63,160 nucleotides of DNA, from positions 1 through 63,160 of the forward strand of contig JAGQYO010000014.1 of NCBI GenBank assembly GCA_020435995.1, read 5' to 3'. Below the pieces are notes generated by a model. That model did no database searches, was not told where the DNA came from, and was given only the letters and a program-made list of their open reading frames with translations. This document shows positions 1-63,160 of this stretch, one piece after another (the first letter of the stretch is position 1; every line of letters begins with the position of its first letter). Source of the DNA: Flavobacteriales bacterium (GTDB lineage: Bacteria > Bacteroidota > Bacteroidia > Flavobacteriales_G > Salibacteraceae). A program made the translations under genes and the position numbers.

Positions 1-13
1 ATCAATATAGGAA

Positions 14-823
14 ATGAAACTGCAAATAAAATTACTTCTCTTGGCTCTTACCTTAGCAGGATGGTGTAATGTGGCAACTGCCCAAAAGTACCTTACGAAA
101 CAAAGTGAGGTAGATTCGTTTGCTCAAATAATGCACGCTAAAATTAACATTACACTTCATCTCAGGTACGATAGCACATTGAGTGCTAATGACCGTATTA
201 AGGATCTTTCTGCCTACGATTCGTTGAGACTTTTGCGCCTTGTAGTATTAAAGGACTTTCTAATGGCTGATGTTCCTTGGTTTAAAGGGCACAGCCCCTG
301 GGCTAATTTTACTTTTATCAATATGCCTAACCTAACTTCTCTAAGTGGCATTCGCGAATCTATAGGCGAGATTACATTTGATAACTGCCCAGCAATTGCC
401 GTTTACCCACCAGTGGGTAGTGTGAAAAAAAACAATAACTTAACTATAAAAAATACAACCAAAAAAACGATTCGGGTGGATACAAAAAACATGACCCGAA
501 ATGAACCCCGATACAACTGGATTCACATAATTGATTGCAACATGGATACACTCTTGATTGACGACAGTGGAGGAAGCATTTATAAATATGTAGTGAAAAA
601 CAATCCGACATTGAAATTATGGAAAACTAAAGGTGGATATTCCGATGTTTATTTAAGAGTAGATAGTAACCCCAATCTAGAATATATACAAGGATTTGAT
701 AAATTATACATGGCAAGGATTGGTGAGGAATACGGCATACGAAATTGCTCTAGACTGTCCAATCTATGTGACATTCGCGAGCCTTTAGATAGCTTTTATC
801 GGTTTTCAGCAAAGAGTAGGTAA
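14..823 (+). CDS. N-terminal part of a frame-split secreted T9SS cargo protein
   Basis: The 269-residue product opens with a clear signal peptide (about residues 1-23, ending at AQ), so it should be exported across the inner membrane. The rest has leucine-rich-repeat-like segments with phrases such as NMPNLTSLSGI, but I do not recognise a specific family. It stops at 821-823 without a sorting tail. The next reading frame (open from 789) continues with plausible protein and ends in a type IX sorting tail. Removing one T from either TTTT run at 794-797 or 803-806 joins the two into one protein of about 390 residues. I read this as the 5' part of one gene broken by a single-base indel, real or from sequencing. 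The ATG at 14 is the only good start. The gene begins 13 bases inside the window, so its promoter is not visible. Confidence 0.7.
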   Translation: MKLQIKLLLLALTLAGWCNVATAQKYLTKQSEVDSFAQIMHAKINITLHLRYDSTLSANDRIKDLSAYDSLRLLRLVVLKDFLMADVPWFKGHSPWANFTFINMPNLTSLSGIRESIGEITFDNCPAIAVYPPVGSVKKNNNLTIKNTTKKTIRVDTKNMTRNEPRYNWIHIIDCNMDTLLIDDSGGSIYKYVVKNNPTLKLWKTKGGYSDVYLRVDSNPNLEYIQGFDKLYMARIGEEYGIRNCSRLSNLCDIREPLDSFYRFSAKSR

Positions 824-836
824 ATCTTATTTCAAT

Positions 837-1184
837 TTGATTAATAACGATACAAGCGCAAGTAGTTACGCAGAATTGATGGCTTATGATTGTTCTATAC
901 CCGATACCGCTAGCTTGATAGAAACAACGGAAGTATCTGCGAAGGGATTTGTGCTTTATCCTAATCCTACAAGTGGTAGTGTATCAGTTATGCTACCAAC
1001 CTACATAGAGAAAACTACCCATGTTATTTTATACAATTCCCAAGGCAAAATCGAATCAAAAATCAAAACAAATGGCGAACGTGAGGTTGATTTGGATATG
1101 GCAGATTTACCAGCAGGGTTATATTTTGTAAACTGGCAAAATAGCGAACAATCTTTTATTCAAAAACTGATTAAGAGGCAATGA
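837..1184 (+). CDS. C-terminal part of the frame-split protein, with T9SS type A sorting tail
   Basis: This frame is open from about 789. Its nominal start at 837 is a TTG with no good initiation context, so it is probably not translated alone. The last ~75 residues are a typical type IX secretion sorting domain: GFVLYPNPTSG, a central strand pair with LYNSQGK, then LPAGLYFVNW and a basic end (LIKRQ). In the family this domain folds as a small beta-sandwich, directs passage through the outer-membrane T9SS channel and is removed or attached to a surface glycolipid. It belongs to the gene starting at 14 through a one-base frameshift near 794-806. Its 3' end overlaps the convergent regulator frame by 66 nt. 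Domain identification is firm; whether the gene is broken in the cell is unknown. Confidence 0.75.
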   Translation: MINNDTSASSYAELMAYDCSIPDTASLIETTEVSAKGFVLYPNPTSGSVSVMLPTYIEKTTHVILYNSQGKIESKIKTNGEREVDLDMADLPAGLYFVNWQNSEQSFIQKLIKRQ

Positions 1185-1667
1185 TTTTGGCATCAAACTT
1201 GTCCCCCCCCTCATTTTTTCTGTACTTGACCTACTGCCGTTGTCGCTTTCTGAATCAATCTTATCTATATCAACTTTATTTTTTTGATAGAATTCCCAAT
1301 CAGCTTGCCTAACTAGGTCTGAACCTTCAATTAATTTATTTTGATTGGCAATGATGCTATTCGTCAGAGAATAATATTCCATTACTACTGCCCTAAACCT
1401 AATATAATTTTGGTAAAGCCCCTCCATAACCTCGTCATGGTTGTTGTGTTTCTGTCCTTCTAACATTACAATTAATTCTGAAACGCCCCACTCGAATCCG
1501 GAGGCCAATTTTTTAATTATGCCAAGGCTAAATTCTCTTTTTCCACTTTCGAGCTTGGCAATCGTTGTTTGGTCTAAATCTGAAAGGCCAGCCAGTGTAG
1601 TTTGGCTCCATCCTCTTTGTTCCCTGAGCCTTTTTAGTCGGTATCCCCATTCCATGATGTTGTTCAA
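1119..1667 (-). CDS. XRE-family helix-turn-helix transcriptional regulator
   Basis: Residues ~8-65 form a Cro/C1-type helix-turn-helix: RLKRLREQRGWSQTTLAG, then DQTTIAKLESGKRE and a third helix with LGIIKKLA. Such proteins bind operator DNA, often their own promoter. The C-terminal ~110 residues are charged and helical and match no domain I know. The start is MNNIMEWGYRL; the Met at residue 5 is an alternative. The end is doubtful. A run of eight G (C 1202-1209 on the given strand) lies near the 3' end, and with seven G the frame would stop about 75 nt earlier, removing the 66-nt overlap with the convergent gene. It is divergent from the secreted-protein gene at 1738, with 70 bp between them, so it may regulate that gene. 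No target is known. Confidence 0.8.
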   Translation of the reverse strand: MNNIMEWGYRLKRLREQRGWSQTTLAGLSDLDQTTIAKLESGKREFSLGIIKKLASGFEWGVSELIVMLEGQKHNNHDEVMEGLYQNYIRFRAVVMEYYSLTNSIIANQNKLIEGSDLVRQADWEFYQKNKVDIDKIDSESDNGSRSSTEKMRGGTSLMPKSLPLNQFLNKRLFAILPVYKI

Positions 1668-1737
1668 TTGATTTTATGGCAAAAATGCCATAAGCCAAAA
1701 TATAACATTTTCGGAAGTTTGAGTCAAAATCTACATT

Positions 1738-3681
1738 ATGTCTATTAAATGGTTCGCCACGCTAGTTTCTTTCTCATTAATGGGCCATTGGTCTTTGGCT
1801 CAGCAAAACAAATGGGTCATTCACACCAATTTGGTCGATTATATGGCACCTTCTGCTGCTCCCCTCCATATAGGGTTGGTTCCTGTACCCACCAAAACAC
1901 AGAACGGGCTTACTAACGATCAAGGAACATTAGAGTTTTATGCCGCCGACGGAGGAATTTATGATGCCAATGGCATGCTCATTCATCAACAATTCGAACC
2001 AAGGGGAACAGACCCAGCTTTAGGTTGGTCAGAGTTCATTTTTGTTCCCGTTCCAGAAGAGTGCGACGAGTTTTACGCCATTAACACGTATAATTTAGGA
2101 ACAACTAGCGGTAATGTTGGAAATTTTCTGATTTATAGTAGGATTAAAAAAATAAATGGAATCTGGTCCGCCCAAACGATGCCTAATAGCACACTTACCG
2201 AATTTTATGAAAACAACAGTTGTTCTTTTTCAAGGAGTGATGGACTTGGGTCAGGCCCAGAAACTTCCACACAATTATTTCATAATCACTTGGCTGTTAC
2301 AAGGGAAAATCAACAAGGTAATAGATATTTATTTATGTCGCTTCATTTTTGTATTGGAGCATTTGAAATAAGGAATGATGATATCCATTATTTGGGAAGT
2401 TCACAAAAAAAGACGTCAGGGCCCCACTTTCAAATTAACAATAGATCAGAAATGGAGGTGTACGAATATCCTTTCGAAGGCACCGAAAAATATTCCTTAT
2501 CCACTTGTTATTTTAGCGAACCAAATTTAGCTCCTAACAATGAAGGCGGGGCGGTTCATATTTTTGATGTTGAGTTCAACGGAAATACACCGAATTTCAC
2601 TTCTGACTATCAAGTTGAGGTGCCAACGTCGGATCCAAATGATTTTTTTTTAAATTCAATTAAAGGTCTGGAGTTTTCGGAAGACGGATTAACACTATAT
2701 GCTTCCATCATTCGATGGGATAAGTTCTTGAGCACAATAAATGACGATCAATATTTCGTCTATTTTACTCGTGCCTTACAGTCAAATAATTTTGCTTGGG
2801 GCGGAGTGATTTTGTCGGGATATCAGAATCGCGAATATGGCAAATCGCAAATAGAACGAGGCATAGATGGCCGAATATACCTAGCAGGTGATTATAATTT
2901 AGGAACACTACAAGATAACAATGATCCTAATTCAACTTGGACTCCCAGTTATATCGATGCGTCTCATGGTTTTACTAATTTATTAACAGGGTCCGTAATG
3001 GATCCGTTGGACTATCTTTATTTCCTTCCGGATCAAATAGATGGTGAAGATTACAACCAGTGGCGATTTGGGGCTCCAGATTTATTTCCGGATAGAATTA
3101 GTGACTGTGAATTCCCAATAGTTTTGAATTCGCCCGGCTCCTTTCATGTCCAAGTGAATGACCTATACCCACCTCATAATAGTATAGTGTACAGTGGAGT
3201 TCCCAGCTTTATTATTTCTCGGCCCTCACAAGTGCTATTAAGTAGTTCGTTCGACTTTTCTTGTGCTGAAACTCTTATTGTTGAATGCTGTCCTGCACCC
3301 GGGACTGAAATGTTGTGCGGTAATCCAGTTATAGTTACTAAGAGTTATGATTATGTGAATAATGAAGTCACTTTATGCGCTTCTACTTGTACCACAGATG
3401 TTCCGGCACCGTGTATTATTCAATGGAGTTTTGATTATCCTATTCCTGGTAAAGCAAAATATGCATCGGCCAACTTTAATGGACATTCATTTTGTCATAC
3501 TATTCCTCTTTTGGATCCACTTCAATATCACCAACATTCTGTCTTACATCTCAGAAAGGTTATGTGTTTTGGCGACTGTAGTGGAGAAGATGTAGAATTG
3601 CTCATGGACGAAGAATGGGATCTTTACGATCCAAATGCTTTAAAACCAATAAAGGTAATTTTTGGAGAAGCTCAAAAGTAG
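1738..3681 (+). CDS. Secreted protein of unknown function
   Basis: The 647-residue protein starts with a signal peptide (MSIKWFATLVSFSLMGHWSL, cleaved after AQ). The body has repeating strand-rich segments with phrases like GLEFSEDGLTLYAS, IERGIDGRIYLAGD and VMDPLDYLYFLP. These resemble blades of a beta-propeller; SEDGLTLYAS in particular is typical of WD40-like or lactonase-like blades. The C-terminal ~150 residues contain several Cys-rich stretches (AETLIVECCPAPGTEMLCG). I see no type IX sorting tail and no lipobox, so the final location (periplasm or outside) is open. The gene stands alone: 70 bp from the divergent XRE regulator and followed by 365 bp without a gene. No enzymatic motif is recognisable and the propeller assignment is inference. 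Confidence 0.75.
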   Translation: MSIKWFATLVSFSLMGHWSLAQQNKWVIHTNLVDYMAPSAAPLHIGLVPVPTKTQNGLTNDQGTLEFYAADGGIYDANGMLIHQQFEPRGTDPALGWSEFIFVPVPEECDEFYAINTYNLGTTSGNVGNFLIYSRIKKINGIWSAQTMPNSTLTEFYENNSCSFSRSDGLGSGPETSTQLFHNHLAVTRENQQGNRYLFMSLHFCIGAFEIRNDDIHYLGSSQKKTSGPHFQINNRSEMEVYEYPFEGTEKYSLSTCYFSEPNLAPNNEGGAVHIFDVEFNGNTPNFTSDYQVEVPTSDPNDFFLNSIKGLEFSEDGLTLYASIIRWDKFLSTINDDQYFVYFTRALQSNNFAWGGVILSGYQNREYGKSQIERGIDGRIYLAGDYNLGTLQDNNDPNSTWTPSYIDASHGFTNLLTGSVMDPLDYLYFLPDQIDGEDYNQWRFGAPDLFPDRISDCEFPIVLNSPGSFHVQVNDLYPPHNSIVYSGVPSFIISRPSQVLLSSSFDFSCAETLIVECCPAPGTEMLCGNPVIVTKSYDYVNNEVTLCASTCTTDVPAPCIIQWSFDYPIPGKAKYASANFNGHSFCHTIPLLDPLQYHQHSVLHLRKVMCFGDCSGEDVELLMDEEWDLYDPNALKPIKVIFGEAQK

Positions 3682-4046
3682 GTACGACTTTACCCGTTTG
3701 AATAAAATTTTATTTAGTTACTTGTCTTCTCTTTAATCATGTAACATTAACAAAACCCACCCGCCACCAGATGAGCATTTGGAGTTTGTAGCTCATAATT
3801 ATTATTTAAAATGGGCAAATCAGACCGAATTTGAGCTCAAAGCAGCAATTTAGTGAGCTTAAAATTTGAAACTGCCATAAGTCCTTTTTTAAAGTCCATT
3901 TGTGATTAATGTGAATTTAATTGCACTCAACTCCTACTCAACTTTCTGATGGTTTTATTAATATTCAATTCGCTTGAAGTTTCGAAGATATTTATTGCCA
4001 CTCCCTTGTTGCATCCCAGCCCCTAAAATCCGACCTTTGCCCCACG
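3682..4046. other. Intergenic stretch with no recognisable gene
   Basis: These 365 bases between the secreted-protein gene and the DUF5522-like gene are AT-rich and hold no convincing reading frame, RNA gene or clear hairpin terminator. A short open stretch at 3770-3853 gives protein-like sequence but lacks a start and may be a decayed gene fragment. The promoter for the downstream hutU pair presumably lies near its right end. Confidence 0.6.
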
Positions 4047-4250
4047 ATGGAAGGTTTTGACCAGTTTAGCAAATTAGACCCAGAGGATTATTACAATCAT
4101 CCCGACGGGTTTATTGTTTTTACTGAAAAATATCACCTCAAAAGAGGGTATTGCTGCAAGAATGCTTGCAAGCATTGCCCTTATGGATTTAACGACAAAA
4201 AGAAAAAAGCAGATGACATTCGCCGAAGACATCAAACAGGGAATTCCTGA
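4047..4250 (+). CDS. Small cysteine-rich DUF5522-like protein
   Basis: The 67-residue protein carries the motif DPEDYYNHPDGFIVFTEKYH followed by a cluster of four Cys in GYCCKNACKHCPYGF. This matches my memory of the short Bacteroidota family DUF5522, whose function is unknown. The spaced Cys (CC, C, CP) suggest metal binding, either zinc or a small iron-sulfur site; that is inference. The basic tail (KKKKADDIRRRH) may bind nucleic acid or a partner. The gene overlaps the start of hutU by 38 nt in another frame, so the two are probably translationally coupled. The ATG at 4047 gives the conserved domain nearly at the N-terminus, which fits the family. Its pairing with a histidine-degradation gene could be functional or just co-transcription. 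Confidence 0.75.
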   Translation: MEGFDQFSKLDPEDYYNHPDGFIVFTEKYHLKRGYCCKNACKHCPYGFNDKKKKADDIRRRHQTGNS

Positions 4251-6213
4251 TATTTTACCCGAAGCAAAAGCCTACGACCCAGCCATTAATCATGCGCCAA
4301 TTCGCAAGGATATTCTCACGCCAAAAGAGAAGAAACTGGCCATTGAAAATGCCCTGCGGTACTTCGAGAAAAAACACCACGCCACCTTGGCTCCTGAATT
4401 TGCACATGAACTCAAAACTTATGGCAGAATTTATATGTACCGCCTTCGACCAGATTACAACATAACTGCACGTTCTATCAACGATTACCCGCACCAATCG
4501 AAGCAAGCGGCGGCCATCATGCTCATGCTAAGCAACAACTTGGATTACGCAGTGGCACAACATCCTCACGAATTGATTACTTACGGCGGAAACGGGGCCG
4601 TTTTTCAAAATTGGGCTCAATATCGCTTGACGATGAAATACCTGAGTGAAATGACAGACGACCAAACCCTGGCCATGTATTCAGGCCATCCCATGGGTTT
4701 GTTTCCTTCGCATAAAGATGCACCTCGGGTTGTAGTCACCAACGGTATGATGATTCCAAACTATTCTCAGCCTGATGATTGGGAAAAGTTTAATGCCCTT
4801 GGCGTGACTCAATACGGGCAAATGACGGCAGGCTCATTTATGTACATCGGTCCGCAGGGAATTGTACATGGCACCACCATAACTGTGCTTAATGCCGGTC
4901 GCATGATTTCCAAAAAAGGAGAAGGGCTTGAAGGAAAGATTTTCCTCACAGCTGGTCTCGGTGGAATGAGTGGGGCACAACCAAAGGCTGGAAATATTGC
5001 AGGCTGCATTACGATTTGCGCCGAAGTAAACCCCAAGGCAACGCATACACGCCATTCACAAGGATGGGTGGATGAGGTAATCGATAACTTGGATGAACTC
5101 ATGACGCGAGTGCGTGCAGCAAAAACCAACCAAGAAGTCGTTTCCATCGCCTATCAAGGAAATGTGGTGGAAGTCTGGGAAAAATTCGCTGAATCGGGAA
5201 TTAAAGTCGATTTGGGCTCAGACCAAACTTCGTTGCACAACCCGTGGGCGGGTGGGTATTACCCAGTTGGGCTGAGTTATGAAGAGTCAAACGAAATGAT
5301 GGCCAAACAGCCAGAAGAATTTAAAAAGCGGGTACAAGAAACCCTACGCCGGCATGTTGCCGCGGTGAACAAATGTGTGGCCAATGGCACGTATTTTTTC
5401 GATTATGGAAACGCTTTTTTATTAGAATCGAGTAGGGCAGGAGCGGCAATATTGAAAGCTGATGGAAGTTTTAAATACCCCAGTTATGTGCAAGACATAA
5501 TGGGCCCGATGTGCTTTGATTATGGATTTGGGCCTTTCCGCTGGGTTTGCGCTTCGTCTGATCCAAAGGACTTGGCTACTACCGACCGTATAGCCTGTGA
5601 AGTGCTGGAAGAAATAAAAAAACATTCTCCGGAAGAAATTCAGCAACAAATGGCCGACAACATCAAATGGATTAAGGGCGCGCAAGAAAATAAGTTGGTG
5701 GTAGGTTCACAGGCAAGAATATTATACGCTGATGCAGAAGGAAGAATGAAAATTGCGGAGGCATTCAACAACGCCATTGCATCGGGAGAAATTTCAGCAC
5801 CCGTAGTTTTGGGGCGTGACCATCACGATGTTTCTGGTACAGATTCACCTTATCGCGAGACAAGCAATATTTACGACGGATCTCAATTTACAGCCGACAT
5901 GGCAGTTCAGAATTTTGTAGGAGACGGATTTCGAGGTGCTACTTGGATTTCGTTGCACAATGGTGGCGGCGTAGGTTGGGGTGAAGTAATTAATGGAGGA
6001 TTTGGAATGCTCCTCGATGGCAGTGCCGACTCCGATCGACGACTCAAAATGATGTTGCACTGGGATGTAAACAACGGCATTGCAAGGCGCAGTTGGGCCC
6101 GAAACGAACCAGCTATGTTTGCCATCAAACGCGCGATGCAACAAGAGCCAAGGTTAAAAGTAACGCTGCCTAATTTGGTAGATAAAGCTTTGTTGGACGG
6201 GTTGGGAGAGTGA
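4213..6213 (+). CDS. hutU: Urocanate hydratase (urocanase), long form
   Basis: Urocanase adds water to urocanate to give imidazolone propionate, the second step of histidine degradation, using tightly bound NAD+ in the cytoplasm. The 666-residue protein shows the family signatures: GLGGMSGAQPKAG for NAD+ binding, YGFGPFRWVCASSDPKDLATTD around the conserved active-site region (two motifs joined here), VLGRDHHDVSGTDSPYRE, and GDGFRGATWISLHNGGGVG. At about 670 residues it belongs to the longer class, like the animal enzyme (~676), not the ~555-residue Pseudomonas type. I chose the ATG at 4213 (MTFAEDIKQGIP). The in-frame start at 4114 would add 33 unrelated residues read from the DUF5522-like gene in another frame. 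No other hut gene is in the window. A repeat block begins 46 bp after the stop. Confidence 0.95.
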   Translation: MTFAEDIKQGIPDILPEAKAYDPAINHAPIRKDILTPKEKKLAIENALRYFEKKHHATLAPEFAHELKTYGRIYMYRLRPDYNITARSINDYPHQSKQAAAIMLMLSNNLDYAVAQHPHELITYGGNGAVFQNWAQYRLTMKYLSEMTDDQTLAMYSGHPMGLFPSHKDAPRVVVTNGMMIPNYSQPDDWEKFNALGVTQYGQMTAGSFMYIGPQGIVHGTTITVLNAGRMISKKGEGLEGKIFLTAGLGGMSGAQPKAGNIAGCITICAEVNPKATHTRHSQGWVDEVIDNLDELMTRVRAAKTNQEVVSIAYQGNVVEVWEKFAESGIKVDLGSDQTSLHNPWAGGYYPVGLSYEESNEMMAKQPEEFKKRVQETLRRHVAAVNKCVANGTYFFDYGNAFLLESSRAGAAILKADGSFKYPSYVQDIMGPMCFDYGFGPFRWVCASSDPKDLATTDRIACEVLEEIKKHSPEEIQQQMADNIKWIKGAQENKLVVGSQARILYADAEGRMKIAEAFNNAIASGEISAPVVLGRDHHDVSGTDSPYRETSNIYDGSQFTADMAVQNFVGDGFRGATWISLHNGGGVGWGEVINGGFGMLLDGSADSDRRLKMMLHWDVNNGIARRSWARNEPAMFAIKRAMQQEPRLKVTLPNLVDKALLDGLGE

Positions 6214-6259
6214 AAGGTAAAACCGAAAAAGATAAAACCGAAAAATGTAAAAGTCAAAA

Positions 6260-6810
6260 CACTCCGCGACCCTTAGCGCCTCCACTATTGTACTCTTCTG
6301 CTTTAATCCGCGAACCTCTGCGCTTTCTTCGCGAATCTTTGCGTTATAACTCAACAGCTTGTCTGCTTTACAGCTCGCCAAATTTCACCATGTAGAATTT
6401 TTTATCTGCGTTAATCTGCGAGATCAGCGGGCGTTAAAATGTAAAATTCAATATGCAAAACACTCCGCGTACCTCTGCGCTTTCTTTGCGTTATAACTCA
6501 ACAGCTTGTCTGCGTTACAACACACTCACTTCCAGCATGCAGTATTTTTTATCTGCGTTAATCCGCGAGATCTGCGGGAACTATTATTCAAAATGTAAAT
6601 CACTCCGCGTACCTCTGCGCCTTCTTCGCGAAACTTTGCGTTATAACTCAACAGCTTGTCTGCTTTACAGCTCACCAAATTTCACCTTGCAGTATTTTTT
6701 ATCTGCGTTAATCCGCGAGATCAGCGGGCTCCTTTTACTCTGCGCCTTCTTCGCGAAACTTTGCGTCATAACTCAACAGCTTGTCTGCGTTAATCCGCGA
6801 GATCTGCGGG
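6260..6810. repeat. Four-copy block of dispersed-type intergenic repeats
   Basis: Four related units lie in direct orientation: 6260-6431, 6461-6578, 6601-6728 and a shortened one at about 6737-6810. A full unit has, in order: CACTCCGCG, a CTCTGCGC...TTCTTCGCG segment, TTTGCGTTATAACTCAACAG, CTTGTCTGC, a variable middle with ATTTCACC, TATTTTTTATCTGCGTTAA, and an end of (T/C)GCGAGATC(A/T)GCGGG. Copy 2 lacks part of the front and copy 4 lacks the middle. Very similar TCTGCGTTAATCTGCG phrases recur between genes in many Bacteroidota genomes as I remember them. No transposase is present, so the units look like non-autonomous or recombination-derived elements. The last unit supplies the 3' end of the membrane-protein gene ending at 6790. 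Confidence 0.85.
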
Positions 6811-8658
6811 AGAAATCTCCTCAAAAACCTCCACCTTAAAATCATCCAACAACACGCCCTGATTTCCCAAATGCTCCACATACACCTTAAGCTGGTCTGT
6901 GCCTCTACGAATCTCGGGAGATAGATAATCAAAGCTGACTTCGTTCCAATTGTTTAGCTCAAGATGACGTTCGTATAGATCAAATGCCTTGTACTTATAA
7001 CAATAATGATTGTGCTCAAAACACACCACAATTTGCGTTGGGTTTTCTGCTACTGAAATAGTCGGAAACACCTTTACAGAAATCCGAAACCAAGCAAAGT
7101 AATTCTCAGAAAGCTCTTTATAAGCTTTCCTAAATTCTGGTGACCGTTCCAACGGTTGTTGAAGCAATAGCGCCTGACTTCCATTAAATCCATTTGCGGT
7201 ATATTTAAACGTATCGACGGAAGTTTCAAAATCATTATGATAGACAATAGAGCTTTTAAAAGGAATATGCTCGGGCATTTTTTCTTCACCTTCAAAATCA
7301 CGGTTTACAAGCAGCATATCGAAATAATTTTCGGGTAAATCAACTTGCCCGAAAATAGCGAAGTAGGCTTTTTGAGTCATACGAGAAGGATGCAGCACGC
7401 TGTTTGCCATTTGCCAAGTTTGAAATAAATTCAATACGATTAATCCTGAAATCAAGATGAGAGTGGTGATTTGAGTAAACCTTTTTGTCGATAAAATATA
7501 TGTCATACACGCTCCAATTGGGAGGGCCAGCACGGCATACGATTGAATTAGGGCCCGTTGGCTAAAACTTTCGGCATACCACCAACACGACCAACTCGAA
7601 ACAATGTACAGGTTGGTAAGGAAGAATAAAAGAACAGGAACGAACAATTGTTTTTGCCTTTGCCACAGAAAACAAAACCCGAATATGGAAAGGCTCATTA
7701 GTGGTGTGTAAACCAACCACCCTTTTCTAAAGCTAAAGAGGACTTCCCAAGTATAGGGATTGAAAAATTCGAACCCTTCGCCTGCGTTTCCGCCATAACT
7801 GTAATACAGTGGTTTGCCAGTTACCCACAACCAATAAATTACTTGAAAGGAGCCGATGAAGGCCAATATTCCACCGAGGATTACCACATGTGATTTGTGA
7901 TCCCAAAGTGAGTTAACCTTTTGCTTAAAGCTATCAAGGTTATGGATTCCCCAAAAGAGTGGAATTAAAAGGCATATTATCTCTGACGGCCTTGCGAGAA
8001 TTGCTAATCCACACAGAAACCCCAATCTTATGGCGTATTTCAATTCGGGTTTGCGATACCAATTATCGCTTTCGAGTAGGATGAGGGCGTAAAACGCAAA
8101 CAAAAAATTGTGCGTCATGGTGCCTTGCCCGTGGAAGGAGGAATGAAAGAAGAAATTTGTTCCAAAGAAGAGGACCAATAGGGTAATGGTTGTGACAAGT
8201 TCGCTAAAATACCTGAGCAGCAATTTTCTCAAAAACCAAAATCCTAGGATGGTATAGACCATTCCGGCGAGTACTATGGATGCTTGATAGGGAAAGGAAA
8301 ATCCATCGGCGGGATAAGAAGAAAACAAAGCCCAAACATGGCCGATCAGAAAAAATGGAAGGTACAAAAGAGCCATGCCCATGCTGTATTTCATCACCCA
8401 ATTTCCGTTTGGAGCCATAGTGAGTTGATACAACGAAGAGGTATTTTTATACTCGGCAATGAGAGCTTGGACTTGCTCGTAATTTTCTACCGAAATATCG
8501 TGATAGATAAAAATTTGTGGCAGATATAAGTAGTATCCAAATACATCGTAGGAAAGGGCATTGCTGGGGTAGTTCGAAAAATTAAAGAAAACACAGGTGA
8601 GCGATACAAGGATGACCGCAACTAGAGAAATTTTATTGCTTTTGATTATTTCGCCCAT
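6790..8658 (-). CDS. Polytopic membrane protein, putative GT-C-type glycosyltransferase
   Basis: The 622-residue protein has about 11 hydrophobic segments between residues ~12 and 400, followed by a ~200-residue soluble C-terminal domain. The first loop (YPSNALSYDVFGYYLYLPQ) and the loop with HGQGTMTHNFLFAFY are like the extracytoplasmic loops of GT39/ArnT-type transferases, which use lipid-linked sugars, but the classic acidic pair is not clear. The C-terminal part (about 440-615) looks like a jelly-roll beta-sandwich, with VEVFEE near the end. The last residues, ISPADLAD, and the stop codon are read out of the intergenic repeat, so the original end was probably just after VEVFEE. It is the third gene of a run cphA - 143-residue gene - this gene, with 25 bp to the gene upstream. 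The substrate is unknown. Confidence 0.7.
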   Translation of the reverse strand: MGEIIKSNKISLVAVILVSLTCVFFNFSNYPSNALSYDVFGYYLYLPQIFIYHDISVENYEQVQALIAEYKNTSSLYQLTMAPNGNWVMKYSMGMALLYLPFFLIGHVWALFSSYPADGFSFPYQASIVLAGMVYTILGFWFLRKLLLRYFSELVTTITLLVLFFGTNFFFHSSFHGQGTMTHNFLFAFYALILLESDNWYRKPELKYAIRLGFLCGLAILARPSEIICLLIPLFWGIHNLDSFKQKVNSLWDHKSHVVILGGILAFIGSFQVIYWLWVTGKPLYYSYGGNAGEGFEFFNPYTWEVLFSFRKGWLVYTPLMSLSIFGFCFLWQRQKQLFVPVLLFFLTNLYIVSSWSCWWYAESFSQRALIQSYAVLALPIGACMTYILSTKRFTQITTLILISGLIVLNLFQTWQMANSVLHPSRMTQKAYFAIFGQVDLPENYFDMLLVNRDFEGEEKMPEHIPFKSSIVYHNDFETSVDTFKYTANGFNGSQALLLQQPLERSPEFRKAYKELSENYFAWFRISVKVFPTISVAENPTQIVVCFEHNHYCYKYKAFDLYERHLELNNWNEVSFDYLSPEIRRGTDQLKVYVEHLGNQGVLLDDFKVEVFEEISPADLAD

Positions 8659-8683
8659 TGAGTGGGGCCAAAGTAAGAGATAA

Positions 8684-9115
8684 TTAGGTCAAGTAGATGG
8701 GTTTAAGCTTCGGGTCATTTCCTTTTATCTCGTTTTCCAGAAACTGTTGAAAGCGTTTTTTATCCCTTTTGAACACGCCATCGGTAGATATTTTTTCGAT
8801 TTCACCGGACGGTTTTTTAAATTCAAACCCAAACCATTTTTCCTCAAACGACGAATAGTCCTTCAGGTTGATGATTCTTTCGTTTCCCATAGCTGTGAAT
8901 CGCCAACGTAAAATACCGTTGTTATAATGAACATAGTTCTTTTTTCTGAACTCCCACCAACTGTAGGTTCCGGCAGCCAGCTGGGCTAAGCCAATTCCAT
9001 GAAGGGGAATATGATCGGGTGGAAAAACCACTCCAATACAAAACAACAGAACACCAGCCACTGCAATTCCACGAATGAATAATAGCTGGGTTTTAAAAAC
9101 AGAATTCGTACTCAT
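8684..9115 (-). CDS. Small membrane protein of unknown function
   Basis: The 143-residue protein has two hydrophobic segments (about 10-30 and 36-52) followed by a soluble domain of ~85 residues: YVHYNNGILRWRF, INLKDYSSFEEKW, then a basic region ending in KGNDPKLKPIYLT. The pattern of a membrane hairpin plus a small beta-rich domain resembles bacterial PH-like membrane proteins, but the match is too weak to name. It starts 6 bp after the cphA stop and is followed after 25 bp by the large membrane-protein gene, so the three are probably co-transcribed. Whether it takes part in cyanophycin metabolism is unknown; nothing in it looks like a polymer-binding or catalytic motif. Confidence 0.65.
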   Translation of the reverse strand: MSTNSVFKTQLLFIRGIAVAGVLLFCIGVVFPPDHIPLHGIGLAQLAAGTYSWWEFRKKNYVHYNNGILRWRFTAMGNERIINLKDYSSFEEKWFGFEFKKPSGEIEKISTDGVFKRDKKRFQQFLENEIKGNDPKLKPIYLT

Positions 9116-9121
9116 TGGGAT

Positions 9122-11779
9122 TTACTTCTGCAAATTCGGAATATCGTCTCTTGTGAAATCGTAGAGGGCTTTCGCTTCTTCCTCCTTGTATTTGGTCACT
9201 TGAGCCAGCGCATCGGGAATTACATCGCTACAAATTACGATAATACTTCCCTTTTTAGCGTTTTTGATGGCATACTCGATCGCTTCACTTTCCTTAGGAA
9301 TAACCCTTACCACTTTATTTGGATCTACTTTCTTTATTCCAGCTTCAAGCATATTGATGAGTTCCGTCTCTGTTTTCCCTCTAAGGTGCTTGTCTTGGCG
9401 GATAATCACTTCGTCAAACATCTCTGCTGCTACTTGTCCTATTTCGTTATTGTCTTCGGTCCTTCTATCCCCAATTCCTGCGATAATACCAACCTTGGGA
9501 CTTTCGTCCATTTTGTCGAGCATATTTTTAAGCGCGCGAAGTCCAGCAGAATTGTGTGCATAGTCTAAGAGTACTGTAAAGTTTTTGAACTCAAACATAT
9601 TCAGCCTTCCAGGTGTTTGAGATGGGGAAGGAATAAAGGATTCGAGTGCAACCTTAATGTCTTCCAATGGAACTCCTCGAACATAAGCTGCAAGTGCTGC
9701 TGGGAGCACATTTTGAATCATAAAACTGGCTTTTCCTCCAAAAGTTAATGGGACGTTAATCGCTTTGGTTATTCTCATTTTCCATTCGCCCCTACAAATG
9801 GTAATGTAGCCGTTTTCGTAAACCGCGCAGAGTCCGCCTACTTTGGCAATGGATTTTACATGTGGATTGTTTTCGTCCATCGAGAAAAGAGCCACATTGG
9901 CCGTTACGTTTTTTCTCATGGCGTAAACCAATTCATCGTCGGCGTTAAGAATAGCATATCCCCCTGCGTGTACTGTTTCAGGAACAACACCTTTCACCCT
10001 TGCCAATTGTTCAATGGTATGAATACCCTTTAATCCTAAATGGTCAGGGGCGATATTGGTTACGATAGCTACGTCGCATGTGCTAAAACCGAGGCCTGCC
10101 CTTAGCAGTCCTCCACGAGCTGATTCAAGAACAGCAAAATCAACAGTGGGATCTTTTAAGACAAACTCTGCGCTCGCTGGTCCTGTACAATCACCTTGCA
10201 TCATTAACCTATTTTGAATGTAAACCCCGTCAGTAGTAGTGTATCCAACTTTATACCCCTTCATGCGCATAATGTGAGATACAAGTCTTGTAGTGGTTGT
10301 TTTACCATTTGTACCTGTAACTGCTACAATTGGAATTCTCGATTCGGTTCCCGCTGGAAAAAGCATGTCGATTACTGCTCCAGCTACATTTCGTGGAAGA
10401 CCAGTTGAAGGCGCTAGGTGCATTCTAAAACCTGGGGCTGCGTTTACTTCCAAAATAGCTCCGCCGGTTTCGGGGAGTGGTGCGCTAATGTTGGTTGTAA
10501 TGATATCGATTCCACAAATATCGAGGCCTATAATTCTAGCAATTCTTTCGGCCATAAATACATTATAGGTATGTACCAAATCTGTTACATCCGTCGATGT
10601 ACCACCGGTGCTCAAGTTTGCTGTGTCTTTGAGTTTCATCCATTCTCCTTTGGGCAAAACAGTGTCTAAGTTTCTACCATGTTGTGCAAGTATGGCCTTG
10701 GTCATCGCGTCAACAGTAATTTGGGTCAATACCTTTTCGTGACCATATCCACGTCGTGGGTCCGAATTTACTTGATCAATCAATTGCTGGATGGTAGATT
10801 TTCCATCGCCAGTAATGCCTGCCGGCGTTCGTTTTGCGGCAGCCACCAATTTGTAATCTATCACCAACAAACGGTAATCTTCGCCAACTACATAACGCTC
10901 CACAATAACAGATCGCGATACCTCTTTGGCTGCATGAAATGCGACAAGCGTTTCTTCCCAAGAATTGAGGTTGGCCGTAATTCCTCGCCCATGATTTCCA
11001 CTTACGGGCTTGATTACAAGTGGGTAACCAACATATTCAACGGCATCTTTTAACCCTTCTTCCGTTCTAATAATTTCACCTTTCGGAGTGGGCACTTCGG
11101 CTTGTTCGAGCAGGAATTTGGTATCTTCTTTATCACAGGCCAGTTCTACAGCAATGCTGCTCGTTTCACTCGTAACAGTAGCTTGAATCCGCTTTTGGTT
11201 TTTGCCATATCCGAGCTGGCAAAGCGAATACTTATTGAGTCTCATCCAGGGAATTCCACGAGCCGCAGCTTCTTCAATGATACTTCCAGTAGATGGGCCC
11301 AAGCGTTCATCTTCGCGAATTTCGCGCATGGTTTGAATATCTGCTTCTAGGTCATAATCTTTGCCCTCGATAAGCGCCTCGGCTATTCTAAAAGCTGACT
11401 TGGCGGCAAAGCGTCCTACTTTTTCTTCCATGTAGGCAAACACCACGTGATATACACCATCTTCTCCATAGCCTCTTGTTCTTCCAAAACCCACATCCAT
11501 GCCTGCTAGGGTTTGTATTTCAAGTGCAATGTGTTCGATAACGTGACCCATCCAAGTGCCTTCATCTACCCTTCTGAAGAACCCACCTTCGGTTTCTTCA
11601 GAGCAGCGATGGCTATACATAGTAGGGAACATTGCCTCCAAACGTTCTCTAAATCCCGGAATTTTATCTGTAGGTTTTTCCTCCATTTCTTCGAGGTCCA
11701 AAACCATTACAATTAACTTATGACGGCGAATCGACCAGTAATTTGGGCCGCGCATGGCATTTATTTCGCGAATTTTCAT
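9122..11779 (-). CDS. cphA: Cyanophycin synthetase
   Basis: The enzyme builds cyanophycin, a polymer with an Asp backbone and Arg on each side chain, using one ATP per residue added, in the cytoplasm. The 885-residue length matches CphA1 (about 870-900). Domains in order: an N-terminal domain (1-160); an ATP-grasp domain (~200-480) with KPVSGNHGRGITAN at 258-270; and a Mur-ligase-like domain (~481-885) with the P-loop GTNGKTTTT near 489-497, SARGGLLRAGLGFSTCDVAI, TNIAPDHLGL and PGRLNMFEFKNFTVLLDYAH. All three domains are complete, so a CphA1 that uses free amino acids is more likely than the shorter CphA2. Two membrane-protein genes follow in the same direction. Cyanophycinase is divergent, 110 bp away, with a perfect palindrome at 11798-11813 just upstream of this gene. 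Confidence 0.95.
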   Translation of the reverse strand: MKIREINAMRGPNYWSIRRHKLIVMVLDLEEMEEKPTDKIPGFRERLEAMFPTMYSHRCSEETEGGFFRRVDEGTWMGHVIEHIALEIQTLAGMDVGFGRTRGYGEDGVYHVVFAYMEEKVGRFAAKSAFRIAEALIEGKDYDLEADIQTMREIREDERLGPSTGSIIEEAAARGIPWMRLNKYSLCQLGYGKNQKRIQATVTSETSSIAVELACDKEDTKFLLEQAEVPTPKGEIIRTEEGLKDAVEYVGYPLVIKPVSGNHGRGITANLNSWEETLVAFHAAKEVSRSVIVERYVVGEDYRLLVIDYKLVAAAKRTPAGITGDGKSTIQQLIDQVNSDPRRGYGHEKVLTQITVDAMTKAILAQHGRNLDTVLPKGEWMKLKDTANLSTGGTSTDVTDLVHTYNVFMAERIARIIGLDICGIDIITTNISAPLPETGGAILEVNAAPGFRMHLAPSTGLPRNVAGAVIDMLFPAGTESRIPIVAVTGTNGKTTTTRLVSHIMRMKGYKVGYTTTDGVYIQNRLMMQGDCTGPASAEFVLKDPTVDFAVLESARGGLLRAGLGFSTCDVAIVTNIAPDHLGLKGIHTIEQLARVKGVVPETVHAGGYAILNADDELVYAMRKNVTANVALFSMDENNPHVKSIAKVGGLCAVYENGYITICRGEWKMRITKAINVPLTFGGKASFMIQNVLPAALAAYVRGVPLEDIKVALESFIPSPSQTPGRLNMFEFKNFTVLLDYAHNSAGLRALKNMLDKMDESPKVGIIAGIGDRRTEDNNEIGQVAAEMFDEVIIRQDKHLRGKTETELINMLEAGIKKVDPNKVVRVIPKESEAIEYAIKNAKKGSIIVICSDVIPDALAQVTKYKEEEAKALYDFTRDDIPNLQK

Positions 11780-11797
11780 TTTTGAGGACGTTTAAGC

Positions 11798-11813
11798 AGC
11801 GTTAATAAACGCT
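11798..11813. promoter_or_regulatory. Perfect palindrome in the cphA-cphB divergent promoter region
   Basis: AGCGTT and AACGCT flank a 4-base AATA spacer, a perfect 6+6 inverted repeat. It lies 18 bases upstream of the cphA start and 76 bases before the cphB start. Its size and place suit a dimeric regulator controlling one or both genes; it could also be a small hairpin in the cphA leader. It does not resemble the ArgR box consensus. No regulator gene is adjacent. Function is inferred from symmetry and position only. Confidence 0.35.
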
Positions 11814-11889
11814 TGATATTGCGATTGAAAAATAGAAAAATTTTGTTGGCCTAAAGCATAGTTTTACTACTTGAAAAAATAAAAAGTAT

Positions 11890-12747
11890 ATGGCACCAAA
11901 AGGGATATTAATTCCAATAGGAGGAAATGAGGATAAAGGATTGGAGTTAAGGGAAGACTTTAGACTCGAATTTGTAGAGGATAGTATTCTAAGTCATGTA
12001 GTTAGAGAGGCTGGCGGGCCAGATGCCAATATTGTTATTATACCTACGGCGTCGAGTATTCCAGAGGAGGTTTCTGCCAATTATTTGCGGGCTTTTGAGC
12101 AGTTGGGATGTCGCAATTTAAAAGTATTGAATATCCGAAATCGCATGCACAGCACCACGGCTGCTACAATTTCAGCACTAGAATCCGCCGATTGTGTTAT
12201 GTTTTCTGGCGGTGATCAAAGCAAAATCGCCAAGTTTATTGGAGGAACCAAAGCTCACGAAATTTTAAAAAAGCGCTACCAAAACGAAAGAATTGTAATA
12301 GCTGGAACAAGTGCAGGAGCTATGGCCATGAGCAAAGAAATGGTGGCTGGTGGAAGCAGCCAGGAGTCGCTTTACAAGGGTGCGGTACACATGCGGATTG
12401 GTTTAGGACTTATAGAAGGACTTATAATCGACACACACTTTATCCGACGAGGCCGGTTCGGGCGATTGGCAGAGGCGGTAGCCATTCATCCTACTTTGTT
12501 GGGACTCGGATTGGCTGAAGATACTGGTATTATCATAGAAAATGGCAATCACTTTAGGGTTATTGGTTCTGGAATGGTTATTCTGTTCGACCCTAGTCAT
12601 TTATCACACAATAGTCACCGTGTATTGCCCGAAGGAACGCCTATTAGTTTGGGTAACTTATCCGTGCATATTTTGGCCAACAACGATGAATTTATGATCA
12701 ACGACCGACGAGTTATGATTTCGCCGCTTGAGGCTGGGTATATTTGA
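11890..12747 (+). CDS. cphB: Cyanophycinase
   Basis: Cyanophycinase is a serine exopeptidase of family S51 that cuts cyanophycin into beta-Asp-Arg dipeptides. The 285-residue protein shows the expected signatures: IPIGGNEDKG at the N-terminus, MFSGGDQSKIAKF, the nucleophile elbow AGTSAGAMAMS with Ser at about 141, IIDTHFIRRGRFGRL with the likely catalytic His at 183, and LGLAEDTG with an acidic residue near 210. Length is close to the Synechocystis enzyme (271). There is no signal peptide, so it is the intracellular type that remobilises stored polymer, unlike the secreted CphE. It is divergent from cphA across 110 bp and convergent with the isoaspartyl peptidase gene, placing the degradation steps next to synthesis. 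Confidence 0.95.
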   Translation: MAPKGILIPIGGNEDKGLELREDFRLEFVEDSILSHVVREAGGPDANIVIIPTASSIPEEVSANYLRAFEQLGCRNLKVLNIRNRMHSTTAATISALESADCVMFSGGDQSKIAKFIGGTKAHEILKKRYQNERIVIAGTSAGAMAMSKEMVAGGSSQESLYKGAVHMRIGLGLIEGLIIDTHFIRRGRFGRLAEAVAIHPTLLGLGLAEDTGIIIENGNHFRVIGSGMVILFDPSHLSHNSHRVLPEGTPISLGNLSVHILANNDEFMINDRRVMISPLEAGYI

Positions 12748-12900
12748 TTTTGGACGTTTGATGTTTGATGTTGGATATGAGGTTGGTGATAAGCGATTAT
12801 TGATGTCGGAAAATCATTCTACTCCTTAAACTGTATCCAATATCCCCTATCGAACATCTCCAATCCTCTATCGAACATCCATCGAACCCTTATAAATCCC
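12748..12900. repeat. Inverted degenerate repeats between convergent cphB and iaaA
   Basis: On the plus strand just after cphB the sequence reads GTTTGATGTTTGATGTTGGA. On the minus strand, from inside the iaaA end into the gap, it reads GATGTTCGATAG twice (with AGGATTGGA between the copies), then GGGGATATTGGATAC. The two sides are the same kind of GATGTT(C/T)GAT repeat facing each other, so transcripts from either side could fold back and act as a two-way terminator. The last residues and stop codon of iaaA are encoded within it. I recall similar tracts between Bacteroidota genes. Confidence 0.5.
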
Positions 12901-13818
12901 AATTACCTCCTCACCTTTGCTATTCTTCATACCTCGGTACATACCGTCGGTGTTGAATTCTAGGCAAATATTACCCTTGATATCAACCGCGATAAGTCCG
13001 CCGTCGCCGCCCAATTTAACTAATCGATTTTGAACTACTTCGGCACAAGCTTCTGCAAGAGAATACTCTTTGTATTCCATCAAGCAGCTTACATCGTAGG
13101 CCACAACGCCGCGAATAAAGAACTCGCCGCTACCGGTACAAGAAACTGCGCATGTGTTGTTGTTGGCATAAGTTCCAGCACCAAGCATGGGGCTATCACC
13201 TACGCGGCCAAATCGTTTGTTGGTCATGCCGCCAGTTGAAGTTGCTGCCGCTATGTTGCCATGCGCATCAAGTGCGACCGCGCCTACGGTTCCAAATTTC
13301 TTTTCATTGAGAGGGGAATGATCAAGTTGAACGACGTCATTTTTGAGTGCATCTTGCCATTGCTGGTGACGCAATTCGTCGAAAAAATAGTCTGGTTTTA
13401 GGAACTTAAAACCCTGAATTTTGGCAAATTCCAAAGCACCATCGCCCGCTAAAAAAACATGACCTGATTTTTCCATTACTCTGCGTGCTAACGCAATTGG
13501 GTTTTGGATACCGCTAATCGCGGCAACAGCGCCCCCTTGTCGATGAAGCCCTTCCATTATAGAGGCATCCATTTCGTGTGATCCTTCGTGGGTAAAAACA
13601 GATCCTTTTCCTGCGTTGAACAGGTGTGAATCTTCCAATACCATTACAGCCGCTTCAACTGCATCAAGGCTCGAACGGCCTTTTTCAAGAACAGAATAAC
13701 CTGCATTAAGAGCGAGTGACAAAACAGACTTATAAGCAGCCTCTTTTTCGGGACTCATTTGGCTTTTGTGAATGGTGCCAGCACCGCCGTGTATGGCTAT
13801 TGAAAAGGAATTATTCAT
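12868..13818 (-). CDS. iaaA: Isoaspartyl peptidase / plant-type L-asparaginase
   Basis: This N-terminal-nucleophile (Ntn) hydrolase splits beta-aspartyl dipeptides, and more weakly asparagine. In the present setting it would split the beta-Asp-Arg made by cyanophycinase into Asp and Arg. The 316-residue length matches E. coli IaaA (321). The precursor should self-cleave before Thr177 in KKFGTVGAVALD, giving alpha and beta chains. Other signatures: IAIHGGAGTI at the N-terminus, LFNAGKGSVFT, MDASIMEG, ATSTGGMTNKRFGRVGDSP, GAGTYAN and CTGSGEFFIR. No signal peptide is present, so it is cytoplasmic. It converges on cphB; its final residues (SMDVR) and stop lie in the intergenic repeat. A pure asparaginase role is possible, but its place beside cphA/cphB favours the dipeptidase role. 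Confidence 0.92.
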   Translation of the reverse strand: MNNSFSIAIHGGAGTIHKSQMSPEKEAAYKSVLSLALNAGYSVLEKGRSSLDAVEAAVMVLEDSHLFNAGKGSVFTHEGSHEMDASIMEGLHRQGGAVAAISGIQNPIALARRVMEKSGHVFLAGDGALEFAKIQGFKFLKPDYFFDELRHQQWQDALKNDVVQLDHSPLNEKKFGTVGAVALDAHGNIAAATSTGGMTNKRFGRVGDSPMLGAGTYANNNTCAVSCTGSGEFFIRGVVAYDVSCLMEYKEYSLAEACAEVVQNRLVKLGGDGGLIAVDIKGNICLEFNTDGMYRGMKNSKGEEVIGIYKGSMDVR

Positions 13819-13848
13819 GGGGCAAAACTATAGTAGAGAGCGGGTGAA

Positions 13849-13930
13849 ATGTAAAATGTAAAACGTTCATTGTTCAATGTAGGATGTAGAACGTACAACG
13901 GTACAAACTTCCTGACGCACCTTAGCATTT
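13849..13930. repeat. Low-complexity AATGTAAAATG-type tract
   Basis: The gap between iaaA and the pentapeptide-repeat gene holds a run of related short words: AAATGTAAAATGTAAAACG, TTCATTGTTCAATGTAGGATG and TAGAACGTACAACGGTAC. These are degenerate variants of one ~10-base word. The same ATGTAAAA word appears at the edges of the repeat block near 6245, 6438 and 6592. It looks like a decayed intergenic repeat tract with no gene. Confidence 0.45.
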
Positions 13931-13966
13931 TCGGGGCGTACCTCTAGGATATAACTCATCGTACTA

Positions 13967-14536
13967 TTAATCAACATCAATCTGATACTTTGCCAACAAG
14001 GCCAAAACATCTGGCTGAGAAAACTTGGCACCTCGGATATAATTTAATTCGGGATCGAATTGATATCCTAAGGCGTTTCTGAAATCGGTTTTTTCGAGAA
14101 TGGTATTTTCAAAATGGGCACCAGTCAAATTGCTTGAATCAAAATTAGCCTGAGAGAGATCAGCTTGTGTGAAATCTACCTCCAAGAGAGAACAATTTTT
14201 AAAAACGGTGTTTTTTAATTTAAGCTGCTCAAAATTTGAATAATCGAGTTGACAATGCTTGAAATTGAGGGCCAACAAAAAGGCATTTACGCTTCGAAAT
14301 TGTAGCCCGAGCATTTTGCAATTCAGAAAAGATACTTCTTGCCAGCTAGATCTATCCAATTTAGCCATACTGAAGTTACATTCAATGAATTTACACTCAA
14401 TAAATTTGGAAATACTTAAATCGGATTCAGAAAAATTGCACGACCTAAATTCACACTCTTCGAATTCATGTCCTGATATGTCTTTCGAAGAAAAATCTTC
14501 GCCTTCAAATGATGTGTTTTCACTTAATTGCTCCAT
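13967..14536 (-). CDS. Pentapeptide-repeat protein
   Basis: The 189-residue protein is built largely of A(D/N)LxX-type five-residue repeats, for example FEECEFRSCNFSESDLS, FIECKFIECNFS and VDFTQADLSQANFDSSNLTG. These fold as a right-handed quadrilateral beta-helix. The C-terminal segment (DPELNYIRGAKFS, then LLAKYQIDVD) is a capping and helix region common in this family. Some relatives (Qnr, MfpA) mimic DNA and protect gyrase from inhibitors. This protein has similar length but no diagnostic loops that I can recognise, so I do not assign that role. Start ATG at 14536. It stands alone, 148 bp upstream of iaaA in the same direction, so a shared transcript is possible. Confidence 0.85.
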   Translation of the reverse strand: MEQLSENTSFEGEDFSSKDISGHEFEECEFRSCNFSESDLSISKFIECKFIECNFSMAKLDRSSWQEVSFLNCKMLGLQFRSVNAFLLALNFKHCQLDYSNFEQLKLKNTVFKNCSLLEVDFTQADLSQANFDSSNLTGAHFENTILEKTDFRNALGYQFDPELNYIRGAKFSQPDVLALLAKYQIDVD

Positions 14537-14714
14537 CCGAAAGCGAATGTATTAAGAATTGGGAGTTTTAGCTTGCCTTTAATTCCACTTCGCGAAAAAC
14601 CCCCTAAATATTATTTTAAGTTAGTGACAATTTTAGCAAATCTTTCCATATTGCCTCTTAATTTATGCTTTAAGATGAGGGTAGAAATAAGGTGATGAAA
14701 TACGTAAAATTAGT

Positions 14715-16154
14715 CTACTTAGCGACGGCAAGTGTGCTGCCATCGGGAAATTCTTTTATAACTCGTATCACCTCCTCCGGGGATGTTGTGTTCTTCGACA
14801 AGAGCAAATCTTTGTCATCTGGAAATACACAATAGAAGTCGTAGATTCCAACTAGGCCATTGCGGGTAACGGGTTGAAAAGGAGAGTTTTGATCGTTTTG
14901 AATGTAATAATTGAAAATCGGTTCCATAAACCAAGTGATTCCTAGGGTGGCGTTTGAAATATTTTTGGAATGGGCTTCTTTCTTCAAGATGGTATATGCC
15001 TCTTTGATGTCCTTATCGTAGTACCATTCTGTAGCGTAGGAAAGGTTGAGCTTGCTTACTCCGTTTATGGCAAAAAAGACAGCAAAAACTAGAATCACTG
15101 CTTTCGTTAATTGGGGCCGCATCTCTATGGCAAAATCAAAAGCTAAAGAGAGGAGTAAGAAGAAAATAGGAAGCATAAAAAGGCCTGTTCGACTCATGAG
15201 TAAATGTCGGTCGAAAAACCAATTACCAATCCATTGTGGCAACAGAATGAGCAAAAGGAGAGAAGAAATGATCAAAAAGGTATGTCGCTGCAATTGTTCT
15301 TTTTTCTTGAATACAACCAACCCCATAGCGAGTGAAAATAAAAACAGGCCAGCGAACACAAAAGCCAGCAGCTCAAACGGTGCCGCAAATACCCCTCGAA
15401 CCACGGTGAGGTAAGAAAGAGAAACAACAGTACTTACGAAAAAACTCACTTTGGGCCCGAACAAAGTTTCTGCCTCAGAGATATGCCTGAGCGGTTCGTA
15501 AACCAAGGCCAGCACGGTAATTCCACTCAATGTAATGACCGTGAAAAGACGCCCGTCTCTTGCCTTTTGAATGTTAATAATAGCTTTTATGCCCAGTAGA
15601 ATAAACATGGCAAAAGCGGCATAAAGCGCTGTGAAATTAGCTTCGATCGCCAGCGTAAGGCATATCATTGATAAAACAATAGATTTTGTTTTCGAGTCTT
15701 GAAAATACCTAAGAAATAGGGCAATTGAAGCCATTAAAAACGCAAAGCACAAGCCATAACCTCGTGCTAGGCTAAAAAATTCTAAGAAGTAGGGGTTCAG
15801 GAGCAAGCTCACCATAAAAAACCACTTTACAGCCGATGACCTAAAATGACTGAGCAATTCTTTTATTGCCCAAATAAAAAGAACGAGAGACAAGACATTT
15901 GGCAAGCGCATAACCCATTCGGCGGGTCCTAAAGTGCTGAGTCCGACCTTCATCAAAAGGCTGTTCAGAACATGGTTGTTCGGAATTTGGCTAGCCGTAT
16001 TATAGGAGATTATATTGAGCCATCCTTCTGGAACAATATGAAGAAATGAAAACGCCTCATCGTGTGTAAATGAAAGCCTGTAAGCCCTTATGGCCACATA
16101 CAGAAAAGCGAAGCCCGACAACAAGCCAAATACCCACTTATCCTGTCGGTTCAT
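14715..16154 (-). CDS. Polytopic membrane protein, putative GT-C-type (GT39-like) glycosyltransferase
   Basis: The 479-residue protein has about 11 hydrophobic segments. The first extracytoplasmic loop contains FTHDEAFSFLH, an Asp-Glu pair in the position where GT-C enzymes (protein O-mannosyltransferase, ArnT) bind lipid-linked sugar, followed by NTASQIPNNHVLNSLL and MRLPNVLSLVLFIWAI, also typical for this fold. The C-terminal ~90 residues form a soluble domain. The donor and acceptor cannot be told from the sequence; surface glycan or T9SS-cargo glycosylation is possible. The ATG lies 4 bases after the pheT stop, so it is probably transcribed with pheT. Confidence 0.75.
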   Translation of the reverse strand: MNRQDKWVFGLLSGFAFLYVAIRAYRLSFTHDEAFSFLHIVPEGWLNIISYNTASQIPNNHVLNSLLMKVGLSTLGPAEWVMRLPNVLSLVLFIWAIKELLSHFRSSAVKWFFMVSLLLNPYFLEFFSLARGYGLCFAFLMASIALFLRYFQDSKTKSIVLSMICLTLAIEANFTALYAAFAMFILLGIKAIINIQKARDGRLFTVITLSGITVLALVYEPLRHISEAETLFGPKVSFFVSTVVSLSYLTVVRGVFAAPFELLAFVFAGLFLFSLAMGLVVFKKKEQLQRHTFLIISSLLLLILLPQWIGNWFFDRHLLMSRTGLFMLPIFFLLLSLAFDFAIEMRPQLTKAVILVFAVFFAINGVSKLNLSYATEWYYDKDIKEAYTILKKEAHSKNISNATLGITWFMEPIFNYYIQNDQNSPFQPVTRNGLVGIYDFYCVFPDDKDLLLSKNTTSPEEVIRVIKEFPDGSTLAVAK

Positions 16155-16158
16155 GAGT

Positions 16159-18606
16159 TTAAATTTCTCCTGCGCGAAGAGAAGCGCCTAAGGAGTTTTG
16201 TAGTTGAGCATAGATTTTTTTCATAATCCCATCAATGTCCGCGTCCTTAAGCGTTTTTTCAGGGTGTCTAAATTCAAATCGAACACCATAGCTTTTGGTG
16301 CCAGGTTCTAGTCCTTTTCCTTCATAGCGGTCAAAAAGACTCACTTGTTTAAGTAACTTTCTTTCGGTTTTGTACGCTAGATCCAAAATATCTTGAAACT
16401 TGGTTTGCTGACTTACCAACAGGGCCAAATCTCTTTGTACCATTGGGAAGCGCGGCACTTCTTTGTATTTTACTTTATTAAAATGAAGCATCGAAAGTAC
16501 TTGTGTCCAATTGATATCGGCAAAAACCACAGGTTGTCGGAGGTCAAATTTCTTTTGTAATTTGCTTGAAACCAGACCCAACTCAGCCACTTTTTTGTTA
16601 GCGATAAACAATTCGGTGGCAGCCTCAAATAGGGGCGAACGTCCTTCTTTCCACACCAGCCCTGGGCCGTCGATCCCCAAGCGGGACATTAAACTTTCGA
16701 GAATGCCCTTTAGATGAAAATAACTTGATTGATCGGGGATAGAATTCCAGCTTTCGGGCATGAACCTCCCAACCATATAAAGTGCTACATGCTCAATTTC
16801 TTCTCTTTTGTCGGGGTATTGATGGTAGCTGCGACCAAATTCTAACAACCTCAAATTGTTTTCACTTCTATTCTGGTTGTATTGAATGGCTTCTAAGCCG
16901 TGGTAAAGCATGGTTTGTCGTAAAATGCCAAGGTCGTTGCTCAAGGGATTCAAGATTTCGATGGCATTTTCAGGATTCCAACCGTCCGATGCTTGGTAAT
17001 AAGAGGCTTTTGTAAGTGAGTTGTGCATCATTTCGTTAAAGCCATTGCTTGCCAAGAAATTGAGGGCAATGTTTTTTACTTTTTCTACCTGATCACCCCT
17101 GTTATTAAGCAAAGCAAATTGAAGTTTCTCTGGAAATTCAATGTTGTTGTAGCCATGCACTCTTAAAATTTCTTCAATCACATCAATTTCACGTTGCACA
17201 TCTACCTTGTAGGGGGGCACCCATAGTGATAATTCTTCCTCAGATTCGGCGGTAATTTTTATTTCAAGGTCTGTAATAATGCGTTTTATCTCATCCTTGG
17301 CAATTGCTTTCCCAATGAACTTGTTGCAATACGCATATCGCAATTTGGTTTCGAATCCATCAATTGGCGAAGAATATACATCGGTGATGTTTTCTGCTAT
17401 TTCCCCGCCGGCGATTTCTTGAATTAATTGAGCCGCTCTTTTCGCAGCAAACAAAGTAATATTGGGGTCAACGCCTCTTTCAAAACGAAAAGAAGCATCT
17501 GTGTTCAAGGCGTGTCTTTTTGCAGTTTTCCGAATGTGAGTTGGGTTAAAATAGGCGCTTTCTAAAAATACATTTGTGGTGCTTTCCGTAACGCCACTTT
17601 TTTGGCCTCCAAATACACCCGCGATGCACATTCCTTCATTTGCATTACAGATCATGAGGTCGCTGCCATTCAATTTTCTTTCTACGCCATCTAACGTTAC
17701 AAATACTTCGTTTTCTGGTCGATTTTGTATAACAACCTCGTTTCCAGAAATATGGGCCGCGTCGAATGCATGAAGTGGTTGTCCGAGTTCGTGCAACACA
17801 TAATTAGTGATGTCCACCACATTATTAATAGGTTTGGAGCCAATAGCGCGGAGTTTGTTTTGCAGCCATTCGGGAGATGACATTACTTTAACGCCTTTGA
17901 TATACATCCCAATATATCTTGGGCAAGCTTCTTCGTTTTTTACAGAAATGGAAATAGGAGAGCTGAAATTGGAGGTTTTAAATTTAGAAATATCGGGCAA
18001 ATGAAGTCCACCATGTTCAATTTTATGCTGGTTTAGAAGGGCCGCTAAATCTCTCGCAACACCATAGTGCGACATGGCATCAGCCCTATTTGGAGTGAGA
18101 CCGATTTCGAATACAAAATCTGATTCGAGCTTAAAATAGGTTGCCGCTGACGTACCTGGCATTGCACTGGAGTCGAGAATCATGATGCCATCATGAGAAG
18201 CCCCGAGTCCAATTTCATCCTCAGCGCATATCATACCTTCTGACACCTCACCTCGAATTTTCGATTTTTTAATTTTGAAGGGCTCACCATCGGTAGGATA
18301 TAAGGTACAACCGACCATCGCAACAAGCACTTTTTGGCCTTTTGCTACGTTGGTTGCACCACACACAATAGGAAGCGGCTCAGGGCCGCCAATATTTACC
18401 AAGGTGCAGCTCAATTTATCGGCGTCTGGGTGTTTTTGTTTTTCGATAACCTCGCCAATCACAAGGCCATCTAATCCACCCTCAATGGGTTGAATCTCGT
18501 CTACACCTTCTACTTCTAAGCCGCCATCAGTGAGTATTTCTGCCACTTGAGAAGCAGGAATATCCACTTGCAAATAATTCTTGAGCCAATTGTAGGAAAT
18601 CTTCAT
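16159..18606 (-). CDS. pheT: Phenylalanine--tRNA ligase beta subunit
   Basis: The beta chain pairs with PheS (not in this window) to form the alpha2beta2 enzyme that charges tRNA-Phe. The 815-residue length is normal. Domains in order: N-terminal MKISYNWLKNYLQV; an EMAP/OB-fold tRNA-binding domain (~40-150) with KHPDADKLSCTLVNIG and PIVCGATNVAKGQKV; the B3/B4 region with RPENEVFVTLDGVERKL, which holds the editing site; the B5 domain; a catalytic-like domain with FRFERGVDPN nearby; and a C-terminal FDX-ACB anticodon-binding domain (RFPMVQRDLALLV to the end). It starts a run with the downstream membrane-protein gene and is divergent from the lipid A deacylase gene. Confidence 0.96.
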   Translation of the reverse strand: MKISYNWLKNYLQVDIPASQVAEILTDGGLEVEGVDEIQPIEGGLDGLVIGEVIEKQKHPDADKLSCTLVNIGGPEPLPIVCGATNVAKGQKVLVAMVGCTLYPTDGEPFKIKKSKIRGEVSEGMICAEDEIGLGASHDGIMILDSSAMPGTSAATYFKLESDFVFEIGLTPNRADAMSHYGVARDLAALLNQHKIEHGGLHLPDISKFKTSNFSSPISISVKNEEACPRYIGMYIKGVKVMSSPEWLQNKLRAIGSKPINNVVDITNYVLHELGQPLHAFDAAHISGNEVVIQNRPENEVFVTLDGVERKLNGSDLMICNANEGMCIAGVFGGQKSGVTESTTNVFLESAYFNPTHIRKTAKRHALNTDASFRFERGVDPNITLFAAKRAAQLIQEIAGGEIAENITDVYSSPIDGFETKLRYAYCNKFIGKAIAKDEIKRIITDLEIKITAESEEELSLWVPPYKVDVQREIDVIEEILRVHGYNNIEFPEKLQFALLNNRGDQVEKVKNIALNFLASNGFNEMMHNSLTKASYYQASDGWNPENAIEILNPLSNDLGILRQTMLYHGLEAIQYNQNRSENNLRLLEFGRSYHQYPDKREEIEHVALYMVGRFMPESWNSIPDQSSYFHLKGILESLMSRLGIDGPGLVWKEGRSPLFEAATELFIANKKVAELGLVSSKLQKKFDLRQPVVFADINWTQVLSMLHFNKVKYKEVPRFPMVQRDLALLVSQQTKFQDILDLAYKTERKLLKQVSLFDRYEGKGLEPGTKSYGVRFEFRHPEKTLKDADIDGIMKKIYAQLQNSLGASLRAGEI

Positions 18607-18756
18607 ACTGTGCTTTGATTTGGACGGGCAAAAGTAAGTATTTGCTTAGGAGTAGATGAGGTATAGGCAAAGACGATTGTTCCCTAATAAGCCCAAAGGT
18701 TATTCTTACAAAAAACCAAAAAGTAAGGTTTATTTTCGCGGCTTTAACCCTGCGAT

Positions 18757-19398
18757 TTGCTCTACCGTTTTTGTTGTTTTAGTTTCCTTTTGCTGGGATG
18801 GACATTGGCTGCAATTAGTCAAGATGTGCACGAGCCAAAAAAGGAAATAAAAATAGGTGCGAGCTATATTAGAACCAGCCAAGCCAATTGGCCATTTGGC
18901 GACACCACATATCTGTACGAAACCGTAGGAGTGAAGGCTACTTTTAATTTGGTGTTGTGGAATCACAGTCGCTTTAGATGGGAAGTAATAGGGGAGCCGA
19001 GTTGGTTTGTAGCCTATCATCAACTTGTAAACCCGTACTACATTGGGCTAGGAAGTGGTGAAGATTTTTTGGAGCAACGCGAATTTTACACCCAGTCCCG
19101 AACATTTAATGAGTTGGTACTCAGTGTAGGGTTTATTTTTAGGGCTTATCTCTCCCATAGTTTGAGCACATATTTGGTGGGCACGGTGGGCCCCATGTAT
19201 GGTAGTAGCTCTACTGAAAGGCTGAAAGATGGTCTTGCCTTCTCAGATATCGGTGGCCTTGGAGTGAGTTATGATATTAAGCGCATTAGCCTCGATTTTA
19301 GAATGGTATTACGCCATAATTCCAATGCCAACCTTTGGGCACCCAACAGCGGACACAACAGCTCAGGGTTTGAAGGCGGAGTCAGTTTTAAGCTATAA
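18757..19398 (+). CDS. PagL-like lipid A 3-O-deacylase / acyloxyacyl hydrolase family protein
   Basis: PagL is an outer-membrane barrel that removes the 3-linked acyl chain from lipid A. The 213-residue protein begins with a hydrophobic signal (FLLLGWTLAAISQ) and continues as alternating strands. Near the C-terminus RHNSNANLWAPNSGHNSSGF matches the PagL signature HxSNAxLxxPNxG, giving His and Ser of the active site; a Glu follows in FEGG. An in-frame TAA at 18745 leaves a TTG at 18757 as the best start, which is less common. The gene ends 8 bp from the convergent PorP/SprF gene with no visible hairpin between them. Family assignment is good; activity on lipid A is inferred. Confidence 0.75.
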   Translation: MLYRFCCFSFLLLGWTLAAISQDVHEPKKEIKIGASYIRTSQANWPFGDTTYLYETVGVKATFNLVLWNHSRFRWEVIGEPSWFVAYHQLVNPYYIGLGSGEDFLEQREFYTQSRTFNELVLSVGFIFRAYLSHSLSTYLVGTVGPMYGSSSTERLKDGLAFSDIGGLGVSYDIKRISLDFRMVLRHNSNANLWAPNSGHNSSGFEGGVSFKL

Positions 19399-19406
19399 AA
19401 CGGGGA

Positions 19407-21062
19407 TTACTCAGGTCTTGTACCATAAATCCAGAGGTTTCCATTGATGTACTTCTTAATACCAATTTCGTTGAGCCTTTTCATTTCTTCTTGGGCTTCT
19501 GCATTAGTTTTTACCTCTTTGGAAACCACGAAAAAGAACCTGCGATCGGAACGTGAAACTACCCTTGTATCGAGATTCATTTCGCGCTTTAATATTTTTT
19601 GCAAAAGCTTTGCGTCGTCTATTCCAAAATAAGCTCCGGTAACTACATAAAATTTATCAAGTGTAGGATCCGTATTGTTGGGGTCAGTGATTACAGCTCC
19701 CGATTTCAGCACTTCTATTTCATTTTCAAGTTTTGATAGTTTCGACTCCAGTTCGGAATTAGAAGAAGCGCTTTTTGCGGCCTTCAATTCTTCAACTTGC
19801 TTTTCAAGTTCTTTTATTTGGTTTTTTACCTCTGCCATCTCCGCACTTGAGGGTTGCTTTCCTACAGCACCCGCAGCACCCGCAGCACCCGCTGCTGCGT
19901 TGGTGTTATTGTTCTCAGATTTGGCGTTGTTTTTTTCGGAGTTGCTTTTCCTACCTGATTCATTGGGAATTGATTCCACCTTGTTTTCATCAATCACCTT
20001 TTTCATTTCGGCTTCATCTCGTTGCTCAACATCTTTGAGTTTTTCAATTTCCTCTTTTTGAGTGTTTAGCTGAGCGCGTAGGTCTTCGTTATCCGCTTTT
20101 AAGTCCCTAATCTCGTTGGCCTGCTTCCGCAAAATGCGTTTGGTTTCAGGGTCGCTTCCGCCGCTTCCGCCTTTGCCAAACCGATAGGAAAGCAACACTT
20201 CATGCGACCCGGTATTGTAGGCCTGGATGTCGTTAAGGGAATAGTCATAAGAATAACCAAAAGTAAGCTGCTCGGCGACCTCAATACCAGCTAAGAAAAT
20301 AAGTCCAAACCCTTGACGGTAGCCTGCTCCAGCCCAAAGCATTTTTTTCCACTTAGCTATTGCAGTCCCTTCAAAATTGATGTTAGCTCCTTGAAAACTG
20401 CGCATCACCACGGATGGTTTAACTGCCCAGTCTTCGTTTTTAAACTGGTAGTTATAGGCGGTGTTTAAGGTAAATTGGCGAACACTTTGAAAAGTAGTGC
20501 TGTTACCAGAGATATCGTCCGAAAATTCAAATTTGTTATTTAGCATTTGGTCGATAGAAAATCCGGCCTCAAGCGCTTTCCAAGTGTACCAAGCACCAAA
20601 TCCCGCATCGAACACACTACCTGTAACGTCACGTTGAAACAAGGCAGGATCTTCAAAGTCGGCATTTTCAATGGCCGAATAATTAATTCTACGTTGCATA
20701 AACCCTCCGTTTAAACCAAAACCCAATCGGTGGTCTTCGTTGAGGTCAAAGGTATATCGGTAGGTGAGCTTGCCCGTGTTGTTGACCAATATATGTGATT
20801 GATCGTTTTGGAACTGAAACCCCAGCCCCACCTTGTTGTTATTCAATGGGGTTTCGAAGGTAATAGCGAATGTTTTTGGAGAATTAGCAAAACCCATCCA
20901 TTGGTTTCGGTAATGAAGAAAAAACCTTGTGTCGCCTTGCATACCAGCCGCTGCGGGGTTAATAATATATGGATTGAGCATGTATTGACTAAATGTAGGC
21001 AACTGCTGGGCTTGAGATAAGCCTGTGATTAAAACCAAAACCAGTGTAATATACTTTTTCAT
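19407..21062 (-). CDS. PorP/SprF-family outer-membrane protein fused to coiled coil and SPOR-like domain
   Basis: Residues 1-18 are a signal peptide. Residues ~20-300 are a PorP/SprF-type barrel: QLPTFSQYMLNPYIINPAAA, then FFLHYRNQWMGFANSP and FGYSYDYSLNDIQ. In the family these proteins bind periplasmic PorE/SprE-type partners and help secrete or anchor surface proteins with CHU_C ends. After the barrel comes a long charged coiled coil (~305-360 and 410-450), interrupted by an Asn-rich, Ala/Gly linker (AAAGAAGAAGAVG). It ends in a SPOR-like domain (FYVVTGAYFGIDDAKLLQK to the end), which in other proteins binds denuded peptidoglycan. Standard family members stop after the barrel, near 300 residues. 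It is the last gene of the nine-gene run, 10 bp after the CHU_C protein, matching the usual pairing of CHU_C cargo with PorP/SprF. Confidence 0.88.
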   Translation of the reverse strand: MKKYITLVLVLITGLSQAQQLPTFSQYMLNPYIINPAAAGMQGDTRFFLHYRNQWMGFANSPKTFAITFETPLNNNKVGLGFQFQNDQSHILVNNTGKLTYRYTFDLNEDHRLGFGLNGGFMQRRINYSAIENADFEDPALFQRDVTGSVFDAGFGAWYTWKALEAGFSIDQMLNNKFEFSDDISGNSTTFQSVRQFTLNTAYNYQFKNEDWAVKPSVVMRSFQGANINFEGTAIAKWKKMLWAGAGYRQGFGLIFLAGIEVAEQLTFGYSYDYSLNDIQAYNTGSHEVLLSYRFGKGGSGGSDPETKRILRKQANEIRDLKADNEDLRAQLNTQKEEIEKLKDVEQRDEAEMKKVIDENKVESIPNESGRKSNSEKNNAKSENNNTNAAAGAAGAAGAVGKQPSSAEMAEVKNQIKELEKQVEELKAAKSASSNSELESKLSKLENEIEVLKSGAVITDPNNTDPTLDKFYVVTGAYFGIDDAKLLQKILKREMNLDTRVVSRSDRRFFFVVSKEVKTNAEAQEEMKRLNEIGIKKYINGNLWIYGTRPE

Positions 21063-21072
21063 TTTGCGCTAA

Positions 21073-24000
21073 TTATTGATTTCTAATTATCGTTAATGCT
21101 CCTTTATAAGTTCGGTCAGAACCATCGAAGGTTATGATGTAGTAATAGGTGCCGTCGGGGAGAATGTCGTCGTTGTTATTGGTACCCTCCCACGTACTTC
21201 TGTATTCATTTTCCTGATAAACTACGTTGCCCCATCTGTCAAGAATCTGGACATTGCAATTGGGATAATTCTCGGCGTTTTTAACTATCCAGGTATCGTT
21301 GTAGCCATTGCCATCGGGTGTCATTACTTCGCTCGGAAACACTTGGTAGTCTTCCTTAACTCCAACATAGATGGTATCGGAGTTGGTACATCCGTTTTCG
21401 TCGGTTCCATAAACAATAAATTGGGTAGATTGTAGCGCATTGAATAATGGATTCGCTATTGCTGATTGATCCAATCCTTCATTTGGTGTCCATAAATATG
21501 AATTAGCTCCACTTGCCTTGAGTCTAAATGGAAGTCCAAAACTTAAGTTGGTGTCTTTTTCAGCCGTAACCACGGGGAGCTTCCAAATTTCTGTATTTCT
21601 AAGTATGGAGTCCATACATCCTTTTTCGCTGGTAAGAATTTGCCAAACTGAAACGTCGCCTGTAATAATGGGAATATGAGCAGGCTGTGGCGTTTCGTAA
21701 GTTGCACCATCGCTATATTTCCACAAATAGGTAACGAACCCTGATTTAATGGTGCCTTTGTTTTCGATGGGAATAGGATCTTTTAAGCAAGCTCTAGCTA
21801 TGGTGAAATTTGCCAAGGGAAGTGGGTTGATCACAACGGTCATTGAGGTATCATCAATACAATTAAATTCAGTGCTTACCACTAATTTAGTAGTAAAAGA
21901 ACCATCATTCAAATACAAATGTGCTGGACTTCTAAGTGCTGAGCCAGTTCCATCTCCAAAGGTCCATGTCCAAGTGCTTATGATTCCCTCGGGAACACTT
22001 GAGGTGTCTGTAAATCGAGATGTTTCTCCATCGCACACTTCTTTGTTCAGAAACGAAGCTGATGGTTTGGCATAAGCTCTTACGGTTTTAACCGCAGAAT
22101 CCAAGCACGCAAACTTATCCGTGACTTCGAGCTTCACTTTGTAGCTACCCCACGAAGCGTATTGGTGGTTGGGGTCTATTAAATTAGAATTAGAATTGTC
22201 ACCAAAATACCATGTGGGATTGACGCTTCCATAAACCGAAGAAGATTTGTTGGTGAACGAAAGCGAGTCGTATTCACAAGCATTTAGAAATTCAAAATCA
22301 GCTTTGGGTAAGGCATATACCTCAATCGTTTTTTGCAAGGAGCTAACACAACCAGAGTCGGTGGTACCTTCCAGCGTTACTTTGTAAATTCCACTGGCAT
22401 TATATAGGTGTTTTATGTTTTTTGCGTGAGCGGTATCTCCATCTCCAAAATCCCAAATGTAGCTAATGGTAGAATCTGGAATAGCAGAACCACTTGAATA
22501 GGTGCTCTGGTTGATTAATACCAGAGAATCGCCATTACATACATTTTGAGTGGCAAATTTGGCCGAAGGCTGAGGCCATACATAAACTATTTGGACAGCA
22601 CTATCTCTACACCCTTGCAGGGTAGTAACGGTAAGTTTAGAATTGTAATTTCCTGCATTAGCATACTTGTGCGATGGATTGGGTAAGCTTGAGTTATTCA
22701 AATCTCCAAACTCCCAGAAGTAGGTTAGAGAGCCGTTTGAAACGAGTGAAGAATTTACAAATTGGGTGTTACTTCCATTACATGTACCTGCTGCTGAATA
22801 TCCTGGAATAGCTCTGGGGTGAGAGGTAATTAGCTTTATAACTGAATCTTTGCATTGAGTAGCTGTGGCAGTTGCAACCAACTTTGCATTGAACTGACCA
22901 GCATTTGAATAGGCATACTTTGGTGAAGTGGAAGTAGAGTTTGCACCTGCGACACCAAAATCCCAGCTATAGGTCATTCCAGCGGCCAGCGGGTGAAAAG
23001 AAGTGTTGTTGAAGGTGATAGAATCTCTTTGGCAGGCGTCGTTTGCCACGAAATTGGGCACCGGTAAGGCGTTTACAACCACATTTTTGATTAACGAATC
23101 GATACAGCCTTTGTCGCTGGTCACTTTTAGTTTCCCAAGGTATGTTCCGTAATTTGCATATTGATAGCTAGGGTTTCTTACACTGGTTCCATTGCTATTT
23201 CCAAAATCCCAATCAAAGTTATTCGAGCGACCACCTTGAACTGTGGTGCTATCGGTGAATTGGGTCGCGGAACCCGCGCACACTGTATCTGCACCCCATT
23301 TTACTACTGGCCTGAAGTACACCCCAACAGCATTGGTTACTGAATCGATACAACCTTTGTTGGAAGTGGCTATCAGCTTTACAGAGTAATTGCCTCCAGT
23401 GGTATATCTGTACTGCGCATCTTTAGTAGCTGCTCCAGAGGATGGCACACCAAAATCCCAGATATAGGAAGCGGTTCCGCCATTTATGGTCGAAATATTT
23501 TTGAATTGTGTGGTATCTCCTTCACAAGCTTGAATCGTGGAGAAATTTACTACTGGAATTGGGTCAATGGTTACGTTTTTAACGAAGGAAGTGGAGAAGC
23601 CCGAATCGGAAGTAACAGTGAGTTCGACTTTATAATTTCCTGAAGTAGCAAATTTGTGTTTCGGTGACATAATGGTAGATGAGGAGCCGTCATCAAAATC
23701 CCAGGCGTAGGTAACTCCACCTTTTTTGATTGTAGATTGGTTAGTGAATTCTGTAGAGTCATTTTGGCAAAGTGCAGAGGCAGTGAAGTTGACAACAGGT
23801 CGTGGGTTAGCAACCACAATTTTTGTGAGGGTGTCTCTGCAGTTTTGGTTTAATGAGATCAAACGAACCGAATAGTTTCCTGTGTCGGAGTAAGTATGGG
23901 TAGGGTTCTGAACAAATGAAGAAGATCCATTTCCAAAATCCCATTGAAAGCCTATGGTTCCAGAGGAAACATAAGAACTGTTTACGAATTGAAAGGCACT

Positions 24001-26724
24001 ATTTTCACTCACGCTTGGATGTGTAAAAGCAGAAACAGGTTGCGGGTAAATTTCAACCGTTTTAGTTTCGGTGATAGAACAGCCGTTAGGAGCGGTATAC
24101 GTTAAACTTGATGTGTAAGCACCTTCTGTAGTGTAGGTATAGATGGTGTCTTTCGATGAAGAAGTACCACCATCTCCAAAACTCCAGGAACTTGTACCAC
24201 CTATTGGCGTGGAGGTGTTGGTAAAACTGATGGACTGCCCTTTACATACATTAGATTTAGTGAAAACTACGTTTGGAATGGAATCGATGGTGATATTCTG
24301 AGTAAGGGACGCTGAGCAATTGTCACTGGTTCGAGCTGTGAGCGTTACGGCAAAGGATCCATGGGCCGAATAGTTATATTTTGGGTTTTGTAGATTGGAG
24401 CTATTTCCGTCTCCAAATGCCCATGTGTATTGGTTGTTATTTCCATTGATGGTTTGATTTGCAAAACTCACAGATTTGTCCATACAAGTTCGTGGTGTAG
24501 TAAAGTTTACCACAGGCTCCGAATAGATCTGAATCATGGCAGTGTCACTAAAAGTAGAGCCGCAAACTCCTGCTTGAACCTGCACCCGATACCAAGTGGT
24601 TTTGAGTAGGTTGCTGTAAGCAAAATTGGGCGAAGTTGTAACTGAATCGGACCATGTACCACTCAAGTCATCAGACCATTGCCATTTGGTGATGGTGCCT
24701 CCATAATTGTTGAGCACAAATAAACCGCTGTTTTCTCCTTCGCAACCTACACCTGAGCCCACTATTCGTCCGCCAACTAAGCCAGGCTCTACAGTAATTT
24801 TGGCCGAGTCGCTTGGCGTTTCGGCGCAAAGGCCAGATTTTACAATAGCTCTATAAAACACGGTATTGGTGAGGTTTGAATAGGTTAATGAATTGCTTGT
24901 GTGGTTTACTCCGCTCCATGGGCCGTTAGCATTTACTGCCGTTTCCCAGCGAACTACCGAACCTGTATTTCCACTTAAAGTAATGGTATTGCCATTGTTG
25001 CCAGAACAAACCGTTGCTGCCGAAGCGGCCATAGTTCCTCCCACCGAAGTTGGGTCTGATTTTACTTTAAAAATAGATGAAGTATCCGTTGGGCACACGC
25101 CTGATTTACTTACAAACCGGTACCAAGTTTCTACAGCTTGGTTGGTAATTCCAAGGGTGTCAGTTGTGATACTTAATGAAGTCCAATTTGAGCCAGAATT
25201 ATTAGAACTGAGCCAATTAGTGGCCGCACCAGACACCCCAGTTGTACTTAGTGTAAATGAATTGCCCGATGCGCAAGCACTTGTATTACCGCTAATGGTG
25301 CCAGCCACACTCGTAGGGTCTATGGTTAATGTACTCGTGCTTGAATATTGCTGAAGGCAGCCAGGACTTTTAATTACGGCTCTGTAGTAGGTGGTGTTTA
25401 TCACGTTTTGATAGTCGAGCGAAGCTGTTGAATTGGTAACGGTAGACCACGGTCCGCCAGAATTTGAAGCATTTTCCCATCGTATTATTTCACCCGTGTG
25501 TCCTGTTAGCGTTAAGGTTCCAGTATTGATTTGGTAACATTGTGTAGGGCTATTGATTGAACCTCCAACAGTAGTGGGGTTGGCATTTACCTTAATTGCG
25601 GAACTCGTGTCGGCGGGGCAGGTACCATTGGTAACGATGGCTTTGTACCAAGTAGTGTCGGCTATGTTGTTGTATGTGTACGATGGACTTGCGTTATTGA
25701 TGAGGGTCCATGTAGCGTTGTCTGCACTCGAAAGCCAATTGGTAGGACTACCCGTAAAATTCGATGTTGTGAGCGTGCCTGTGTTTGTTCCCACGCACGT
25801 TACCACATCACCACTTAACGTTCCAGCATCAGATGTTTGATCAATAACAATAGAAGCGGCAGCCGAAAACAAGGTATCACATGGTGCGCTTGAAACTATG
25901 GCTCGGTAGTAAGTTGTGCTCGTTAGATTGGTAAAAGTTTGAGAAACCGTGTTGTTAAATAATTGGGTCCATGGGCCGTTAGAACTTGGAGCCCTTTCCC
26001 ATGCAATAACATTTCCAGTATGCGTGGTTAAATTGAGCGTGCCGCTATTATCTCCCGAACACACATTTTTACTGGCTAAACCACCAATTAAAACACTCCC
26101 AGCCACTGTTTGCCCTGATACATTTACTTTAACGATGTTAGAAGTGTCGAATGCACATGCACCGTTTTTTACTTCTACCCTGTACCAAGTGGTGTTGTTC
26201 AGGTTGTTATAATTTAAAGTGTCTCTTGTTTTGCTTGCGTTGGCAATCCAAGTGCTGCCCAAATTGCTAGAAAATATCCAAGAATTGATGCGCCCAACAT
26301 ATCCGGTAAGTTCGTGACTTCCAGAATTGGTACCCGAACAAACGGTGTTATTTCCGACTAATTTTCCCGACTGAGTAGGTTGGTCAACTCGGATAAAAAC
26401 AGGGCTCGATGCAGCAGTTGTTCCATCCAACAATATAGCCCGCACATACATGCTTGTTGATAGATTGGTTAATGTATACTCGTCGGTAGTGTGGGCAATA
26501 GTGGTCCAAGGATTATTGCCAGAGAAGGAATATTCCCAGCGAACTATGGTTCCAAAATAGCCGGTAAGTTCCAGTATTTTTGAGTTTGTTCCTGCGCAAA
26601 CAGAATCCGTAGAGGCTGATGTGGCTTTTACAACCACCGAACCACCAATGGGAGCGGCATGTACCGCTATTCCGGCGAACATGAGGAAGGGAATTAATAA
26701 AAGATGAGCGCTATACTTTTTCAT
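21073..26724 (-). CDS. Giant Ig-like/PKD-repeat surface protein with CHU_C end
   Basis: The 1883-residue protein has a signal peptide (to about residue 23). Eight ~85-residue modules (about 30-740) follow, each with VCSGTNSGTLxLTG, a G-W pair and TTYYRAIV near the end, an Ig-like pattern. Twelve PKD-like modules (~750-1690) come next, each beginning like VNFTxxxxCxGDSxxFxN and containing W-x-FGDG. The end is a gliding-motility-associated C-terminal (CHU_C) domain: VMTPDGNGYNDTW, VQILDRWGNVVYQ, LPDGTYYYII and GALTIIRNQ. Such ends are type B-like signals for the T9SS and need a PorP/SprF partner, which is the next gene. The modules suggest a long extracellular stalk or adhesin. I see no enzyme domain. 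It starts 9 bp after the T9SS-tailed giant upstream. Confidence 0.92.
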   Translation of the reverse strand: MKKYSAHLLLIPFLMFAGIAVHAAPIGGSVVVKATSASTDSVCAGTNSKILELTGYFGTIVRWEYSFSGNNPWTTIAHTTDEYTLTNLSTSMYVRAILLDGTTAASSPVFIRVDQPTQSGKLVGNNTVCSGTNSGSHELTGYVGRINSWIFSSNLGSTWIANASKTRDTLNYNNLNNTTWYRVEVKNGACAFDTSNIVKVNVSGQTVAGSVLIGGLASKNVCSGDNSGTLNLTTHTGNVIAWERAPSSNGPWTQLFNNTVSQTFTNLTSTTYYRAIVSSAPCDTLFSAAASIVIDQTSDAGTLSGDVVTCVGTNTGTLTTSNFTGSPTNWLSSADNATWTLINNASPSYTYNNIADTTWYKAIVTNGTCPADTSSAIKVNANPTTVGGSINSPTQCYQINTGTLTLTGHTGEIIRWENASNSGGPWSTVTNSTASLDYQNVINTTYYRAVIKSPGCLQQYSSTSTLTIDPTSVAGTISGNTSACASGNSFTLSTTGVSGAATNWLSSNNSGSNWTSLSITTDTLGITNQAVETWYRFVSKSGVCPTDTSSIFKVKSDPTSVGGTMAASAATVCSGNNGNTITLSGNTGSVVRWETAVNANGPWSGVNHTSNSLTYSNLTNTVFYRAIVKSGLCAETPSDSAKITVEPGLVGGRIVGSGVGCEGENSGLFVLNNYGGTITKWQWSDDLSGTWSDSVTTSPNFAYSNLLKTTWYRVQVQAGVCGSTFSDTAMIQIYSEPVVNFTTPRTCMDKSVSFANQTINGNNNQYTWAFGDGNSSNLQNPKYNYSAHGSFAVTLTARTSDNCSASLTQNITIDSIPNVVFTKSNVCKGQSISFTNTSTPIGGTSSWSFGDGGTSSSKDTIYTYTTEGAYTSSLTYTAPNGCSITETKTVEIYPQPVSAFTHPSVSENSAFQFVNSSYVSSGTIGFQWDFGNGSSSFVQNPTHTYSDTGNYSVRLISLNQNCRDTLTKIVVANPRPVVNFTASALCQNDSTEFTNQSTIKKGGVTYAWDFDDGSSSTIMSPKHKFATSGNYKVELTVTSDSGFSTSFVKNVTIDPIPVVNFSTIQACEGDTTQFKNISTINGGTASYIWDFGVPSSGAATKDAQYRYTTGGNYSVKLIATSNKGCIDSVTNAVGVYFRPVVKWGADTVCAGSATQFTDSTTVQGGRSNNFDWDFGNSNGTSVRNPSYQYANYGTYLGKLKVTSDKGCIDSLIKNVVVNALPVPNFVANDACQRDSITFNNTSFHPLAAGMTYSWDFGVAGANSTSTSPKYAYSNAGQFNAKLVATATATQCKDSVIKLITSHPRAIPGYSAAGTCNGSNTQFVNSSLVSNGSLTYFWEFGDLNNSSLPNPSHKYANAGNYNSKLTVTTLQGCRDSAVQIVYVWPQPSAKFATQNVCNGDSLVLINQSTYSSGSAIPDSTISYIWDFGDGDTAHAKNIKHLYNASGIYKVTLEGTTDSGCVSSLQKTIEVYALPKADFEFLNACEYDSLSFTNKSSSVYGSVNPTWYFGDNSNSNLIDPNHQYASWGSYKVKLEVTDKFACLDSAVKTVRAYAKPSASFLNKEVCDGETSRFTDTSSVPEGIISTWTWTFGDGTGSALRSPAHLYLNDGSFTTKLVVSTEFNCIDDTSMTVVINPLPLANFTIARACLKDPIPIENKGTIKSGFVTYLWKYSDGATYETPQPAHIPIITGDVSVWQILTSEKGCMDSILRNTEIWKLPVVTAEKDTNLSFGLPFRLKASGANSYLWTPNEGLDQSAIANPLFNALQSTQFIVYGTDENGCTNSDTIYVGVKEDYQVFPSEVMTPDGNGYNDTWIVKNAENYPNCNVQILDRWGNVVYQENEYRSTWEGTNNNDDILPDGTYYYIITFDGSDRTYKGALTIIRNQ

Positions 26725-26733
26725 ATCGACGAA

Positions 26734-29700
26734 TTAGTCGTTAACTACTATTTTAAATGTTTGCGTCTGTTGACTGGCCGTTATTATTTTCAAGAAATAA
26801 ATGCCATTTGATAGATTTCCAAAGTGATAATTCTTGGTCATCTCGGACAAATGTTGGTACCGCTCTTGACTCATAACCACGCCACGCATGTCGAAGAAAT
26901 AAATCACAAAGTCATCTTCATCGCTCAAGTTCATTTCGAATGTAAACGAACCCATGTTCGGATTAGGATAAACCTTCGCGTTGAGAATGGTGATGATGTC
27001 GTCGGGTACCAATTCTTCTTCCACTTTTGGTTTAGTTTTAAGTTCCTTCTTAATCACGATGGACTTTTGAGCTCGGTCGAGGCAAGTACCATTGGAAACA
27101 GTGAGTGTTATTTTAAAAGTATCCTCAAGGATGTAAATTTTAATGGGGTCTCTGTTGTTGCTTGTTGAGTTGTCGCCAAAATCGTAAAACCAAGAGGTAA
27201 CGTTAGAACTAGACAAATCGACCATGGTTACAGAATCACCAATTTGTGCAGACGATGGCATGAGGAATCTGGCTTTTACAGTATCATGAGTGAGGGTTAG
27301 GCTTATAGAATCCATGGCCCTACAACCATCCTTCGAAAGCACATCTACTTTATATACACCACTTGTTTTGGCAGATACCGACCGAGAACTGTCTACAAAA
27401 TTATTAGGGCCTGTCCAACTGTATTTTGCATATCCTGAATCTATTTGAAGAGGGAATAATTGGTTTGAACAAAGTGTGGTATCACGTCCGAGGTTAACAT
27501 TTGGAAGCGTTCCTAAACTCACCGAAACCGTGTCTGTGTTGTAGCAACCTGAAGAGTCGGTTAATTTTAACCAATATTCTCCGGCTGCTCTTATCGCAAA
27601 GGTATCGGCGATAGAATTATTCGACCACAGGATGCTTACATCGTTTTGGTTTGCTTTGTAGATTAAGGCGTTACCGCTACATACTACAGTGTCGTTTCCA
27701 AGGTTTACCACTGGCCCATCGCTGATGGTAATTTGCACCGTATCGCTTCCTACGCACGATTGTGTGTTGGTTACTGCAGCCCAATATTTTCCACTTTGGC
27801 GTATTTTAAACAACCGATTGGTGCTTGCATCAGACCACAAATAAGTACTACCAGCGTTTTTTGCGTCAAGCTGAATGCTATCGCAAACGCTTCTATCAGA
27901 ACCGAAGTTAACAACCGGGGTTGGTTTTAAAGTAACATCGATATACGCTGTATCCGCGCAATTACTAGCATCTGTAACGGTTACGCTGAACACGGCACTG
28001 CTACTTACCGAAATGGTTTTGGATTGTGCGCCTGTGTTCCACTTATAGGAACTACCAGTATTTCCTGCATTTAAAGTAATCGGTTGATTGTCCCAGCAGA
28101 TATTAATGTCTGGTCCGAGGCTGTCTATTGGACCGCTTGTTAGTGTTATGGATACCGTATCTGTGCTGTTACAACCGAATGAATTGGTGACTTTCGACCA
28201 GTATTTTCCTGAAGTAGAAGGAACAATTGTTTTTGAGGATGCAGCAGTGTTCCATAGGAATGTTGCCCCTAAATTACCTGCGTCTAGTGTTGGTGGATGC
28301 GATATACAAGTTGTTTGATCAGCACCTAGATTAACCACGGGAAGTGGATTTATCGTAAGGGCGATGGTGTCTTTGCTGCTACAACCTCCAATTGAAACCT
28401 GAACAACGTATGTTCCGCTCTGGTTAATAGTTACTTGTTGACTCGTTGCATTGTTGTTCCACAAATAAGTTGCGCCCGCATTTCCAGCATTCAAGATGGT
28501 ATCCTTACAAACTATATTGTCTGGCCCTAAACTCACCGATGGCGGACTAGAAATAGTTACACCTATTGTGTCCGTTTTAGAACATGAGAAATTATTCGTC
28601 ACGGTCAATACGTAACTACCTGTTGTGGCAGCTTTTAGTACAGGAGTGGTAGCTCCACCTGTCCACAAATAATTGTAACCGCTAGGATAGGTTACTAAAG
28701 ATTGTAGGTTTAGCGTATCACCTATACAACCATTTTTATCTTGTCCGAGGTTTACAGCGGGGTACCCGTGTACACTTACTGTTAAGGCATCGTCGGCAGT
28801 ACAACCGTTGGCGTTGGTAACGGTTACTGAATAATATCCCGAGCTGGTTACATTTAAAATTTGGGTGGTATCGTTGTTAGACCACTTGTATGTTGACCCA
28901 GGGTTGAGTGCATTTAGTGCAACTTGCTGCCCAGAACAAATCGTTTGATTTCCTCCTAATGCAACCGTTGGGGGACTTGCTACTGTTACTATTGAGCTAT
29001 CAACAATGGAGCAACCTCCTGAGTTGGTAATCGTGACTTTATATGTGCCCGCTGTGGTAGTGCTTATAGCTTGGTTTGTACTGCTGTTGCTCCAAGAATA
29101 TGTGTTTCCAGGATTTCCCGCATTTAAAAAGACTGGTACACCTGAACAAACTGATTTATTCGCCAATTGAGGGCTAGGGCTTCCGTGAACTGTTACATTC
29201 AAACTTGCGCTTCCTATGCATCCATTCGAGTCGGTAACTTGGACCGAATAGAGACCAGAATTATTTACGGTTTTGGTTCGGTTGGTATCGTTGTCCTGCC
29301 ATTTGAATTTTCCGCCAAAAGCTCCCGCATCCAATACCAAGTTTCCAGCACCGCAAATAGAAGATACTGTTCCGAGGTTAACCACAGGTAAAGATTTGAA
29401 AGCAACTTGAATGGTGTCGCTGCTTACACATGAGCCATTTGTTGCCGTTGCCCAATAAGTACCCGAACTATTCACGCTCAAGAAAGCCTGGTTTTGATTG
29501 GTGCTCCAAGTAACATTCGAACCCGTAGAAGACCCTTTCAGTAGGAGTGATTTACCAGAACAAATAGAAGTGTCATTTCCGAAGGCAACTTGAGGAACCT
29601 GAAGCACTGTCATTTGAACACTAGAAAAGTTTGAACATTGGTTTGAGTCCGTTACAGTAACTGAATAAGTTCCACTTGATGCTGCTGTAATGCTAGGGGT

Positions 29701-32700
29701 TGTATCATTTGTCGACCAGTTGTATTTGTTACCTGCTTGCGATCCAGCAATTATGCTTGCAGAATTTCCGGCACATACTGTTCGGGCATTGCCCAAACTA
29801 ACTGTTGGAATTGGGTTGATATTTACTATCACAGTATCTGTTCTGGAACATCCCTTCACTTGATCGGTGAGTTTGGCCCAGTAAGTTCCTGAAGTGGAAG
29901 TTGAAAGCGTTTGGTTGGTAGTAGCGTTGCTCCACAAATAATTGACGTTGGCCACCGTGCCGGCATTTAATAAAATAGATTGAGAGCCACAAACGGTTTT
30001 ATCTGGTCCTAAATTCACTGGAGGCGAATACCTGAATGTTACATTGATAGTGTCTCTTGTGGTACAATTAGCCGTGGTGTCGGTCACTGCCACAGTGTAG
30101 GTCCCAGGGCTGTTCACACTTATGGCAGAATTTGACGAACTTGTAGACCACAGATATTTATCTCCACCACTACCCGCATCGAGGGTAATAGGAGTTCCAG
30201 CGCATTCTATTGTATCAGCTCCTAAATACACCACCGGAGGGTTTTTTCGGGTTACCTGAATGGTATCATATCCAACGCACGCATTTTGATCTGTTACCAC
30301 CACGCTGTAAGTTCCAGAAGTGGTGATAGGAATAGTGCGGGTGGTAGCGGAATTATTCCAAACATAAGTGCCGCCAGGGTTTTTTGCGTCTAATACGGTG
30401 TCACCACAAACGGCGAAGTCTGCGCCGAGATTAGGAGAAACTGTTGTGTTCAAATAAATTTTAGTTGTTTTTGAGGCTTTACAACCACTAGGTAAAGTAA
30501 CGGTCACCGTGTAAATTCCATCTGAACTCACGGTAATCGCCTGTGTGGATGCACTTGTAGACCAAGCATAAGTTGCGCCTGCAATTCCTGAGTTTAGATT
30601 CAAGGTAGATCCACAAGTTCTTTGGCTGTCGGCTAGCGAAATATTGGGAAGTACATCAACATGAACCAATTTGCTGATAGAATCTTTACAACCCAAGTTG
30701 CTTTGTGCTGCTAGAGTTACTGTGTATGTACCGGCATTACCCAATGGTCTTTTCACTTGATTTGCAAGATAGGTTGTGGGGTCATTTTGGATTCTCCACC
30801 ATCGCGAAGCAATTGAGCCAGCCGAAATACTTATGATTGAATTTAAAATAGAGGAGTCGCCAACACAAGCACGGGCAAGTGAACTGTCAAAGTCGATAAC
30901 GGGATTGTGGTTAATGGTTAAATTAATGTTGGAAGAATCTACACAACCACTATCTGAAGTAGCTACGAGAATAATGGATTTTACGCCTCCGGTATCATAA
31001 GTTGTGGTCGGGGCAGATAGAATACTGGTATCACCGTTGCCAAAATACCAACGGTATTTTAAAGGTTCCTGACTGAGTATTTTGCTCGTATTGCTAAACA
31101 GCACATTTGATTTGGCACATACGCTGCTCGCTGTAAATTGTGCAGAAGGAACCGCATTTACAACAATGAGTTTTTTAGACGTATCCCTATAGCCATTGGT
31201 GTCTATGGCAACAAGTTGCACTAAATACTTACCCGGGTTTTGATAAGTATGGGCAGGCGCGAGTACCGTATCAGTAGCGTTATCACCAAAAAACCATTTA
31301 AAGGATTGTGCATTATTCGAAGAATTGGAAAAGTTAATCGTTTTGGCACCGCAAACAGAAGAATCGCTTATTCCAAAACTACTTTTAGGGGTACTTACTG
31401 CCTTAATAGTAATCGAATCTTCTGTGCTACATCCGAAAGTAGAAGTAGCTTTTAGCTTCACTTGGTAGGAGGCTAAATTGGAATATACATAAGTATGATA
31501 GGCATTAGAGTTACTGCTCGAATCGCCATTACCATATTTCCATTTGTAATATAAAGTTCCAAGTGTTCCACTAGGCAAATAGGATGTATTGGAGAAAGAA
31601 AATGCTTTTCCATTTCCTAAATTCCTACTAGCAGCAAAATTGATTACAGGATTAGGGTGAACCACTGCCCAGTTGTTTTTCTTGGAAATACACGTGAATT
31701 TTCCACCTTGGAACGACCGAACACTGCTTAATTGGGTATAATATGAATTCGGCGTGCTGTAAACTTTTTTCGGATAATAAAACCTTGAAGAATTGGTATC
31801 AGGTGTGGAGCCATCAGCAAAATTCCAGACATAGTAGCTAGCTATGGAATCGCCTGTGTTCACAAATTGCATGGTGTCGCCTAGGCAAACAGAGTCTGGT
31901 GTAATGGTGTAATCGGCACGCGGCAAGGGAATGACATAAAGGTTGACGATTGAATCACTGGTGCAACCAAAATTTGATTTGGCCTTCATAGTGGCTGTAT
32001 ATGGTCCCGCCGATGCGTATTCTTTAGAAACGTAAGTTACGTTGGTGCTATCGGCGAGGCCGTCCCCGAAATGCCATTGGTAATTATGAAGTCCTTGAGC
32101 CTTCGTTTTGACGAAGTAGATGGTTTGACCAAAACAAAATGTATCACGAGTAACTGCGAAGCTTGAGTCGGGCAAATCGTGGAGATAAATGGTTTTTGTA
32201 ACGCTATCCCTACACACGTTGGTGGTGTCCGCAGGGCGAACATTGAGTTTAACGTTGTACTGTGCTTTAGTGGAGGGGTACTTAAAGCTGGGGTCTTTGG
32301 CTGTGTCTGTCTGGTTGTTATAGAAAAAGTCCCAGTTGTACAGCATGTTCGAAGCATCGCTCATTACAGATGAATTGGTAAACTGGCTGGTTTTAAATAT
32401 ACAAACGGACGCCAACGAAGTGTCGAAGTTAGCTTTTGGTCGAGCAAAGTTTCTTACCGTATCTTTTTTCTCAATCAAACAAGCCTTATCGCTGAGTACT
32501 TTTAATGAAACTGTGTAATAGCCAGGGTTGGTGTAACGGTGAAATCTTGTAAGTGGAGTAGTGGTGGTGTCTTTCGCCCCGTCACCATAATCCCAAAAAT
32601 GTTTTGTCATATTGGTATAGGCTATTGTGGATTGGTTACTAAATGTAAAAGTATCGTTTAGGCAATTGTCAATGTTGCCGAAGGCCACATTGGGATTGGG

Positions 32701-35700
32701 ATGGATGATGACCGTTTTAGTAATGCTATCTCTACAAATATTAGTGGTGTCAACTGGTAATGCGAGTAGGGTAACGTTGTACGAATTGGGGTTTTGATAA
32801 ATGTAGGATGGGTTCACAGTGTTAGTATCATGTCCATCGCCAAATTTCCAAACATATTTCAAAGCAGATCCTCTTTTCATGCTCGATTGGTTGGTAAATT
32901 GAGAAGCGATGAGGTTACAAACGGTGGCGTTTGTTGTGTCGAATTGAGCAGTAGGAATATCAAACACGCGGTAGGCGATTTGCTTGTGAGCGATGCAGTT
33001 GCTATCCGAGGTAGCCGTTAGTCTCACATTATAATTTTGGGTACTTGAGAACACATGCTTTACAGTAGCTTGGTTGTTATAAAACGTTCCGTCCCCCATG
33101 TTCCACTGGTAGGTATAAGCTCCTTGAGCGAGTGAACTACCATTCACAAAAACAGCAGTATCTCCACCGCAATTATCCGAACTGCTAAAGTCCGCAACGG
33201 GGTTAGCATGAATAACTAAAGGTCGAGAAACTGTGGCACTTGTACATTGTTCTGCAACAGCGTATAATGATGGAGAATAACTGCCATAGCTTGCGTAATC
33301 TACATTAGGGTCTTCAGCACTTCTTTGAGAAATATAGTTGGCGTTGGTTGAAAGGAGTTTAAAATCCCAATGCCAGGTTGGTTGAAAAAGAGAGCCATTG
33401 GGGATGGCTACTGTAGTGGAGTTAAAACTTACTGTGCTGTCCTCACATTTGTTGGAAACGGTAAAAGATGTAGAAGGATTCGGTTTTATTCGGATGGGGT
33501 AACTAAATGTGTCTTTACAAGCAAAAGGGGTAGTAGCCATTAGGCTTGGAGAATAGGCACCAGATAATGGATAGGTATATGAAGGACTTGTCGAATTAGA
33601 GGTAGCACCGTTTCCGTAATTCCATAGATAGGTATTTGTTCCGCTTGGAGATGTAGAGCTATTTGTAAATTGGGTTGCTACGCCTTGGCAGATGGTGTCA
33701 TCAAGTACAGTAAAACCAGCAACCGGCAGCGGATAAATCGTAATAGGTGCGGTATTAAACGAATCTTTACAGTTTTGAGAAGAAGTAAGCACAACTTTGG
33801 GGGTGAAGGTGCCAGCACTTTGGAATACAACTCCCGTTGGGCTATTTAATGTTCTTTTGGCCGAGTTAGCAGTATTTGTAGCGGCATTTATAAAGTTCCA
33901 TTGTACACCCACATCATTGAAAGCATTGGTGTATGAAAAACCAATTCCCGTGTCTTGACACACTTTGTACAACCGCGCTCCAGCATGTAAATTAATGGCA
34001 GGTGTAGCAACAGGTTTGGGGTGAACGGTGATGTTGACGGTGGCAGAATCTTTACAACCCTTATTGGTTACAACATGAAGTTTTACTGTTTTTGTTTGGG
34101 CGATATTAGAAGGGTTTGTATAAGAATGACTCGAACTTTGGCTCACTTGCCCACTCGAATACACATTAGACGACCCATCACCATGATACCAAGTAGAAGA
34201 TGAAAGTTGGTTATTTGCCCCATCGGTAGTTGTGCTTGTATTCGTCAAAACCAGTTGGGCATCTTCGCAGATTCCAGTGCCATTTGGTGTGCCGATACTA
34301 ACGTTGGGTTTGGTATAAACATCGAAGTATTTCACCTTGAGCCCTGTACAACCGGAGTCGCTAAACACATTTAACCTAACGCAATAATTAATCGTACCTG
34401 TGTTTTTGATGTAGGTATATTCACCATTGGCAGTTCCAGTTGAGTCGTACCAGGGCGTTCCACCGAAGAAAGCATCTGGTTGCCAACTAGACTTAATTAT
34501 GCCTCCCTTAGAAATTGATGAGTTATTGATAAATACGTGTTTTGTGCCCTCACAATTTGGGTTGCCTACACCCGGAATTGTAAAATCTGCAACTGGTTTG
34601 GGGTTTAAATAGACTTGAATAGTGTCTGTTGAAATACACCCATTGGTAGAGTTAGTGGCAATTACGGAGTACAATCCGCTACCTCCAGCATCCGTTGAGC
34701 CCCCAGAAGATTTTAACCTAATGGTGCTGTTTACAGAGTCGGGAATTGGCTCCCCATCTTTGTACCATTGAAAGGTCACATTTACTTCTTTCGACAAATT
34801 GTGTAAACAGTTTAACTCCAAGAAATCATTATTAGCCGCCACAGTATCAATGCAATAGGAAGTATCTCGTAAAAGAATATTAATGTTTGGTGGAGATGGG
34901 CAATCACCCATTACAACCATAGTTGCAGAAGTCCCAGCATTGAGGGAAGTGGTATTGAATACCTTATTTTGAACCGATTTACCACTTTTAATTCCCGTCC
35001 ATTGTCCGATTGAATTACTGAAGGGAAGGATATTGGTTTTAAAAAGCTGGGCTTTTTGAAGGGTGTTTGAATCGTTTTCGGCACTGAAGTATTTAAATTC
35101 ATATCCAGTCGTAGAAGCGGGAGAAGTTCCATTGTATTCAACACTAAATGAGCGGTTGATGGATCTAACAATGTTGTTGCTGTCGGGCGAGCCAGCTAAA
35201 AACCGATTAAGTTGTACAAAGCCAGTTGTACTAAAACCTTGATCGCTGCTAATACCAATGTTTGTTGTGTCATGCCCGCCTCTGGAACCATTTTTCCACA
35301 GAAGTTCAACATTGGCTGTTTTCTCTGTACCCCATCTATTTGCTCCCATCACTCGATTGGTTTCAGTTTCATTCATTATCCTTCCACGGTACTCATCACT
35401 TCCATTGGCATTTCGATAAAGTTGGAGAGTCCCTCTTTTATACAAGGCGCCTCCCAAAAACCTTAACTCGTTTATAACTTCTGCATTATACTTACTGTAA
35501 TAGTCAGACCAAAGGGTATCACTTCCGAGGTCAATTTCTAGAATAGCTGCATTAAAACCTGGATGCCAAATACGACTTTTTGGTTTTGGTGTGTCCAAAC
35601 CGACTGGTACATATTGCCTCATGGATTTGGCGATATCAAAGGGGGCGGTAGTATTAACAAATATGATTTTACCTAACTTGGCTGTATCGTCGTCGGTATT

Positions 35701-35937
35701 TCGAAATACTGATGAATCGCCCTTTAGCAAATGGCCATCTACCATGATGGTTCCTGCATTACTTATTCTATTATTAAGGGTAGCATTTGCTGGATCATGT
35801 ACATAATAACCCCGTAAGAAAAGTTTATCGCTCGTGCTGGATAACTTAATCCTAGTCCCTTTGTTGATCATAAGCTCCTGAGCATAGCCAGAAAAAGAAA
35901 GGATTAAAAGGGATAATATGTATATCAGTTTTTTCAT
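26734..35937 (-). CDS. 3067-residue PKD/Cys-repeat surface protein with T9SS type A tail
   Basis: After a signal peptide (~1-19) comes a ~350-residue N-terminal domain of beta type with no family I know. About fifteen PKD-like modules follow (W-x-FGDG with a Cys in the first strand). Then sixteen ~78-residue modules follow the pattern VNLGxDxxxC, LDAGNxGxTYxWS, SGTYxVxVTDxxGC. One more PKD module (WFYDFGDNSTSNNRDP) precedes the type A sorting tail (AKVYPNPNMGSFTFEM, FDMRGVVM, LSNGIYFLKI). Each of the sixteen modules usually holds two Cys, which could form a disulfide. It has the scale and modular pattern of a filamentous surface adhesin. It lies 4 bp after the collar-domain gene and 9 bp before the next giant gene. 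No catalytic motif was seen. Confidence 0.92.
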   Translation of the reverse strand: MKKLIYILSLLILSFSGYAQELMINKGTRIKLSSTSDKLFLRGYYVHDPANATLNNRISNAGTIMVDGHLLKGDSSVFRNTDDDTAKLGKIIFVNTTAPFDIAKSMRQYVPVGLDTPKPKSRIWHPGFNAAILEIDLGSDTLWSDYYSKYNAEVINELRFLGGALYKRGTLQLYRNANGSDEYRGRIMNETETNRVMGANRWGTEKTANVELLWKNGSRGGHDTTNIGISSDQGFSTTGFVQLNRFLAGSPDSNNIVRSINRSFSVEYNGTSPASTTGYEFKYFSAENDSNTLQKAQLFKTNILPFSNSIGQWTGIKSGKSVQNKVFNTTSLNAGTSATMVVMGDCPSPPNINILLRDTSYCIDTVAANNDFLELNCLHNLSKEVNVTFQWYKDGEPIPDSVNSTIRLKSSGGSTDAGGSGLYSVIATNSTNGCISTDTIQVYLNPKPVADFTIPGVGNPNCEGTKHVFINNSSISKGGIIKSSWQPDAFFGGTPWYDSTGTANGEYTYIKNTGTINYCVRLNVFSDSGCTGLKVKYFDVYTKPNVSIGTPNGTGICEDAQLVLTNTSTTTDGANNQLSSSTWYHGDGSSNVYSSGQVSQSSSHSYTNPSNIAQTKTVKLHVVTNKGCKDSATVNITVHPKPVATPAINLHAGARLYKVCQDTGIGFSYTNAFNDVGVQWNFINAATNTANSAKRTLNSPTGVVFQSAGTFTPKVVLTSSQNCKDSFNTAPITIYPLPVAGFTVLDDTICQGVATQFTNSSTSPSGTNTYLWNYGNGATSNSTSPSYTYPLSGAYSPSLMATTPFACKDTFSYPIRIKPNPSTSFTVSNKCEDSTVSFNSTTVAIPNGSLFQPTWHWDFKLLSTNANYISQRSAEDPNVDYASYGSYSPSLYAVAEQCTSATVSRPLVIHANPVADFSSSDNCGGDTAVFVNGSSLAQGAYTYQWNMGDGTFYNNQATVKHVFSSTQNYNVRLTATSDSNCIAHKQIAYRVFDIPTAQFDTTNATVCNLIASQFTNQSSMKRGSALKYVWKFGDGHDTNTVNPSYIYQNPNSYNVTLLALPVDTTNICRDSITKTVIIHPNPNVAFGNIDNCLNDTFTFSNQSTIAYTNMTKHFWDYGDGAKDTTTTPLTRFHRYTNPGYYTVSLKVLSDKACLIEKKDTVRNFARPKANFDTSLASVCIFKTSQFTNSSVMSDASNMLYNWDFFYNNQTDTAKDPSFKYPSTKAQYNVKLNVRPADTTNVCRDSVTKTIYLHDLPDSSFAVTRDTFCFGQTIYFVKTKAQGLHNYQWHFGDGLADSTNVTYVSKEYASAGPYTATMKAKSNFGCTSDSIVNLYVIPLPRADYTITPDSVCLGDTMQFVNTGDSIASYYVWNFADGSTPDTNSSRFYYPKKVYSTPNSYYTQLSSVRSFQGGKFTCISKKNNWAVVHPNPVINFAASRNLGNGKAFSFSNTSYLPSGTLGTLYYKWKYGNGDSSSNSNAYHTYVYSNLASYQVKLKATSTFGCSTEDSITIKAVSTPKSSFGISDSSVCGAKTINFSNSSNNAQSFKWFFGDNATDTVLAPAHTYQNPGKYLVQLVAIDTNGYRDTSKKLIVVNAVPSAQFTASSVCAKSNVLFSNTSKILSQEPLKYRWYFGNGDTSILSAPTTTYDTGGVKSIILVATSDSGCVDSSNINLTINHNPVIDFDSSLARACVGDSSILNSIISISAGSIASRWWRIQNDPTTYLANQVKRPLGNAGTYTVTLAAQSNLGCKDSISKLVHVDVLPNISLADSQRTCGSTLNLNSGIAGATYAWSTSASTQAITVSSDGIYTVTVTLPSGCKASKTTKIYLNTTVSPNLGADFAVCGDTVLDAKNPGGTYVWNNSATTRTIPITTSGTYSVVVTDQNACVGYDTIQVTRKNPPVVYLGADTIECAGTPITLDAGSGGDKYLWSTSSSNSAISVNSPGTYTVAVTDTTANCTTRDTINVTFRYSPPVNLGPDKTVCGSQSILLNAGTVANVNYLWSNATTNQTLSTSTSGTYWAKLTDQVKGCSRTDTVIVNINPIPTVSLGNARTVCAGNSASIIAGSQAGNKYNWSTNDTTPSITAASSGTYSVTVTDSNQCSNFSSVQMTVLQVPQVAFGNDTSICSGKSLLLKGSSTGSNVTWSTNQNQAFLSVNSSGTYWATATNGSCVSSDTIQVAFKSLPVVNLGTVSSICGAGNLVLDAGAFGGKFKWQDNDTNRTKTVNNSGLYSVQVTDSNGCIGSASLNVTVHGSPSPQLANKSVCSGVPVFLNAGNPGNTYSWSNSSTNQAISTTTAGTYKVTITNSGGCSIVDSSIVTVASPPTVALGGNQTICSGQQVALNALNPGSTYKWSNNDTTQILNVTSSGYYSVTVTNANGCTADDALTVSVHGYPAVNLGQDKNGCIGDTLNLQSLVTYPSGYNYLWTGGATTPVLKAATTGSYVLTVTNNFSCSKTDTIGVTISSPPSVSLGPDNIVCKDTILNAGNAGATYLWNNNATSQQVTINQSGTYVVQVSIGGCSSKDTIALTINPLPVVNLGADQTTCISHPPTLDAGNLGATFLWNTAASSKTIVPSTSGKYWSKVTNSFGCNSTDTVSITLTSGPIDSLGPDINICWDNQPITLNAGNTGSSYKWNTGAQSKTISVSSSAVFSVTVTDASNCADTAYIDVTLKPTPVVNFGSDRSVCDSIQLDAKNAGSTYLWSDASTNRLFKIRQSGKYWAAVTNTQSCVGSDTVQITISDGPVVNLGNDTVVCSGNALIYKANQNDVSILWSNNSIADTFAIRAAGEYWLKLTDSSGCYNTDTVSVSLGTLPNVNLGRDTTLCSNQLFPLQIDSGYAKYSWTGPNNFVDSSRSVSAKTSGVYKVDVLSKDGCRAMDSISLTLTHDTVKARFLMPSSAQIGDSVTMVDLSSSNVTSWFYDFGDNSTSNNRDPIKIYILEDTFKITLTVSNGTCLDRAQKSIVIKKELKTKPKVEEELVPDDIITILNAKVYPNPNMGSFTFEMNLSDEDDFVIYFFDMRGVVMSQERYQHLSEMTKNYHFGNLSNGIYFLKIITASQQTQTFKIVVND

Positions 35938-35941
35938 AAAA

Positions 35942-36889
35942 CTATTTTACTCTCATGATAAAGGCCAAAACGTAAAATCTGGGTCTGTTTTCGTGGGATT
36001 GTGAAGCATTGGCGGTTGCGTTGGTTACAGCAGATAAAGAATGAGAATGCGTATGTCCTCCGTCGTACTCTGTGTAGTTGGTAACTCCGCCGCCAACCCA
36101 GCGTCTCCAGTATTCTTGCCCAGGAGAGCCACTTGCATCGTGGTCCAACCCATCACTTCTAAAGTCGTTTAATCCATGTCGATGATTTCCGCCATTTATA
36201 GTGCCTGAAACGCCATGTGTATGTCCAGGAACTCCTGATTGCGCTGAAGTTAGTGTAACGAAATTATCGCCACCCGAATGACCCCAACTAGTTCCTTTTT
36301 CACTGTAATTCCCTGGAAAATTGTAGGATAGGTTGTCTGTATTTGAAGCATCATAGCCAACAATAAAGCGACCGCTTAGGTTTGGTGTTGTATATCCATT
36401 TGATGTACTGCCATCACAAAGTACCCAGCCATCTGGAGGATTTTTACCACTCCACATAATGATGCCCCCAAGTGGCGTTACCCCATAACCACTTTGAACG
36501 TTAAGGCTGGTAATTTCCAAGGGTCGGGCCGCCGTAGCCACGGCAGGGCGAATGGTGTCTTTAGTAATATTGCTAGATCTTTCACGATGAAATGGTGTCA
36601 TTGAGTACCACTTTCCATTTTTAAATGTGAAAATCTCGTTTACATCGGTATTATAAACCAATGTGCCTGTTTCGGGATTTCCTCCTACGGTCATTGCATC
36701 CATAGCTGCATTATTCATTTTAGGAATAATGAGCCCCTTATCACTCGACTCTAAATGAAGCACTGCTTTAGAGCTCGGATTATCCGTACCCACTCCTACT
36801 TGGGCATGGGAGATATTACTAAGAATGAATGACAACCACAGTAGGCTAACTAAAGCCGTTAAATGTTTTATGTTTTCCATCTTATTCAT
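35942..36889 (-). CDS. Secreted phage-tail-collar-domain protein, third paralogue
   Basis: The 315-residue protein has a signal peptide (hydrophobic to AQ at ~30), then an N-terminal module QVGVGTDNPSSKAVLHLESS, KGLIIPKMNNAAMDAM and GTLVYNTDVNEIF found in Bacteroidota tail-fibre-like proteins. From ~140 it has a tail-collar-like domain: GGIIMWSGKNPPDGWVLCDG, TPNLSGRFIVGYD, a His-rich loop with PGHTHGVSG and GGHTHSHS, and ENRPRFYVLAFIMRVK at the end. In phages this fold trimerises and binds metal through such His pairs. Here no phage gene is near and each copy is exported, so it is a surface component. Alternative start: Met at residue 4. It lies 3 bp after paralogue 2 and 4 bp before the 3067-residue gene. 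Confidence 0.88.
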   Translation of the reverse strand: MNKMENIKHLTALVSLLWLSFILSNISHAQVGVGTDNPSSKAVLHLESSDKGLIIPKMNNAAMDAMTVGGNPETGTLVYNTDVNEIFTFKNGKWYSMTPFHRERSSNITKDTIRPAVATAARPLEITSLNVQSGYGVTPLGGIIMWSGKNPPDGWVLCDGSTSNGYTTPNLSGRFIVGYDASNTDNLSYNFPGNYSEKGTSWGHSGGDNFVTLTSAQSGVPGHTHGVSGTINGGNHRHGLNDFRSDGLDHDASGSPGQEYWRRWVGGGVTNYTEYDGGHTHSHSLSAVTNATANASQSHENRPRFYVLAFIMRVK

Positions 36890-36892
36890 GTT

Positions 36893-37801
36893 TTATTTGA
36901 TTCTCATAATAAAAGCTAAGGTGTAATAAGGAGGACGGTTTTCATGATTAGCTCCGTTAGAGGCTACTTGGGCCGTTCCGGTTCCTCCAGAATATTGTAT
37001 GGTAACGCCAGTGTAGGCACTGTAAGAGTTCGATTGTGAGAAATTAAAGTTTACCAAACCGCCCTCTGTTTCTGCATCATCGTCATCACTTCTTTCTCCG
37101 TTGGCCGCTTGCCTATCATATTGATGGTAGTGGCCCGGGTCATTAACCCCATGTGTATGTCTTGGGATTTGGGTTAAATCTAAAGAAACACTTGTTGCTC
37201 CTCCCACTTTACCGCCTTTTTTGGTTGAACCACCTGCAGTACTTAAATTCCCAGGCTCATTATATTCAGAATTTGTTGAATCGAAGCCGACAATAAACTG
37301 ACCTCTTAGGTCGGGAACCGTAAAATGATTGGTATGAGCTCCGCCGCCACCCATACACAATACGTAGCCATCGGGAGGCACTCTTCCGCTCCACATTAAA
37401 ATTGCTCCAAGGGGCACGATGCCATTGCCATCAACTGCATTTACAGTGGTTGCATCAAGTTGTTTTATGGATACAGCGTTTTTCGTAGCCCTTATCCTAC
37501 CTTTATTTGTTGTTAATTGTCCATGCTCCTTTTCGAATGGAGTCATAGAGTGCCATTTCGTATTATAAAACACATACACTTCATTGCTATCGGTATTGTA
37601 AACCATGGTTCCATTAGGGGGAATGGGGGACAAGGTCATGGCATCAATAGATCCTGTATTATGAGTTGGAATAATAAGCCCTTTGTCTGGTGAGAATAAA
37701 TGGAGTACTGCCCTAGCATTGGGGTTATCTGTCCCTAAGCCTACCTGAGCAAAAATTGAAGTAGTAAAAAACAAAATTGATAATGTAAATAATTGTTTCA
37801 T
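36893..37801 (-). CDS. Secreted phage-tail-collar-domain protein, second paralogue
   Basis: The 302-residue protein has signal peptide MKQLFTLSILFFTTSIFAQ and then the same plan as its neighbours: VGLGTDNPNARAVLHLFS, KGLIIPTHNTGSIDAM and GTMVYNTDSNEVYVFYNTKW. It ends in a collar-like domain: GAILMWSGRVPPDGYVLC, FTVPDLRGQFIVGFD, IPRHTHGVNDPGHYHQY and ENRPPYYTLAFIMRIK. The tip loops differ most between the copies (here an acidic SDDDDAETEGG stretch), which fits divergence in binding. The linker (EKEHGQLTTNKGRIRATKNA) is shared with paralogue 1, so these two are the closer pair. It starts 10 bp after paralogue 1. Trimer formation and ligand binding are inferred from phage homologues. Confidence 0.88.
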   Translation of the reverse strand: MKQLFTLSILFFTTSIFAQVGLGTDNPNARAVLHLFSPDKGLIIPTHNTGSIDAMTLSPIPPNGTMVYNTDSNEVYVFYNTKWHSMTPFEKEHGQLTTNKGRIRATKNAVSIKQLDATTVNAVDGNGIVPLGAILMWSGRVPPDGYVLCMGGGGAHTNHFTVPDLRGQFIVGFDSTNSEYNEPGNLSTAGGSTKKGGKVGGATSVSLDLTQIPRHTHGVNDPGHYHQYDRQAANGERSDDDDAETEGGLVNFNFSQSNSYSAYTGVTIQYSGGTGTAQVASNGANHENRPPYYTLAFIMRIK

Positions 37802-37811
37802 AGGTATTTAT

Positions 37812-38729
37812 TTATTGAACTCTCATTATAAAAGCAAGTGTGTAATACGGAGGGAGATTGTTGTGAGCTTTTCCATGCCCGCCACCAACATTGGTTGTAA
37901 AGAAATGACTATGAGCGCCAGTACCTGTAGTTGTTTCTGTCAAAAGATTACTAATTCTAGCAAGGTTATCCCAATAACTGCCTCCTGCTTCTGCCCAACC
38001 TCCGCAACGACGATATGAATGCGTGTGATTACCATCGGAATTTGTATTTCCATTATGAGAATGGGGTGGAATTGTATTAATATCTAGTGTAACAGAATCT
38101 TGTCCACCAAAGTCTCCAGCAGAATATACGGGTGTGGCAATACCGCCACCAGCTTTATACAAAGCATGTTGGCTGTAAAAGCCAGTTTGATCAAATCGCG
38201 TATCCGAAGAATTATATCCCACAATAAATTTTCCGGTGAGATTTGGAGTAGGATGTCCATTTGCTGTTTGTCCATTACAGAGTGCCCAACCGCTTGGAAT
38301 TGTGGTTCCACTCCACATGATAATGCCACCAATTGGGGTGATACCATTTCCATTGAACGTATTTACAGTTGTTGCATCCAGCGATTTGACTTCGAGCGCA
38401 TTGGTTGTTGCCTTAATCCTTCCTTTATTAGGCGCGGCTTGGCCGTGTTCTTTTTCTAAGGGTGTGAGTGAGTGCCATTTTGTGCCGAAATAAACATAAA
38501 CTTCATTGCTGTCGATATTGAAAACCATGGTACCGTTGCTTATAGGTCCTAGGGTCATAGCGTCTACTTCCGCCGTGGTTAAAGTAGGTATGATAAGCCC
38601 TTTGTTACTGGACTGAAGATGTAAAACGGCGCTCGAGCTGGGGTTATCAGTACCTACTCCTACTTGGGCGATTAGATTCAACGAAACGAGACTAACCGCG
38701 AATGAAACGATTAATAAACTATTTTTCAT
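37812..38729 (-). CDS. Secreted phage-tail-collar-domain protein, first paralogue
   Basis: I start this protein at 38729 (MKNSLLIVSFAVSLVSLNLI, cleaved after AQ), giving 305 residues. The frame is open further upstream, but the added residues would precede the signal peptide. This ATG overlaps the end of the FN3-like gene by 11 nt, fitting translational coupling. The layout is VGVGTDNPSSSAVLHLQSS, KGLIIPTLTTAEVDAM, GTMVFNIDSNEVYVYFGTKW, then the collar-like part GGIIMWSGTTIPSGWALCNG, TPNLTGKFIVGYN, IPPHSHNGNTNSDGNHTHSY and NLPPYYTLAFIMRVQ. His pairs in HSH and HTH are placed as in metal-binding tail-fibre tips. It is the first of three tandem copies. Confidence 0.87.
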   Translation of the reverse strand: MKNSLLIVSFAVSLVSLNLIAQVGVGTDNPSSSAVLHLQSSNKGLIIPTLTTAEVDAMTLGPISNGTMVFNIDSNEVYVYFGTKWHSLTPLEKEHGQAAPNKGRIKATTNALEVKSLDATTVNTFNGNGITPIGGIIMWSGTTIPSGWALCNGQTANGHPTPNLTGKFIVGYNSSDTRFDQTGFYSQHALYKAGGGIATPVYSAGDFGGQDSVTLDINTIPPHSHNGNTNSDGNHTHSYRRCGGWAEAGGSYWDNLARISNLLTETTTGTGAHSHFFTTNVGGGHGKAHNNLPPYYTLAFIMRVQ

Positions 38730-40749
38730 CGTCTGGAATTTTAAATTCTTTATTTTCTGATTTAACAATGCCCCCATCTGAGGCATACATTCTTACTTGG
38801 TATTGATAAACAAGGCCGCTTTTTACACTTTTGTCTTTGTATTTTCCTTCTTCCAGTGTTCCCGTTAAGGGCATAAAGTTATTGTCACCTTCTTTTCTGA
38901 AAATTACATAGCCCAGTACATGTTCAGGGTCATTTGCCTTCCATTTGAGGTCAACTGTTTTGGCACCTCTCATTTTTGCACTAAAAGATTTGAGTTTGAT
39001 ACCATCTGAAACTGATTTTCCAGGAACTAATGCTGAAAATCCGTTGGACCAATCGGAGATGTTTCGAGAACTATCTAAAGCTTGTAAAAAATAGGTGTAT
39101 TTGGTTCCAGGGCTGATGGCCTCATCGGAATATTTGAGTTCTGATTTTAGAAAAGGTGCGAGATTTAATATGTTTTTTGGTGCGAGGCTATCTGTTCCGT
39201 CTACTCTAAATAAATTATAGCCATAGATGTCATCATCCTTGTTAGCCTCCCATTCGATGACGATTTCATTTCCATTTTCTGCTAGAGTCACATTTCGAAT
39301 AAACGGTGATACAGGTGGCAAGTGGTCTGGAAGCCGCGCAACAGAAAAGGTGGAAAACACACTTCGATTATAACTTGTGTCAACAGCTTCCACCACATAT
39401 CGGAAGGCAGTTTTTACATTCTTGTGAAGTTCTTCTATATAATTGGTTTCTTTCACTGGAACGTCATTGATCAGTGTATAGTGTTCAGGATGAAATTCTT
39501 CGCCTTCAATTACCTTGTAAATCACGTATCCCATAAGGTCGTTATCGGGGCTAGGGTCCCAACGGAGCATCACCTTTCCTGAGTCGGTTTCAGTTTTTAG
39601 GTTGGTAGGTGGCTTCGGCGGAATGACGTCTCTCACGTGAGCGATAATGGCACCTGAATAAGCCTCATTGCCAGCCAGATCGACAGCAGCCACTACGTAA
39701 TAATACTCACCGGGCTTGTTTACCACATCCCAATAAAATTCCTTGTCTGGGGGTATTACTTCTTGGTTCATTTTTATTTTATTGGTAATGGTATCGGTAA
39801 ATCGGTAGAGATTAAAGCCGTATCGGTCATCGTCAAGAACCGACATCCACGTTAGGTGCACCTTCAAGGTATCTTGGTCAAATTTTAAATTAAAGGGCTC
39901 CATCGGAGGATCAAAATCTTTGGCTGCGGCGGGAATAGCTCCGGTTCCCTTTCCTTCTTCGCCAAAGTAATCCATTACCTTAAGCTCGTAGGTATAGTCG
40001 GTTTCTTTATCTATCGCATAGTCTATATAATTGGGATGTTTGCCATTTTCATGCATTAAGTCTTCGTCTGTAACAACTACTGGCTCTTTGGTGAGTAATT
40101 CGGTTTCTCCGGTGCTCATGTTGGTTTTGTAAATGAGTACACCGTAGTATGAAAGTTTATCAATTTTCCACTTAATGTCCACATGCTTCTTTTTCCTATC
40201 TAGTTCTACATTCTGAGGTGGTGGTGCCTGAACATAAGGGCCGGCAACAATGGAAGTATCTGCGATTTCAATTTCACTGCCGTTGTACATGGCGGTAAGC
40301 CGGTATTTATATACCTCTCCCGATGTAATTTGCTCATCTAGATAGGCAAGTCCGATAGCTCGAGCAAAATCGTTGTTTTTTACCGCCCTTATGAGCAAGA
40401 AAAGCCTAGCCATTCCTTCTTGAAAAGCTTCAAAACTAGGTTCCTGATCGATCATTTTAAAAATAGGTTCTGCAAGGTTATCTGCACTCGTAATTTCAGC
40501 AGGTAACTCTGATGGTTTTATAAAAGGCGTGGCATTTAGTTTTTGCCAATTGCCGTTTCCATCATCTTTATAAAGGTTATATCCTTCTTTGTAGAGTACT
40601 TTATTGGTTATCCATTTTAGCTCTACCAATCCAGTGGATGTGTTTCTCACAAAAAGATAACCCTCATGCCCTTCTTGTTGTGCTTTGGCAAAAAACGGAA
40701 TTAGTAGAATTCCTGCCAACATGAAACGATATGTAATGTTCTTTATCAA
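38719..40749 (-). CDS. Secreted six-module fibronectin type III-like protein
   Basis: The 676-residue protein has a signal peptide (residues ~1-23: MLAGILLIPFFAKAQ preceded by basic MIKNITYRF) and about six ~95-residue FN3-like modules. Each starts like PPxxxxLxxxxxxxxVxLxW and contains DDDxYGYNLYR or a close variant (YGFNLYRFTD, MGYVIYKVIE, YGYNLFRVDG, LGYVIFRKEG). I see no sorting tail or lipobox. The likely start is a TTG at 40749 that overlaps the upstream stop codon (TTGA); the ATG at residue 10 would leave a signal peptide without basic residues. The next gene overlaps its 3' end by 11 nt. Such modules usually serve as spacers or binding surfaces; in this run it may be a periplasmic or surface scaffold between the giant protein and the collar proteins. 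Confidence 0.88.
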   Translation of the reverse strand: MIKNITYRFMLAGILLIPFFAKAQQEGHEGYLFVRNTSTGLVELKWITNKVLYKEGYNLYKDDGNGNWQKLNATPFIKPSELPAEITSADNLAEPIFKMIDQEPSFEAFQEGMARLFLLIRAVKNNDFARAIGLAYLDEQITSGEVYKYRLTAMYNGSEIEIADTSIVAGPYVQAPPPQNVELDRKKKHVDIKWKIDKLSYYGVLIYKTNMSTGETELLTKEPVVVTDEDLMHENGKHPNYIDYAIDKETDYTYELKVMDYFGEEGKGTGAIPAAAKDFDPPMEPFNLKFDQDTLKVHLTWMSVLDDDRYGFNLYRFTDTITNKIKMNQEVIPPDKEFYWDVVNKPGEYYYVVAAVDLAGNEAYSGAIIAHVRDVIPPKPPTNLKTETDSGKVMLRWDPSPDNDLMGYVIYKVIEGEEFHPEHYTLINDVPVKETNYIEELHKNVKTAFRYVVEAVDTSYNRSVFSTFSVARLPDHLPPVSPFIRNVTLAENGNEIVIEWEANKDDDIYGYNLFRVDGTDSLAPKNILNLAPFLKSELKYSDEAISPGTKYTYFLQALDSSRNISDWSNGFSALVPGKSVSDGIKLKSFSAKMRGAKTVDLKWKANDPEHVLGYVIFRKEGDNNFMPLTGTLEEGKYKDKSVKSGLVYQYQVRMYASDGGIVKSENKEFKIPDDEK

Positions 40750-43700
40750 AGTGAAGATTCAAAATTGTAGCTAAAGCTTTTTCCAAACCCGCAGACTCTT
40801 ACGTGTCCATCAAGGTTTCCTTTTAGGGTTTCTGCAACGAAATCGGCCTTCAGATTACCATTTAACTGAGCTGAGGCCACTTCAAAGGAGCCTGAATAAA
40901 CCAAAAAGTCATAATTTACGGTTAGGCTGGCACCCATACTTACTGCAATTTCGGCGGAAAGTAACTTAAATGGATCTAATTCGGCTGCGGCTCCTACAGC
41001 TAGATTCATATGTGCCTTTGCCTGAATATTTCCCCAGCTTGGCCCCACAGTTTCGTCAAATCTGAAACCGCCTTTAGCGTAGAATTCTAACTTTTTAGGA
41101 TCGTAATAGAAATAACCTTCGCCACCAAATCCAGAGCAAGTAGGGTACAATTCAATCAATTTGGTTTTTTCACCAATCATGATTTTCCAAGCTCCTTTTT
41201 TGGATTCCACCATCATGGATCCATTGATACAAATTGGCTTTGCACCGCTCACGGCTGCATTTACTAGTAGATGCTCCTTAGCACTGCTGTAATACATGGA
41301 TACTTTTCCTTTAACAGCGCCTTCGCCTTTGGTGATTTTATCGCCCAAATATTTAGGTCCGCTCATAGAAGGGGGAGCAGATCCTCCTATGTACTCAGGA
41401 TCTTTAGCTGTTCCGCCAGATCCGCCGAGTAGGCTTTTCTTGATGTCATCGGCCATCGTGCCATATACCTTGAACGACTTTTTGCCTGCGTCTACAAATA
41501 GATCATCACTACCCTTGGTATAACCTACCGTGAGGTCACCTCCTGAAGAACCTGAGAATTCCAGTTTACCCATGGAGGTTTCTTCGGCAACTACTTTGGC
41601 AGATTTTCCTTTACCGGCTTCTACAGAAATTTTATACGACTGATACTCGGAACGAACACCGTAGCCAATATTGCCTTTGAACAAGGCCAATGACATATCT
41701 GACCTAGAGTATTTAATAAGATCTTGAGAGCCGAAGGTGAGCGTTTGTGTGCCATCTGTTGCCATGAAGGTTTTGTCGCTCCCAATTTTTGCTTCGTACT
41801 TACCATCTTTTACAGCTAGGTTATATGATTTATCGAATGTGATAGATCGAGTTCCTTCTGAAACGGTCACAATGTTGTCACCACCAATACCTGCTTTCAA
41901 ATTTCCATTGGTGTAGCTAGCTTGTTCTTTGTTTACTTCGAGTTTGTGGGTGCCGTAAGTAATGCCTAACTTGGCATCTTTGTCGATTTTCAAACTATTT
42001 TGGCCATAAATAATTTCAGCCTCTTGCTTGCTCATTTTTAGTGAATTACTACCATCAGATAAGGCAATGGAAGGATTCGAAGCATCTGTATTTAATGTCA
42101 AAGTTTTTGCACCTTCTTTTAATTCTACTTTATTCCCTTCAAAAGCAAAACTTCTGGTGCCATCACTAAAATTCAAAGATTTAGAAGTACTGAAGCCAGC
42201 AGTGTATTTGTCATACTTAAAATCAAGGCCTGTTTTACTTGCCGTAATGGCTGTGGTGGTTCCATCTTTATACTGCACCTCTTGGTCGTTGGTAATAATA
42301 AATGATTTGCTTTGGTCACTCAGTTTTAGAAGTTGGTCGCCGCCTAAATTAACATTGTAGGTGCCATCTGAATAGCTTGCGGCGTCCTTACTTATATTCA
42401 AATCATACTTATCGTATTTCACTTGCAGTTTGTTGTCGGTCACAAACTTCAGAGAGTTATTGCCTACTATTAATGAAGCTTCTGCTTTACTTACTTTAAG
42501 TATGTTGGTACCGTTTTTAAGTTCAATTGAAGGGTTTGTTTCGCTGGCTTCGACAGCTAGTGAATTGGAACCATCAGTAATTTCCATTTTAGAACCTGCA
42601 AATGCCATAGTGCGCGTGCCATCACTGAAAGAAAGGGATTTTGAAGCGTTGTAAGAAGCTACATAAGAATCGTATTTAAAATCTAATTCGGTTTTGCTCA
42701 ACTTGATGGAAGTGGTGGTTCCGCTGGTAAATTCGACACCTTGGTCGTTAGTTACCTTAAACGTTTTGTTGTTATCACTAAGCTTGAGTAATTGATCACC
42801 ACCGAGTGCTACCGTGTAAGTACCATCTGTATAGTTGGCCTTATCCTTACTTACGTCGAGGGTGTACTTATCATACTTTACTTCAAGCTTGTTGTCTTTT
42901 ACAAATTTGAGTGAGTTGCTACCCACTACTAATGAAGCTTCAGTTTTGTTCACCTTCATCACGTTGGTTCCATTTTCCAACTCAATAGAAGGGTTTGTTT
43001 CGTTGGCATCAACAGCTAGTTTGTTCGAACCATCGGTAATTTCCATTTTAGAACCTGCAAATGCCATCGTGCGTGTGCCATCACTAAAAGAAAGTGATTT
43101 CGAAGCATTATAAGAGGCAACGTAGGAGTCGTATTTTACATCCAATCCATCTGCACTTGCCTTAAAGAGCTGAGCCGTGCCGTTCGCGTATTCTATCTTT
43201 TTGTCGCTATCCAATTTTATACTCTTGGTTCCGTCCTTCATGTACAATTCGGTGGCACTCACATAAGCTTCTCGAGATTGATCTTTGTAAGAAAGTTTTT
43301 TGGCTGTGCCATCAAGTTCCAAAGTGTAGCCATCAAATGAAACATCTAGGTTGTCTTTGCTCATTTTCAATACGCGAGCTGTTCCATCAGCCAGTTCTAT
43401 ACTTTTATCTGAGTTGAGTTTAGCGTATTTGGTGTTGTATTGAACAATATAATTGCCAGAAGCGTCTTTTTCAGCCTTGTATACATTTCCATTATACTTG
43501 AATTCTGCACTTCCATTGTAACTGTTATCAAACGAAACCTCGGCATAGGTGGAGGCATCGCCCACTTTGAGGTATTTCTCGGTTCCGCTTACAGTAAACT
43601 CTACCGATTTGCCATTATAGGTTCCGTTAAAAGTTCCCTGACCATTGGTGAAATTGAGTGCTACTTGGGTATTGTTTTCATAGAATTCAACTGAAGTACC

Positions 43701-46700
43701 AACTTTCGCCTTTATCGTAGTGGAGCCCGAAACGAAGTTGAATTCTTTGCTTACACTATTAACTTCAAGAGAGAGCCCGCTTTCGGTGTATTTTATTTTT
43801 CCATCGTTGTTGACTACGTCTCCGTCTATTTCTAGCTCTTTTCCTCCCGAATTTACTTTTAGGGTTGCCTCTCCATTTATATTTCCAGCTACATCAATTA
43901 ACAGTGATGATGTATTCAAATAATATTTTGCCGCAGAAGTACTCACCGATGCAAAAACCGAATCACTTCCGGAGCTAAAGCCAAAACTTCCACTTAGGTT
44001 GCCTACATCACCAGTTAAGTACAGTTTTTTTCCGCTTTTGGCGATTTCAAATGAACCTTTTTTGGCAGCAACATCACCGTCTAAGAGGACATATTCGCCT
44101 CCGTTTGTGTATGCGAATTTTCCTTTACCTGCTTTAGTGGCCTCAAGGCCAAGTGCAACACCGCTAAATGCAGTAGCAATTTCTAATTTATTGGTTGAGA
44201 TGTTTGCGAAAACTGAATCGCTTCCATTTCTGTATCCGGCATAACCAGTACCTGCAGTTTTATCGGCCCCACCTCTAAATATTTTGCCTTGGGTATCGAG
44301 GTAGAAATCGCCGCTTCCAGCCGCCTTAGCTCCTTGAAGTTTTAGTTCAAACCCACTTTTTTTAATTTCTAAGTTTCCAGTTCCCGCCTTAGATAATGCT
44401 AAAAAGTAACGCTCGTTGGAAGCAGGAATAAGTTCGAGAGAACCTGTACCATCAGCAATGTTGGCATCAAGATTAAACTCCTTCGAGCCGTCAACTAATT
44501 TTAGGATTCCCTTGCCAGCCTCCGATTGAGCATTTACGAGTTTGCTACCAAGAGCTAGATAAAACACGCCTTTCGAATTGCTTCCATCTACCAGCGTATA
44601 AATACTGTCTTGGTTGTTTTTGAAACCGAAGTAGCCACTCTTAGCAGATTTGTTGGCCCCAGCATAAAGCGAAAGCGTGCTGTTTTTGAATATGGCATCA
44701 CCTTGTCCAGCTTTGTTTATATAAAATGAAATGGCGTTGTTGTTGAAGTTCGAGTTGAGTTGGAGTTCTGTAGAAGATGGAATAGCAACTAATATGGAAT
44801 CACTTCCATTTCTGTAGCCAGCATAACCAGTTCCAGCTGTTTTGTCGGCGCCACCTCTAAATATTTTTCCTTGGGTATCGAGGTAGAAATCGCCGCTTCC
44901 AGCCGTTTTTGCACCTTGAAGTTTTAATTCAAAACCACTCTTTTTGATTTGAAGGTTTCCAGTTCCAGCCTTGCTAAGTGCTAAAAAGTATCGTTCGTTG
45001 GAAGAAGGGATGAGTTCAAGTGAACCAGTACCCTCGGCAATGTTGGCATCAAGGTTAAACTCCTTAGCCCCATCTGCTAATTTTAAGCTTCCTTTTCCTG
45101 CCTCAGATTGAGCATTAACTAATTTGCTTCCAAAAGATAGGTAAAATACGCCCTTCGATTTGCTGCCATCCACGAGTGTATAAATGCTGTCTTGGTTGTT
45201 TTTGAACCCGAAGTAGCCACTCTTGGCTATTTTATTGGCTCCAGCATAAAGTGAAAGAGTGCTGTTTTTGAATACGGCATCACCTTGTCCAGCTTTGTTT
45301 ATATAAAATGAAATGGCATTGTTGCTGAAGTTCGAGTTGAGTTGGAGTTCTGTAGAAGATGGAATAGCAACTAATATTGAATCACTTCCATTTCTGTAGC
45401 CAGCATAACCAGTTCCAGCGGTTTTATTGGCACCCCCTCTGAATATTTTTCCCTGTGTATCGAGATAAAAATCACCACTTCCTGCGGTTTTTGCTCCCTG
45501 AAGCCTCAACTCAAAATTGCTTCTTTTGATTTCTAGGTTTCCTGTCCCAGCTTTGCTCAAGGCCAGATAGTAACGTTCGTTGGCGCCTGGAAGAAGCTCC
45601 AATGAACCAGTTCCTTCGGTAATGTTGGCCAAGAGATTAAATTCTTTTGATCCGTCTTTGAGTTGGAGTTTGCCATCGCCAGAAGTGGCTTCGGCGTTGA
45701 TCAATTTACTACCTAATGCCAAGTAGAATTGCCCCTTGGTGTTGGTGCCATCCACAAAAGTGTATAAACTGTCTTGGTTATTTTTAAATCCAAAGTAGCC
45801 ACTCTTTGCGGATTTGTTAGCTCCGGCATATAAGCTTATGCTGCTGTTTTTAAACATGGCATTGCCCTGTCCTGCTTTGTTGAGGTAAAAACTAAGGGCA
45901 TTGTTGCTAAAGTTTGAGTTGAGTTGAAGCTCGGTAGAAGAAGGAACGGAAACAAAAATGGAATCGCTTCCATTGCGATAACCTGCATATCCGGTAGATG
46001 CTGTTTTATTCGCTCCTCCTCTTAGCGTTATGCCACTTGTATTGAGGTAAAAATCGCCGCTGCCAGCAGTTTTGTCGGCTGATAATGAAAGATTTAGAGT
46101 GCTGTTTTGAATAAGTAAGCTTCCTTTGCCCACCTTATCCAATTCGAGCATATATTTTTCTGTGCTGGAGGGGATGATTTCAAGTTTACCTGATCCGTTT
46201 ACCCGATTGGCTTCTAGGGCGTATTTCATTGAGCCCTTCGAATATGAAATTTTGCCTCCGCTTGGATTGGCAAATGCATCTACTACATGTCCGTCAATAT
46301 CGGTGTACAATTGGCCTTGGCTTTTGGATTTATCAACGGCTGCAAATAAGGAATCCGAATTTATTTTGAAACCAATAGCACCACTTCCTGTGCTTTTATC
46401 GCCAGAAAGATGCATGTTGAAGTTGTCATATTTGACATCGAATTGGGCAGAGCCAGCGGTATTAATTTTCGCAAGTAATTCTTTGGTAGCATCGTATTTC
46501 AGGAACAAACTTCCTTCACCAGTAGTTTTATTTCCAGCTAGTTTCATTTGTTTAGAGTCGTAGCCTAAGTTCAAACTAGCTGCCTTTTGTATGTTGTCGA
46601 ATGAAGCTCCCATTTGAAAAGAGGATAATGCTAAATCAAATGAACCTTTGTTGCTTCCGTCGAATGCTAAGTCGAATTTGTCGCTTCCTTTTTTAAGGGT

Positions 46701-49700
46701 TAATGAAGCTGCTCCTGCGGTATTTCCCTTCATTTTTATTTCGTCGCTACCACTTGTATAGAAAACGGTTGCTTCGGGGGTTGAAGAAATATCACCTAAG
46801 AATCCGACCTCAGTTCCGCCCGCTACATAGGTCATCCCAGCAATAGTCCCGCTTCCTCTAAGTTTGAGGTTGTTGCTTCCCACTGGCACCGTCACATTAA
46901 TTTCTCCAATTTGCTTAGCCACTTGCTTGGCCGCTTCTTTTGCAGCAGCTTCTGCTGCTTTTTTCTTTAAGGCACTTGCTCCAGATTTGTCTCTTCCCGT
47001 TGCGTTAAATACAGCTATATCTCCTTCTACTTGTACAGTGAAATCACCCTTCACAACTTCAATTTCAGCGCCTATATCGCTTTTAAAGAGCTTTCCTTGT
47101 TGATTAGGATCGATGAGCTGCGTGTAAATGCCCGCTCCAAATTCAACGTCTTTGTTGATCTCAAATTCTTTGGTGGTTAGGTTTTGTTTCATGTGACGGT
47201 AAACTCGGCCTTCGAGTGCTACAATATTGAAGAAGTTAAAGACCTTAATACCCTGTCCTTCTGTGTCATTAAAGTAGGCATCGAAATACCAATATTTTAA
47301 ATTGTCCTTCGTATTGCCGAGAATCATATTGGCGCCCATGTCAATTTTAGCTGGAACTAACAACGAACCGTTTAATCCTCCCTTAAAACACGTTCCCCAA
47401 ACAGGATCATCTTGACGCACTTCCAAATAACCTTCAATTTTTACAATGGAAGAAACAAATTTTATTTCCATGGGCTCAAAAGCGAATTGGTCTTTCTTTT
47501 TATCTGCCTTGATTGCAACTGGAATTTCGGTGGTAGCCGAGCCATAATCACCCGCAGCTAGGTCAACTCCCTCGGCTACATTAGTAACGCCCAGTGTACT
47601 TGATATATCAATTCTTGGTGGGCCGCCATCACCAGAAGCATCACTCCCGAGGGGCATAGAGCCACTGTAGCTTAGTGCATAATTTCCTTTGATTAACCCT
47701 GCACCTAGTTTGTCTATGTTAATGGTCCAGCTGTCAAATTTTCCCATTTTTTGTTGAGGAAGTGCATAGGATCCGTTTCGTTTGCCATAGCCGATAAACA
47801 TGTCGCCGTAGATCCTGAAATTATTTACGGACGAGAACGAAACTTTAAGTTTTGGAATTTCAAGGTCTATGGTGCAGTCCAAGCGCTCGTTGTCAGCAAA
47901 CACCGCTCTTTTGATCGTTAAATTCATCAATTGATCACCACCGTCTGGGTTGTAAACTAATTTATAGCCATCAAACGATTCATTGAATGAGCCCGTTTGA
48001 AAGCCATCATCATTAATGGGAATTGTAAAATCAAACGGAGTGCTTTGCGATATAAAAGGGATGAGCACGTTGCCAGTCACCTTTGCCTTAGTAATGCTGT
48101 TTTCTACATCGATTTCAAAATCGTATAATGTTGCTGGAAATTGATTGAATTTGGCATCTTCACTTGCAGTAATCTTTCGATGCACTTTGGCTTGGAGACC
48201 TTTGGCATCAATCCACATTTTGACGGCGTTATTGCTGGTCAAATTATAGGTATGGGTTAGTTTATTCTCAAAAATGAGCTGTTTTGAATTGTCTACATCG
48301 GTGTAATACTCTACATCAAAATCTTCGTAGTAAAGGCCCTTCCATTCTTTGCTCGAGCTGTGTCTCGCGGGAGATTGTGTTTCGGATAGGTCAAGAATCC
48401 ACTTTTTGGGAACTGCGTAGATGTTGGCTTTGGATACAAGCGGAAGCTCATTATTTCTGGTGAATTTGGTCGACATATTAAAGTAAAAGAGGTCTCTTTT
48501 GTCCTCGAATTCGAATGCGATACGCTTATTGTCATTGCTTTTTACGTTGGTTGGCGCATAAATTTCGCCGTATAACCTAAATCGAAAAACGTTAGAACTT
48601 ATGAGAAAATCGGCGACATCTTTAAAGAGATGCAACCTAAAGTTTAATGGATCCATCAATTCGTAATCGTTGCTCGCATCCAGCGTAGCCGACCCAATTA
48701 ATTTCTTTTCTGAATAGACCAAATAAGTGTAATTCGAAGTAACCACACCTTTGGAACCTCCTTTTATCGCATGAGGCAAATCCCATGTAACCTTGCCGCC
48801 GAGATAATATTTTTGGGTCGATAGTTTAACGCTATCAGGTTGAAAATAGGCACTACCGTTGTCCTTAGATTCTGGTTTGATTTCAATAGGGTCTGGTTTG
48901 TTTACAAACGGAGCGATAATTTCTCCTGCGGCCAAAACATAATCGCTACCTGATCTTACTAATTTAATGTCCTTAAACTCAAACATCAGAGCGTCATTTC
49001 CATACGGAACCTTTCCTCTTCCCGATAGTTTGTTTAAATCTTTGTTATAGGTTTTAATGACCTGAATTTGCTCATTTCCAGCAATGAAGTAGTCCATTAA
49101 AGGCGGACCTGTAAATGTCTGGGCTTTTGACTTGGCGAATATGACCCCATTAAACTCGGCTGTGACTTGCCAAGCATATTCTTCCATTTTTTCGAGTTTT
49201 TCAGAGAGGGTATGAATTGCATCTTGGCTCGAAGTAGTTTCAAGGGATGTGTAGTTGTAAACTGAAGTATTCTTGTCGAGCGCATCCACGGCGGTTTTAC
49301 CTTCCAGTTTTACAATTTTCATGTGATACTTAAAGCTCATGTTTTGTTCAAGGTTATCTGGAGCTCCCCATGAAAAAGCGATGTTTTCTTTTGATGAGAA
49401 TCCACCCTGATCTTCAGGTTTTTTAAGGTCAATGTTACCGTTGGTGCTCATGCCATACCTAAACCAATGCACTTCGCTGATACCATCGTTTTTAAAGGAG
49501 GATCTACCTAATTTATCCTTCGCCTGCACGGTGAAAGCGTATCTTTTACCAATGGTTAAAAGTGTTGCTGCCACATCATATATAAATGTGGGATTTTGAA
49601 CCGCTATGGGAGATTCATAGATTTTAAGCGCAAGGTTATTAGCCACGGCTGTTTTTGGATTTGTTTTGGGGTCTGTGATTTCATATAATTTTAGAATGTA

Positions 49701-50354
49701 TTCTACATTGCTATAGCCTCCAGGAGGAATACTTCGCAATTGCCACTGAAACACAATATTTTGAGGGCTTTTTGGGGTTTCTGTGCTTGCATCTTTTGGG
49801 CTTAGAACCAGAGGTGGCTCTTGTAAGGTGATTACTGCAAAAGCACAGCTTATATTGGATACAGTTCTTCCTGAATTGTATTCCCTCACTTCGATACAGA
49901 AATTGTAGTTGCCCTCGGGAAGCATTCCTGTTCGTTGTAAATCGGCGACGGTGGTTCCCGTAATATCTAAGTTGTTATAATCGAAATAGGTAGCTAAATC
50001 CGACCCTGATATGTTTTTAAGTTGTCCTGGCAATAATGTTATTCTCTGCGTAGGCTTAAAGTTCGCCTTGGACTGCAACTTAACACTGCTAGAATTAATT
50101 TTCAAATTGAGATATACATCTAAGCTTGGTTCTGTAAGGTCATTAAACAATAGGTTAACCTGTAGGTTAGTGGAGTTGGCCGCATAATAGTCACTAATAA
50201 ATGGAGTATAGGGAAGGCCCATTATTGCGGTGTTGGTTACGGGAGGGCGCTGCTGAGCAAATGATGCGAATCCAAGCAACAGCAAACCTGCTAGCAACAT
50301 CACCCTCAGTGAAGAGATGATTTTCAATGCGTTATGTCTAAAAGTTAAACCCAT
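40746..50354 (-). CDS. Giant ~3200-residue secreted repeat protein with TANFOR-like N-terminus
   Basis: Starting at the ATG at 50354 (MGLTFRHNALKIISSLRVML, then a hydrophobic run to FAQ) gives 3202 residues. Residues ~30-270 resemble the TANFOR N-terminal region known from Tannerella and Cytophaga giants: PYTPFISDYYAANS, LFNDLTEPSLDVYLNLKI and GNYNFCIEVRE; Ig/FN3-like segments follow. A middle part (~400-1150) has long beta-rich domains. From ~1170 to 2870 the protein is made of ~22-residue G-x-G-x-L-x-L units, organised in 194-residue tandem repeats (~1430-2045) and three 153-residue repeats (~2407-2866). The C-terminal ~330 residues hold two Cys in CSGFGGEGYFYYDP and VRVCGFGKS. The end shows no sorting tail I recognise. 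It overlaps the barrel gene by 17 nt and the FN3 gene by 4 nt. Confidence 0.9.
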   Translation of the reverse strand: MGLTFRHNALKIISSLRVMLLAGLLLLGFASFAQQRPPVTNTAIMGLPYTPFISDYYAANSTNLQVNLLFNDLTEPSLDVYLNLKINSSSVKLQSKANFKPTQRITLLPGQLKNISGSDLATYFDYNNLDITGTTVADLQRTGMLPEGNYNFCIEVREYNSGRTVSNISCAFAVITLQEPPLVLSPKDASTETPKSPQNIVFQWQLRSIPPGGYSNVEYILKLYEITDPKTNPKTAVANNLALKIYESPIAVQNPTFIYDVAATLLTIGKRYAFTVQAKDKLGRSSFKNDGISEVHWFRYGMSTNGNIDLKKPEDQGGFSSKENIAFSWGAPDNLEQNMSFKYHMKIVKLEGKTAVDALDKNTSVYNYTSLETTSSQDAIHTLSEKLEKMEEYAWQVTAEFNGVIFAKSKAQTFTGPPLMDYFIAGNEQIQVIKTYNKDLNKLSGRGKVPYGNDALMFEFKDIKLVRSGSDYVLAAGEIIAPFVNKPDPIEIKPESKDNGSAYFQPDSVKLSTQKYYLGGKVTWDLPHAIKGGSKGVVTSNYTYLVYSEKKLIGSATLDASNDYELMDPLNFRLHLFKDVADFLISSNVFRFRLYGEIYAPTNVKSNDNKRIAFEFEDKRDLFYFNMSTKFTRNNELPLVSKANIYAVPKKWILDLSETQSPARHSSSKEWKGLYYEDFDVEYYTDVDNSKQLIFENKLTHTYNLTSNNAVKMWIDAKGLQAKVHRKITASEDAKFNQFPATLYDFEIDVENSITKAKVTGNVLIPFISQSTPFDFTIPINDDGFQTGSFNESFDGYKLVYNPDGGDQLMNLTIKRAVFADNERLDCTIDLEIPKLKVSFSSVNNFRIYGDMFIGYGKRNGSYALPQQKMGKFDSWTINIDKLGAGLIKGNYALSYSGSMPLGSDASGDGGPPRIDISSTLGVTNVAEGVDLAAGDYGSATTEIPVAIKADKKKDQFAFEPMEIKFVSSIVKIEGYLEVRQDDPVWGTCFKGGLNGSLLVPAKIDMGANMILGNTKDNLKYWYFDAYFNDTEGQGIKVFNFFNIVALEGRVYRHMKQNLTTKEFEINKDVEFGAGIYTQLIDPNQQGKLFKSDIGAEIEVVKGDFTVQVEGDIAVFNATGRDKSGASALKKKAAEAAAKEAAKQVAKQIGEINVTVPVGSNNLKLRGSGTIAGMTYVAGGTEVGFLGDISSTPEATVFYTSGSDEIKMKGNTAGAASLTLKKGSDKFDLAFDGSNKGSFDLALSSFQMGASFDNIQKAASLNLGYDSKQMKLAGNKTTGEGSLFLKYDATKELLAKINTAGSAQFDVKYDNFNMHLSGDKSTGSGAIGFKINSDSLFAAVDKSKSQGQLYTDIDGHVVDAFANPSGGKISYSKGSMKYALEANRVNGSGKLEIIPSSTEKYMLELDKVGKGSLLIQNSTLNLSLSADKTAGSGDFYLNTSGITLRGGANKTASTGYAGYRNGSDSIFVSVPSSTELQLNSNFSNNALSFYLNKAGQGNAMFKNSSISLYAGANKSAKSGYFGFKNNQDSLYTFVDGTNTKGQFYLALGSKLINAEATSGDGKLQLKDGSKEFNLLANITEGTGSLELLPGANERYYLALSKAGTGNLEIKRSNFELRLQGAKTAGSGDFYLDTQGKIFRGGANKTAGTGYAGYRNGSDSILVAIPSSTELQLNSNFSNNAISFYINKAGQGDAVFKNSTLSLYAGANKIAKSGYFGFKNNQDSIYTLVDGSKSKGVFYLSFGSKLVNAQSEAGKGSLKLADGAKEFNLDANIAEGTGSLELIPSSNERYFLALSKAGTGNLQIKKSGFELKLQGAKTAGSGDFYLDTQGKIFRGGADKTAGTGYAGYRNGSDSILVAIPSSTELQLNSNFNNNAISFYINKAGQGDAIFKNSTLSLYAGANKSAKSGYFGFKNNQDSIYTLVDGSNSKGVFYLALGSKLVNAQSEAGKGILKLVDGSKEFNLDANIADGTGSLELIPASNERYFLALSKAGTGNLEIKKSGFELKLQGAKAAGSGDFYLDTQGKIFRGGADKTAGTGYAGYRNGSDSVFANISTNKLEIATAFSGVALGLEATKAGKGKFAYTNGGEYVLLDGDVAAKKGSFEIAKSGKKLYLTGDVGNLSGSFGFSSGSDSVFASVSTSAAKYYLNTSSLLIDVAGNINGEATLKVNSGGKELEIDGDVVNNDGKIKYTESGLSLEVNSVSKEFNFVSGSTTIKAKVGTSVEFYENNTQVALNFTNGQGTFNGTYNGKSVEFTVSGTEKYLKVGDASTYAEVSFDNSYNGSAEFKYNGNVYKAEKDASGNYIVQYNTKYAKLNSDKSIELADGTARVLKMSKDNLDVSFDGYTLELDGTAKKLSYKDQSREAYVSATELYMKDGTKSIKLDSDKKIEYANGTAQLFKASADGLDVKYDSYVASYNASKSLSFSDGTRTMAFAGSKMEITDGSNKLAVDANETNPSIELENGTNVMKVNKTEASLVVGSNSLKFVKDNKLEVKYDKYTLDVSKDKANYTDGTYTVALGGDQLLKLSDNNKTFKVTNDQGVEFTSGTTTSIKLSKTELDFKYDSYVASYNASKSLSFSDGTRTMAFAGSKMEITDGSNSLAVEASETNPSIELKNGTNILKVSKAEASLIVGNNSLKFVTDNKLQVKYDKYDLNISKDAASYSDGTYNVNLGGDQLLKLSDQSKSFIITNDQEVQYKDGTTTAITASKTGLDFKYDKYTAGFSTSKSLNFSDGTRSFAFEGNKVELKEGAKTLTLNTDASNPSIALSDGSNSLKMSKQEAEIIYGQNSLKIDKDAKLGITYGTHKLEVNKEQASYTNGNLKAGIGGDNIVTVSEGTRSITFDKSYNLAVKDGKYEAKIGSDKTFMATDGTQTLTFGSQDLIKYSRSDMSLALFKGNIGYGVRSEYQSYKISVEAGKGKSAKVVAEETSMGKLEFSGSSGGDLTVGYTKGSDDLFVDAGKKSFKVYGTMADDIKKSLLGGSGGTAKDPEYIGGSAPPSMSGPKYLGDKITKGEGAVKGKVSMYYSSAKEHLLVNAAVSGAKPICINGSMMVESKKGAWKIMIGEKTKLIELYPTCSGFGGEGYFYYDPKKLEFYAKGGFRFDETVGPSWGNIQAKAHMNLAVGAAAELDPFKLLSAEIAVSMGASLTVNYDFLVYSGSFEVASAQLNGNLKADFVAETLKGNLDGHVRVCGFGKSFSYNFESSL
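41757..43133 (-). repeat. Three tandem 459-nt repeats inside the giant gene
   Basis: A codon for Tyr in a Y-D-(S/K)-Y motif recurs at 43131-43133, 42672-42674 and 42213-42215, exactly 459 nt (153 residues) apart. Copies 1 and 2 are close at DNA level, sharing SKSLSFSDGTRTMAFAGSKM and the following ITDGSN; copy 3 is more diverged (SKSLNFSDGTRSFAFEG). Each copy itself contains several DGT/DGS beta-turn units. In-frame length means copy number can change without breaking the gene. Confidence 0.9.
44210..46070 (-). repeat. 582-nt tandem repeats (about 3.2 copies) inside the giant gene
   Basis: The sequence around CTTCCATTTCTGTAGCCAGC (or a close variant) recurs at 44219, 44801, 45383 and 45965, a constant spacing of 582 nt (194 residues). 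Copies 2 and 3, in gene order, are nearly identical over long stretches. Phrases such as SGDFYLDTQGKIFRGG, AGTGYAGYRNGSDS, KSGYFGFKNNQDS and NERYFLALSKAGTG occur in each copy. The near identity points to recent duplication or gene conversion. This block is also a risk point for short-read misassembly. Confidence 0.92.
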
Positions 50355-52026
50355 ACGATAATCCAAATTGAGTTTCACTTCCCCGTACATTTCCTGCGGA
50401 TTTTCTTGATAAATACCTGCCATCTACACGGATAGAATTGTATTTATCTACACGGTAGTTTATTCCATATACAAACGAAACGTTGTTGTTGAGGTAGGAT
50501 GTATTTAAAAAATTGTCGATATAGCTAACGGCAAGGTTGGTTCCTATTTTATCCTTAAAAAATTGTTTGTTGATTCCTAAAGTTGGTCCGTAAGCTTCAG
50601 TTAAGTTTCCTGGGCTCACAAAGCGGTTATAATTGATGGCAGAAGTAAAAGTGACTTTGAGTTTTGGAAACCCGAGGTTGTAAGCTAAATACGTATTATA
50701 AAATTCAGATCCATCTGAAACCGATAACACACTATTGTCTTGAATGGCATCCGCTTTTTGATAATTTCCTGCTACATTAACCGCATGGGATATGTTTTCG
50801 TTACCTGTGCTGTAAGAAGTGAGCAAGCCGTAATTATTGGTCAATTGAAGAAACTTGATTGTATCCTGAATATTGGCCGCAGATGGGGTGTTTGAAGAAC
50901 GGAAATTTGAATAATTACCCGCTACCATTATTTTTTTGGTAAGTTGGTAGGATGCATTTACAGAACCAATCAAGCGGTTGTCTGAGGTGAGCTGCTCACC
51001 GCTTAAATTATTTCTCTGAACTCCAAAACTCCCTCCCAGGGTCATTTTCTTTTTTAATAATGTAGTGCCTAAGTTAAAGGTGTAATTCTCGAGGTCATTA
51101 TTTAAGTAGATGGCTCCCATGCTTCTGTAGTTAGGCCCAACTCTCCTGTAGGTGAACCCAAGATTGGTTCCTTTGAGGTTGTAAGTCAAGGTTCCTGTTC
51201 CGGCACCGTTAATTACCGTAGAAGAGTTTGGGGTATAAAAAACACCAAAATTATTGGCGTATCCATAAGTGTTTTCTCCTAAAGCTGGAAGCGATACATC
51301 ATAAGTATATGCGCTTTGAGCAAACTCTCCTTGAAAATTTAATTTGGGAGTTAGATTGAGGTTTGTGGTAAGCCCCCACACAAAATTTTCTTGGGCATTT
51401 AATTGGAGGGTATCAATGTCTATTGAATTGGGGTTGTCTTTAGCGCGAACTAAATTCAAATTTATTTCTCCAATACTTAATTTATAACCTACTTGCCCAG
51501 CATAGCCCCATCTTTCGTAAGCAGGTTCATTTGATGCCACGGCAGAACCATCAGGTAAAGGAATGGCCTTGGTCAACCTACCATACATAGCCTTGCCCTT
51601 CCATTTTGAATTTGAAGGTTCTATTTCCACACCAGCGCCTAGAAAAATAAGACCTCCCATGGTAAACTCACTGAATTGCATACTTCGAAATCCAAGATGG
51701 CCGGTTATCCATTTGTATTTAGGGCTAATTCCAAATTGATTGAAGGGTTGTGTGTATTCATTGTTCTGAGAAGTAAACGTGGCGGTGAACGGAATAGCTA
51801 CACTATATAGGTTGATGTTGAGGTTTGCGTTTAATACCCAAAAGTAGGGTGGCCTTTGTTCGTTTATATTTTGAGCGCCATACCAAACCTGAGAAAACGA
51901 CGCCCCTCCATTGACGGTTAGGGGCTTTACTTGACTTAAATCACTTAGATCTTGCCCAAACGAATTTTGAATGACAACCAGAGCCATAACTAACGTAGCG
52001 TAGGATAAGTGGAGCTTTAAGTTCAA
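50338..52026 (-). CDS. Outer-membrane beta-barrel protein, first gene of the nine-gene run
   Basis: The 562-residue protein has a signal peptide (MNLKLHLSYATLVMALVVIQ, cleaved after FGQ) and then continuous amphipathic strands with aromatic belts. Examples are INLYSVAIPFTATFTS, KWITGHLGFRSMQFSEF, FVWGLTTNLNLTPKLNFQGE and the closing strand GSETQFGLSYGFNF, which ends in Phe as barrels recognised by the Bam complex do. About 24-28 strands would fit. It resembles uncharacterised Bacteroidota barrels and not PorP or Sov. Its last 17 nt are shared with the start of the giant repeat gene, so the two are translationally coupled. It may export or anchor that protein. The promoter for the run should lie in the 107 bp to the divergent gene at 52134, but I cannot place boxes with confidence. 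Confidence 0.85.
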   Translation of the reverse strand: MNLKLHLSYATLVMALVVIQNSFGQDLSDLSQVKPLTVNGGASFSQVWYGAQNINEQRPPYFWVLNANLNINLYSVAIPFTATFTSQNNEYTQPFNQFGISPKYKWITGHLGFRSMQFSEFTMGGLIFLGAGVEIEPSNSKWKGKAMYGRLTKAIPLPDGSAVASNEPAYERWGYAGQVGYKLSIGEINLNLVRAKDNPNSIDIDTLQLNAQENFVWGLTTNLNLTPKLNFQGEFAQSAYTYDVSLPALGENTYGYANNFGVFYTPNSSTVINGAGTGTLTYNLKGTNLGFTYRRVGPNYRSMGAIYLNNDLENYTFNLGTTLLKKKMTLGGSFGVQRNNLSGEQLTSDNRLIGSVNASYQLTKKIMVAGNYSNFRSSNTPSAANIQDTIKFLQLTNNYGLLTSYSTGNENISHAVNVAGNYQKADAIQDNSVLSVSDGSEFYNTYLAYNLGFPKLKVTFTSAINYNRFVSPGNLTEAYGPTLGINKQFFKDKIGTNLAVSYIDNFLNTSYLNNNVSFVYGINYRVDKYNSIRVDGRYLSRKSAGNVRGSETQFGLSYGFNF

Positions 52027-52133
52027 GCTATATTTTGTAAAGTAGAATTCCTTTTGTGCGAATATAAGAGAAGGGCTAAAACTGATTTAACAGATTTTAA
52101 ATTTTGTTGTGGTTTGCTATATAATTGTTGTGA

Positions 52134-52838
52134 ATGGATGGTTTAGGTGTTTTTTTAGCTTCATCGGGCCCTATTTTAGATGGAGTTAGTGGAGTCAATT
52201 GGGCCTCACAAGGGAGTGGCCAAGAATGGAGTGCATCGTTTAAAAAAACATTAAAAAATTGGTTCAAATTTGCGGCAGTGAAAAATAAAGACATTTTAAT
52301 TTACATCGTGCCTTTGATAATGGGCATAGTAGCGTTAAATCAAATTAGGTTAGCACAGTTTGGTTTGTTATCACCTTGGAAGGGAGGCGGGTTTGGTATG
52401 TTTGCTTCCAATGCCGGTCCAGATATGAGGGTTTTGTTGGTTCAAGGTATTGATGAATCTGGTGACTACCATCTACTTCAATTTTTTCAGGAGGAGTTAT
52501 TAGAGGAAAGTTGGACAAGGGGATATGCCCAAAGACTTCAAACGTTTCCCAATTTAGAGGGTTTAATGAAAGTTTCAAAAGCTATGGCTAAAGCGCATTA
52601 CGTTAAACGCTTGAACTACGGAAAACATTCAGTCGCCATGAGACTAGGTTGGGAATATAACGATCCCGTATTCCAACCCATCAACTCCATCAAGCTGGCG
52701 TCGCTTGAAGAAAAAACGTATCAGTTCAAATCAATTAAAACCTCCATTTATGAATTTAAGTACACTAAATCTGAACACAGCCTAAAATTCGAAGAAATCC
52801 TTAGCTACCGATATGACAACGATGAAGGCGGTTATTAA
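52134..52838 (+). CDS. Membrane-anchored protein of unknown function, upstream of VKGC homologue
   Basis: This frame gives 234 residues with one clear membrane segment (ILIYIVPLIMGIVAL, ~53-70), then LSPWKGGGFGMFASNAGPD and a soluble domain of ~140 residues. I do not recognise a family. The first 48 residues look unlike the rest. A GTG at 52278 would start the protein at MKNKDILIYIVPLIM, with the membrane segment at the N-terminus as expected for an anchor, so the true start may be there. It is followed with overlap by a membrane-protein gene and then by the carboxylase homologue, so the three probably form one transcript. The combination suggests a helper for the carboxylase, but that rests on position alone. 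Confidence 0.65.
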   Translation: MDGLGVFLASSGPILDGVSGVNWASQGSGQEWSASFKKTLKNWFKFAAVKNKDILIYIVPLIMGIVALNQIRLAQFGLLSPWKGGGFGMFASNAGPDMRVLLVQGIDESGDYHLLQFFQEELLEESWTRGYAQRLQTFPNLEGLMKVSKAMAKAHYVKRLNYGKHSVAMRLGWEYNDPVFQPINSIKLASLEEKTYQFKSIKTSIYEFKYTKSEHSLKFEEILSYRYDNDEGGY

Positions 52839-53715
52839 TAAGATGAACGATCTTGGAAATGAACTGGCGTCATTTCCAAGAGACATTTTGATCTATCGGT
52901 TGAGCCTACTTCTTGTTATTTTGCATTTTTCCGATTCGTGGGTAATTTTTTTGCCAGTGAGCATCGCGTCACTTTTTGTATTCACGCTTCGAAGCTCGGC
53001 AGTCAACAGGTGGCTTTGGCTTTGTGTTTTACTAGGCATTACGGTTTATAATTTCCATTTTTGGAACCAAGTGGACAACCATAAATACCTGATCAACTAT
53101 TGGGTAGGCGCATGCTTTTTGTCCACATTTTATAAGGACAGGTTAAACGTGTTAAAAGCCAATGCCAACGTTTTAATTATTCTCACGTTTTTGTTTGCTT
53201 TATATTGGAAAATAGCCTCGCCTGATTTTTTAAATGGAACCTTTATGCAACTCCAATTATTAACCGAGCCTAGGCTTCAGTATTTAACGGTGTTCTTCAC
53301 CAACATCGAATATGATTTGTTAAAGGATAAGTTGCGTCTTATGGAATTTATGGTTTCGGATCCAAATCTTTACATGAAAATTACCCTAAACAGCGATCCT
53401 GTATTAATGCCTTTAGCCTTGTTATTAACTTATTCCGCGCTTGTTTTGGAATTTGGAATTTTAGCATCATTTATCCTTACCAAAATTCGTTTTTTTAGAA
53501 TGAATCGAGATTACTTCTTGTTAGTATTTCTCGCGGCCACCTACCTTTTTGTACCTGTTGTTGCCTTCGGATTTACACTAGCCATCTTAGGAATTGCCCA
53601 AATTGAATTGTATGAGATAAAGAAATTTAAACTTTATTTTTTGGCATTTATCTTTCTTCAAATCATGTCTCGGTTTTCTGTTATCGACCTGATTAGAGGA
53701 GATTTCAGTTTTTAA
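52813..53715 (+). CDS. Membrane protein, possible diverged HTTM/VKGC-like protein
   Basis: The 300-residue frame has about seven hydrophobic segments. Loop phrases FWNQVDNHKYLINYWVGACF and FALYWKIASPDFLNGTF sit where VKGC-family proteins have LDK...NHFYL and YFIAGxxKLxxDWxxG. I therefore suspect a degenerate HTTM-domain protein that has lost the catalytic Lys; this is inference. Starts at 52813, 52822 or 52843 are possible. The last (MNDLGNELASFPRD) lies 4 bases after the upstream stop codon and may be the best. It sits between the upstream anchor-like gene and the VKGC homologue 27 bp downstream, all in one direction. Confidence 0.7.
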   Translation: MTTMKAVINKMNDLGNELASFPRDILIYRLSLLLVILHFSDSWVIFLPVSIASLFVFTLRSSAVNRWLWLCVLLGITVYNFHFWNQVDNHKYLINYWVGACFLSTFYKDRLNVLKANANVLIILTFLFALYWKIASPDFLNGTFMQLQLLTEPRLQYLTVFFTNIEYDLLKDKLRLMEFMVSDPNLYMKITLNSDPVLMPLALLLTYSALVLEFGILASFILTKIRFFRMNRDYFLLVFLAATYLFVPVVAFGFTLAILGIAQIELYEIKKFKLYFLAFIFLQIMSRFSVIDLIRGDFSF

Positions 53716-53742
53716 ACATTTTGCAGTGGTCACCTTATAGTC

Positions 53743-55062
53743 GTGAAAGAAAAACTTGATAAAATATTTTTTTCTAAGGTAACCAGTACTCCTATTGCTT
53801 TTTTTAGAATAGGGTTTGGTATCATGTTATGCATCGAAATTCTCAACTATTTCAAATTTGGCTGGATTCAAGAATACTTTATCAACCCTAAATTCTATTT
53901 TACTTTCGATGGGTTCCACTGGCTTCAGCCCCTTTCGCCATCCTTTATGGTTGCCTTGTTTTTTGTGCTCTTTTTAAGTGGGCTGCTCGTCGCTGTAGGG
54001 TTATTCTATCGTTGGGCACTTTTGGTTTTTTTGATTGGGTTTTCTTATTTGTTTTTATTGGACAAAACAAATTATCTCAATCATTTCTACTTGATTATTC
54101 TGGTTTTATTTTTAATGCTATTCATCCGAGCTGACCGTGCGTTTTCTTTAAGACAAATCTTTTTTTCAGCGCCGAGATTAGATGATTTGCCAAGTTGGAA
54201 CCTGATTATACTGAGGTTTCAAATAGGCCTTGTGTATGTGTACGGTGGAATCGCAAAACTTAATGCGGATTGGTTACAAGGCGAGCCTATTAGAATATGG
54301 ATCGGCAATTGGCAGGAGAAGTATGCATTTCTTTCGTCGCTTTCGAGTGAGTTATTGGTCTGCTTTTTTACCTATGGAGGTTTGTTGTTCGACTTATTTA
54401 TTGTTCCGTTGCTCATCATAAAGCGGACAAGAATGCTAGGCATTTGTCTGGTCTTTTTATTTCATATTATAAATTGGCAGTTGTTTTCAATAGGGATTTT
54501 TCCATGGTTTATGATGGTTGCTACTATTTTGTTCTTTCCCGTTGAGTGGTTCAACCGATTCAGACAAAGACCCGAGAACCCTGATTGCATAGAGTCAAAA
54601 AGCTTCATTTACACTGGCCTATTGGTTTACATGTTGATTCAACTGCTTGTGCCGCTCAGGCACTTCATTTATCCCGGCGATCCAAACTGGTCTGAAGAAG
54701 GCCATCGTTTTTCTTGGCACATGAAATTGAGGCAAAAAGTATCACAAGTGGATATTGTGATAAACGACCTGAATACAAACAAAAGTTATTTGGTAGACCA
54801 GAGTAGCTATCTTACAGAAAGGCAGTTGCTAAAAATGTGGTATAAGCCAGATATGATTCAACAGTTTGCGGTTTTTGTGGCAGGCGATGCTCAAGCGTAT
54901 GGTATTGAGCGATACACTGTTACAGCGCGCGCCTATTGTAGTCTTAATGGACGCGCACCTCAATTGTTTCTTGATACTGCTGTTGATTTATCGCGTGTGC
55001 AATATGGTATGTTTGAAGCTGCTGATTGGATTCTTCCGCTCAACACCCCTTTGAAACCTTGA
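53743..55062 (+). CDS. Vitamin K-dependent gamma-glutamyl carboxylase homologue (HTTM domain)
   Basis: In animals this membrane enzyme uses reduced vitamin K, O2 and CO2 to convert Glu to gamma-carboxy-Glu in secreted proteins. The 439-residue protein, starting at a GTG, aligns by eye along the whole core of the human enzyme. LLDKTNYLNHFYL carries the Lys at 108 that matches catalytic-base Lys218. VYVYGGIAKLNADWLQGEP matches FIAGVKKLDADWVEG. FHIINWQLFSIGIFPWFMM matches FHCMNSQLFSIGMF. YPGDPNWSEEGHRFSWHMKL matches the lumenal NW...YSWDMM stretch. The C-terminal part has SYLTERQLLKMWYKPDMIQQ and SLNGRAPQLFLD, as in bacterial relatives. Substrates are unknown. Bacteroidota use menaquinone, so a reduced naphthoquinone cofactor is available in principle. 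It ends the three-gene run divergent from the giant operon. Confidence 0.9.
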   Translation: MKEKLDKIFFSKVTSTPIAFFRIGFGIMLCIEILNYFKFGWIQEYFINPKFYFTFDGFHWLQPLSPSFMVALFFVLFLSGLLVAVGLFYRWALLVFLIGFSYLFLLDKTNYLNHFYLIILVLFLMLFIRADRAFSLRQIFFSAPRLDDLPSWNLIILRFQIGLVYVYGGIAKLNADWLQGEPIRIWIGNWQEKYAFLSSLSSELLVCFFTYGGLLFDLFIVPLLIIKRTRMLGICLVFLFHIINWQLFSIGIFPWFMMVATILFFPVEWFNRFRQRPENPDCIESKSFIYTGLLVYMLIQLLVPLRHFIYPGDPNWSEEGHRFSWHMKLRQKVSQVDIVINDLNTNKSYLVDQSSYLTERQLLKMWYKPDMIQQFAVFVAGDAQAYGIERYTVTARAYCSLNGRAPQLFLDTAVDLSRVQYGMFEAADWILPLNTPLKP

Positions 55063-55145
55063 TTTCTGTGATCTGACAACTGCTTTGATTTATAAATAAT
55101 CCTCGACCTAATTCACTTAAATTTGCAGGTTCAATAATTACGCTT

Positions 55146-55991
55146 ATGAAATCATTTTTTTCAAAAATAACCCTAGCACTTTCAGTTATTTTAATCCTCA
55201 ATTCGTGTGGTGAACCAGCCAAACCAAAAATTACCATTGGCAACGAGGAATGGGCCGTGAACAGGGCGTTAACCTATTTGGCCAAAAATCTTTTGGAGCA
55301 AAAAGGTTATGATGTAGAAATTCAACATCAGAAGATTGAGCAGATTTATCGAAATTTAGGTCATGGGCATTTGGATCTATATATGGACGCCTGGCTTAAA
55401 GGGCACGATGTATATCTTTTTGAATATCCTGATTTGGTGGATCTGGGAAATGTGTACCACGGCTGTCAATTTGGACTGGCAGTACCTTCTTATTTTCATA
55501 TTGATTCTATTTCTCAGTTAAAAAGAGATTCTTCAGAATACGGAAATACAGTGTACGGTGTAATGAAAGATGCTGGGGTAATGATTTCTACCGTACAAGC
55601 TCTAAAAGTGTATGATTTAAATGCTCAGATCTACAACATGGACGAGGATCAATTGATTGAAAAATTGCAAATGATGATCGATAAAAAGGAAAACTTCGTA
55701 ACAGCTGCATGGAAACCACATTGGAAAATTGGATACTTCGATCTAAAATTTTTGAAGGACACGAGTGGTGCTTATGGTACTGTAGATGAAATTCATATCG
55801 TGGGTAGGGAGGGTTTTGATACAGACCATCCTGAAATAGTAAGCATGCTGAGCAAAATCTATTTTAACGACGATTTGCTTAGTAGCTACTTGTTGATGAT
55901 GAAGGATGCAAAAAATGAAGAGCAAAGAATTGCAACAGCTCGTGAGTTTATCAATCAAAATCCCGATTTAGTTAGCACTTGGTTGAATTAA
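55146..55991 (+). CDS. Glycine betaine/choline-type ABC transporter substrate-binding lipoprotein (OpuAC/ProX-like)
   Basis: The 281-residue protein has a lipoprotein signal with lipobox LILNSC, so Cys20 or nearby should be lipidated. The mature part has the OpuAC plan: ITIGNEEWAVNRALTYLAKN, LEQKGYDVEI, HGHLDLYMDAWLKGHDVY, a mid-domain GVMKDAGVM, FVTAAWKPHWKIGYFDLKFL and a C-terminal helix region. Trp and Tyr in these motifs build the aromatic cage for quaternary amines. No ATPase or permease gene adjoins it: upstream is the carboxylase homologue, downstream the convergent recG with a 3-base gap. The rest of the transporter must be elsewhere, or this copy acts as a sensor. The start is the ATG at 55146, 83 bp after the previous gene. 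Confidence 0.9.
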   Translation: MKSFFSKITLALSVILILNSCGEPAKPKITIGNEEWAVNRALTYLAKNLLEQKGYDVEIQHQKIEQIYRNLGHGHLDLYMDAWLKGHDVYLFEYPDLVDLGNVYHGCQFGLAVPSYFHIDSISQLKRDSSEYGNTVYGVMKDAGVMISTVQALKVYDLNAQIYNMDEDQLIEKLQMMIDKKENFVTAAWKPHWKIGYFDLKFLKDTSGAYGTVDEIHIVGREGFDTDHPEIVSMLSKIYFNDDLLSSYLLMMKDAKNEEQRIATAREFINQNPDLVSTWLN

Positions 55992-55994
55992 ACA

Positions 55995-58088
55995 TCAAGA
56001 AATTCGGCTCCAATTTGGTCTTCGCCGTGCTTGATTTTTATATTCGGTAAGTATTCTCAAATTTGAGGGTCTGGCTAAATCTGGATCCGATTCTAGGACC
56101 ATTCTGGCTGCATCTCTTGCCAAAATTAGAATTTGTTGGTCGTGTGCCAAGTCGGCCAACTTTAAATCCAAAATCCCGCTCTGCTGCGTTCCCATAATAT
56201 CGCCCGGGCCTCGAAGCCTTAAATCTTCTTCTGCAATTTCAAACCCATCAGTGGTTCGCACCATTATTTCCATTCTCTTTTTGCCTTCACTCGATACCTT
56301 GTTGCCAGTCATTAAGAGACAATAAGATTGGTCAGCACCCCTTCCCACACGACCACGTAGCTGGTGTAATTGGGATAGGCCAAACCGTTCGGCACTTTCA
56401 ATAACCATCACGGAGGCATTTGGAACATTAACGCCCACTTCAATTACAGTGGTTGATACCAGAATTTGGGCCTTACCAGAGATAAACCGATTCATTTCAA
56501 ATTCCTTGTCGGCGGGTTTCATCTTGCCGTGAACAATGGCTATTTGGTAGTTGGGCAATGGAAAGGCTCGGCTCACACTTTCGTAACCATCCATAAGGTC
56601 TTTGTAATCAAGGGTTTCCGATTCTTTGATAAGTGGGTAAACTACGTAGATCTGGCGTCCTTTGGCTATTTCGCTCCTCATAAATGCAAACACATTGAGC
56701 CGAGATGAGTCTTTTTTATGAAGGGTTTTAATCGCTTTTCGGCCGGGCGGCAATTCATCGATTACCGAAACATCTAAGTCGCCGTAAAATGTCATGGCGA
56801 GGGTGCGTGGAATTGGCGTTGCCGTCATCACAAGCACATGTGGAGGGCAAATGTTTTTCTTCCACAATTGGGCCCTTTGAGCCACTCCAAACCGATGCTG
56901 TTCATCGATTACCGAAAGGCCTAAGTTTTTAAATTGAACTTTGTCTTCAAGTAGTGCGTGGGTTCCTACCAAAAAATCAATTTCCCCAGATAATATGCCA
57001 GCAAAAATGGGCTTGCGAGCTGCGGCTTTTACAGAGCCAGTTAGCAGGGCGATGTTGAGTCCGGTGTGTTTTAGTAGTTGACTCAAACTTTCAAAATGTT
57101 GTTGTGCCAGAATTTCGGTGGGTGCCATCAAAGTTGCCTGAAAACCATTGTCTTTTGCCAATAGCATGGTGAGCAAAGCAACCACCGTTTTGCCACTTCC
57201 AACGTCGCCTTGAAGTAGCCGGTTCATGTGGTTTCCTGTTCCTAGGTCTTTTCGAATTTCCTTTACAACTCGTTTTTGCGCTTCGGTGAGTTCGAAGGGG
57301 AGATGGTTGGTAAAAAAGTCATTGAAATGATCACCGACTTGCTCAAATACAAAGCCGCCGTAAGTTTTTCGGTGGTTGATTTGGGTTCTGAGTAATTGAA
57401 GTTGCAGAAAGAAAAATTCTTCGAATTTTAACCGAAACAAAGCAGCTTGCAAAGCTTCGCCACTTTCCGGAAAGTGAATTTGGCGAATGGCCGCTTTTCT
57501 TGAGATGAGGTTCAATTTTTTGACGAGTTCGGCACTAAGCGTTTCACCAATTAAATCCAGTACTTGAGGGAGTAAAGTTCTGACTAGTTTTTCAATTCCC
57601 TTGCTATTCAATCCTCTTCCCGAAAGCTTTTCTCCTGAAGAATATACAGGTTGGAGTTTTAAGGCGCCCAATGGGTTTTCTTCACTGAGTTTGCTTAGTT
57701 CTGGATGTGTGATGGTAAACCGATTGTTGAACAACGATGGTTTTCCAAATACGATATATTCACCGCCTTCTTCAAGGGTAGGTTTGATATACCTGGCACC
57801 TTGAAACCAAACCAAATCGATACTTCCATATTTATCTTCGAATTTGGCGGTAAGCCGCTGCTGACGAGGAGACCCAACCAATTTCACACCGATTATTTTG
57901 CCTTTTAATTGGGCATAGGGCATGTCTGCATTGAGATGGTTGCTTGGGTGGAACGAACTGCGGTCGATGTATCGGAAGGGGTAGTAGTTCAACAAATCGT
58001 CACAGGTGTAAATGCCCAGCTCAGATTTGAGTAGGTCACCCCGCTTGGGGCCTACGCCTTTTAGAAACTCTATGGATGTGTCAAGCAA
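55995..58088 (-). CDS. recG: ATP-dependent DNA helicase RecG
   Basis: RecG reverses stalled replication forks and migrates Holliday junctions. The 697-residue protein shows FLKGVGPKRGDLL and a wedge OB-fold domain (~60-130) at the N-terminus, Walker A GDVGSGKTVVALL (~294-301), the DEQHRFG box, TATPIPRTLAMTFYGDLDVS, then helicase motifs VSTTVIEVGVNVPNAS and QLRGRVGRG, and the C-terminal TRG region with LRGPGDIMGTQQSG. All key motifs are intact. The start is a TTG at 58088 (MLDTSIEFLKGVG); an in-frame stop lies 18 bases upstream with no ATG between, so TTG is the best choice. It has its own 5' gap after the T9SS-tail remnant and terminator. Confidence 0.96.
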   Translation of the reverse strand: MLDTSIEFLKGVGPKRGDLLKSELGIYTCDDLLNYYPFRYIDRSSFHPSNHLNADMPYAQLKGKIIGVKLVGSPRQQRLTAKFEDKYGSIDLVWFQGARYIKPTLEEGGEYIVFGKPSLFNNRFTITHPELSKLSEENPLGALKLQPVYSSGEKLSGRGLNSKGIEKLVRTLLPQVLDLIGETLSAELVKKLNLISRKAAIRQIHFPESGEALQAALFRLKFEEFFFLQLQLLRTQINHRKTYGGFVFEQVGDHFNDFFTNHLPFELTEAQKRVVKEIRKDLGTGNHMNRLLQGDVGSGKTVVALLTMLLAKDNGFQATLMAPTEILAQQHFESLSQLLKHTGLNIALLTGSVKAAARKPIFAGILSGEIDFLVGTHALLEDKVQFKNLGLSVIDEQHRFGVAQRAQLWKKNICPPHVLVMTATPIPRTLAMTFYGDLDVSVIDELPPGRKAIKTLHKKDSSRLNVFAFMRSEIAKGRQIYVVYPLIKESETLDYKDLMDGYESVSRAFPLPNYQIAIVHGKMKPADKEFEMNRFISGKAQILVSTTVIEVGVNVPNASVMVIESAERFGLSQLHQLRGRVGRGADQSYCLLMTGNKVSSEGKKRMEIMVRTTDGFEIAEEDLRLRGPGDIMGTQQSGILDLKLADLAHDQQILILARDAARMVLESDPDLARPSNLRILTEYKNQARRRPNWSRIS

Positions 58089-58132
58089 AATTGAATCGTT
58101 AATCTAAACAAATGTAATGGGCATGAATGCAT

Positions 58133-58159
58133 AAAAAAAGGGCACACGAGCGCCCTTTT
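58133..58159 (-). terminator. Rho-independent terminator
   Basis: An 8-bp stem (AAAAGGGC at 58136-58143 pairing with GCCCTTTT at 58152-58159) closes an 8-base loop. On the minus strand the hairpin is followed by seven T. It lies just after the T9SS-tail remnant and ends the rsmI transcript before recG. Confidence 0.8.
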
Positions 58160-58179
58160 CCACATTTGTATTTTCCGCA

Positions 58180-58317
58180 CTATTCCAAAATTAATTTTTT
58201 GGTTGTAGTATTCAAACCATCCTCAATTCTCAAAAAGTAACTAGCTCTGGGCAACATCGAAACATCAATTTCTGCTTCGAGTTTTTCTCTTTGGTTATCG
58301 AATCGGAAAGATTGCAT
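58180..58317 (-). pseudogene. Orphan remnant of a T9SS type A sorting tail
   Basis: Between recG and rsmI a 45-codon frame reads MQSFRFDNQREKLEAEIDVS, then MLPRASYFLRIEDG and TTTKKLILE before a TAG. This is the last ~45 residues of a type IX sorting domain: the usual LPxGxYFLRIE strand and basic end. An in-frame TAG lies five codons upstream, and there is no signal peptide or cargo body, so it cannot function as cargo alone. A good terminator follows 20 bases later. It appears to be the tail end of a former T9SS gene whose body was lost, perhaps when rsmI and its upstream genes came to lie here. Confidence 0.65.
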
Positions 58318-58339
58318 GCTGGTGTATTGCTAGTTGACC

Positions 58340-59005
58340 CTATTCTTTTCCGGCCAAACAAATCACAAATTCGCCCTTTATAGCATGATTTTCGAAATGC
58401 TTTTTGATATCCGAAACCCCACCTCTTCTTGTTTCTTCAAACATTTTGGTTAATTCTCTCGATACAGAAATTTGTCGTTCTGGGCCCACAAATTTTTCTG
58501 CTTCTTCCAAAAACTTAATCAAACGATAGGGCGATTCATAAAAAACCATAGTTCGAGTTTCTTCCATTAACCCTTCCCATCGCTTTTGACGGCCTTTTTT
58601 GTGAGGTAGAAACCCTTCAAATACAAAGCGATCGCATGGCAATCCACTATTTACCAATGCAGGTACAAAAGCGGTCGCGCCTGGCAATGATTGAACATCA
58701 ACCCCTTTGGCAATGCACTCACGAACAATCAGAAAACCAGGATCCGAAATTCCGGGAGTTCCCGCATCGCTCACCAAAGCCAAATTTTCACCAGATTCCA
58801 AACGTTCAATAACTCGATCTAGCGATTTGTGTTCGTTGTGTTGGTGGAATGAAATCAAAGGTTTTTCTATTCCAAAATGCCTGAGTAATTTGAGCGTTTG
58901 ACGCGTGTCTTCAGCCATTATTGCATCCACTTCTTTCAACAAGCGAAGGCTTCGAAGGGTAATATCTTCGAGATTGCCAATGGGAGTAGGGATGAGGTAA
59001 AGCAA
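58340..59005 (-). CDS. rsmI: 16S rRNA (cytidine(1402)-2'-O)-methyltransferase RsmI
   Basis: RsmI places the 2'-O-methyl group on C1402 of 16S rRNA using S-adenosylmethionine, tuning decoding in the ribosomal P site. The 221-residue protein shows the tetrapyrrole-methylase fold signatures: YLIPTPIGNLEDITLRSL, ADAI-type AIMAEDTRQTLKLL, FHQHNEH, LALVSDAGTPGISDPGF, SLPGATAFVPALVNSGLP, FEGFLPHKKGRQ and MVFYESPYRL. Length fits the short form without the C-terminal extension. It begins 3 bp after the SBBP/SprB-repeat T9SS gene, so a housekeeping gene appears to share a transcript with two secreted-protein genes. Confidence 0.96.
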   Translation of the reverse strand: MLYLIPTPIGNLEDITLRSLRLLKEVDAIMAEDTRQTLKLLRHFGIEKPLISFHQHNEHKSLDRVIERLESGENLALVSDAGTPGISDPGFLIVRECIAKGVDVQSLPGATAFVPALVNSGLPCDRFVFEGFLPHKKGRQKRWEGLMEETRTMVFYESPYRLIKFLEEAEKFVGPERQISVSRELTKMFEETRRGGVSDIKKHFENHAIKGEFVICLAGKE

Positions 59006-59008
59006 ATG

Positions 59009-61435
59009 CTAATGTTTGACAACAAACTTATAATAAGCTCGCATTTCGCCATTAGAAATCTGAAGGTAATAATTGCCTGAAGGTAATATCGAAGTTGATA
59101 CCACCACCGAGTTTTCACTTTCGATAAATTGAGTATGAACCACTTGCCCAAGTACGTCTGTTATTTTAATGGTTCCACTCAGGGCTTCATTTCCAAAATG
59201 GAGGGTAATAAAATCATGTGCAGGGTTGGGGTAGAGTTTTATTTGAGTTGATTTTAATAAAAACGGTACTCCAAGGTGCAAATCTGCAATGACAAATTCT
59301 GTAGATTTAACACAACCGTTATGATCTGTTACTGTGAATCCATAACTGCCAGCTGCTAAGTTAGTGGTGTTATCAGATAGCCCTCCTGAGGTCCAATTAT
59401 AGGAATACGGACTTATGCCGCCAGAAACGGTCGACGATGCTTTTCCGTCTTTAGCTCCTTGTCTTGATTCATTAGTTAAGCTTAAGTGAATCGAAAGAGA
59501 ATCGGGCTGACCAACTATGTAATTAAGACTTTTGATACAATTGTGTTTATCTGTGATGGTAACCGAATAATTGCCCGAAGCCAACATTTTAATACTATCT
59601 GAATTGGCGTTAGTATTCCATTGCAGTGTGTAAGGTGCGGTACCACCACTGTATGTGCTAACGAGGGTAGCCGTGCTATCTCCATAACACATAACAGAAT
59701 CCACTTCTTGAACTGAAAGCGAAATCGGCAAGGGTTGAGATAATTGAATACTATCAGCATAAACACAGCCCAACGAATCAGTAAGGGTAACTGCATACTT
59801 GCCGGCGGCAAGTCCAAAGATGGAGTCCTTGGTATCTTGGTTATTCCAATAATAATTGTAGTTAATCAAAGAAGCTTTTTGGTTCACCTTGATAGTTCCA
59901 TTATTAGAATTGAAACAAAGCGGGTCGGTTTTATTAAGGTTAATTGCTGGATTGTAAAAGCTACATGGCTCGTGAAGAAAGCGGGCTATAAAACCATCGT
60001 AATCTCCATTATTGAATTGCTGATGAATGCCTACTGTTCCATTGCCACTGGACTCAGTATATCCTCCTATACTCAGAAAGGGAGCATCATAAGAACAAAA
60101 ATTTCCCCAATCGCGACTCCCACCACCATAGTAACTCTGCATTTGCAAATTGAAATCCTGATCGATTATACATAAATACACATCCTCATTGCCATTATTT
60201 ACGGAGTCTATTGGATGAATAACCTTTAAATCTGTGGAGCCAGTATTGCCCACTAACGCAAAAGATGAATCGTTAAGCTGGGAAATATGACTAAAAGCGT
60301 CCCTATCACTTCCGCCCAAGAAACGGCCTCTTAACTTATTGCCGGAATAATCGAAGGAAACAATAAATCCATCTGAAGCACCTTTCAGAGTGTCACCGGC
60401 AAAATGACCACTAGAAATGAGGGTGTCATTTTCTGTATTTCCCACTACATAGAAGACTGAATCTATAGGCAAAATGGACGAGATGGTTCCTGAAAAGTAA
60501 GTTCCCCATAAACGCTGCCCCGTTTTATTAAAAGCTACAATAAAAGTATTTTGAGAAGTGAAAGAATTAGGTGGTTTCTTTTGAAGAAATGTACCAGACG
60601 TAACTATTCCCGTATCAGACTCTGTACGCCCAGAAACCAAAACAAGACTATCATGTAATGCAATCCGAAGTCCAACATCTTCGGCGTCTCCCCCTAAGTA
60701 GGTGCCGAAAAGTTTATTTCCAGTAGAATCAAACGCCATTAAAAAGGCGTCATTCGGACCCTGGTTTTGTTTTCTAACCAATGTGGTTTGATGTGCTCCG
60801 GAAGTGGCAATAGCTGTATCGCTACTTGTAACACCCACTACAAATATATTTCCAGCCTCATCAAGTGCAATTTCGCCAACATGCTCTCCCGAATAAGGTA
60901 AACCTCCTAAATAGGTACTCCAAATAGGGCTTCCCGCAGTATCCAACCTGAGTAGGTACATGCCTCCTCCTTGCTTGTAAGGTTTGTGGGTGTTGGTTCC
61001 GAATGAAATGCTATCAGCCGCATATTCTCCTGCCACATATAAACTATTGGTTACCGTATCGAATGCAATAGACCTGGGAACAAATGGAAATGTACTTTTC
61101 AAAAAAGTAGTATAGGTACCCCAAATGAATTGTTTTCCATCTGAACTGAATTTTGCAATAAAATGATTCCCCTTGTTACTTAAAGCAGAAGTATTGTTTG
61201 GTTGTATGCTGCCTTGGGTAGATATTCCAGATACCGAATTGGTTCCGCCTATAACGTAATATTGACCTAAGGGATCTTGAACAATTTTACCTACGTTCTC
61301 TCTTCCCGCCCCCCCAACATAGGTATGAAAATTTTTAATAAATGATGACTGGGCGATGCTTAGCTGTGATAAAAAAAATAAAACTATGACAGCTATCAAG
61401 CCGTCATAGTTTTTTATTTTGAATACACTTTTCAT
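59009..61435 (-). CDS. Secreted SBBP beta-propeller and SprB-repeat protein with T9SS tail
   Basis: The 808-residue protein has a signal peptide (~1-28, ending IAQ). It then has seven or so blades with the SBBP-type pattern (TYVGGAGRENVGKIVQDPLG, YYVIGGT; STYLGGLPYSGEHVGEIALD, GNIFVVGVTSS), forming a beta-propeller over about 30-490. Three SprB-like repeats follow (~505-725): CFNSNNGTIKV, YYWNNQDTK, GKYAVTLTDSLGC and close copies with GGTAPYTLQW and GGISPYSYNW. The C-terminus is a type A sorting tail (IKLYPNPAHDFITLHF, LPSGNYYLQI). SprB repeats occur in the gliding adhesin SprB, so adhesion is plausible. It begins one base after the small secreted-protein gene (TAAAATG). Confidence 0.9.
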   Translation of the reverse strand: MKSVFKIKNYDGLIAVIVLFFLSQLSIAQSSFIKNFHTYVGGAGRENVGKIVQDPLGQYYVIGGTNSVSGISTQGSIQPNNTSALSNKGNHFIAKFSSDGKQFIWGTYTTFLKSTFPFVPRSIAFDTVTNSLYVAGEYAADSISFGTNTHKPYKQGGGMYLLRLDTAGSPIWSTYLGGLPYSGEHVGEIALDEAGNIFVVGVTSSDTAIATSGAHQTTLVRKQNQGPNDAFLMAFDSTGNKLFGTYLGGDAEDVGLRIALHDSLVLVSGRTESDTGIVTSGTFLQKKPPNSFTSQNTFIVAFNKTGQRLWGTYFSGTISSILPIDSVFYVVGNTENDTLISSGHFAGDTLKGASDGFIVSFDYSGNKLRGRFLGGSDRDAFSHISQLNDSSFALVGNTGSTDLKVIHPIDSVNNGNEDVYLCIIDQDFNLQMQSYYGGGSRDWGNFCSYDAPFLSIGGYTESSGNGTVGIHQQFNNGDYDGFIARFLHEPCSFYNPAINLNKTDPLCFNSNNGTIKVNQKASLINYNYYWNNQDTKDSIFGLAAGKYAVTLTDSLGCVYADSIQLSQPLPISLSVQEVDSVMCYGDSTATLVSTYSGGTAPYTLQWNTNANSDSIKMLASGNYSVTITDKHNCIKSLNYIVGQPDSLSIHLSLTNESRQGAKDGKASSTVSGGISPYSYNWTSGGLSDNTTNLAAGSYGFTVTDHNGCVKSTEFVIADLHLGVPFLLKSTQIKLYPNPAHDFITLHFGNEALSGTIKITDVLGQVVHTQFIESENSVVVSTSILPSGNYYLQISNGEMRAYYKFVVKH

Positions 61436-61436
61436 T

Positions 61437-61889
61437 TTAATAATCCTCGATGGTCAATATTCCTTTAAGACAAAGATCAGTAACGCCACATTGGCCATAA
61501 TTTGCAAACCAATCAGGATTGCCGGCACACGACGTAATAACACCTGTGTTTCGGTTGCCAATATCCATCGTAAACACTGGTCCACATGGTGTTCCACCAT
61601 TTAATTCTTGAAAAGCTATTTGGGTAATGTTTTGGTATGAACCTCCGCTGTAAGTCCAATTTTCGCAACCACTAGAACCTACTTTTTTGTAAAAAGTTAA
61701 ACCAGTTGCTGCGCATGAACCCGCATCTATTGTAGACTCATAAAGCCAATATTGAAACGTAGACGAGGATAGGTTGTCAATATAATATCCTGGCACGATA
61801 TCATGCGGTGGGTATGGATCATGGCATGCATCACATGGAATTTGAGCTTTCAGATCGTGGCCAATTAAAAAACTGCAAATCGCAAGCAT
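61437..61889 (-). CDS. Small Cys-rich secreted protein with repeat-controlled 5' end
   Basis: The frame from the ATG at 61889 gives 150 residues: a short hydrophobic stretch (MLAICSFLIGHDLKA, cleaved after AQ) and a mature part with about eight Cys (CDACHDPYPPHD, CAATGLTF, GCENWTY, CGPVFTMD, CAGNPDW, CGVTDLCLKG). I do not recognise the family. The signal lacks basic residues at this start. A better signal would begin at the ATG at 61987 (MKTLFSQ...), read through seven 8-base repeats, but with seven copies that frame stops after 30 residues; with six or nine copies it joins this protein. So expression or export may depend on repeat number. It is the first gene of the run leading to rsmI. Confidence 0.7.
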   Translation of the reverse strand: MLAICSFLIGHDLKAQIPCDACHDPYPPHDIVPGYYIDNLSSSTFQYWLYESTIDAGSCAATGLTFYKKVGSSGCENWTYSGGSYQNITQIAFQELNGGTPCGPVFTMDIGNRNTGVITSCAGNPDWFANYGQCGVTDLCLKGILTIEDY

Positions 61890-61912
61890 AGCGATTAGAA
61901 AATTATGAAATG

Positions 61913-61968
61913 GTGGCTTTGTGGCTTTGTGGCTTTGTGGCTTTGTGGCTTTGTGGCTTTGTGGCTTT
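61913..61968. repeat. Octanucleotide tandem repeat (GTGGCTTT) x7
   Basis: Seven perfect copies of GTGGCTTT occupy 56 bases just upstream of the small secreted-protein gene. On the coding (minus) strand they read AAAGCCAC and encode the eight-residue cycle SHKATKPQ without stops in any frame. Because 8 is not a multiple of 3, gain or loss of a unit shifts the frame between the ATG at 61987 and the gene body. Such tracts mutate by slipped-strand mispairing. Confidence 0.95.
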
Positions 61969-62107
61969 GTGAGAATAATGTTTTCATGACAAATAATTAA
62001 GTTAATAAAAATTTTCCTCCCAAATCTAAATAATAAATCGTTTAAATATCAAGTTGTTAAAAAAGTAGTTACCCTGCATTTGCGGAAACCGACGAGAATC
62101 ACGATAT

Positions 62108-62365
62108 TTGAAAAAACTTTGGAACGTGGCTACAGTAGATAACATTAGAAACTCTTTAATCAGCAAACTTTTGACTATTAGAGATAAAGACATTTTAAAT
62201 GCAATCGATAAACTAGTTTCAGTTTCTGCGAAGAACTCAAAGGTTGAACTTACTCCAGCTCAAATTGAAATGCTTGAAATGAGCGAAGAGGATATTAAAA
62301 ATGGAAATGTTATTTCTCAGGACGAACTTTTTGAACGTGAAAGAGAATGGCTGAGAAACGCGTAG
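62108..62365 (+). CDS. Antitoxin of a ParE/RelE-type toxin-antitoxin pair
   Basis: The frame gives 85 residues from a TTG at 62108, or 79 from a GTG at 62126 (MATVDNIRNSLISKLLTIRD), which fits the family better because related antitoxins start like M(A/T)xxxIRxSLxxKLL. The N-terminal half is helical; the C-terminal half (LTPAQIEMLEMSEEDIKNG, VISQDELFEREREWL) is acidic and likely wraps the toxin. The gene overlaps the toxin gene by 19 nt, the usual order of antitoxin first. Such pairs are normally autoregulated by the complex, so an operator probably lies just upstream, but none is evident. Confidence 0.8.
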   Translation: MKKLWNVATVDNIRNSLISKLLTIRDKDILNAIDKLVSVSAKNSKVELTPAQIEMLEMSEEDIKNGNVISQDELFEREREWLRNA

Positions 62366-62673
62366 TCTGGACTAGTAGAGCGACCAAGCAGCTTCGTTCA
62401 ATCTTGAAATACTGGCTTGAAAACAACCAATCTGATACATACTCCCAGAAACTTATTGATCGGATTGACATCAATACACAAGGAATTTTAAGAAACCCTA
62501 AACGTTGTCCAGAAACAATTTTCAAAAACACCAGAGTTTCTTCTCTTGGAAACTACAGTATCTTTTACAAGATTGAAAGCAATGGAATAATCATTACCGC
62601 ATTTTGGGACAATCGACAAGACCCTGAAAAACTGCGGGATTTTTTAAAGAAGAACGCAGGAGCTGCCAAATAG
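62347..62673 (+). CDS. ParE/RelE-superfamily toxin
   Basis: The 108-residue basic protein has the superfamily plan: VVWTSRATKQLRSILKYWLE (strand plus two helices), a middle helix DRIDINTQGILRNPKRC, then RVSSLGNYSIFYKIESNGII and a last strand ITAFWDNRQDPEKL. RelE members cut mRNA in the ribosome and ParE members block gyrase; the RQDPEKL end is seen in plasmid-stabilisation (ParE-like) relatives, but the target cannot be decided by eye. The ATG at 62347 overlaps the antitoxin end. It neighbours an insertion sequence and a GC-rich repeat, a typical accessory setting. Confidence 0.85.
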   Translation: MAEKRVVWTSRATKQLRSILKYWLENNQSDTYSQKLIDRIDINTQGILRNPKRCPETIFKNTRVSSLGNYSIFYKIESNGIIITAFWDNRQDPEKLRDFLKKNAGAAK

Positions 62674-62751
62674 CAAATAGGGCGGACAGTTGTAAATTTG
62701 AAACGATAGACATTTATGAATCAGAAGAGAAGATACCAAGTGTGTGATTCT

Positions 62752-62870
62752 GAAGCCAAGTGTGGTTGGTCCCACCTGCCCGACAGTCAGGCGGGCGCGC
62801 TCAATCAGAGCTATATATTTTCGGCCTACGCGCCACTTGGCTTCCGCTGCCCTACTTGCCATGGCAGCGG
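62752..62870. repeat. GC-rich multi-hairpin element
   Basis: GAAGCCAAGTG (62752-62762) and CACTTGGCTTC (62834-62844) form a perfect 11-bp inverted repeat enclosing 71 bases. Inside is a second arm, GCCCG (62778-62782) with CGGGC (62792-62796). Directly after comes a third, CCGCTGCC (62844-62851) with GGCAGCGG (62863-62870), a perfect 8-bp stem. The stretch is far richer in G+C than its surroundings and holds no gene. It resembles the palindromic repeat units scattered in Bacteroidota genomes, or a foreign element end, and lies ~100 bp before an IS1182-like transposase. Confidence 0.75.
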
Positions 62871-62972
62871 GGCGTCAGACTGTCTAAAAACCCCATCTTA
62901 TTAACACACATTTTGTGGATGAGCGCTCTATGACTGGGTTTGTGAGTGGTTTTACTGTTGTATCTTGATGAC

Positions 62973-63160
62973 ATGAAATTTTTAGAAGGCACCCCTAGAG
63001 ACCAGGCCGTGATTTATGAAGGTTGTTTAGACAACGCCATTGAACCCGATAATGAAGTGAGGGTCGTTGACGCTTTTGTGCATTCGCTAAACCTGGAAGA
63101 GTTTGGCTTTAAAGTGCATTTCGCTGAAAACGGTAGACCCGCTTATCGCCCTACCGATTT
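62973..63160 (+). mobile_element. IS1182-family-like transposase, 5' end (cut by window edge)
   Basis: An ATG at 62973 opens a frame that runs off the window: MKFLEGTPRDQAVIYEG, then DNAIEPDNEVRVVDAFVHSL, LEEFGFKVHFAENGRPAYRP and TDF. This is the N-terminal region of IS1182-type DDE transposases, which usually read D(N/D)PVRxIDAFVDxLDL and GRPxYxPxxLLKLYIYGY. The DDE residues lie beyond the window. The left inverted repeat of the element should be between about 62880 and 62972, but its boundary cannot be fixed without the right end. It marks the end of the window as accessory DNA. Confidence 0.8.

Follow-up and report, generated by a model that had tools for sequence, protein, structure and literature searches.

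Related giant proteins of Bacteroidota carry two tandem repeat arrays, A and B, that are unlike in sequence, and comparison of 14 of these proteins indicates that the two arrays are coupled in length and do not vary independently. The longest arrays measured are found in the window (the whole stretch of 63,160 nt analysed here), in a minus-strand gene for a protein of about 3200 residues (Table 1). We consider it probable that the repeat region is a finger in a loop of a TANFOR-like envelope protein, with A running out and B running back to give a two-sheet spike.

Table 1. Features of the window at and near the giant gene, with residue numbers referring to the 3225-aa open frame.
Feature	Position (nt)	Strand	Basis or remark
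Giant protein gene	40746..50354	-	Open frame; starts at an in-frame ATG (residue 24 of 3225)
Signal-peptide-like N terminus, residues 24-57	50253..50354	-	Read by eye: charged residues at the start, then a hydrophobic stretch and A-Q
Conserved N-terminal module, residues 58-1140	47004..50252	-	Weak TANFOR match at residues 70-192
Array A, residues 1179-2238	43710..46889	-	22-aa sub-period; putative outgoing sheet; placed by alignment anchors and periods
194-aa long units in A, residues 1316-2096	44136..46478	-	About 4.0 copies
Tip region linking A to B, residues 2238-2323	43455..43712	-	Site of the pentapeptide insert in L054 and L057
Array B, residues 2323-2899	41727..43457	-	Sub-period about 17; putative returning sheet
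153-aa long units in B, residues 2388-2878	41790..43262	-	About 3.2 copies
Conserved C-terminal domain, residues 3015-3225	40749..41381	-	11-12 long predicted strands; invariant cysteines in alignment
Upstream partner, 562 aa, barrel-like (C-terminal phenylalanine)	50338..52026	-	By eye; homologous to 20 other neighbours
Downstream partner, 676 aa, FN3-like	38719..40749	-	4-nt overlap with the giant gene; 19 homologues among other neighbours
Three collar-domain-type genes	35942-36889, 36893-37801, 37812-38786	-	Third: Pfam Collar, Gp10_C; other two by eye
Protein of 3067 aa bearing a T9SS type A sorting domain	26734..35937	-	TIGR04183
T9SS type B cargo	21073-26724	-	TIGR04131
PorP/SprF family protein	19407-21062	-	TIGR03519

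The open frame extends from nt 40746 to 50423 and specifies 3225 residues. The initial annotation placed the gene start at nt 50354, which holds, as this is an in-frame ATG before the signal-peptide-like stretch. Searches of the giant with TIGR04183 and TIGR04131 returned no T9SS sorting domain at E ≤ 1, which weighs against the display at the cell surface presumed for it. Pfam assigned no toxin family to the protein at the family cut-offs. Across 12 aligned members of the family the C-terminal domain is conserved. A Pfam hit to Phage_TTP_17 (E 3e-4, below the gathering score, spanning 27 residues within the repeats) was set aside as chance.

The long periods of both arrays are exact in the DNA. 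Direct repeats of 300, 232 and 137 nt (three copies each) recur at a spacing of 582 nt, and one of 282 nt (two copies) recurs at 459 nt. Self-comparison of the protein gave peaks at offsets of 194, 388 and 582 and of 153 and 306 residues, with scores up to 209, compared with maxima of 43–47 for three locally shuffled sequences. The nested units of 194 and 153 residues reported in the initial annotation are thus confirmed. Its 22-residue unit, said to build both arrays, was retained for the 194-aa array, where that sub-period is clear, and dropped for the 153-aa array, which has a sub-period of about 17 (8–9 and 25 are also seen). The 582-nt units had also been called nearly identical, an overstatement: adjacent copies in the window share 71–81% DNA identity and match exactly over at most 52 nt in a row, and are therefore not near-identical over their full length, while single stretches reach 84–92%. 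Over all proteins measured, adjacent copies show 64–81% DNA identity, i.e., they are 19–36% apart, and because they have diverged to this degree an assembly artefact is an unlikely source of the repeats. Within the genome, a 1001-bp piece of the arrays (nt 43000–44000) is present on this contig alone. The arrays are absent from the output of Tandem Repeats Finder, whose longest period, 500, is shorter than the 582-nt unit.

Array lengths were measured from the first strand to the tip (A) and from after the tip to the base (B) in 14 proteins, using anchors from one alignment that may be off by some residues. The A/B values, in residues, are 430/275 (L052), 475/269 (L063), 560/341 (L050, L051 and L059), 580/343 (G017b), 627/384 (L058, L060 and L064), 719–721/469–471 (L054, L055 and L057), 781/499 (L061) and 1059/576 (the window). 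Independent contrasts on a tree of the N-terminal module gave r = 0.975 with a slope of 0.648; there were 13 contrasts, A and B had the same sign in 10 of the 11 that were non-zero, and none of 2000 permutations gave as high a value. Without the window, r is 0.997 and the slope 0.752. A protein measured later and outside these statistics, L139, has the same lengths as G017b (580/343). The initial annotation had taken the arrays as separate units, a view that the co-variation of their lengths contradicts. From the periods and a model of L052 (one model, pLDDT 60, pTM 0.43), a strand takes up about 10.8 aa in A and about 8.4 aa in B, so that the addition of one B strand for every A strand should give a slope of 0.78. 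By the same measure, the paired long units of A and B hold closely similar numbers of strands: 18.0/18.2 for units of 194/153 aa, 14.3/13.7 for 154/115 aa and 7.9/8.0 for 85/67 aa.

Close relatives of unequal length differ by whole units, in both arrays. L061 and L064 (from genomes G060 and G132) belong to the same genus and are 93.5% identical in the shared N-terminal part; the former has three long units in each array and the latter two in each, as do L058 and L060. A direct search showed that G132 lacks just two stretches of the query, one per array. The unit trees of this pair are mosaic and do not separate gain from loss. In most groups of relatives, array lengths are constant, which speaks against the frequent length change by recombination that had been proposed at the outset. 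Three species of one genus have equal array lengths in proteins of 2451, 2451 and 2453 aa that are 71–78% identical, and the lengths given above are the same in L058, L060 and L064 and nearly so in L054, L055 and L057. All relatives searched for the copy-number comparison come from outside the window's own genus.

The correspondence is one of increments. Equality of total strand number proved inexact, since most proteins have about 11–13 more strands in A than in B (counted with anchors that do not take in the tip region), and the coupling claim is therefore one of equal increments. L052 lies off the rule by about 5 strands, by arithmetic on the measured lengths. The window is the outlier, with 576 aa in B where about 693 are predicted; discounting one 194-aa unit of A brings the prediction to 557. 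It thus has one unit more in A than in B and fits only with this discount, so the coupling is not absolute. Either a mismatch of one unit is tolerated, or a recent, identical B unit was collapsed in the 207-contig assembly; a fourth B unit could have been lost in this way because a very recent identical copy would collapse.

Relatives without arrays show where the repeat region sits. In all four that have a BLAST match to the C-terminal domain (G014, L140, G071 and L141) the flanks are joined directly, the N-terminal module leading into the C-terminal domain with about 10–28 aa between the aligned parts; in G014, the residues aligned to positions 1153 and 3065 of the window's protein are 1509 and 1537. 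The array region is therefore an insert, and its two ends are probably close together. BLAST found no C-terminal match in two other array-less proteins, G012 and L142, the second of which has a weak profile match. In two array-less giants, L045 and L140, a part of the N-terminal module (window residues of about 477–1153) aligns also to a second, later stretch, which may be a duplicate.

In two relatives the middle of the repeat region carries an insert. L054 and L057 have a pentapeptide-repeat domain between A and B, and the lengths of their arrays are as in L055, where no such insert was seen. A free-standing protein with the same type of pentapeptide repeat is encoded at nt 13967–14536 (minus strand) of the window. 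Counted in strands from the tip, the long-unit blocks occupy 4–49 in A and 9–54 in B of L061, and 5–35 and 10–40 in L058, and block heights from the midpoint are similar in L061, L058, L060 and L064. The blocks of the g10 species are mirrored less well (A 1–19, B 15–38). From the coupled lengths, the joined flanks, the insert at the midpoint and the block heights we infer a spike in which A leads out and B leads back.

An AlphaFold2 model of L052 residues 1120–2219 (10 sequences; pLDDT 60, pTM 0.43) shows A as a meander whose 8-residue strands are linked by 2-residue turns and 4-residue loops (block pLDDT about 53–83), and B as mostly 6-residue strands (about 55–80). The best structural matches of A are single-layer antiparallel sheets, namely the CPAP G-box, OspA, MORN and ApoB sheets (Z about 10–12, rmsd 4.7–9.3). 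By hand count, 32 of the 34 strands of A in L052 alternate between hydrophobic and polar residues as one hydrophobic face requires; in B, clean alternation was read in about the outer third alone. A lag-2 test that uses the sequence only, applied to three proteins, returned z values of 4.5, 5.7 and 4.9 for A and of 3.3, 0.8 and 2.1 for B, the value of 0.8 belonging to L058. The N-terminal module is positive as well (z about 3), so this alternation is not specific to the arrays. Of the beta-solenoid or stacked-hairpin rod suggested initially, the repeat-built beta structure stands and a rod is likely, and in place of the parallel coils of a solenoid the strand pattern of the model, at modest confidence, and its best matches suggest antiparallel hairpins.

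Modelling of window residues 2900–3225 (13 sequences; pLDDT 67, pTM 0.53) folded the last ~190 residues into 11–12 long strands. Nearly all matches to this model are outer-membrane barrels, with rmsd values of about 5–10, and Foldseek returned no match at E ≤ 0.001. Given the high rmsd and this Foldseek result, a membrane barrel is a possibility and not a result. The likeness to barrels such as CymA, OprO, OmpU and the autotransporter domains lies in the long antiparallel strands, whereas the high rmsd, the pTM of 0.53 and the invariant cysteines in the alignment of the giant's domain set it apart. The type V autotransporter barrels EspP and BrkA scored Z 9.5–9.7 at rmsd 8–10 and also had no Foldseek match at E ≤ 0.001.

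In the arrangement that we favour, the finger would be inserted between the N-terminal module and the C-terminal domain. Array A would lead outward as an unbroken antiparallel beta-meander, hydrophobic on one face; at the tip the chain would turn, and B would return along A as a second meander, strand for strand, so that both ends of the two-sheet spike lie at its base. The number of strands in both arrays would then set the length of the spike, and a block duplicated in one array would need a match in the other. The protein would thus act as a rod of set length, built from a double array and not as a one-way stalk. The two sheets would presumably pack face to face, in antiparallel (mirror) order. 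The spike may be anchored by the barrel-like partner or by the C-terminal domain, and from its neighbours and shape we would guess at a role in contact or adhesion. Whether this amounts to a new architecture, in which two beta-meander arrays of unlike sequence are the sheets of one filament, constrained in register and extended by matched duplications of equal strand number, seems to us an evenly balanced question.

Other explanations of the paired arrays deserve consideration. A variable-length stalk of the periscope kind, projecting in one direction, would have A and B as successive rod segments that carry an adhesive end, with recombination varying the length. It is an unlikely reading: it accommodates the exact in-frame units of 582 and 459 nt, the one close pair (L061/L064) that differs by whole units and the matches to single-layer sheets able to form rods, but the copies have diverged to 64–81% in DNA, lengths are fixed in most groups, and neither the joint change of A and B nor the direct joining of flanks in array-less relatives is predicted by it. 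The one-way stalk of Periscope Proteins (SasG, Rib, Sgo_0707) consists of domains that are highly identical and fold individually; these proteins share with the giant a repeat-built rod that can differ in length by whole units (PMC8201768, PMC9704523). By comparison, the copies of the giant are diverged and their sub-units are strands of one continuous predicted sheet, its length is mostly fixed, and its two unlike arrays appear to run out and back (PMC8201768, PMC9704523). The long, highly similar DNA repeats expected of a periscope gene are absent (64–81%, runs of at most 52 nt, stretches up to 92%), repeat number varies between L061 (3/3) and L064 (2/2) and is fixed in the other groups, and in place of individually folding repeats the L052 model has a continuous meander, at modest confidence.

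A ruler outside the protein might also make the arrays equal, if A and B both packed along a third partner such as the FN3 or collar protein, a lipid or a glycan. The conserved partner genes, the ApoB-like sheet matches of A and the predicted hydrophobic face of its sheet would suit this, yet a lipid would not fix length, and the FN3 partner keeps nearly the same size (640–704 aa in most of the loci read) against a more than two-fold range in the arrays, so it is not a ruler by length; we rate such a partner as quite unlikely. Much the same doubt applies to the length correlation being a by-product of duplication-prone genomes or loci that expand both arrays while these are structurally uncoupled. 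That both arrays are rich in repeats and that the window departs from the rule by one unit fit such a process, but it would not be expected to give long units with equal strand counts in three lineages, or a slope close to the 1:1 strand ratio. Least probable, and by a reading of the same data very unlikely, is a beta-sheet that spirals into a closed shell or cocoon, as in the teneurin or RHS/YD shells, with a role related to the TANFOR toxins. It draws on the 22-residue hairpin unit, the TANFOR-like N terminus and Foldseek matches to teneurins with E values down to 8e-7; these matches have, however, TM-scores of at most 0.08, Pfam found no toxin domain, and a shell has no obvious need for equal increments in two arrays.

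The giant scores 13.9 bits against the TANFOR model (TIGR02542), and its N-terminal module alone 15.8, both far below the curated cut-off of 67; six of nine aligned relatives give a weak N-terminal match at E ≤ 0.1, the best at 2e-5. The TANFOR polymorphic toxins of Bacteroidetes (Jana et al. 2020, PMC7073777) resemble the giant through this weak match in a large, secreted-looking protein and through a neighbourhood of T9SS and PKD/FN3 genes, represented here by the T9SS type A and B cargo, PorP/SprF and the fn3 of L058. They differ from it in having variable toxin domains where the giant has a conserved C-terminal domain preceded by two beta arrays (PMC7073777). Two defining features of these toxins, a score at the cut-off and a toxin domain, were looked for in the giant and not found.

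In fold, array A of the L052 model is matched best by OspA, the CPAP G-box, MORN repeats and the ApoB100 belt, and no sequence relation between these single-layer sheet proteins and the giant was found. We know of no second, co-varying array in any of these sheets. Similarly, the listings of an open-licence library on TANFOR, periscope, single-layer sheet and giant Bacteroidetes proteins and on coordinated duplication gave one paper on TANFOR toxins and no description of coupled arrays.

The giant gene lies within a conserved set. The partner genes overlap it at both its ends. The upstream, barrel-like partner matches no Pfam family at its cut-off, while fn3 was found in the downstream partner of L058. 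Profiles built from five seeds each matched 21 of 21 barrel-like and 20 of 20 FN3 neighbours, an Ignavibacteria record included, but every locus had been chosen because an open reading frame of suitable size lay next to the giant, and each set contained its own five seeds, so these counts show homology and not frequency. Genes of the collar type come next in many loci, and SprA is encoded in the same genome as the window. In the Ignavibacteria record (L112), a distant giant occurs with homologs of the barrel-like and FN3 partners in a different gene order. Near the operon of the window, and on the opposite strand (nt 53743–55062, plus), is a gene for a protein with HTTM and vitamin-K-dependent gamma-carboxylase lumenal domains.

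Among 100 related genomes, that of the window included, the N-terminal part was matched in 21 and the C-terminal part in 6. With a profile of the C-terminal domain, matches were obtained in 6 of the 395 genomes searched from the class, in 4 of 46 from one family and in 3 of 392 from the phylum; the giant family is therefore rare. Scanning of genome contigs gave 68 loci, 14 of which were chosen, together with four known earlier, for the later locus comparison. Loci that match the whole N-terminal module are mostly metagenome-assembled genomes titled Flavobacteriales, Crocinitomicaceae or Bacteroidetes, together with Fulvivirga sp. M361, and many of the remaining loci match the first ~300 residues alone. 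Phage records contained nothing that matched a 384-aa piece covering the tip and some of B, and a megablast search for a plasmid origin gave no match for the gene. The giant of L056 is divided between overlapping frames at 10013-14290 and 14217-18257, by a frameshift or a sequencing error.

If the out-and-back spike is real, its length would be a discrete, double-locked trait, and the midpoint of the gene would be the tip of the spike and a slot for modules such as pentapeptide helices. Two arrays in one protein that count the same strands would amount to a structural rule read from sequence alone, and would offer a test case for register in growing beta structures and for matched double changes in one gene. 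The gene set itself (barrel-like protein, giant, FN3 and collar proteins), found in Bacteroidota and in one Ignavibacteria record, represents TANFOR-like proteins without a recognisable toxin, and bears on the general role of the TANFOR region and of its partner genes.

Two other regions of the window may be mentioned. A cyanophycin-type cluster at nt 9122–13818 specifies a cyanophycin-synthase-like protein, a peptidase of family S51 (cyanophycinase-like) and, by eye, an isoaspartyl-peptidase-like protein. At nt 61913–61987, an 8-bp repeat of 7.4 copies lies just after an upstream start of a small, secreted-looking open reading frame (nt 61437–61889, minus strand); as assembled here, translation from that start meets a stop after 30 codons, and steps of 8 bp could therefore switch the frame (phase variation).

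Follow-up and report, generated by a model that had tools for sequence, protein, structure and literature searches.

The window, a 63,160-nt stretch of contig JAGQYO010000014.1 from the draft genome of a Flavobacteriales bacterium (assembly GCA_020435995.1), contains a run of genes on the reverse strand that begins with a gene for a small secreted Cys-rich protein, at the 5′ end of which lies a tract of tandem octamers. The small gene is followed by a gene for a T9SS-type adhesin-like protein and by an rsmI-like gene. An earlier interpretation made from the letters of the DNA (hereafter the sequence-only reading) had named these two neighbors as a SprB-repeat adhesin-like gene and rsmI, in agreement with the Pfam domains found in both. 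The features of the locus are listed in Table 1. The adhesin-like protein carries a C-terminal sorting domain together with SprB repeats, the combination expected of a T9SS cargo protein of this kind, and its adhesive function is predicted from these domains. A divergent pair of genes at 62108–62673, beside the run, encodes an 85-aa protein without a Pfam match and then a ParE-type toxin (PF05016), and the two probably form a toxin-antitoxin module.

Table 1. Features of the locus, in the direction of transcription
Feature	Position	Strand	Basis or remark
Predicted Bacteroidota sigma-A promoter, TTG-N21-TAGATTTG	62021–62052	−	Motif matched once on this strand within 61300–62300
Predicted start codon ATG (MKTLFSQ...)	61985–61987	−	Start-context score; 33 nt from −7 box
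30-aa ORF from ATG 61987 at seven copies (OFF frame)	61895–61987	−	
Octamer tract, (CACAAAGC)7.4 on the coding strand	61913–61971	−	Perfect; no stop in any frame
Body of secreted Cys-rich protein; stop TAA 61439–61437	61437–61912	−	Open frame, codon usage, homologue
Signal peptide h-region of the small protein	61863–61901	−	
Short hairpin AATCGCTATGCTTGCGATT, loop holding the alternative ATG 61889	61878–61896	−	
Junction TAA-A-ATG, small-gene stop and adhesin start 1 nt apart	61433–61439	−	Sequence
Terminator-like hairpin, 15-bp stem, 4-nt loop, then ATTTTTTTTA	61370–61413	−	From adhesin codon 8
T9SS-type adhesin-like protein: SBBP beta-propeller repeat, three SprB matches, C-terminal sorting domain	59009–61435	−	Pfam, NCBIfam TIGR04183
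rsmI-like gene (TP_methylase), 3 nt past the adhesin stop	58340–59005	−	Pfam

Codon usage past the tract was typical of the genome in the body frame only, with a score of 0.27 per codon, versus −0.61 and −0.56 for the two remaining frames. An intact gene body was thereby found past the tract, as is expected of a simple-sequence contingency locus. The small protein showed no match to known families in Pfam or NCBIfam, and its predicted fold was unusable (pLDDT 42). Directly past its signal peptide, it contains a CxxCH motif (CDACH, 61821–61835). Among 42 genomes of the order and 395 genomes of the class, a relative was found solely in the MAG Flavobacteriales bacterium UBA6770 FRAM18_bin114 (G022), whose small protein was 31% identical and shared the cysteines, including those of the CDxCH motif (CDSCH in the homologue). 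With regard to a c-type cytochrome, a CxxCH motif in an exported protein was conserved in both homologues, without a family match. Two weak matches with E values near 0.006 were obtained in the genomes G019 and G002, and no homologues of the small protein were found in viral contigs or plasmids.

The tract at 61913–61971 reads as (GTGGCTTT)7.4 and consists of 59 nt, or 7.38 copies, with 100% matches; the sequence-only reading had placed a seven-copy octamer between ATG 61987 and the Cys-rich body, and this description was borne out. The longest self-match with a period of 4 to 15 in the window was 51 nt, while in 40 simulated sequences with the dinucleotide frequencies of the window it never exceeded 14. 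A perfect repeat far above chance, with a unit that is not a multiple of three, is a hallmark of contingency loci and is present here. The array occurred once across the 3.76-Mb genome. The expectation that the same octamer would mark other gene starts was therefore not borne out, and the genome has no family of octamer-tagged gene starts. A 31-nt version of the array was absent from 394 other sampled genomes of the phylum. The RNA structure of the tract was unremarkable (z +0.97), and a text search of the literature gave no match for either the octamer or the encoded peptide.

From ATG 61987, the assembled sequence is translated as MKTLFSQ followed by cycles of SHKATKPQ, giving MKTLFSQSHKATKPQSHKATKPQSHHFIIF* with a stop at 61897–61895. 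The SHKATKPQ cycle is the product of the octamer unit in all three frames. The length of the unit is not divisible by three, and none of its frames contains a stop, so that changes in tract length shift the frame without creating new stops. Counted from ATG 61987, the Cys-rich ORF ends after 551 nt. Both 551 − 8 and 551 + 16 are divisible by three, and the frame is thus restored with six or nine copies but not with seven or eight. This arithmetic reproduces the earlier proposal that the frame stops after 30 residues with seven copies and reaches the signal peptide with six or nine. Provided that the start is correctly predicted, the tract lies in the coding path and its copy number sets the frame, as in a contingency locus. 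The copy number is known from one assembly, a 207-contig draft, and copies in repeat tracts can be miscounted; the real genome might thus have six or nine copies, with the gene simply ON. Such an artefact is very improbable in our judgment, as the tract is perfect and, at 59 nt, would fit within reads of common length, and the frame-switch architecture would be unchanged even if the copies had been miscounted.

For a comparison of the start codons, a context matrix was derived from 359 starts that were unambiguous within 1.9 Mb of this genome. The context of ATG 61987 scored above 87.7% of these starts and 99.1% of all ATGs, while that of ATG 61889 scored above just 13.6% and 49%, respectively. 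In the frame of the mature protein upstream of the tract, ATG, GTG, and TTG were all absent as assembled, and only ATT codons were present. Initiation at ATG 61889, or reinitiation there after the 30-aa leader ORF, would reduce the tract to a leader spacer with, at most, a tuning effect on expression. ATG 61889 follows the leader stop (61895) at a distance of 5 nt, which permits reinitiation, and similar arrays are often located in gaps upstream of starts. However, ATG 61889 combines its poor context with a position in a hairpin loop. The signal-peptide core, FLIAMLAICSFLI, starts upstream of this codon, and a protein begun there would start inside its own hydrophobic core without the positively charged n-region, which arises only when the tract is translated. 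The best-context ATG of the G022 gene, which scored above 94.7% of true starts with the matrix from the window's genome, is likewise upstream of the repeat in that gene. On this evidence, we regard initiation or reinitiation at ATG 61889 as improbable.

Across 1.94 Mb of the genome, the 120-nt regions preceding ORFs contained the promoter motif at 6.7 times the density observed within ORFs. RNA synthesis from the predicted promoter would start near 62016, giving a 29-nt leader to ATG 61987. The flavobacterial promoter consensus is TTTG/TAnnTTTG, with the −7 box spanning −12 to −5 (PMC6847099, PMC9723704), and G is almost never used at the third position of this box, −10 (PMC6847099). The −7 box before ATG 61987 carries this disfavored G at −10.

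In G022, the gene order matches that of the window, with the small gene followed by an adhesin gene, and the adhesins are 44% identical. A promoter match, TTG-N19-TAAATTTG, is located upstream. Immediately past ATGAAAAAC, the small gene of G022 contains (CTTT)4.5, and as assembled its start is out of frame with the body; removal of one CTTT unit gives MKNLSFFLIIGASFNSKAQ, an ordinary signal peptide. Four CTTT units in tandem were confined to two places in the G022 genome, and tetramers with at least four copies were absent from 1.94 Mb of the window's genome. The second CTTT array of G022 (L180:1501–1532) is longer, with about 8 copies, and covers the 3′ part of a short ORF, not a gene start. 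A repeat at the same position in orthologues is a further property of contingency loci, and it was observed here in one case, in which the (CTTT)4.5 tract is short for a phase-variable tract. The G022 frame would also be restored by a 1-nt change in an A5 run, and the G022 adhesin shows an apparent 1-nt frameshift. For these two reasons, the out-of-frame state in G022 could be due to error or decay, and the place at which the repeat occurs carries more weight as evidence than the frame does. The occurrence of different repeats at the same spot in two homologues suggests selection for a switch, not for a sequence.

A repeat census covering 1.94 of the 3.76 Mb (52%) of the window's genome revealed, as other long arrays, TAGGTTGGTTG ×6, ATTCAAC ×6.7, a 14-mer, GAAAGTT 4+4, and TTGAATG ×3.7. 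With the exception of GAAAGTT, the inspected arrays were located between genes or across a gene end; the ATTCAAC ×6.7 and TAGGTTGGTTG ×6 arrays, at L135:12414–12460 and L083:14075–14140, respectively, lie within intergenic gaps or at their margins. The GAAAGTT array (L121:5715–5784, contig C43) consists of two blocks of four units in the 5′ part of an ORF for a 1342-aa Peptidase_S74 protein. The blocks just precede the signal-peptide core of this protein and are in frame as assembled, and they represent a possible second frame switch. Within the window, a 9-nt repeat, CAGCACCCG ×3.1, is present at 19865–19892 and would preserve any reading frame. In a genome of the same class (G047, L018–L024), all seven looser CACAAAGN arrays were intergenic. 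A viral contig from IMG/VR (L179:3612–3650) contains four copies of CACAAAGC in a gap, closely followed by a GGAG stretch and an ATG.

These arrays bear on a different explanation of the tract, namely that a neutral array expanded within the 5′ end of the small gene, thereby breaking it and leaving a fresh pseudogene, with the adhesin expressed from its own start. The mostly intergenic 7-, 11-, and 14-mer arrays of the genome, the location of the G047 arrays, and the occurrence of the same octamer before an ATG in the viral-contig gap are all consistent with a neutral origin. So is the state of the small gene, both assembled copies of which (here and in G022) are OFF, as decay would also cause. 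On the other hand, the remaining ORF is intact and has native codon usage, the promoter and start context are preserved, and the homologue has a repeat of a different unit at the same place, both repeats being rare in their genomes. Because such arrays can arise without a switching role, a neutral array keeps some weight, although we consider it unlikely.

The best available explanation of the data is a simple-sequence contingency locus in which the reading frame is switched, and we consider it fairly probable. The proposal of phase variation, first made in the sequence-only reading, was supported by the start context, the position of the promoter, the lack of start codons upstream of the tract in the mature frame, and the independent repeat of the homologue. 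The uniqueness of the octamer in the genome, the mostly intergenic location of similar arrays, and the G in the −7 box count against a switch. In the switch proposed here, the copy number of the tract would change by slippage and expression would alternate between ON and OFF. Transcription would begin near 62016 and translation at ATG 61987, and the codons of the tract would lie between the start and the signal-peptide core, so that the copy number would set the frame in which ribosomes arrive at the core. Six or nine copies would bring the signal peptide into frame (ON), whereas seven or eight copies would lead to a stop about 30 codons in (OFF). The assembled seven-copy sequence would correspond to the OFF state.

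The terminator-like hairpin begins 22 nt into the adhesin gene, in its signal-peptide codons, and is followed by a T8 tail. Its stability was high (z −5.19), and no shuffled sequence was equally stable. In 1.67 Mb of ORF sequence, 11 terminator-like elements in sense orientation were found inside ORFs, and that of the adhesin had the longest T run; most of the 11 elements were near the 5′ end of the ORF, which may be caused by wrongly assigned starts. An unusually stable hairpin (z −5.20), without a T tail, was also present at the start of the G022 adhesin gene (within L028:6440–6560). The adhesin hairpin of the window is a possible attenuator, and the TAA-A-ATG junction probably allows translational coupling. 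The sequence-only reading had suggested that switching could affect the following genes by polarity. This suggestion gains physical support from the 1-nt distance between stop and start and from the hairpin just inside the adhesin gene, two features from which we infer that translation is coupled when the switch is ON and that transcription terminates when it is OFF. In the ON state, ribosomes that end the small gene at 61437 would pass to the adhesin ATG, 1 nt further on, and would hold the intragenic hairpin (61413–61380) open. In the OFF state, about 450 nt of untranslated RNA would precede the hairpin, and the adhesin, perhaps together with rsmI, would be down-regulated. Ahead of rsmI, a lone −7 box begins at 59030 (TAAGTTTG), and for this reason rsmI may escape the control. 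We tentatively propose, as a possibility that should be regarded as less probable than the frame switch itself, a two-step switch in which the frame of the tract determines translation of the small protein and this in turn determines transcription of the T9SS adhesin gene and of rsmI, the gene of an enzyme that modifies the ribosome, through coupling and an attenuator, with related species keeping the switch and exchanging the repeat unit.

A comparable polarity is reportedly known from siaD of Neisseria meningitidis, where, as Lavitola and colleagues are said to have described in 1999, an out-of-frame tract stops translation prematurely and exposes transcription termination in the operon, with effects on downstream genes. 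The siaD tract is said to be poly-C and the termination Rho-dependent. In contrast, the present locus has an octamer tract and a candidate hairpin of the intrinsic type inside the next gene. In the same phylum, invertible promoters of Bacteroides cause phase variation of surface genes by site-specific DNA inversion, whereas the repeat tract found here would change in copy number. Repeat-driven phase variation has been documented mainly in host-adapted pathogens, and a literature search gave no matching example of repeat-mediated phase variation from flavobacteria.

According to a study on Haemophilus influenzae, its penta-, hepta-, and octanucleotide tracts are likely mediators of phase variation, and a frame shift had occurred at a heptamer tract inside hmw1A (PMC2651432). 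The locus in the window resembles those of H. influenzae in that perfect short repeats with units not divisible by three are located in or near genes for surface structures (PMC2651432). The H. influenzae octamers described there are placed upstream of genes (at the hmw loci and between cmkB and pdxS), whereas the tract in the window is placed between the start codon and the signal peptide (PMC2651432). The present locus also differs in belonging to the Bacteroidota, in the single occurrence of its octamer array in the genome, and in that the variation of its copy number is deduced from the arrangement of the locus.

Owing to the hairpin inside the adhesin gene, control of the whole operon by one tract can be tested directly. 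If true, the proposed switch would control a type IX adhesin in one lineage of the Flavobacteriales and would extend slippage switches to a group from which no described example was found.
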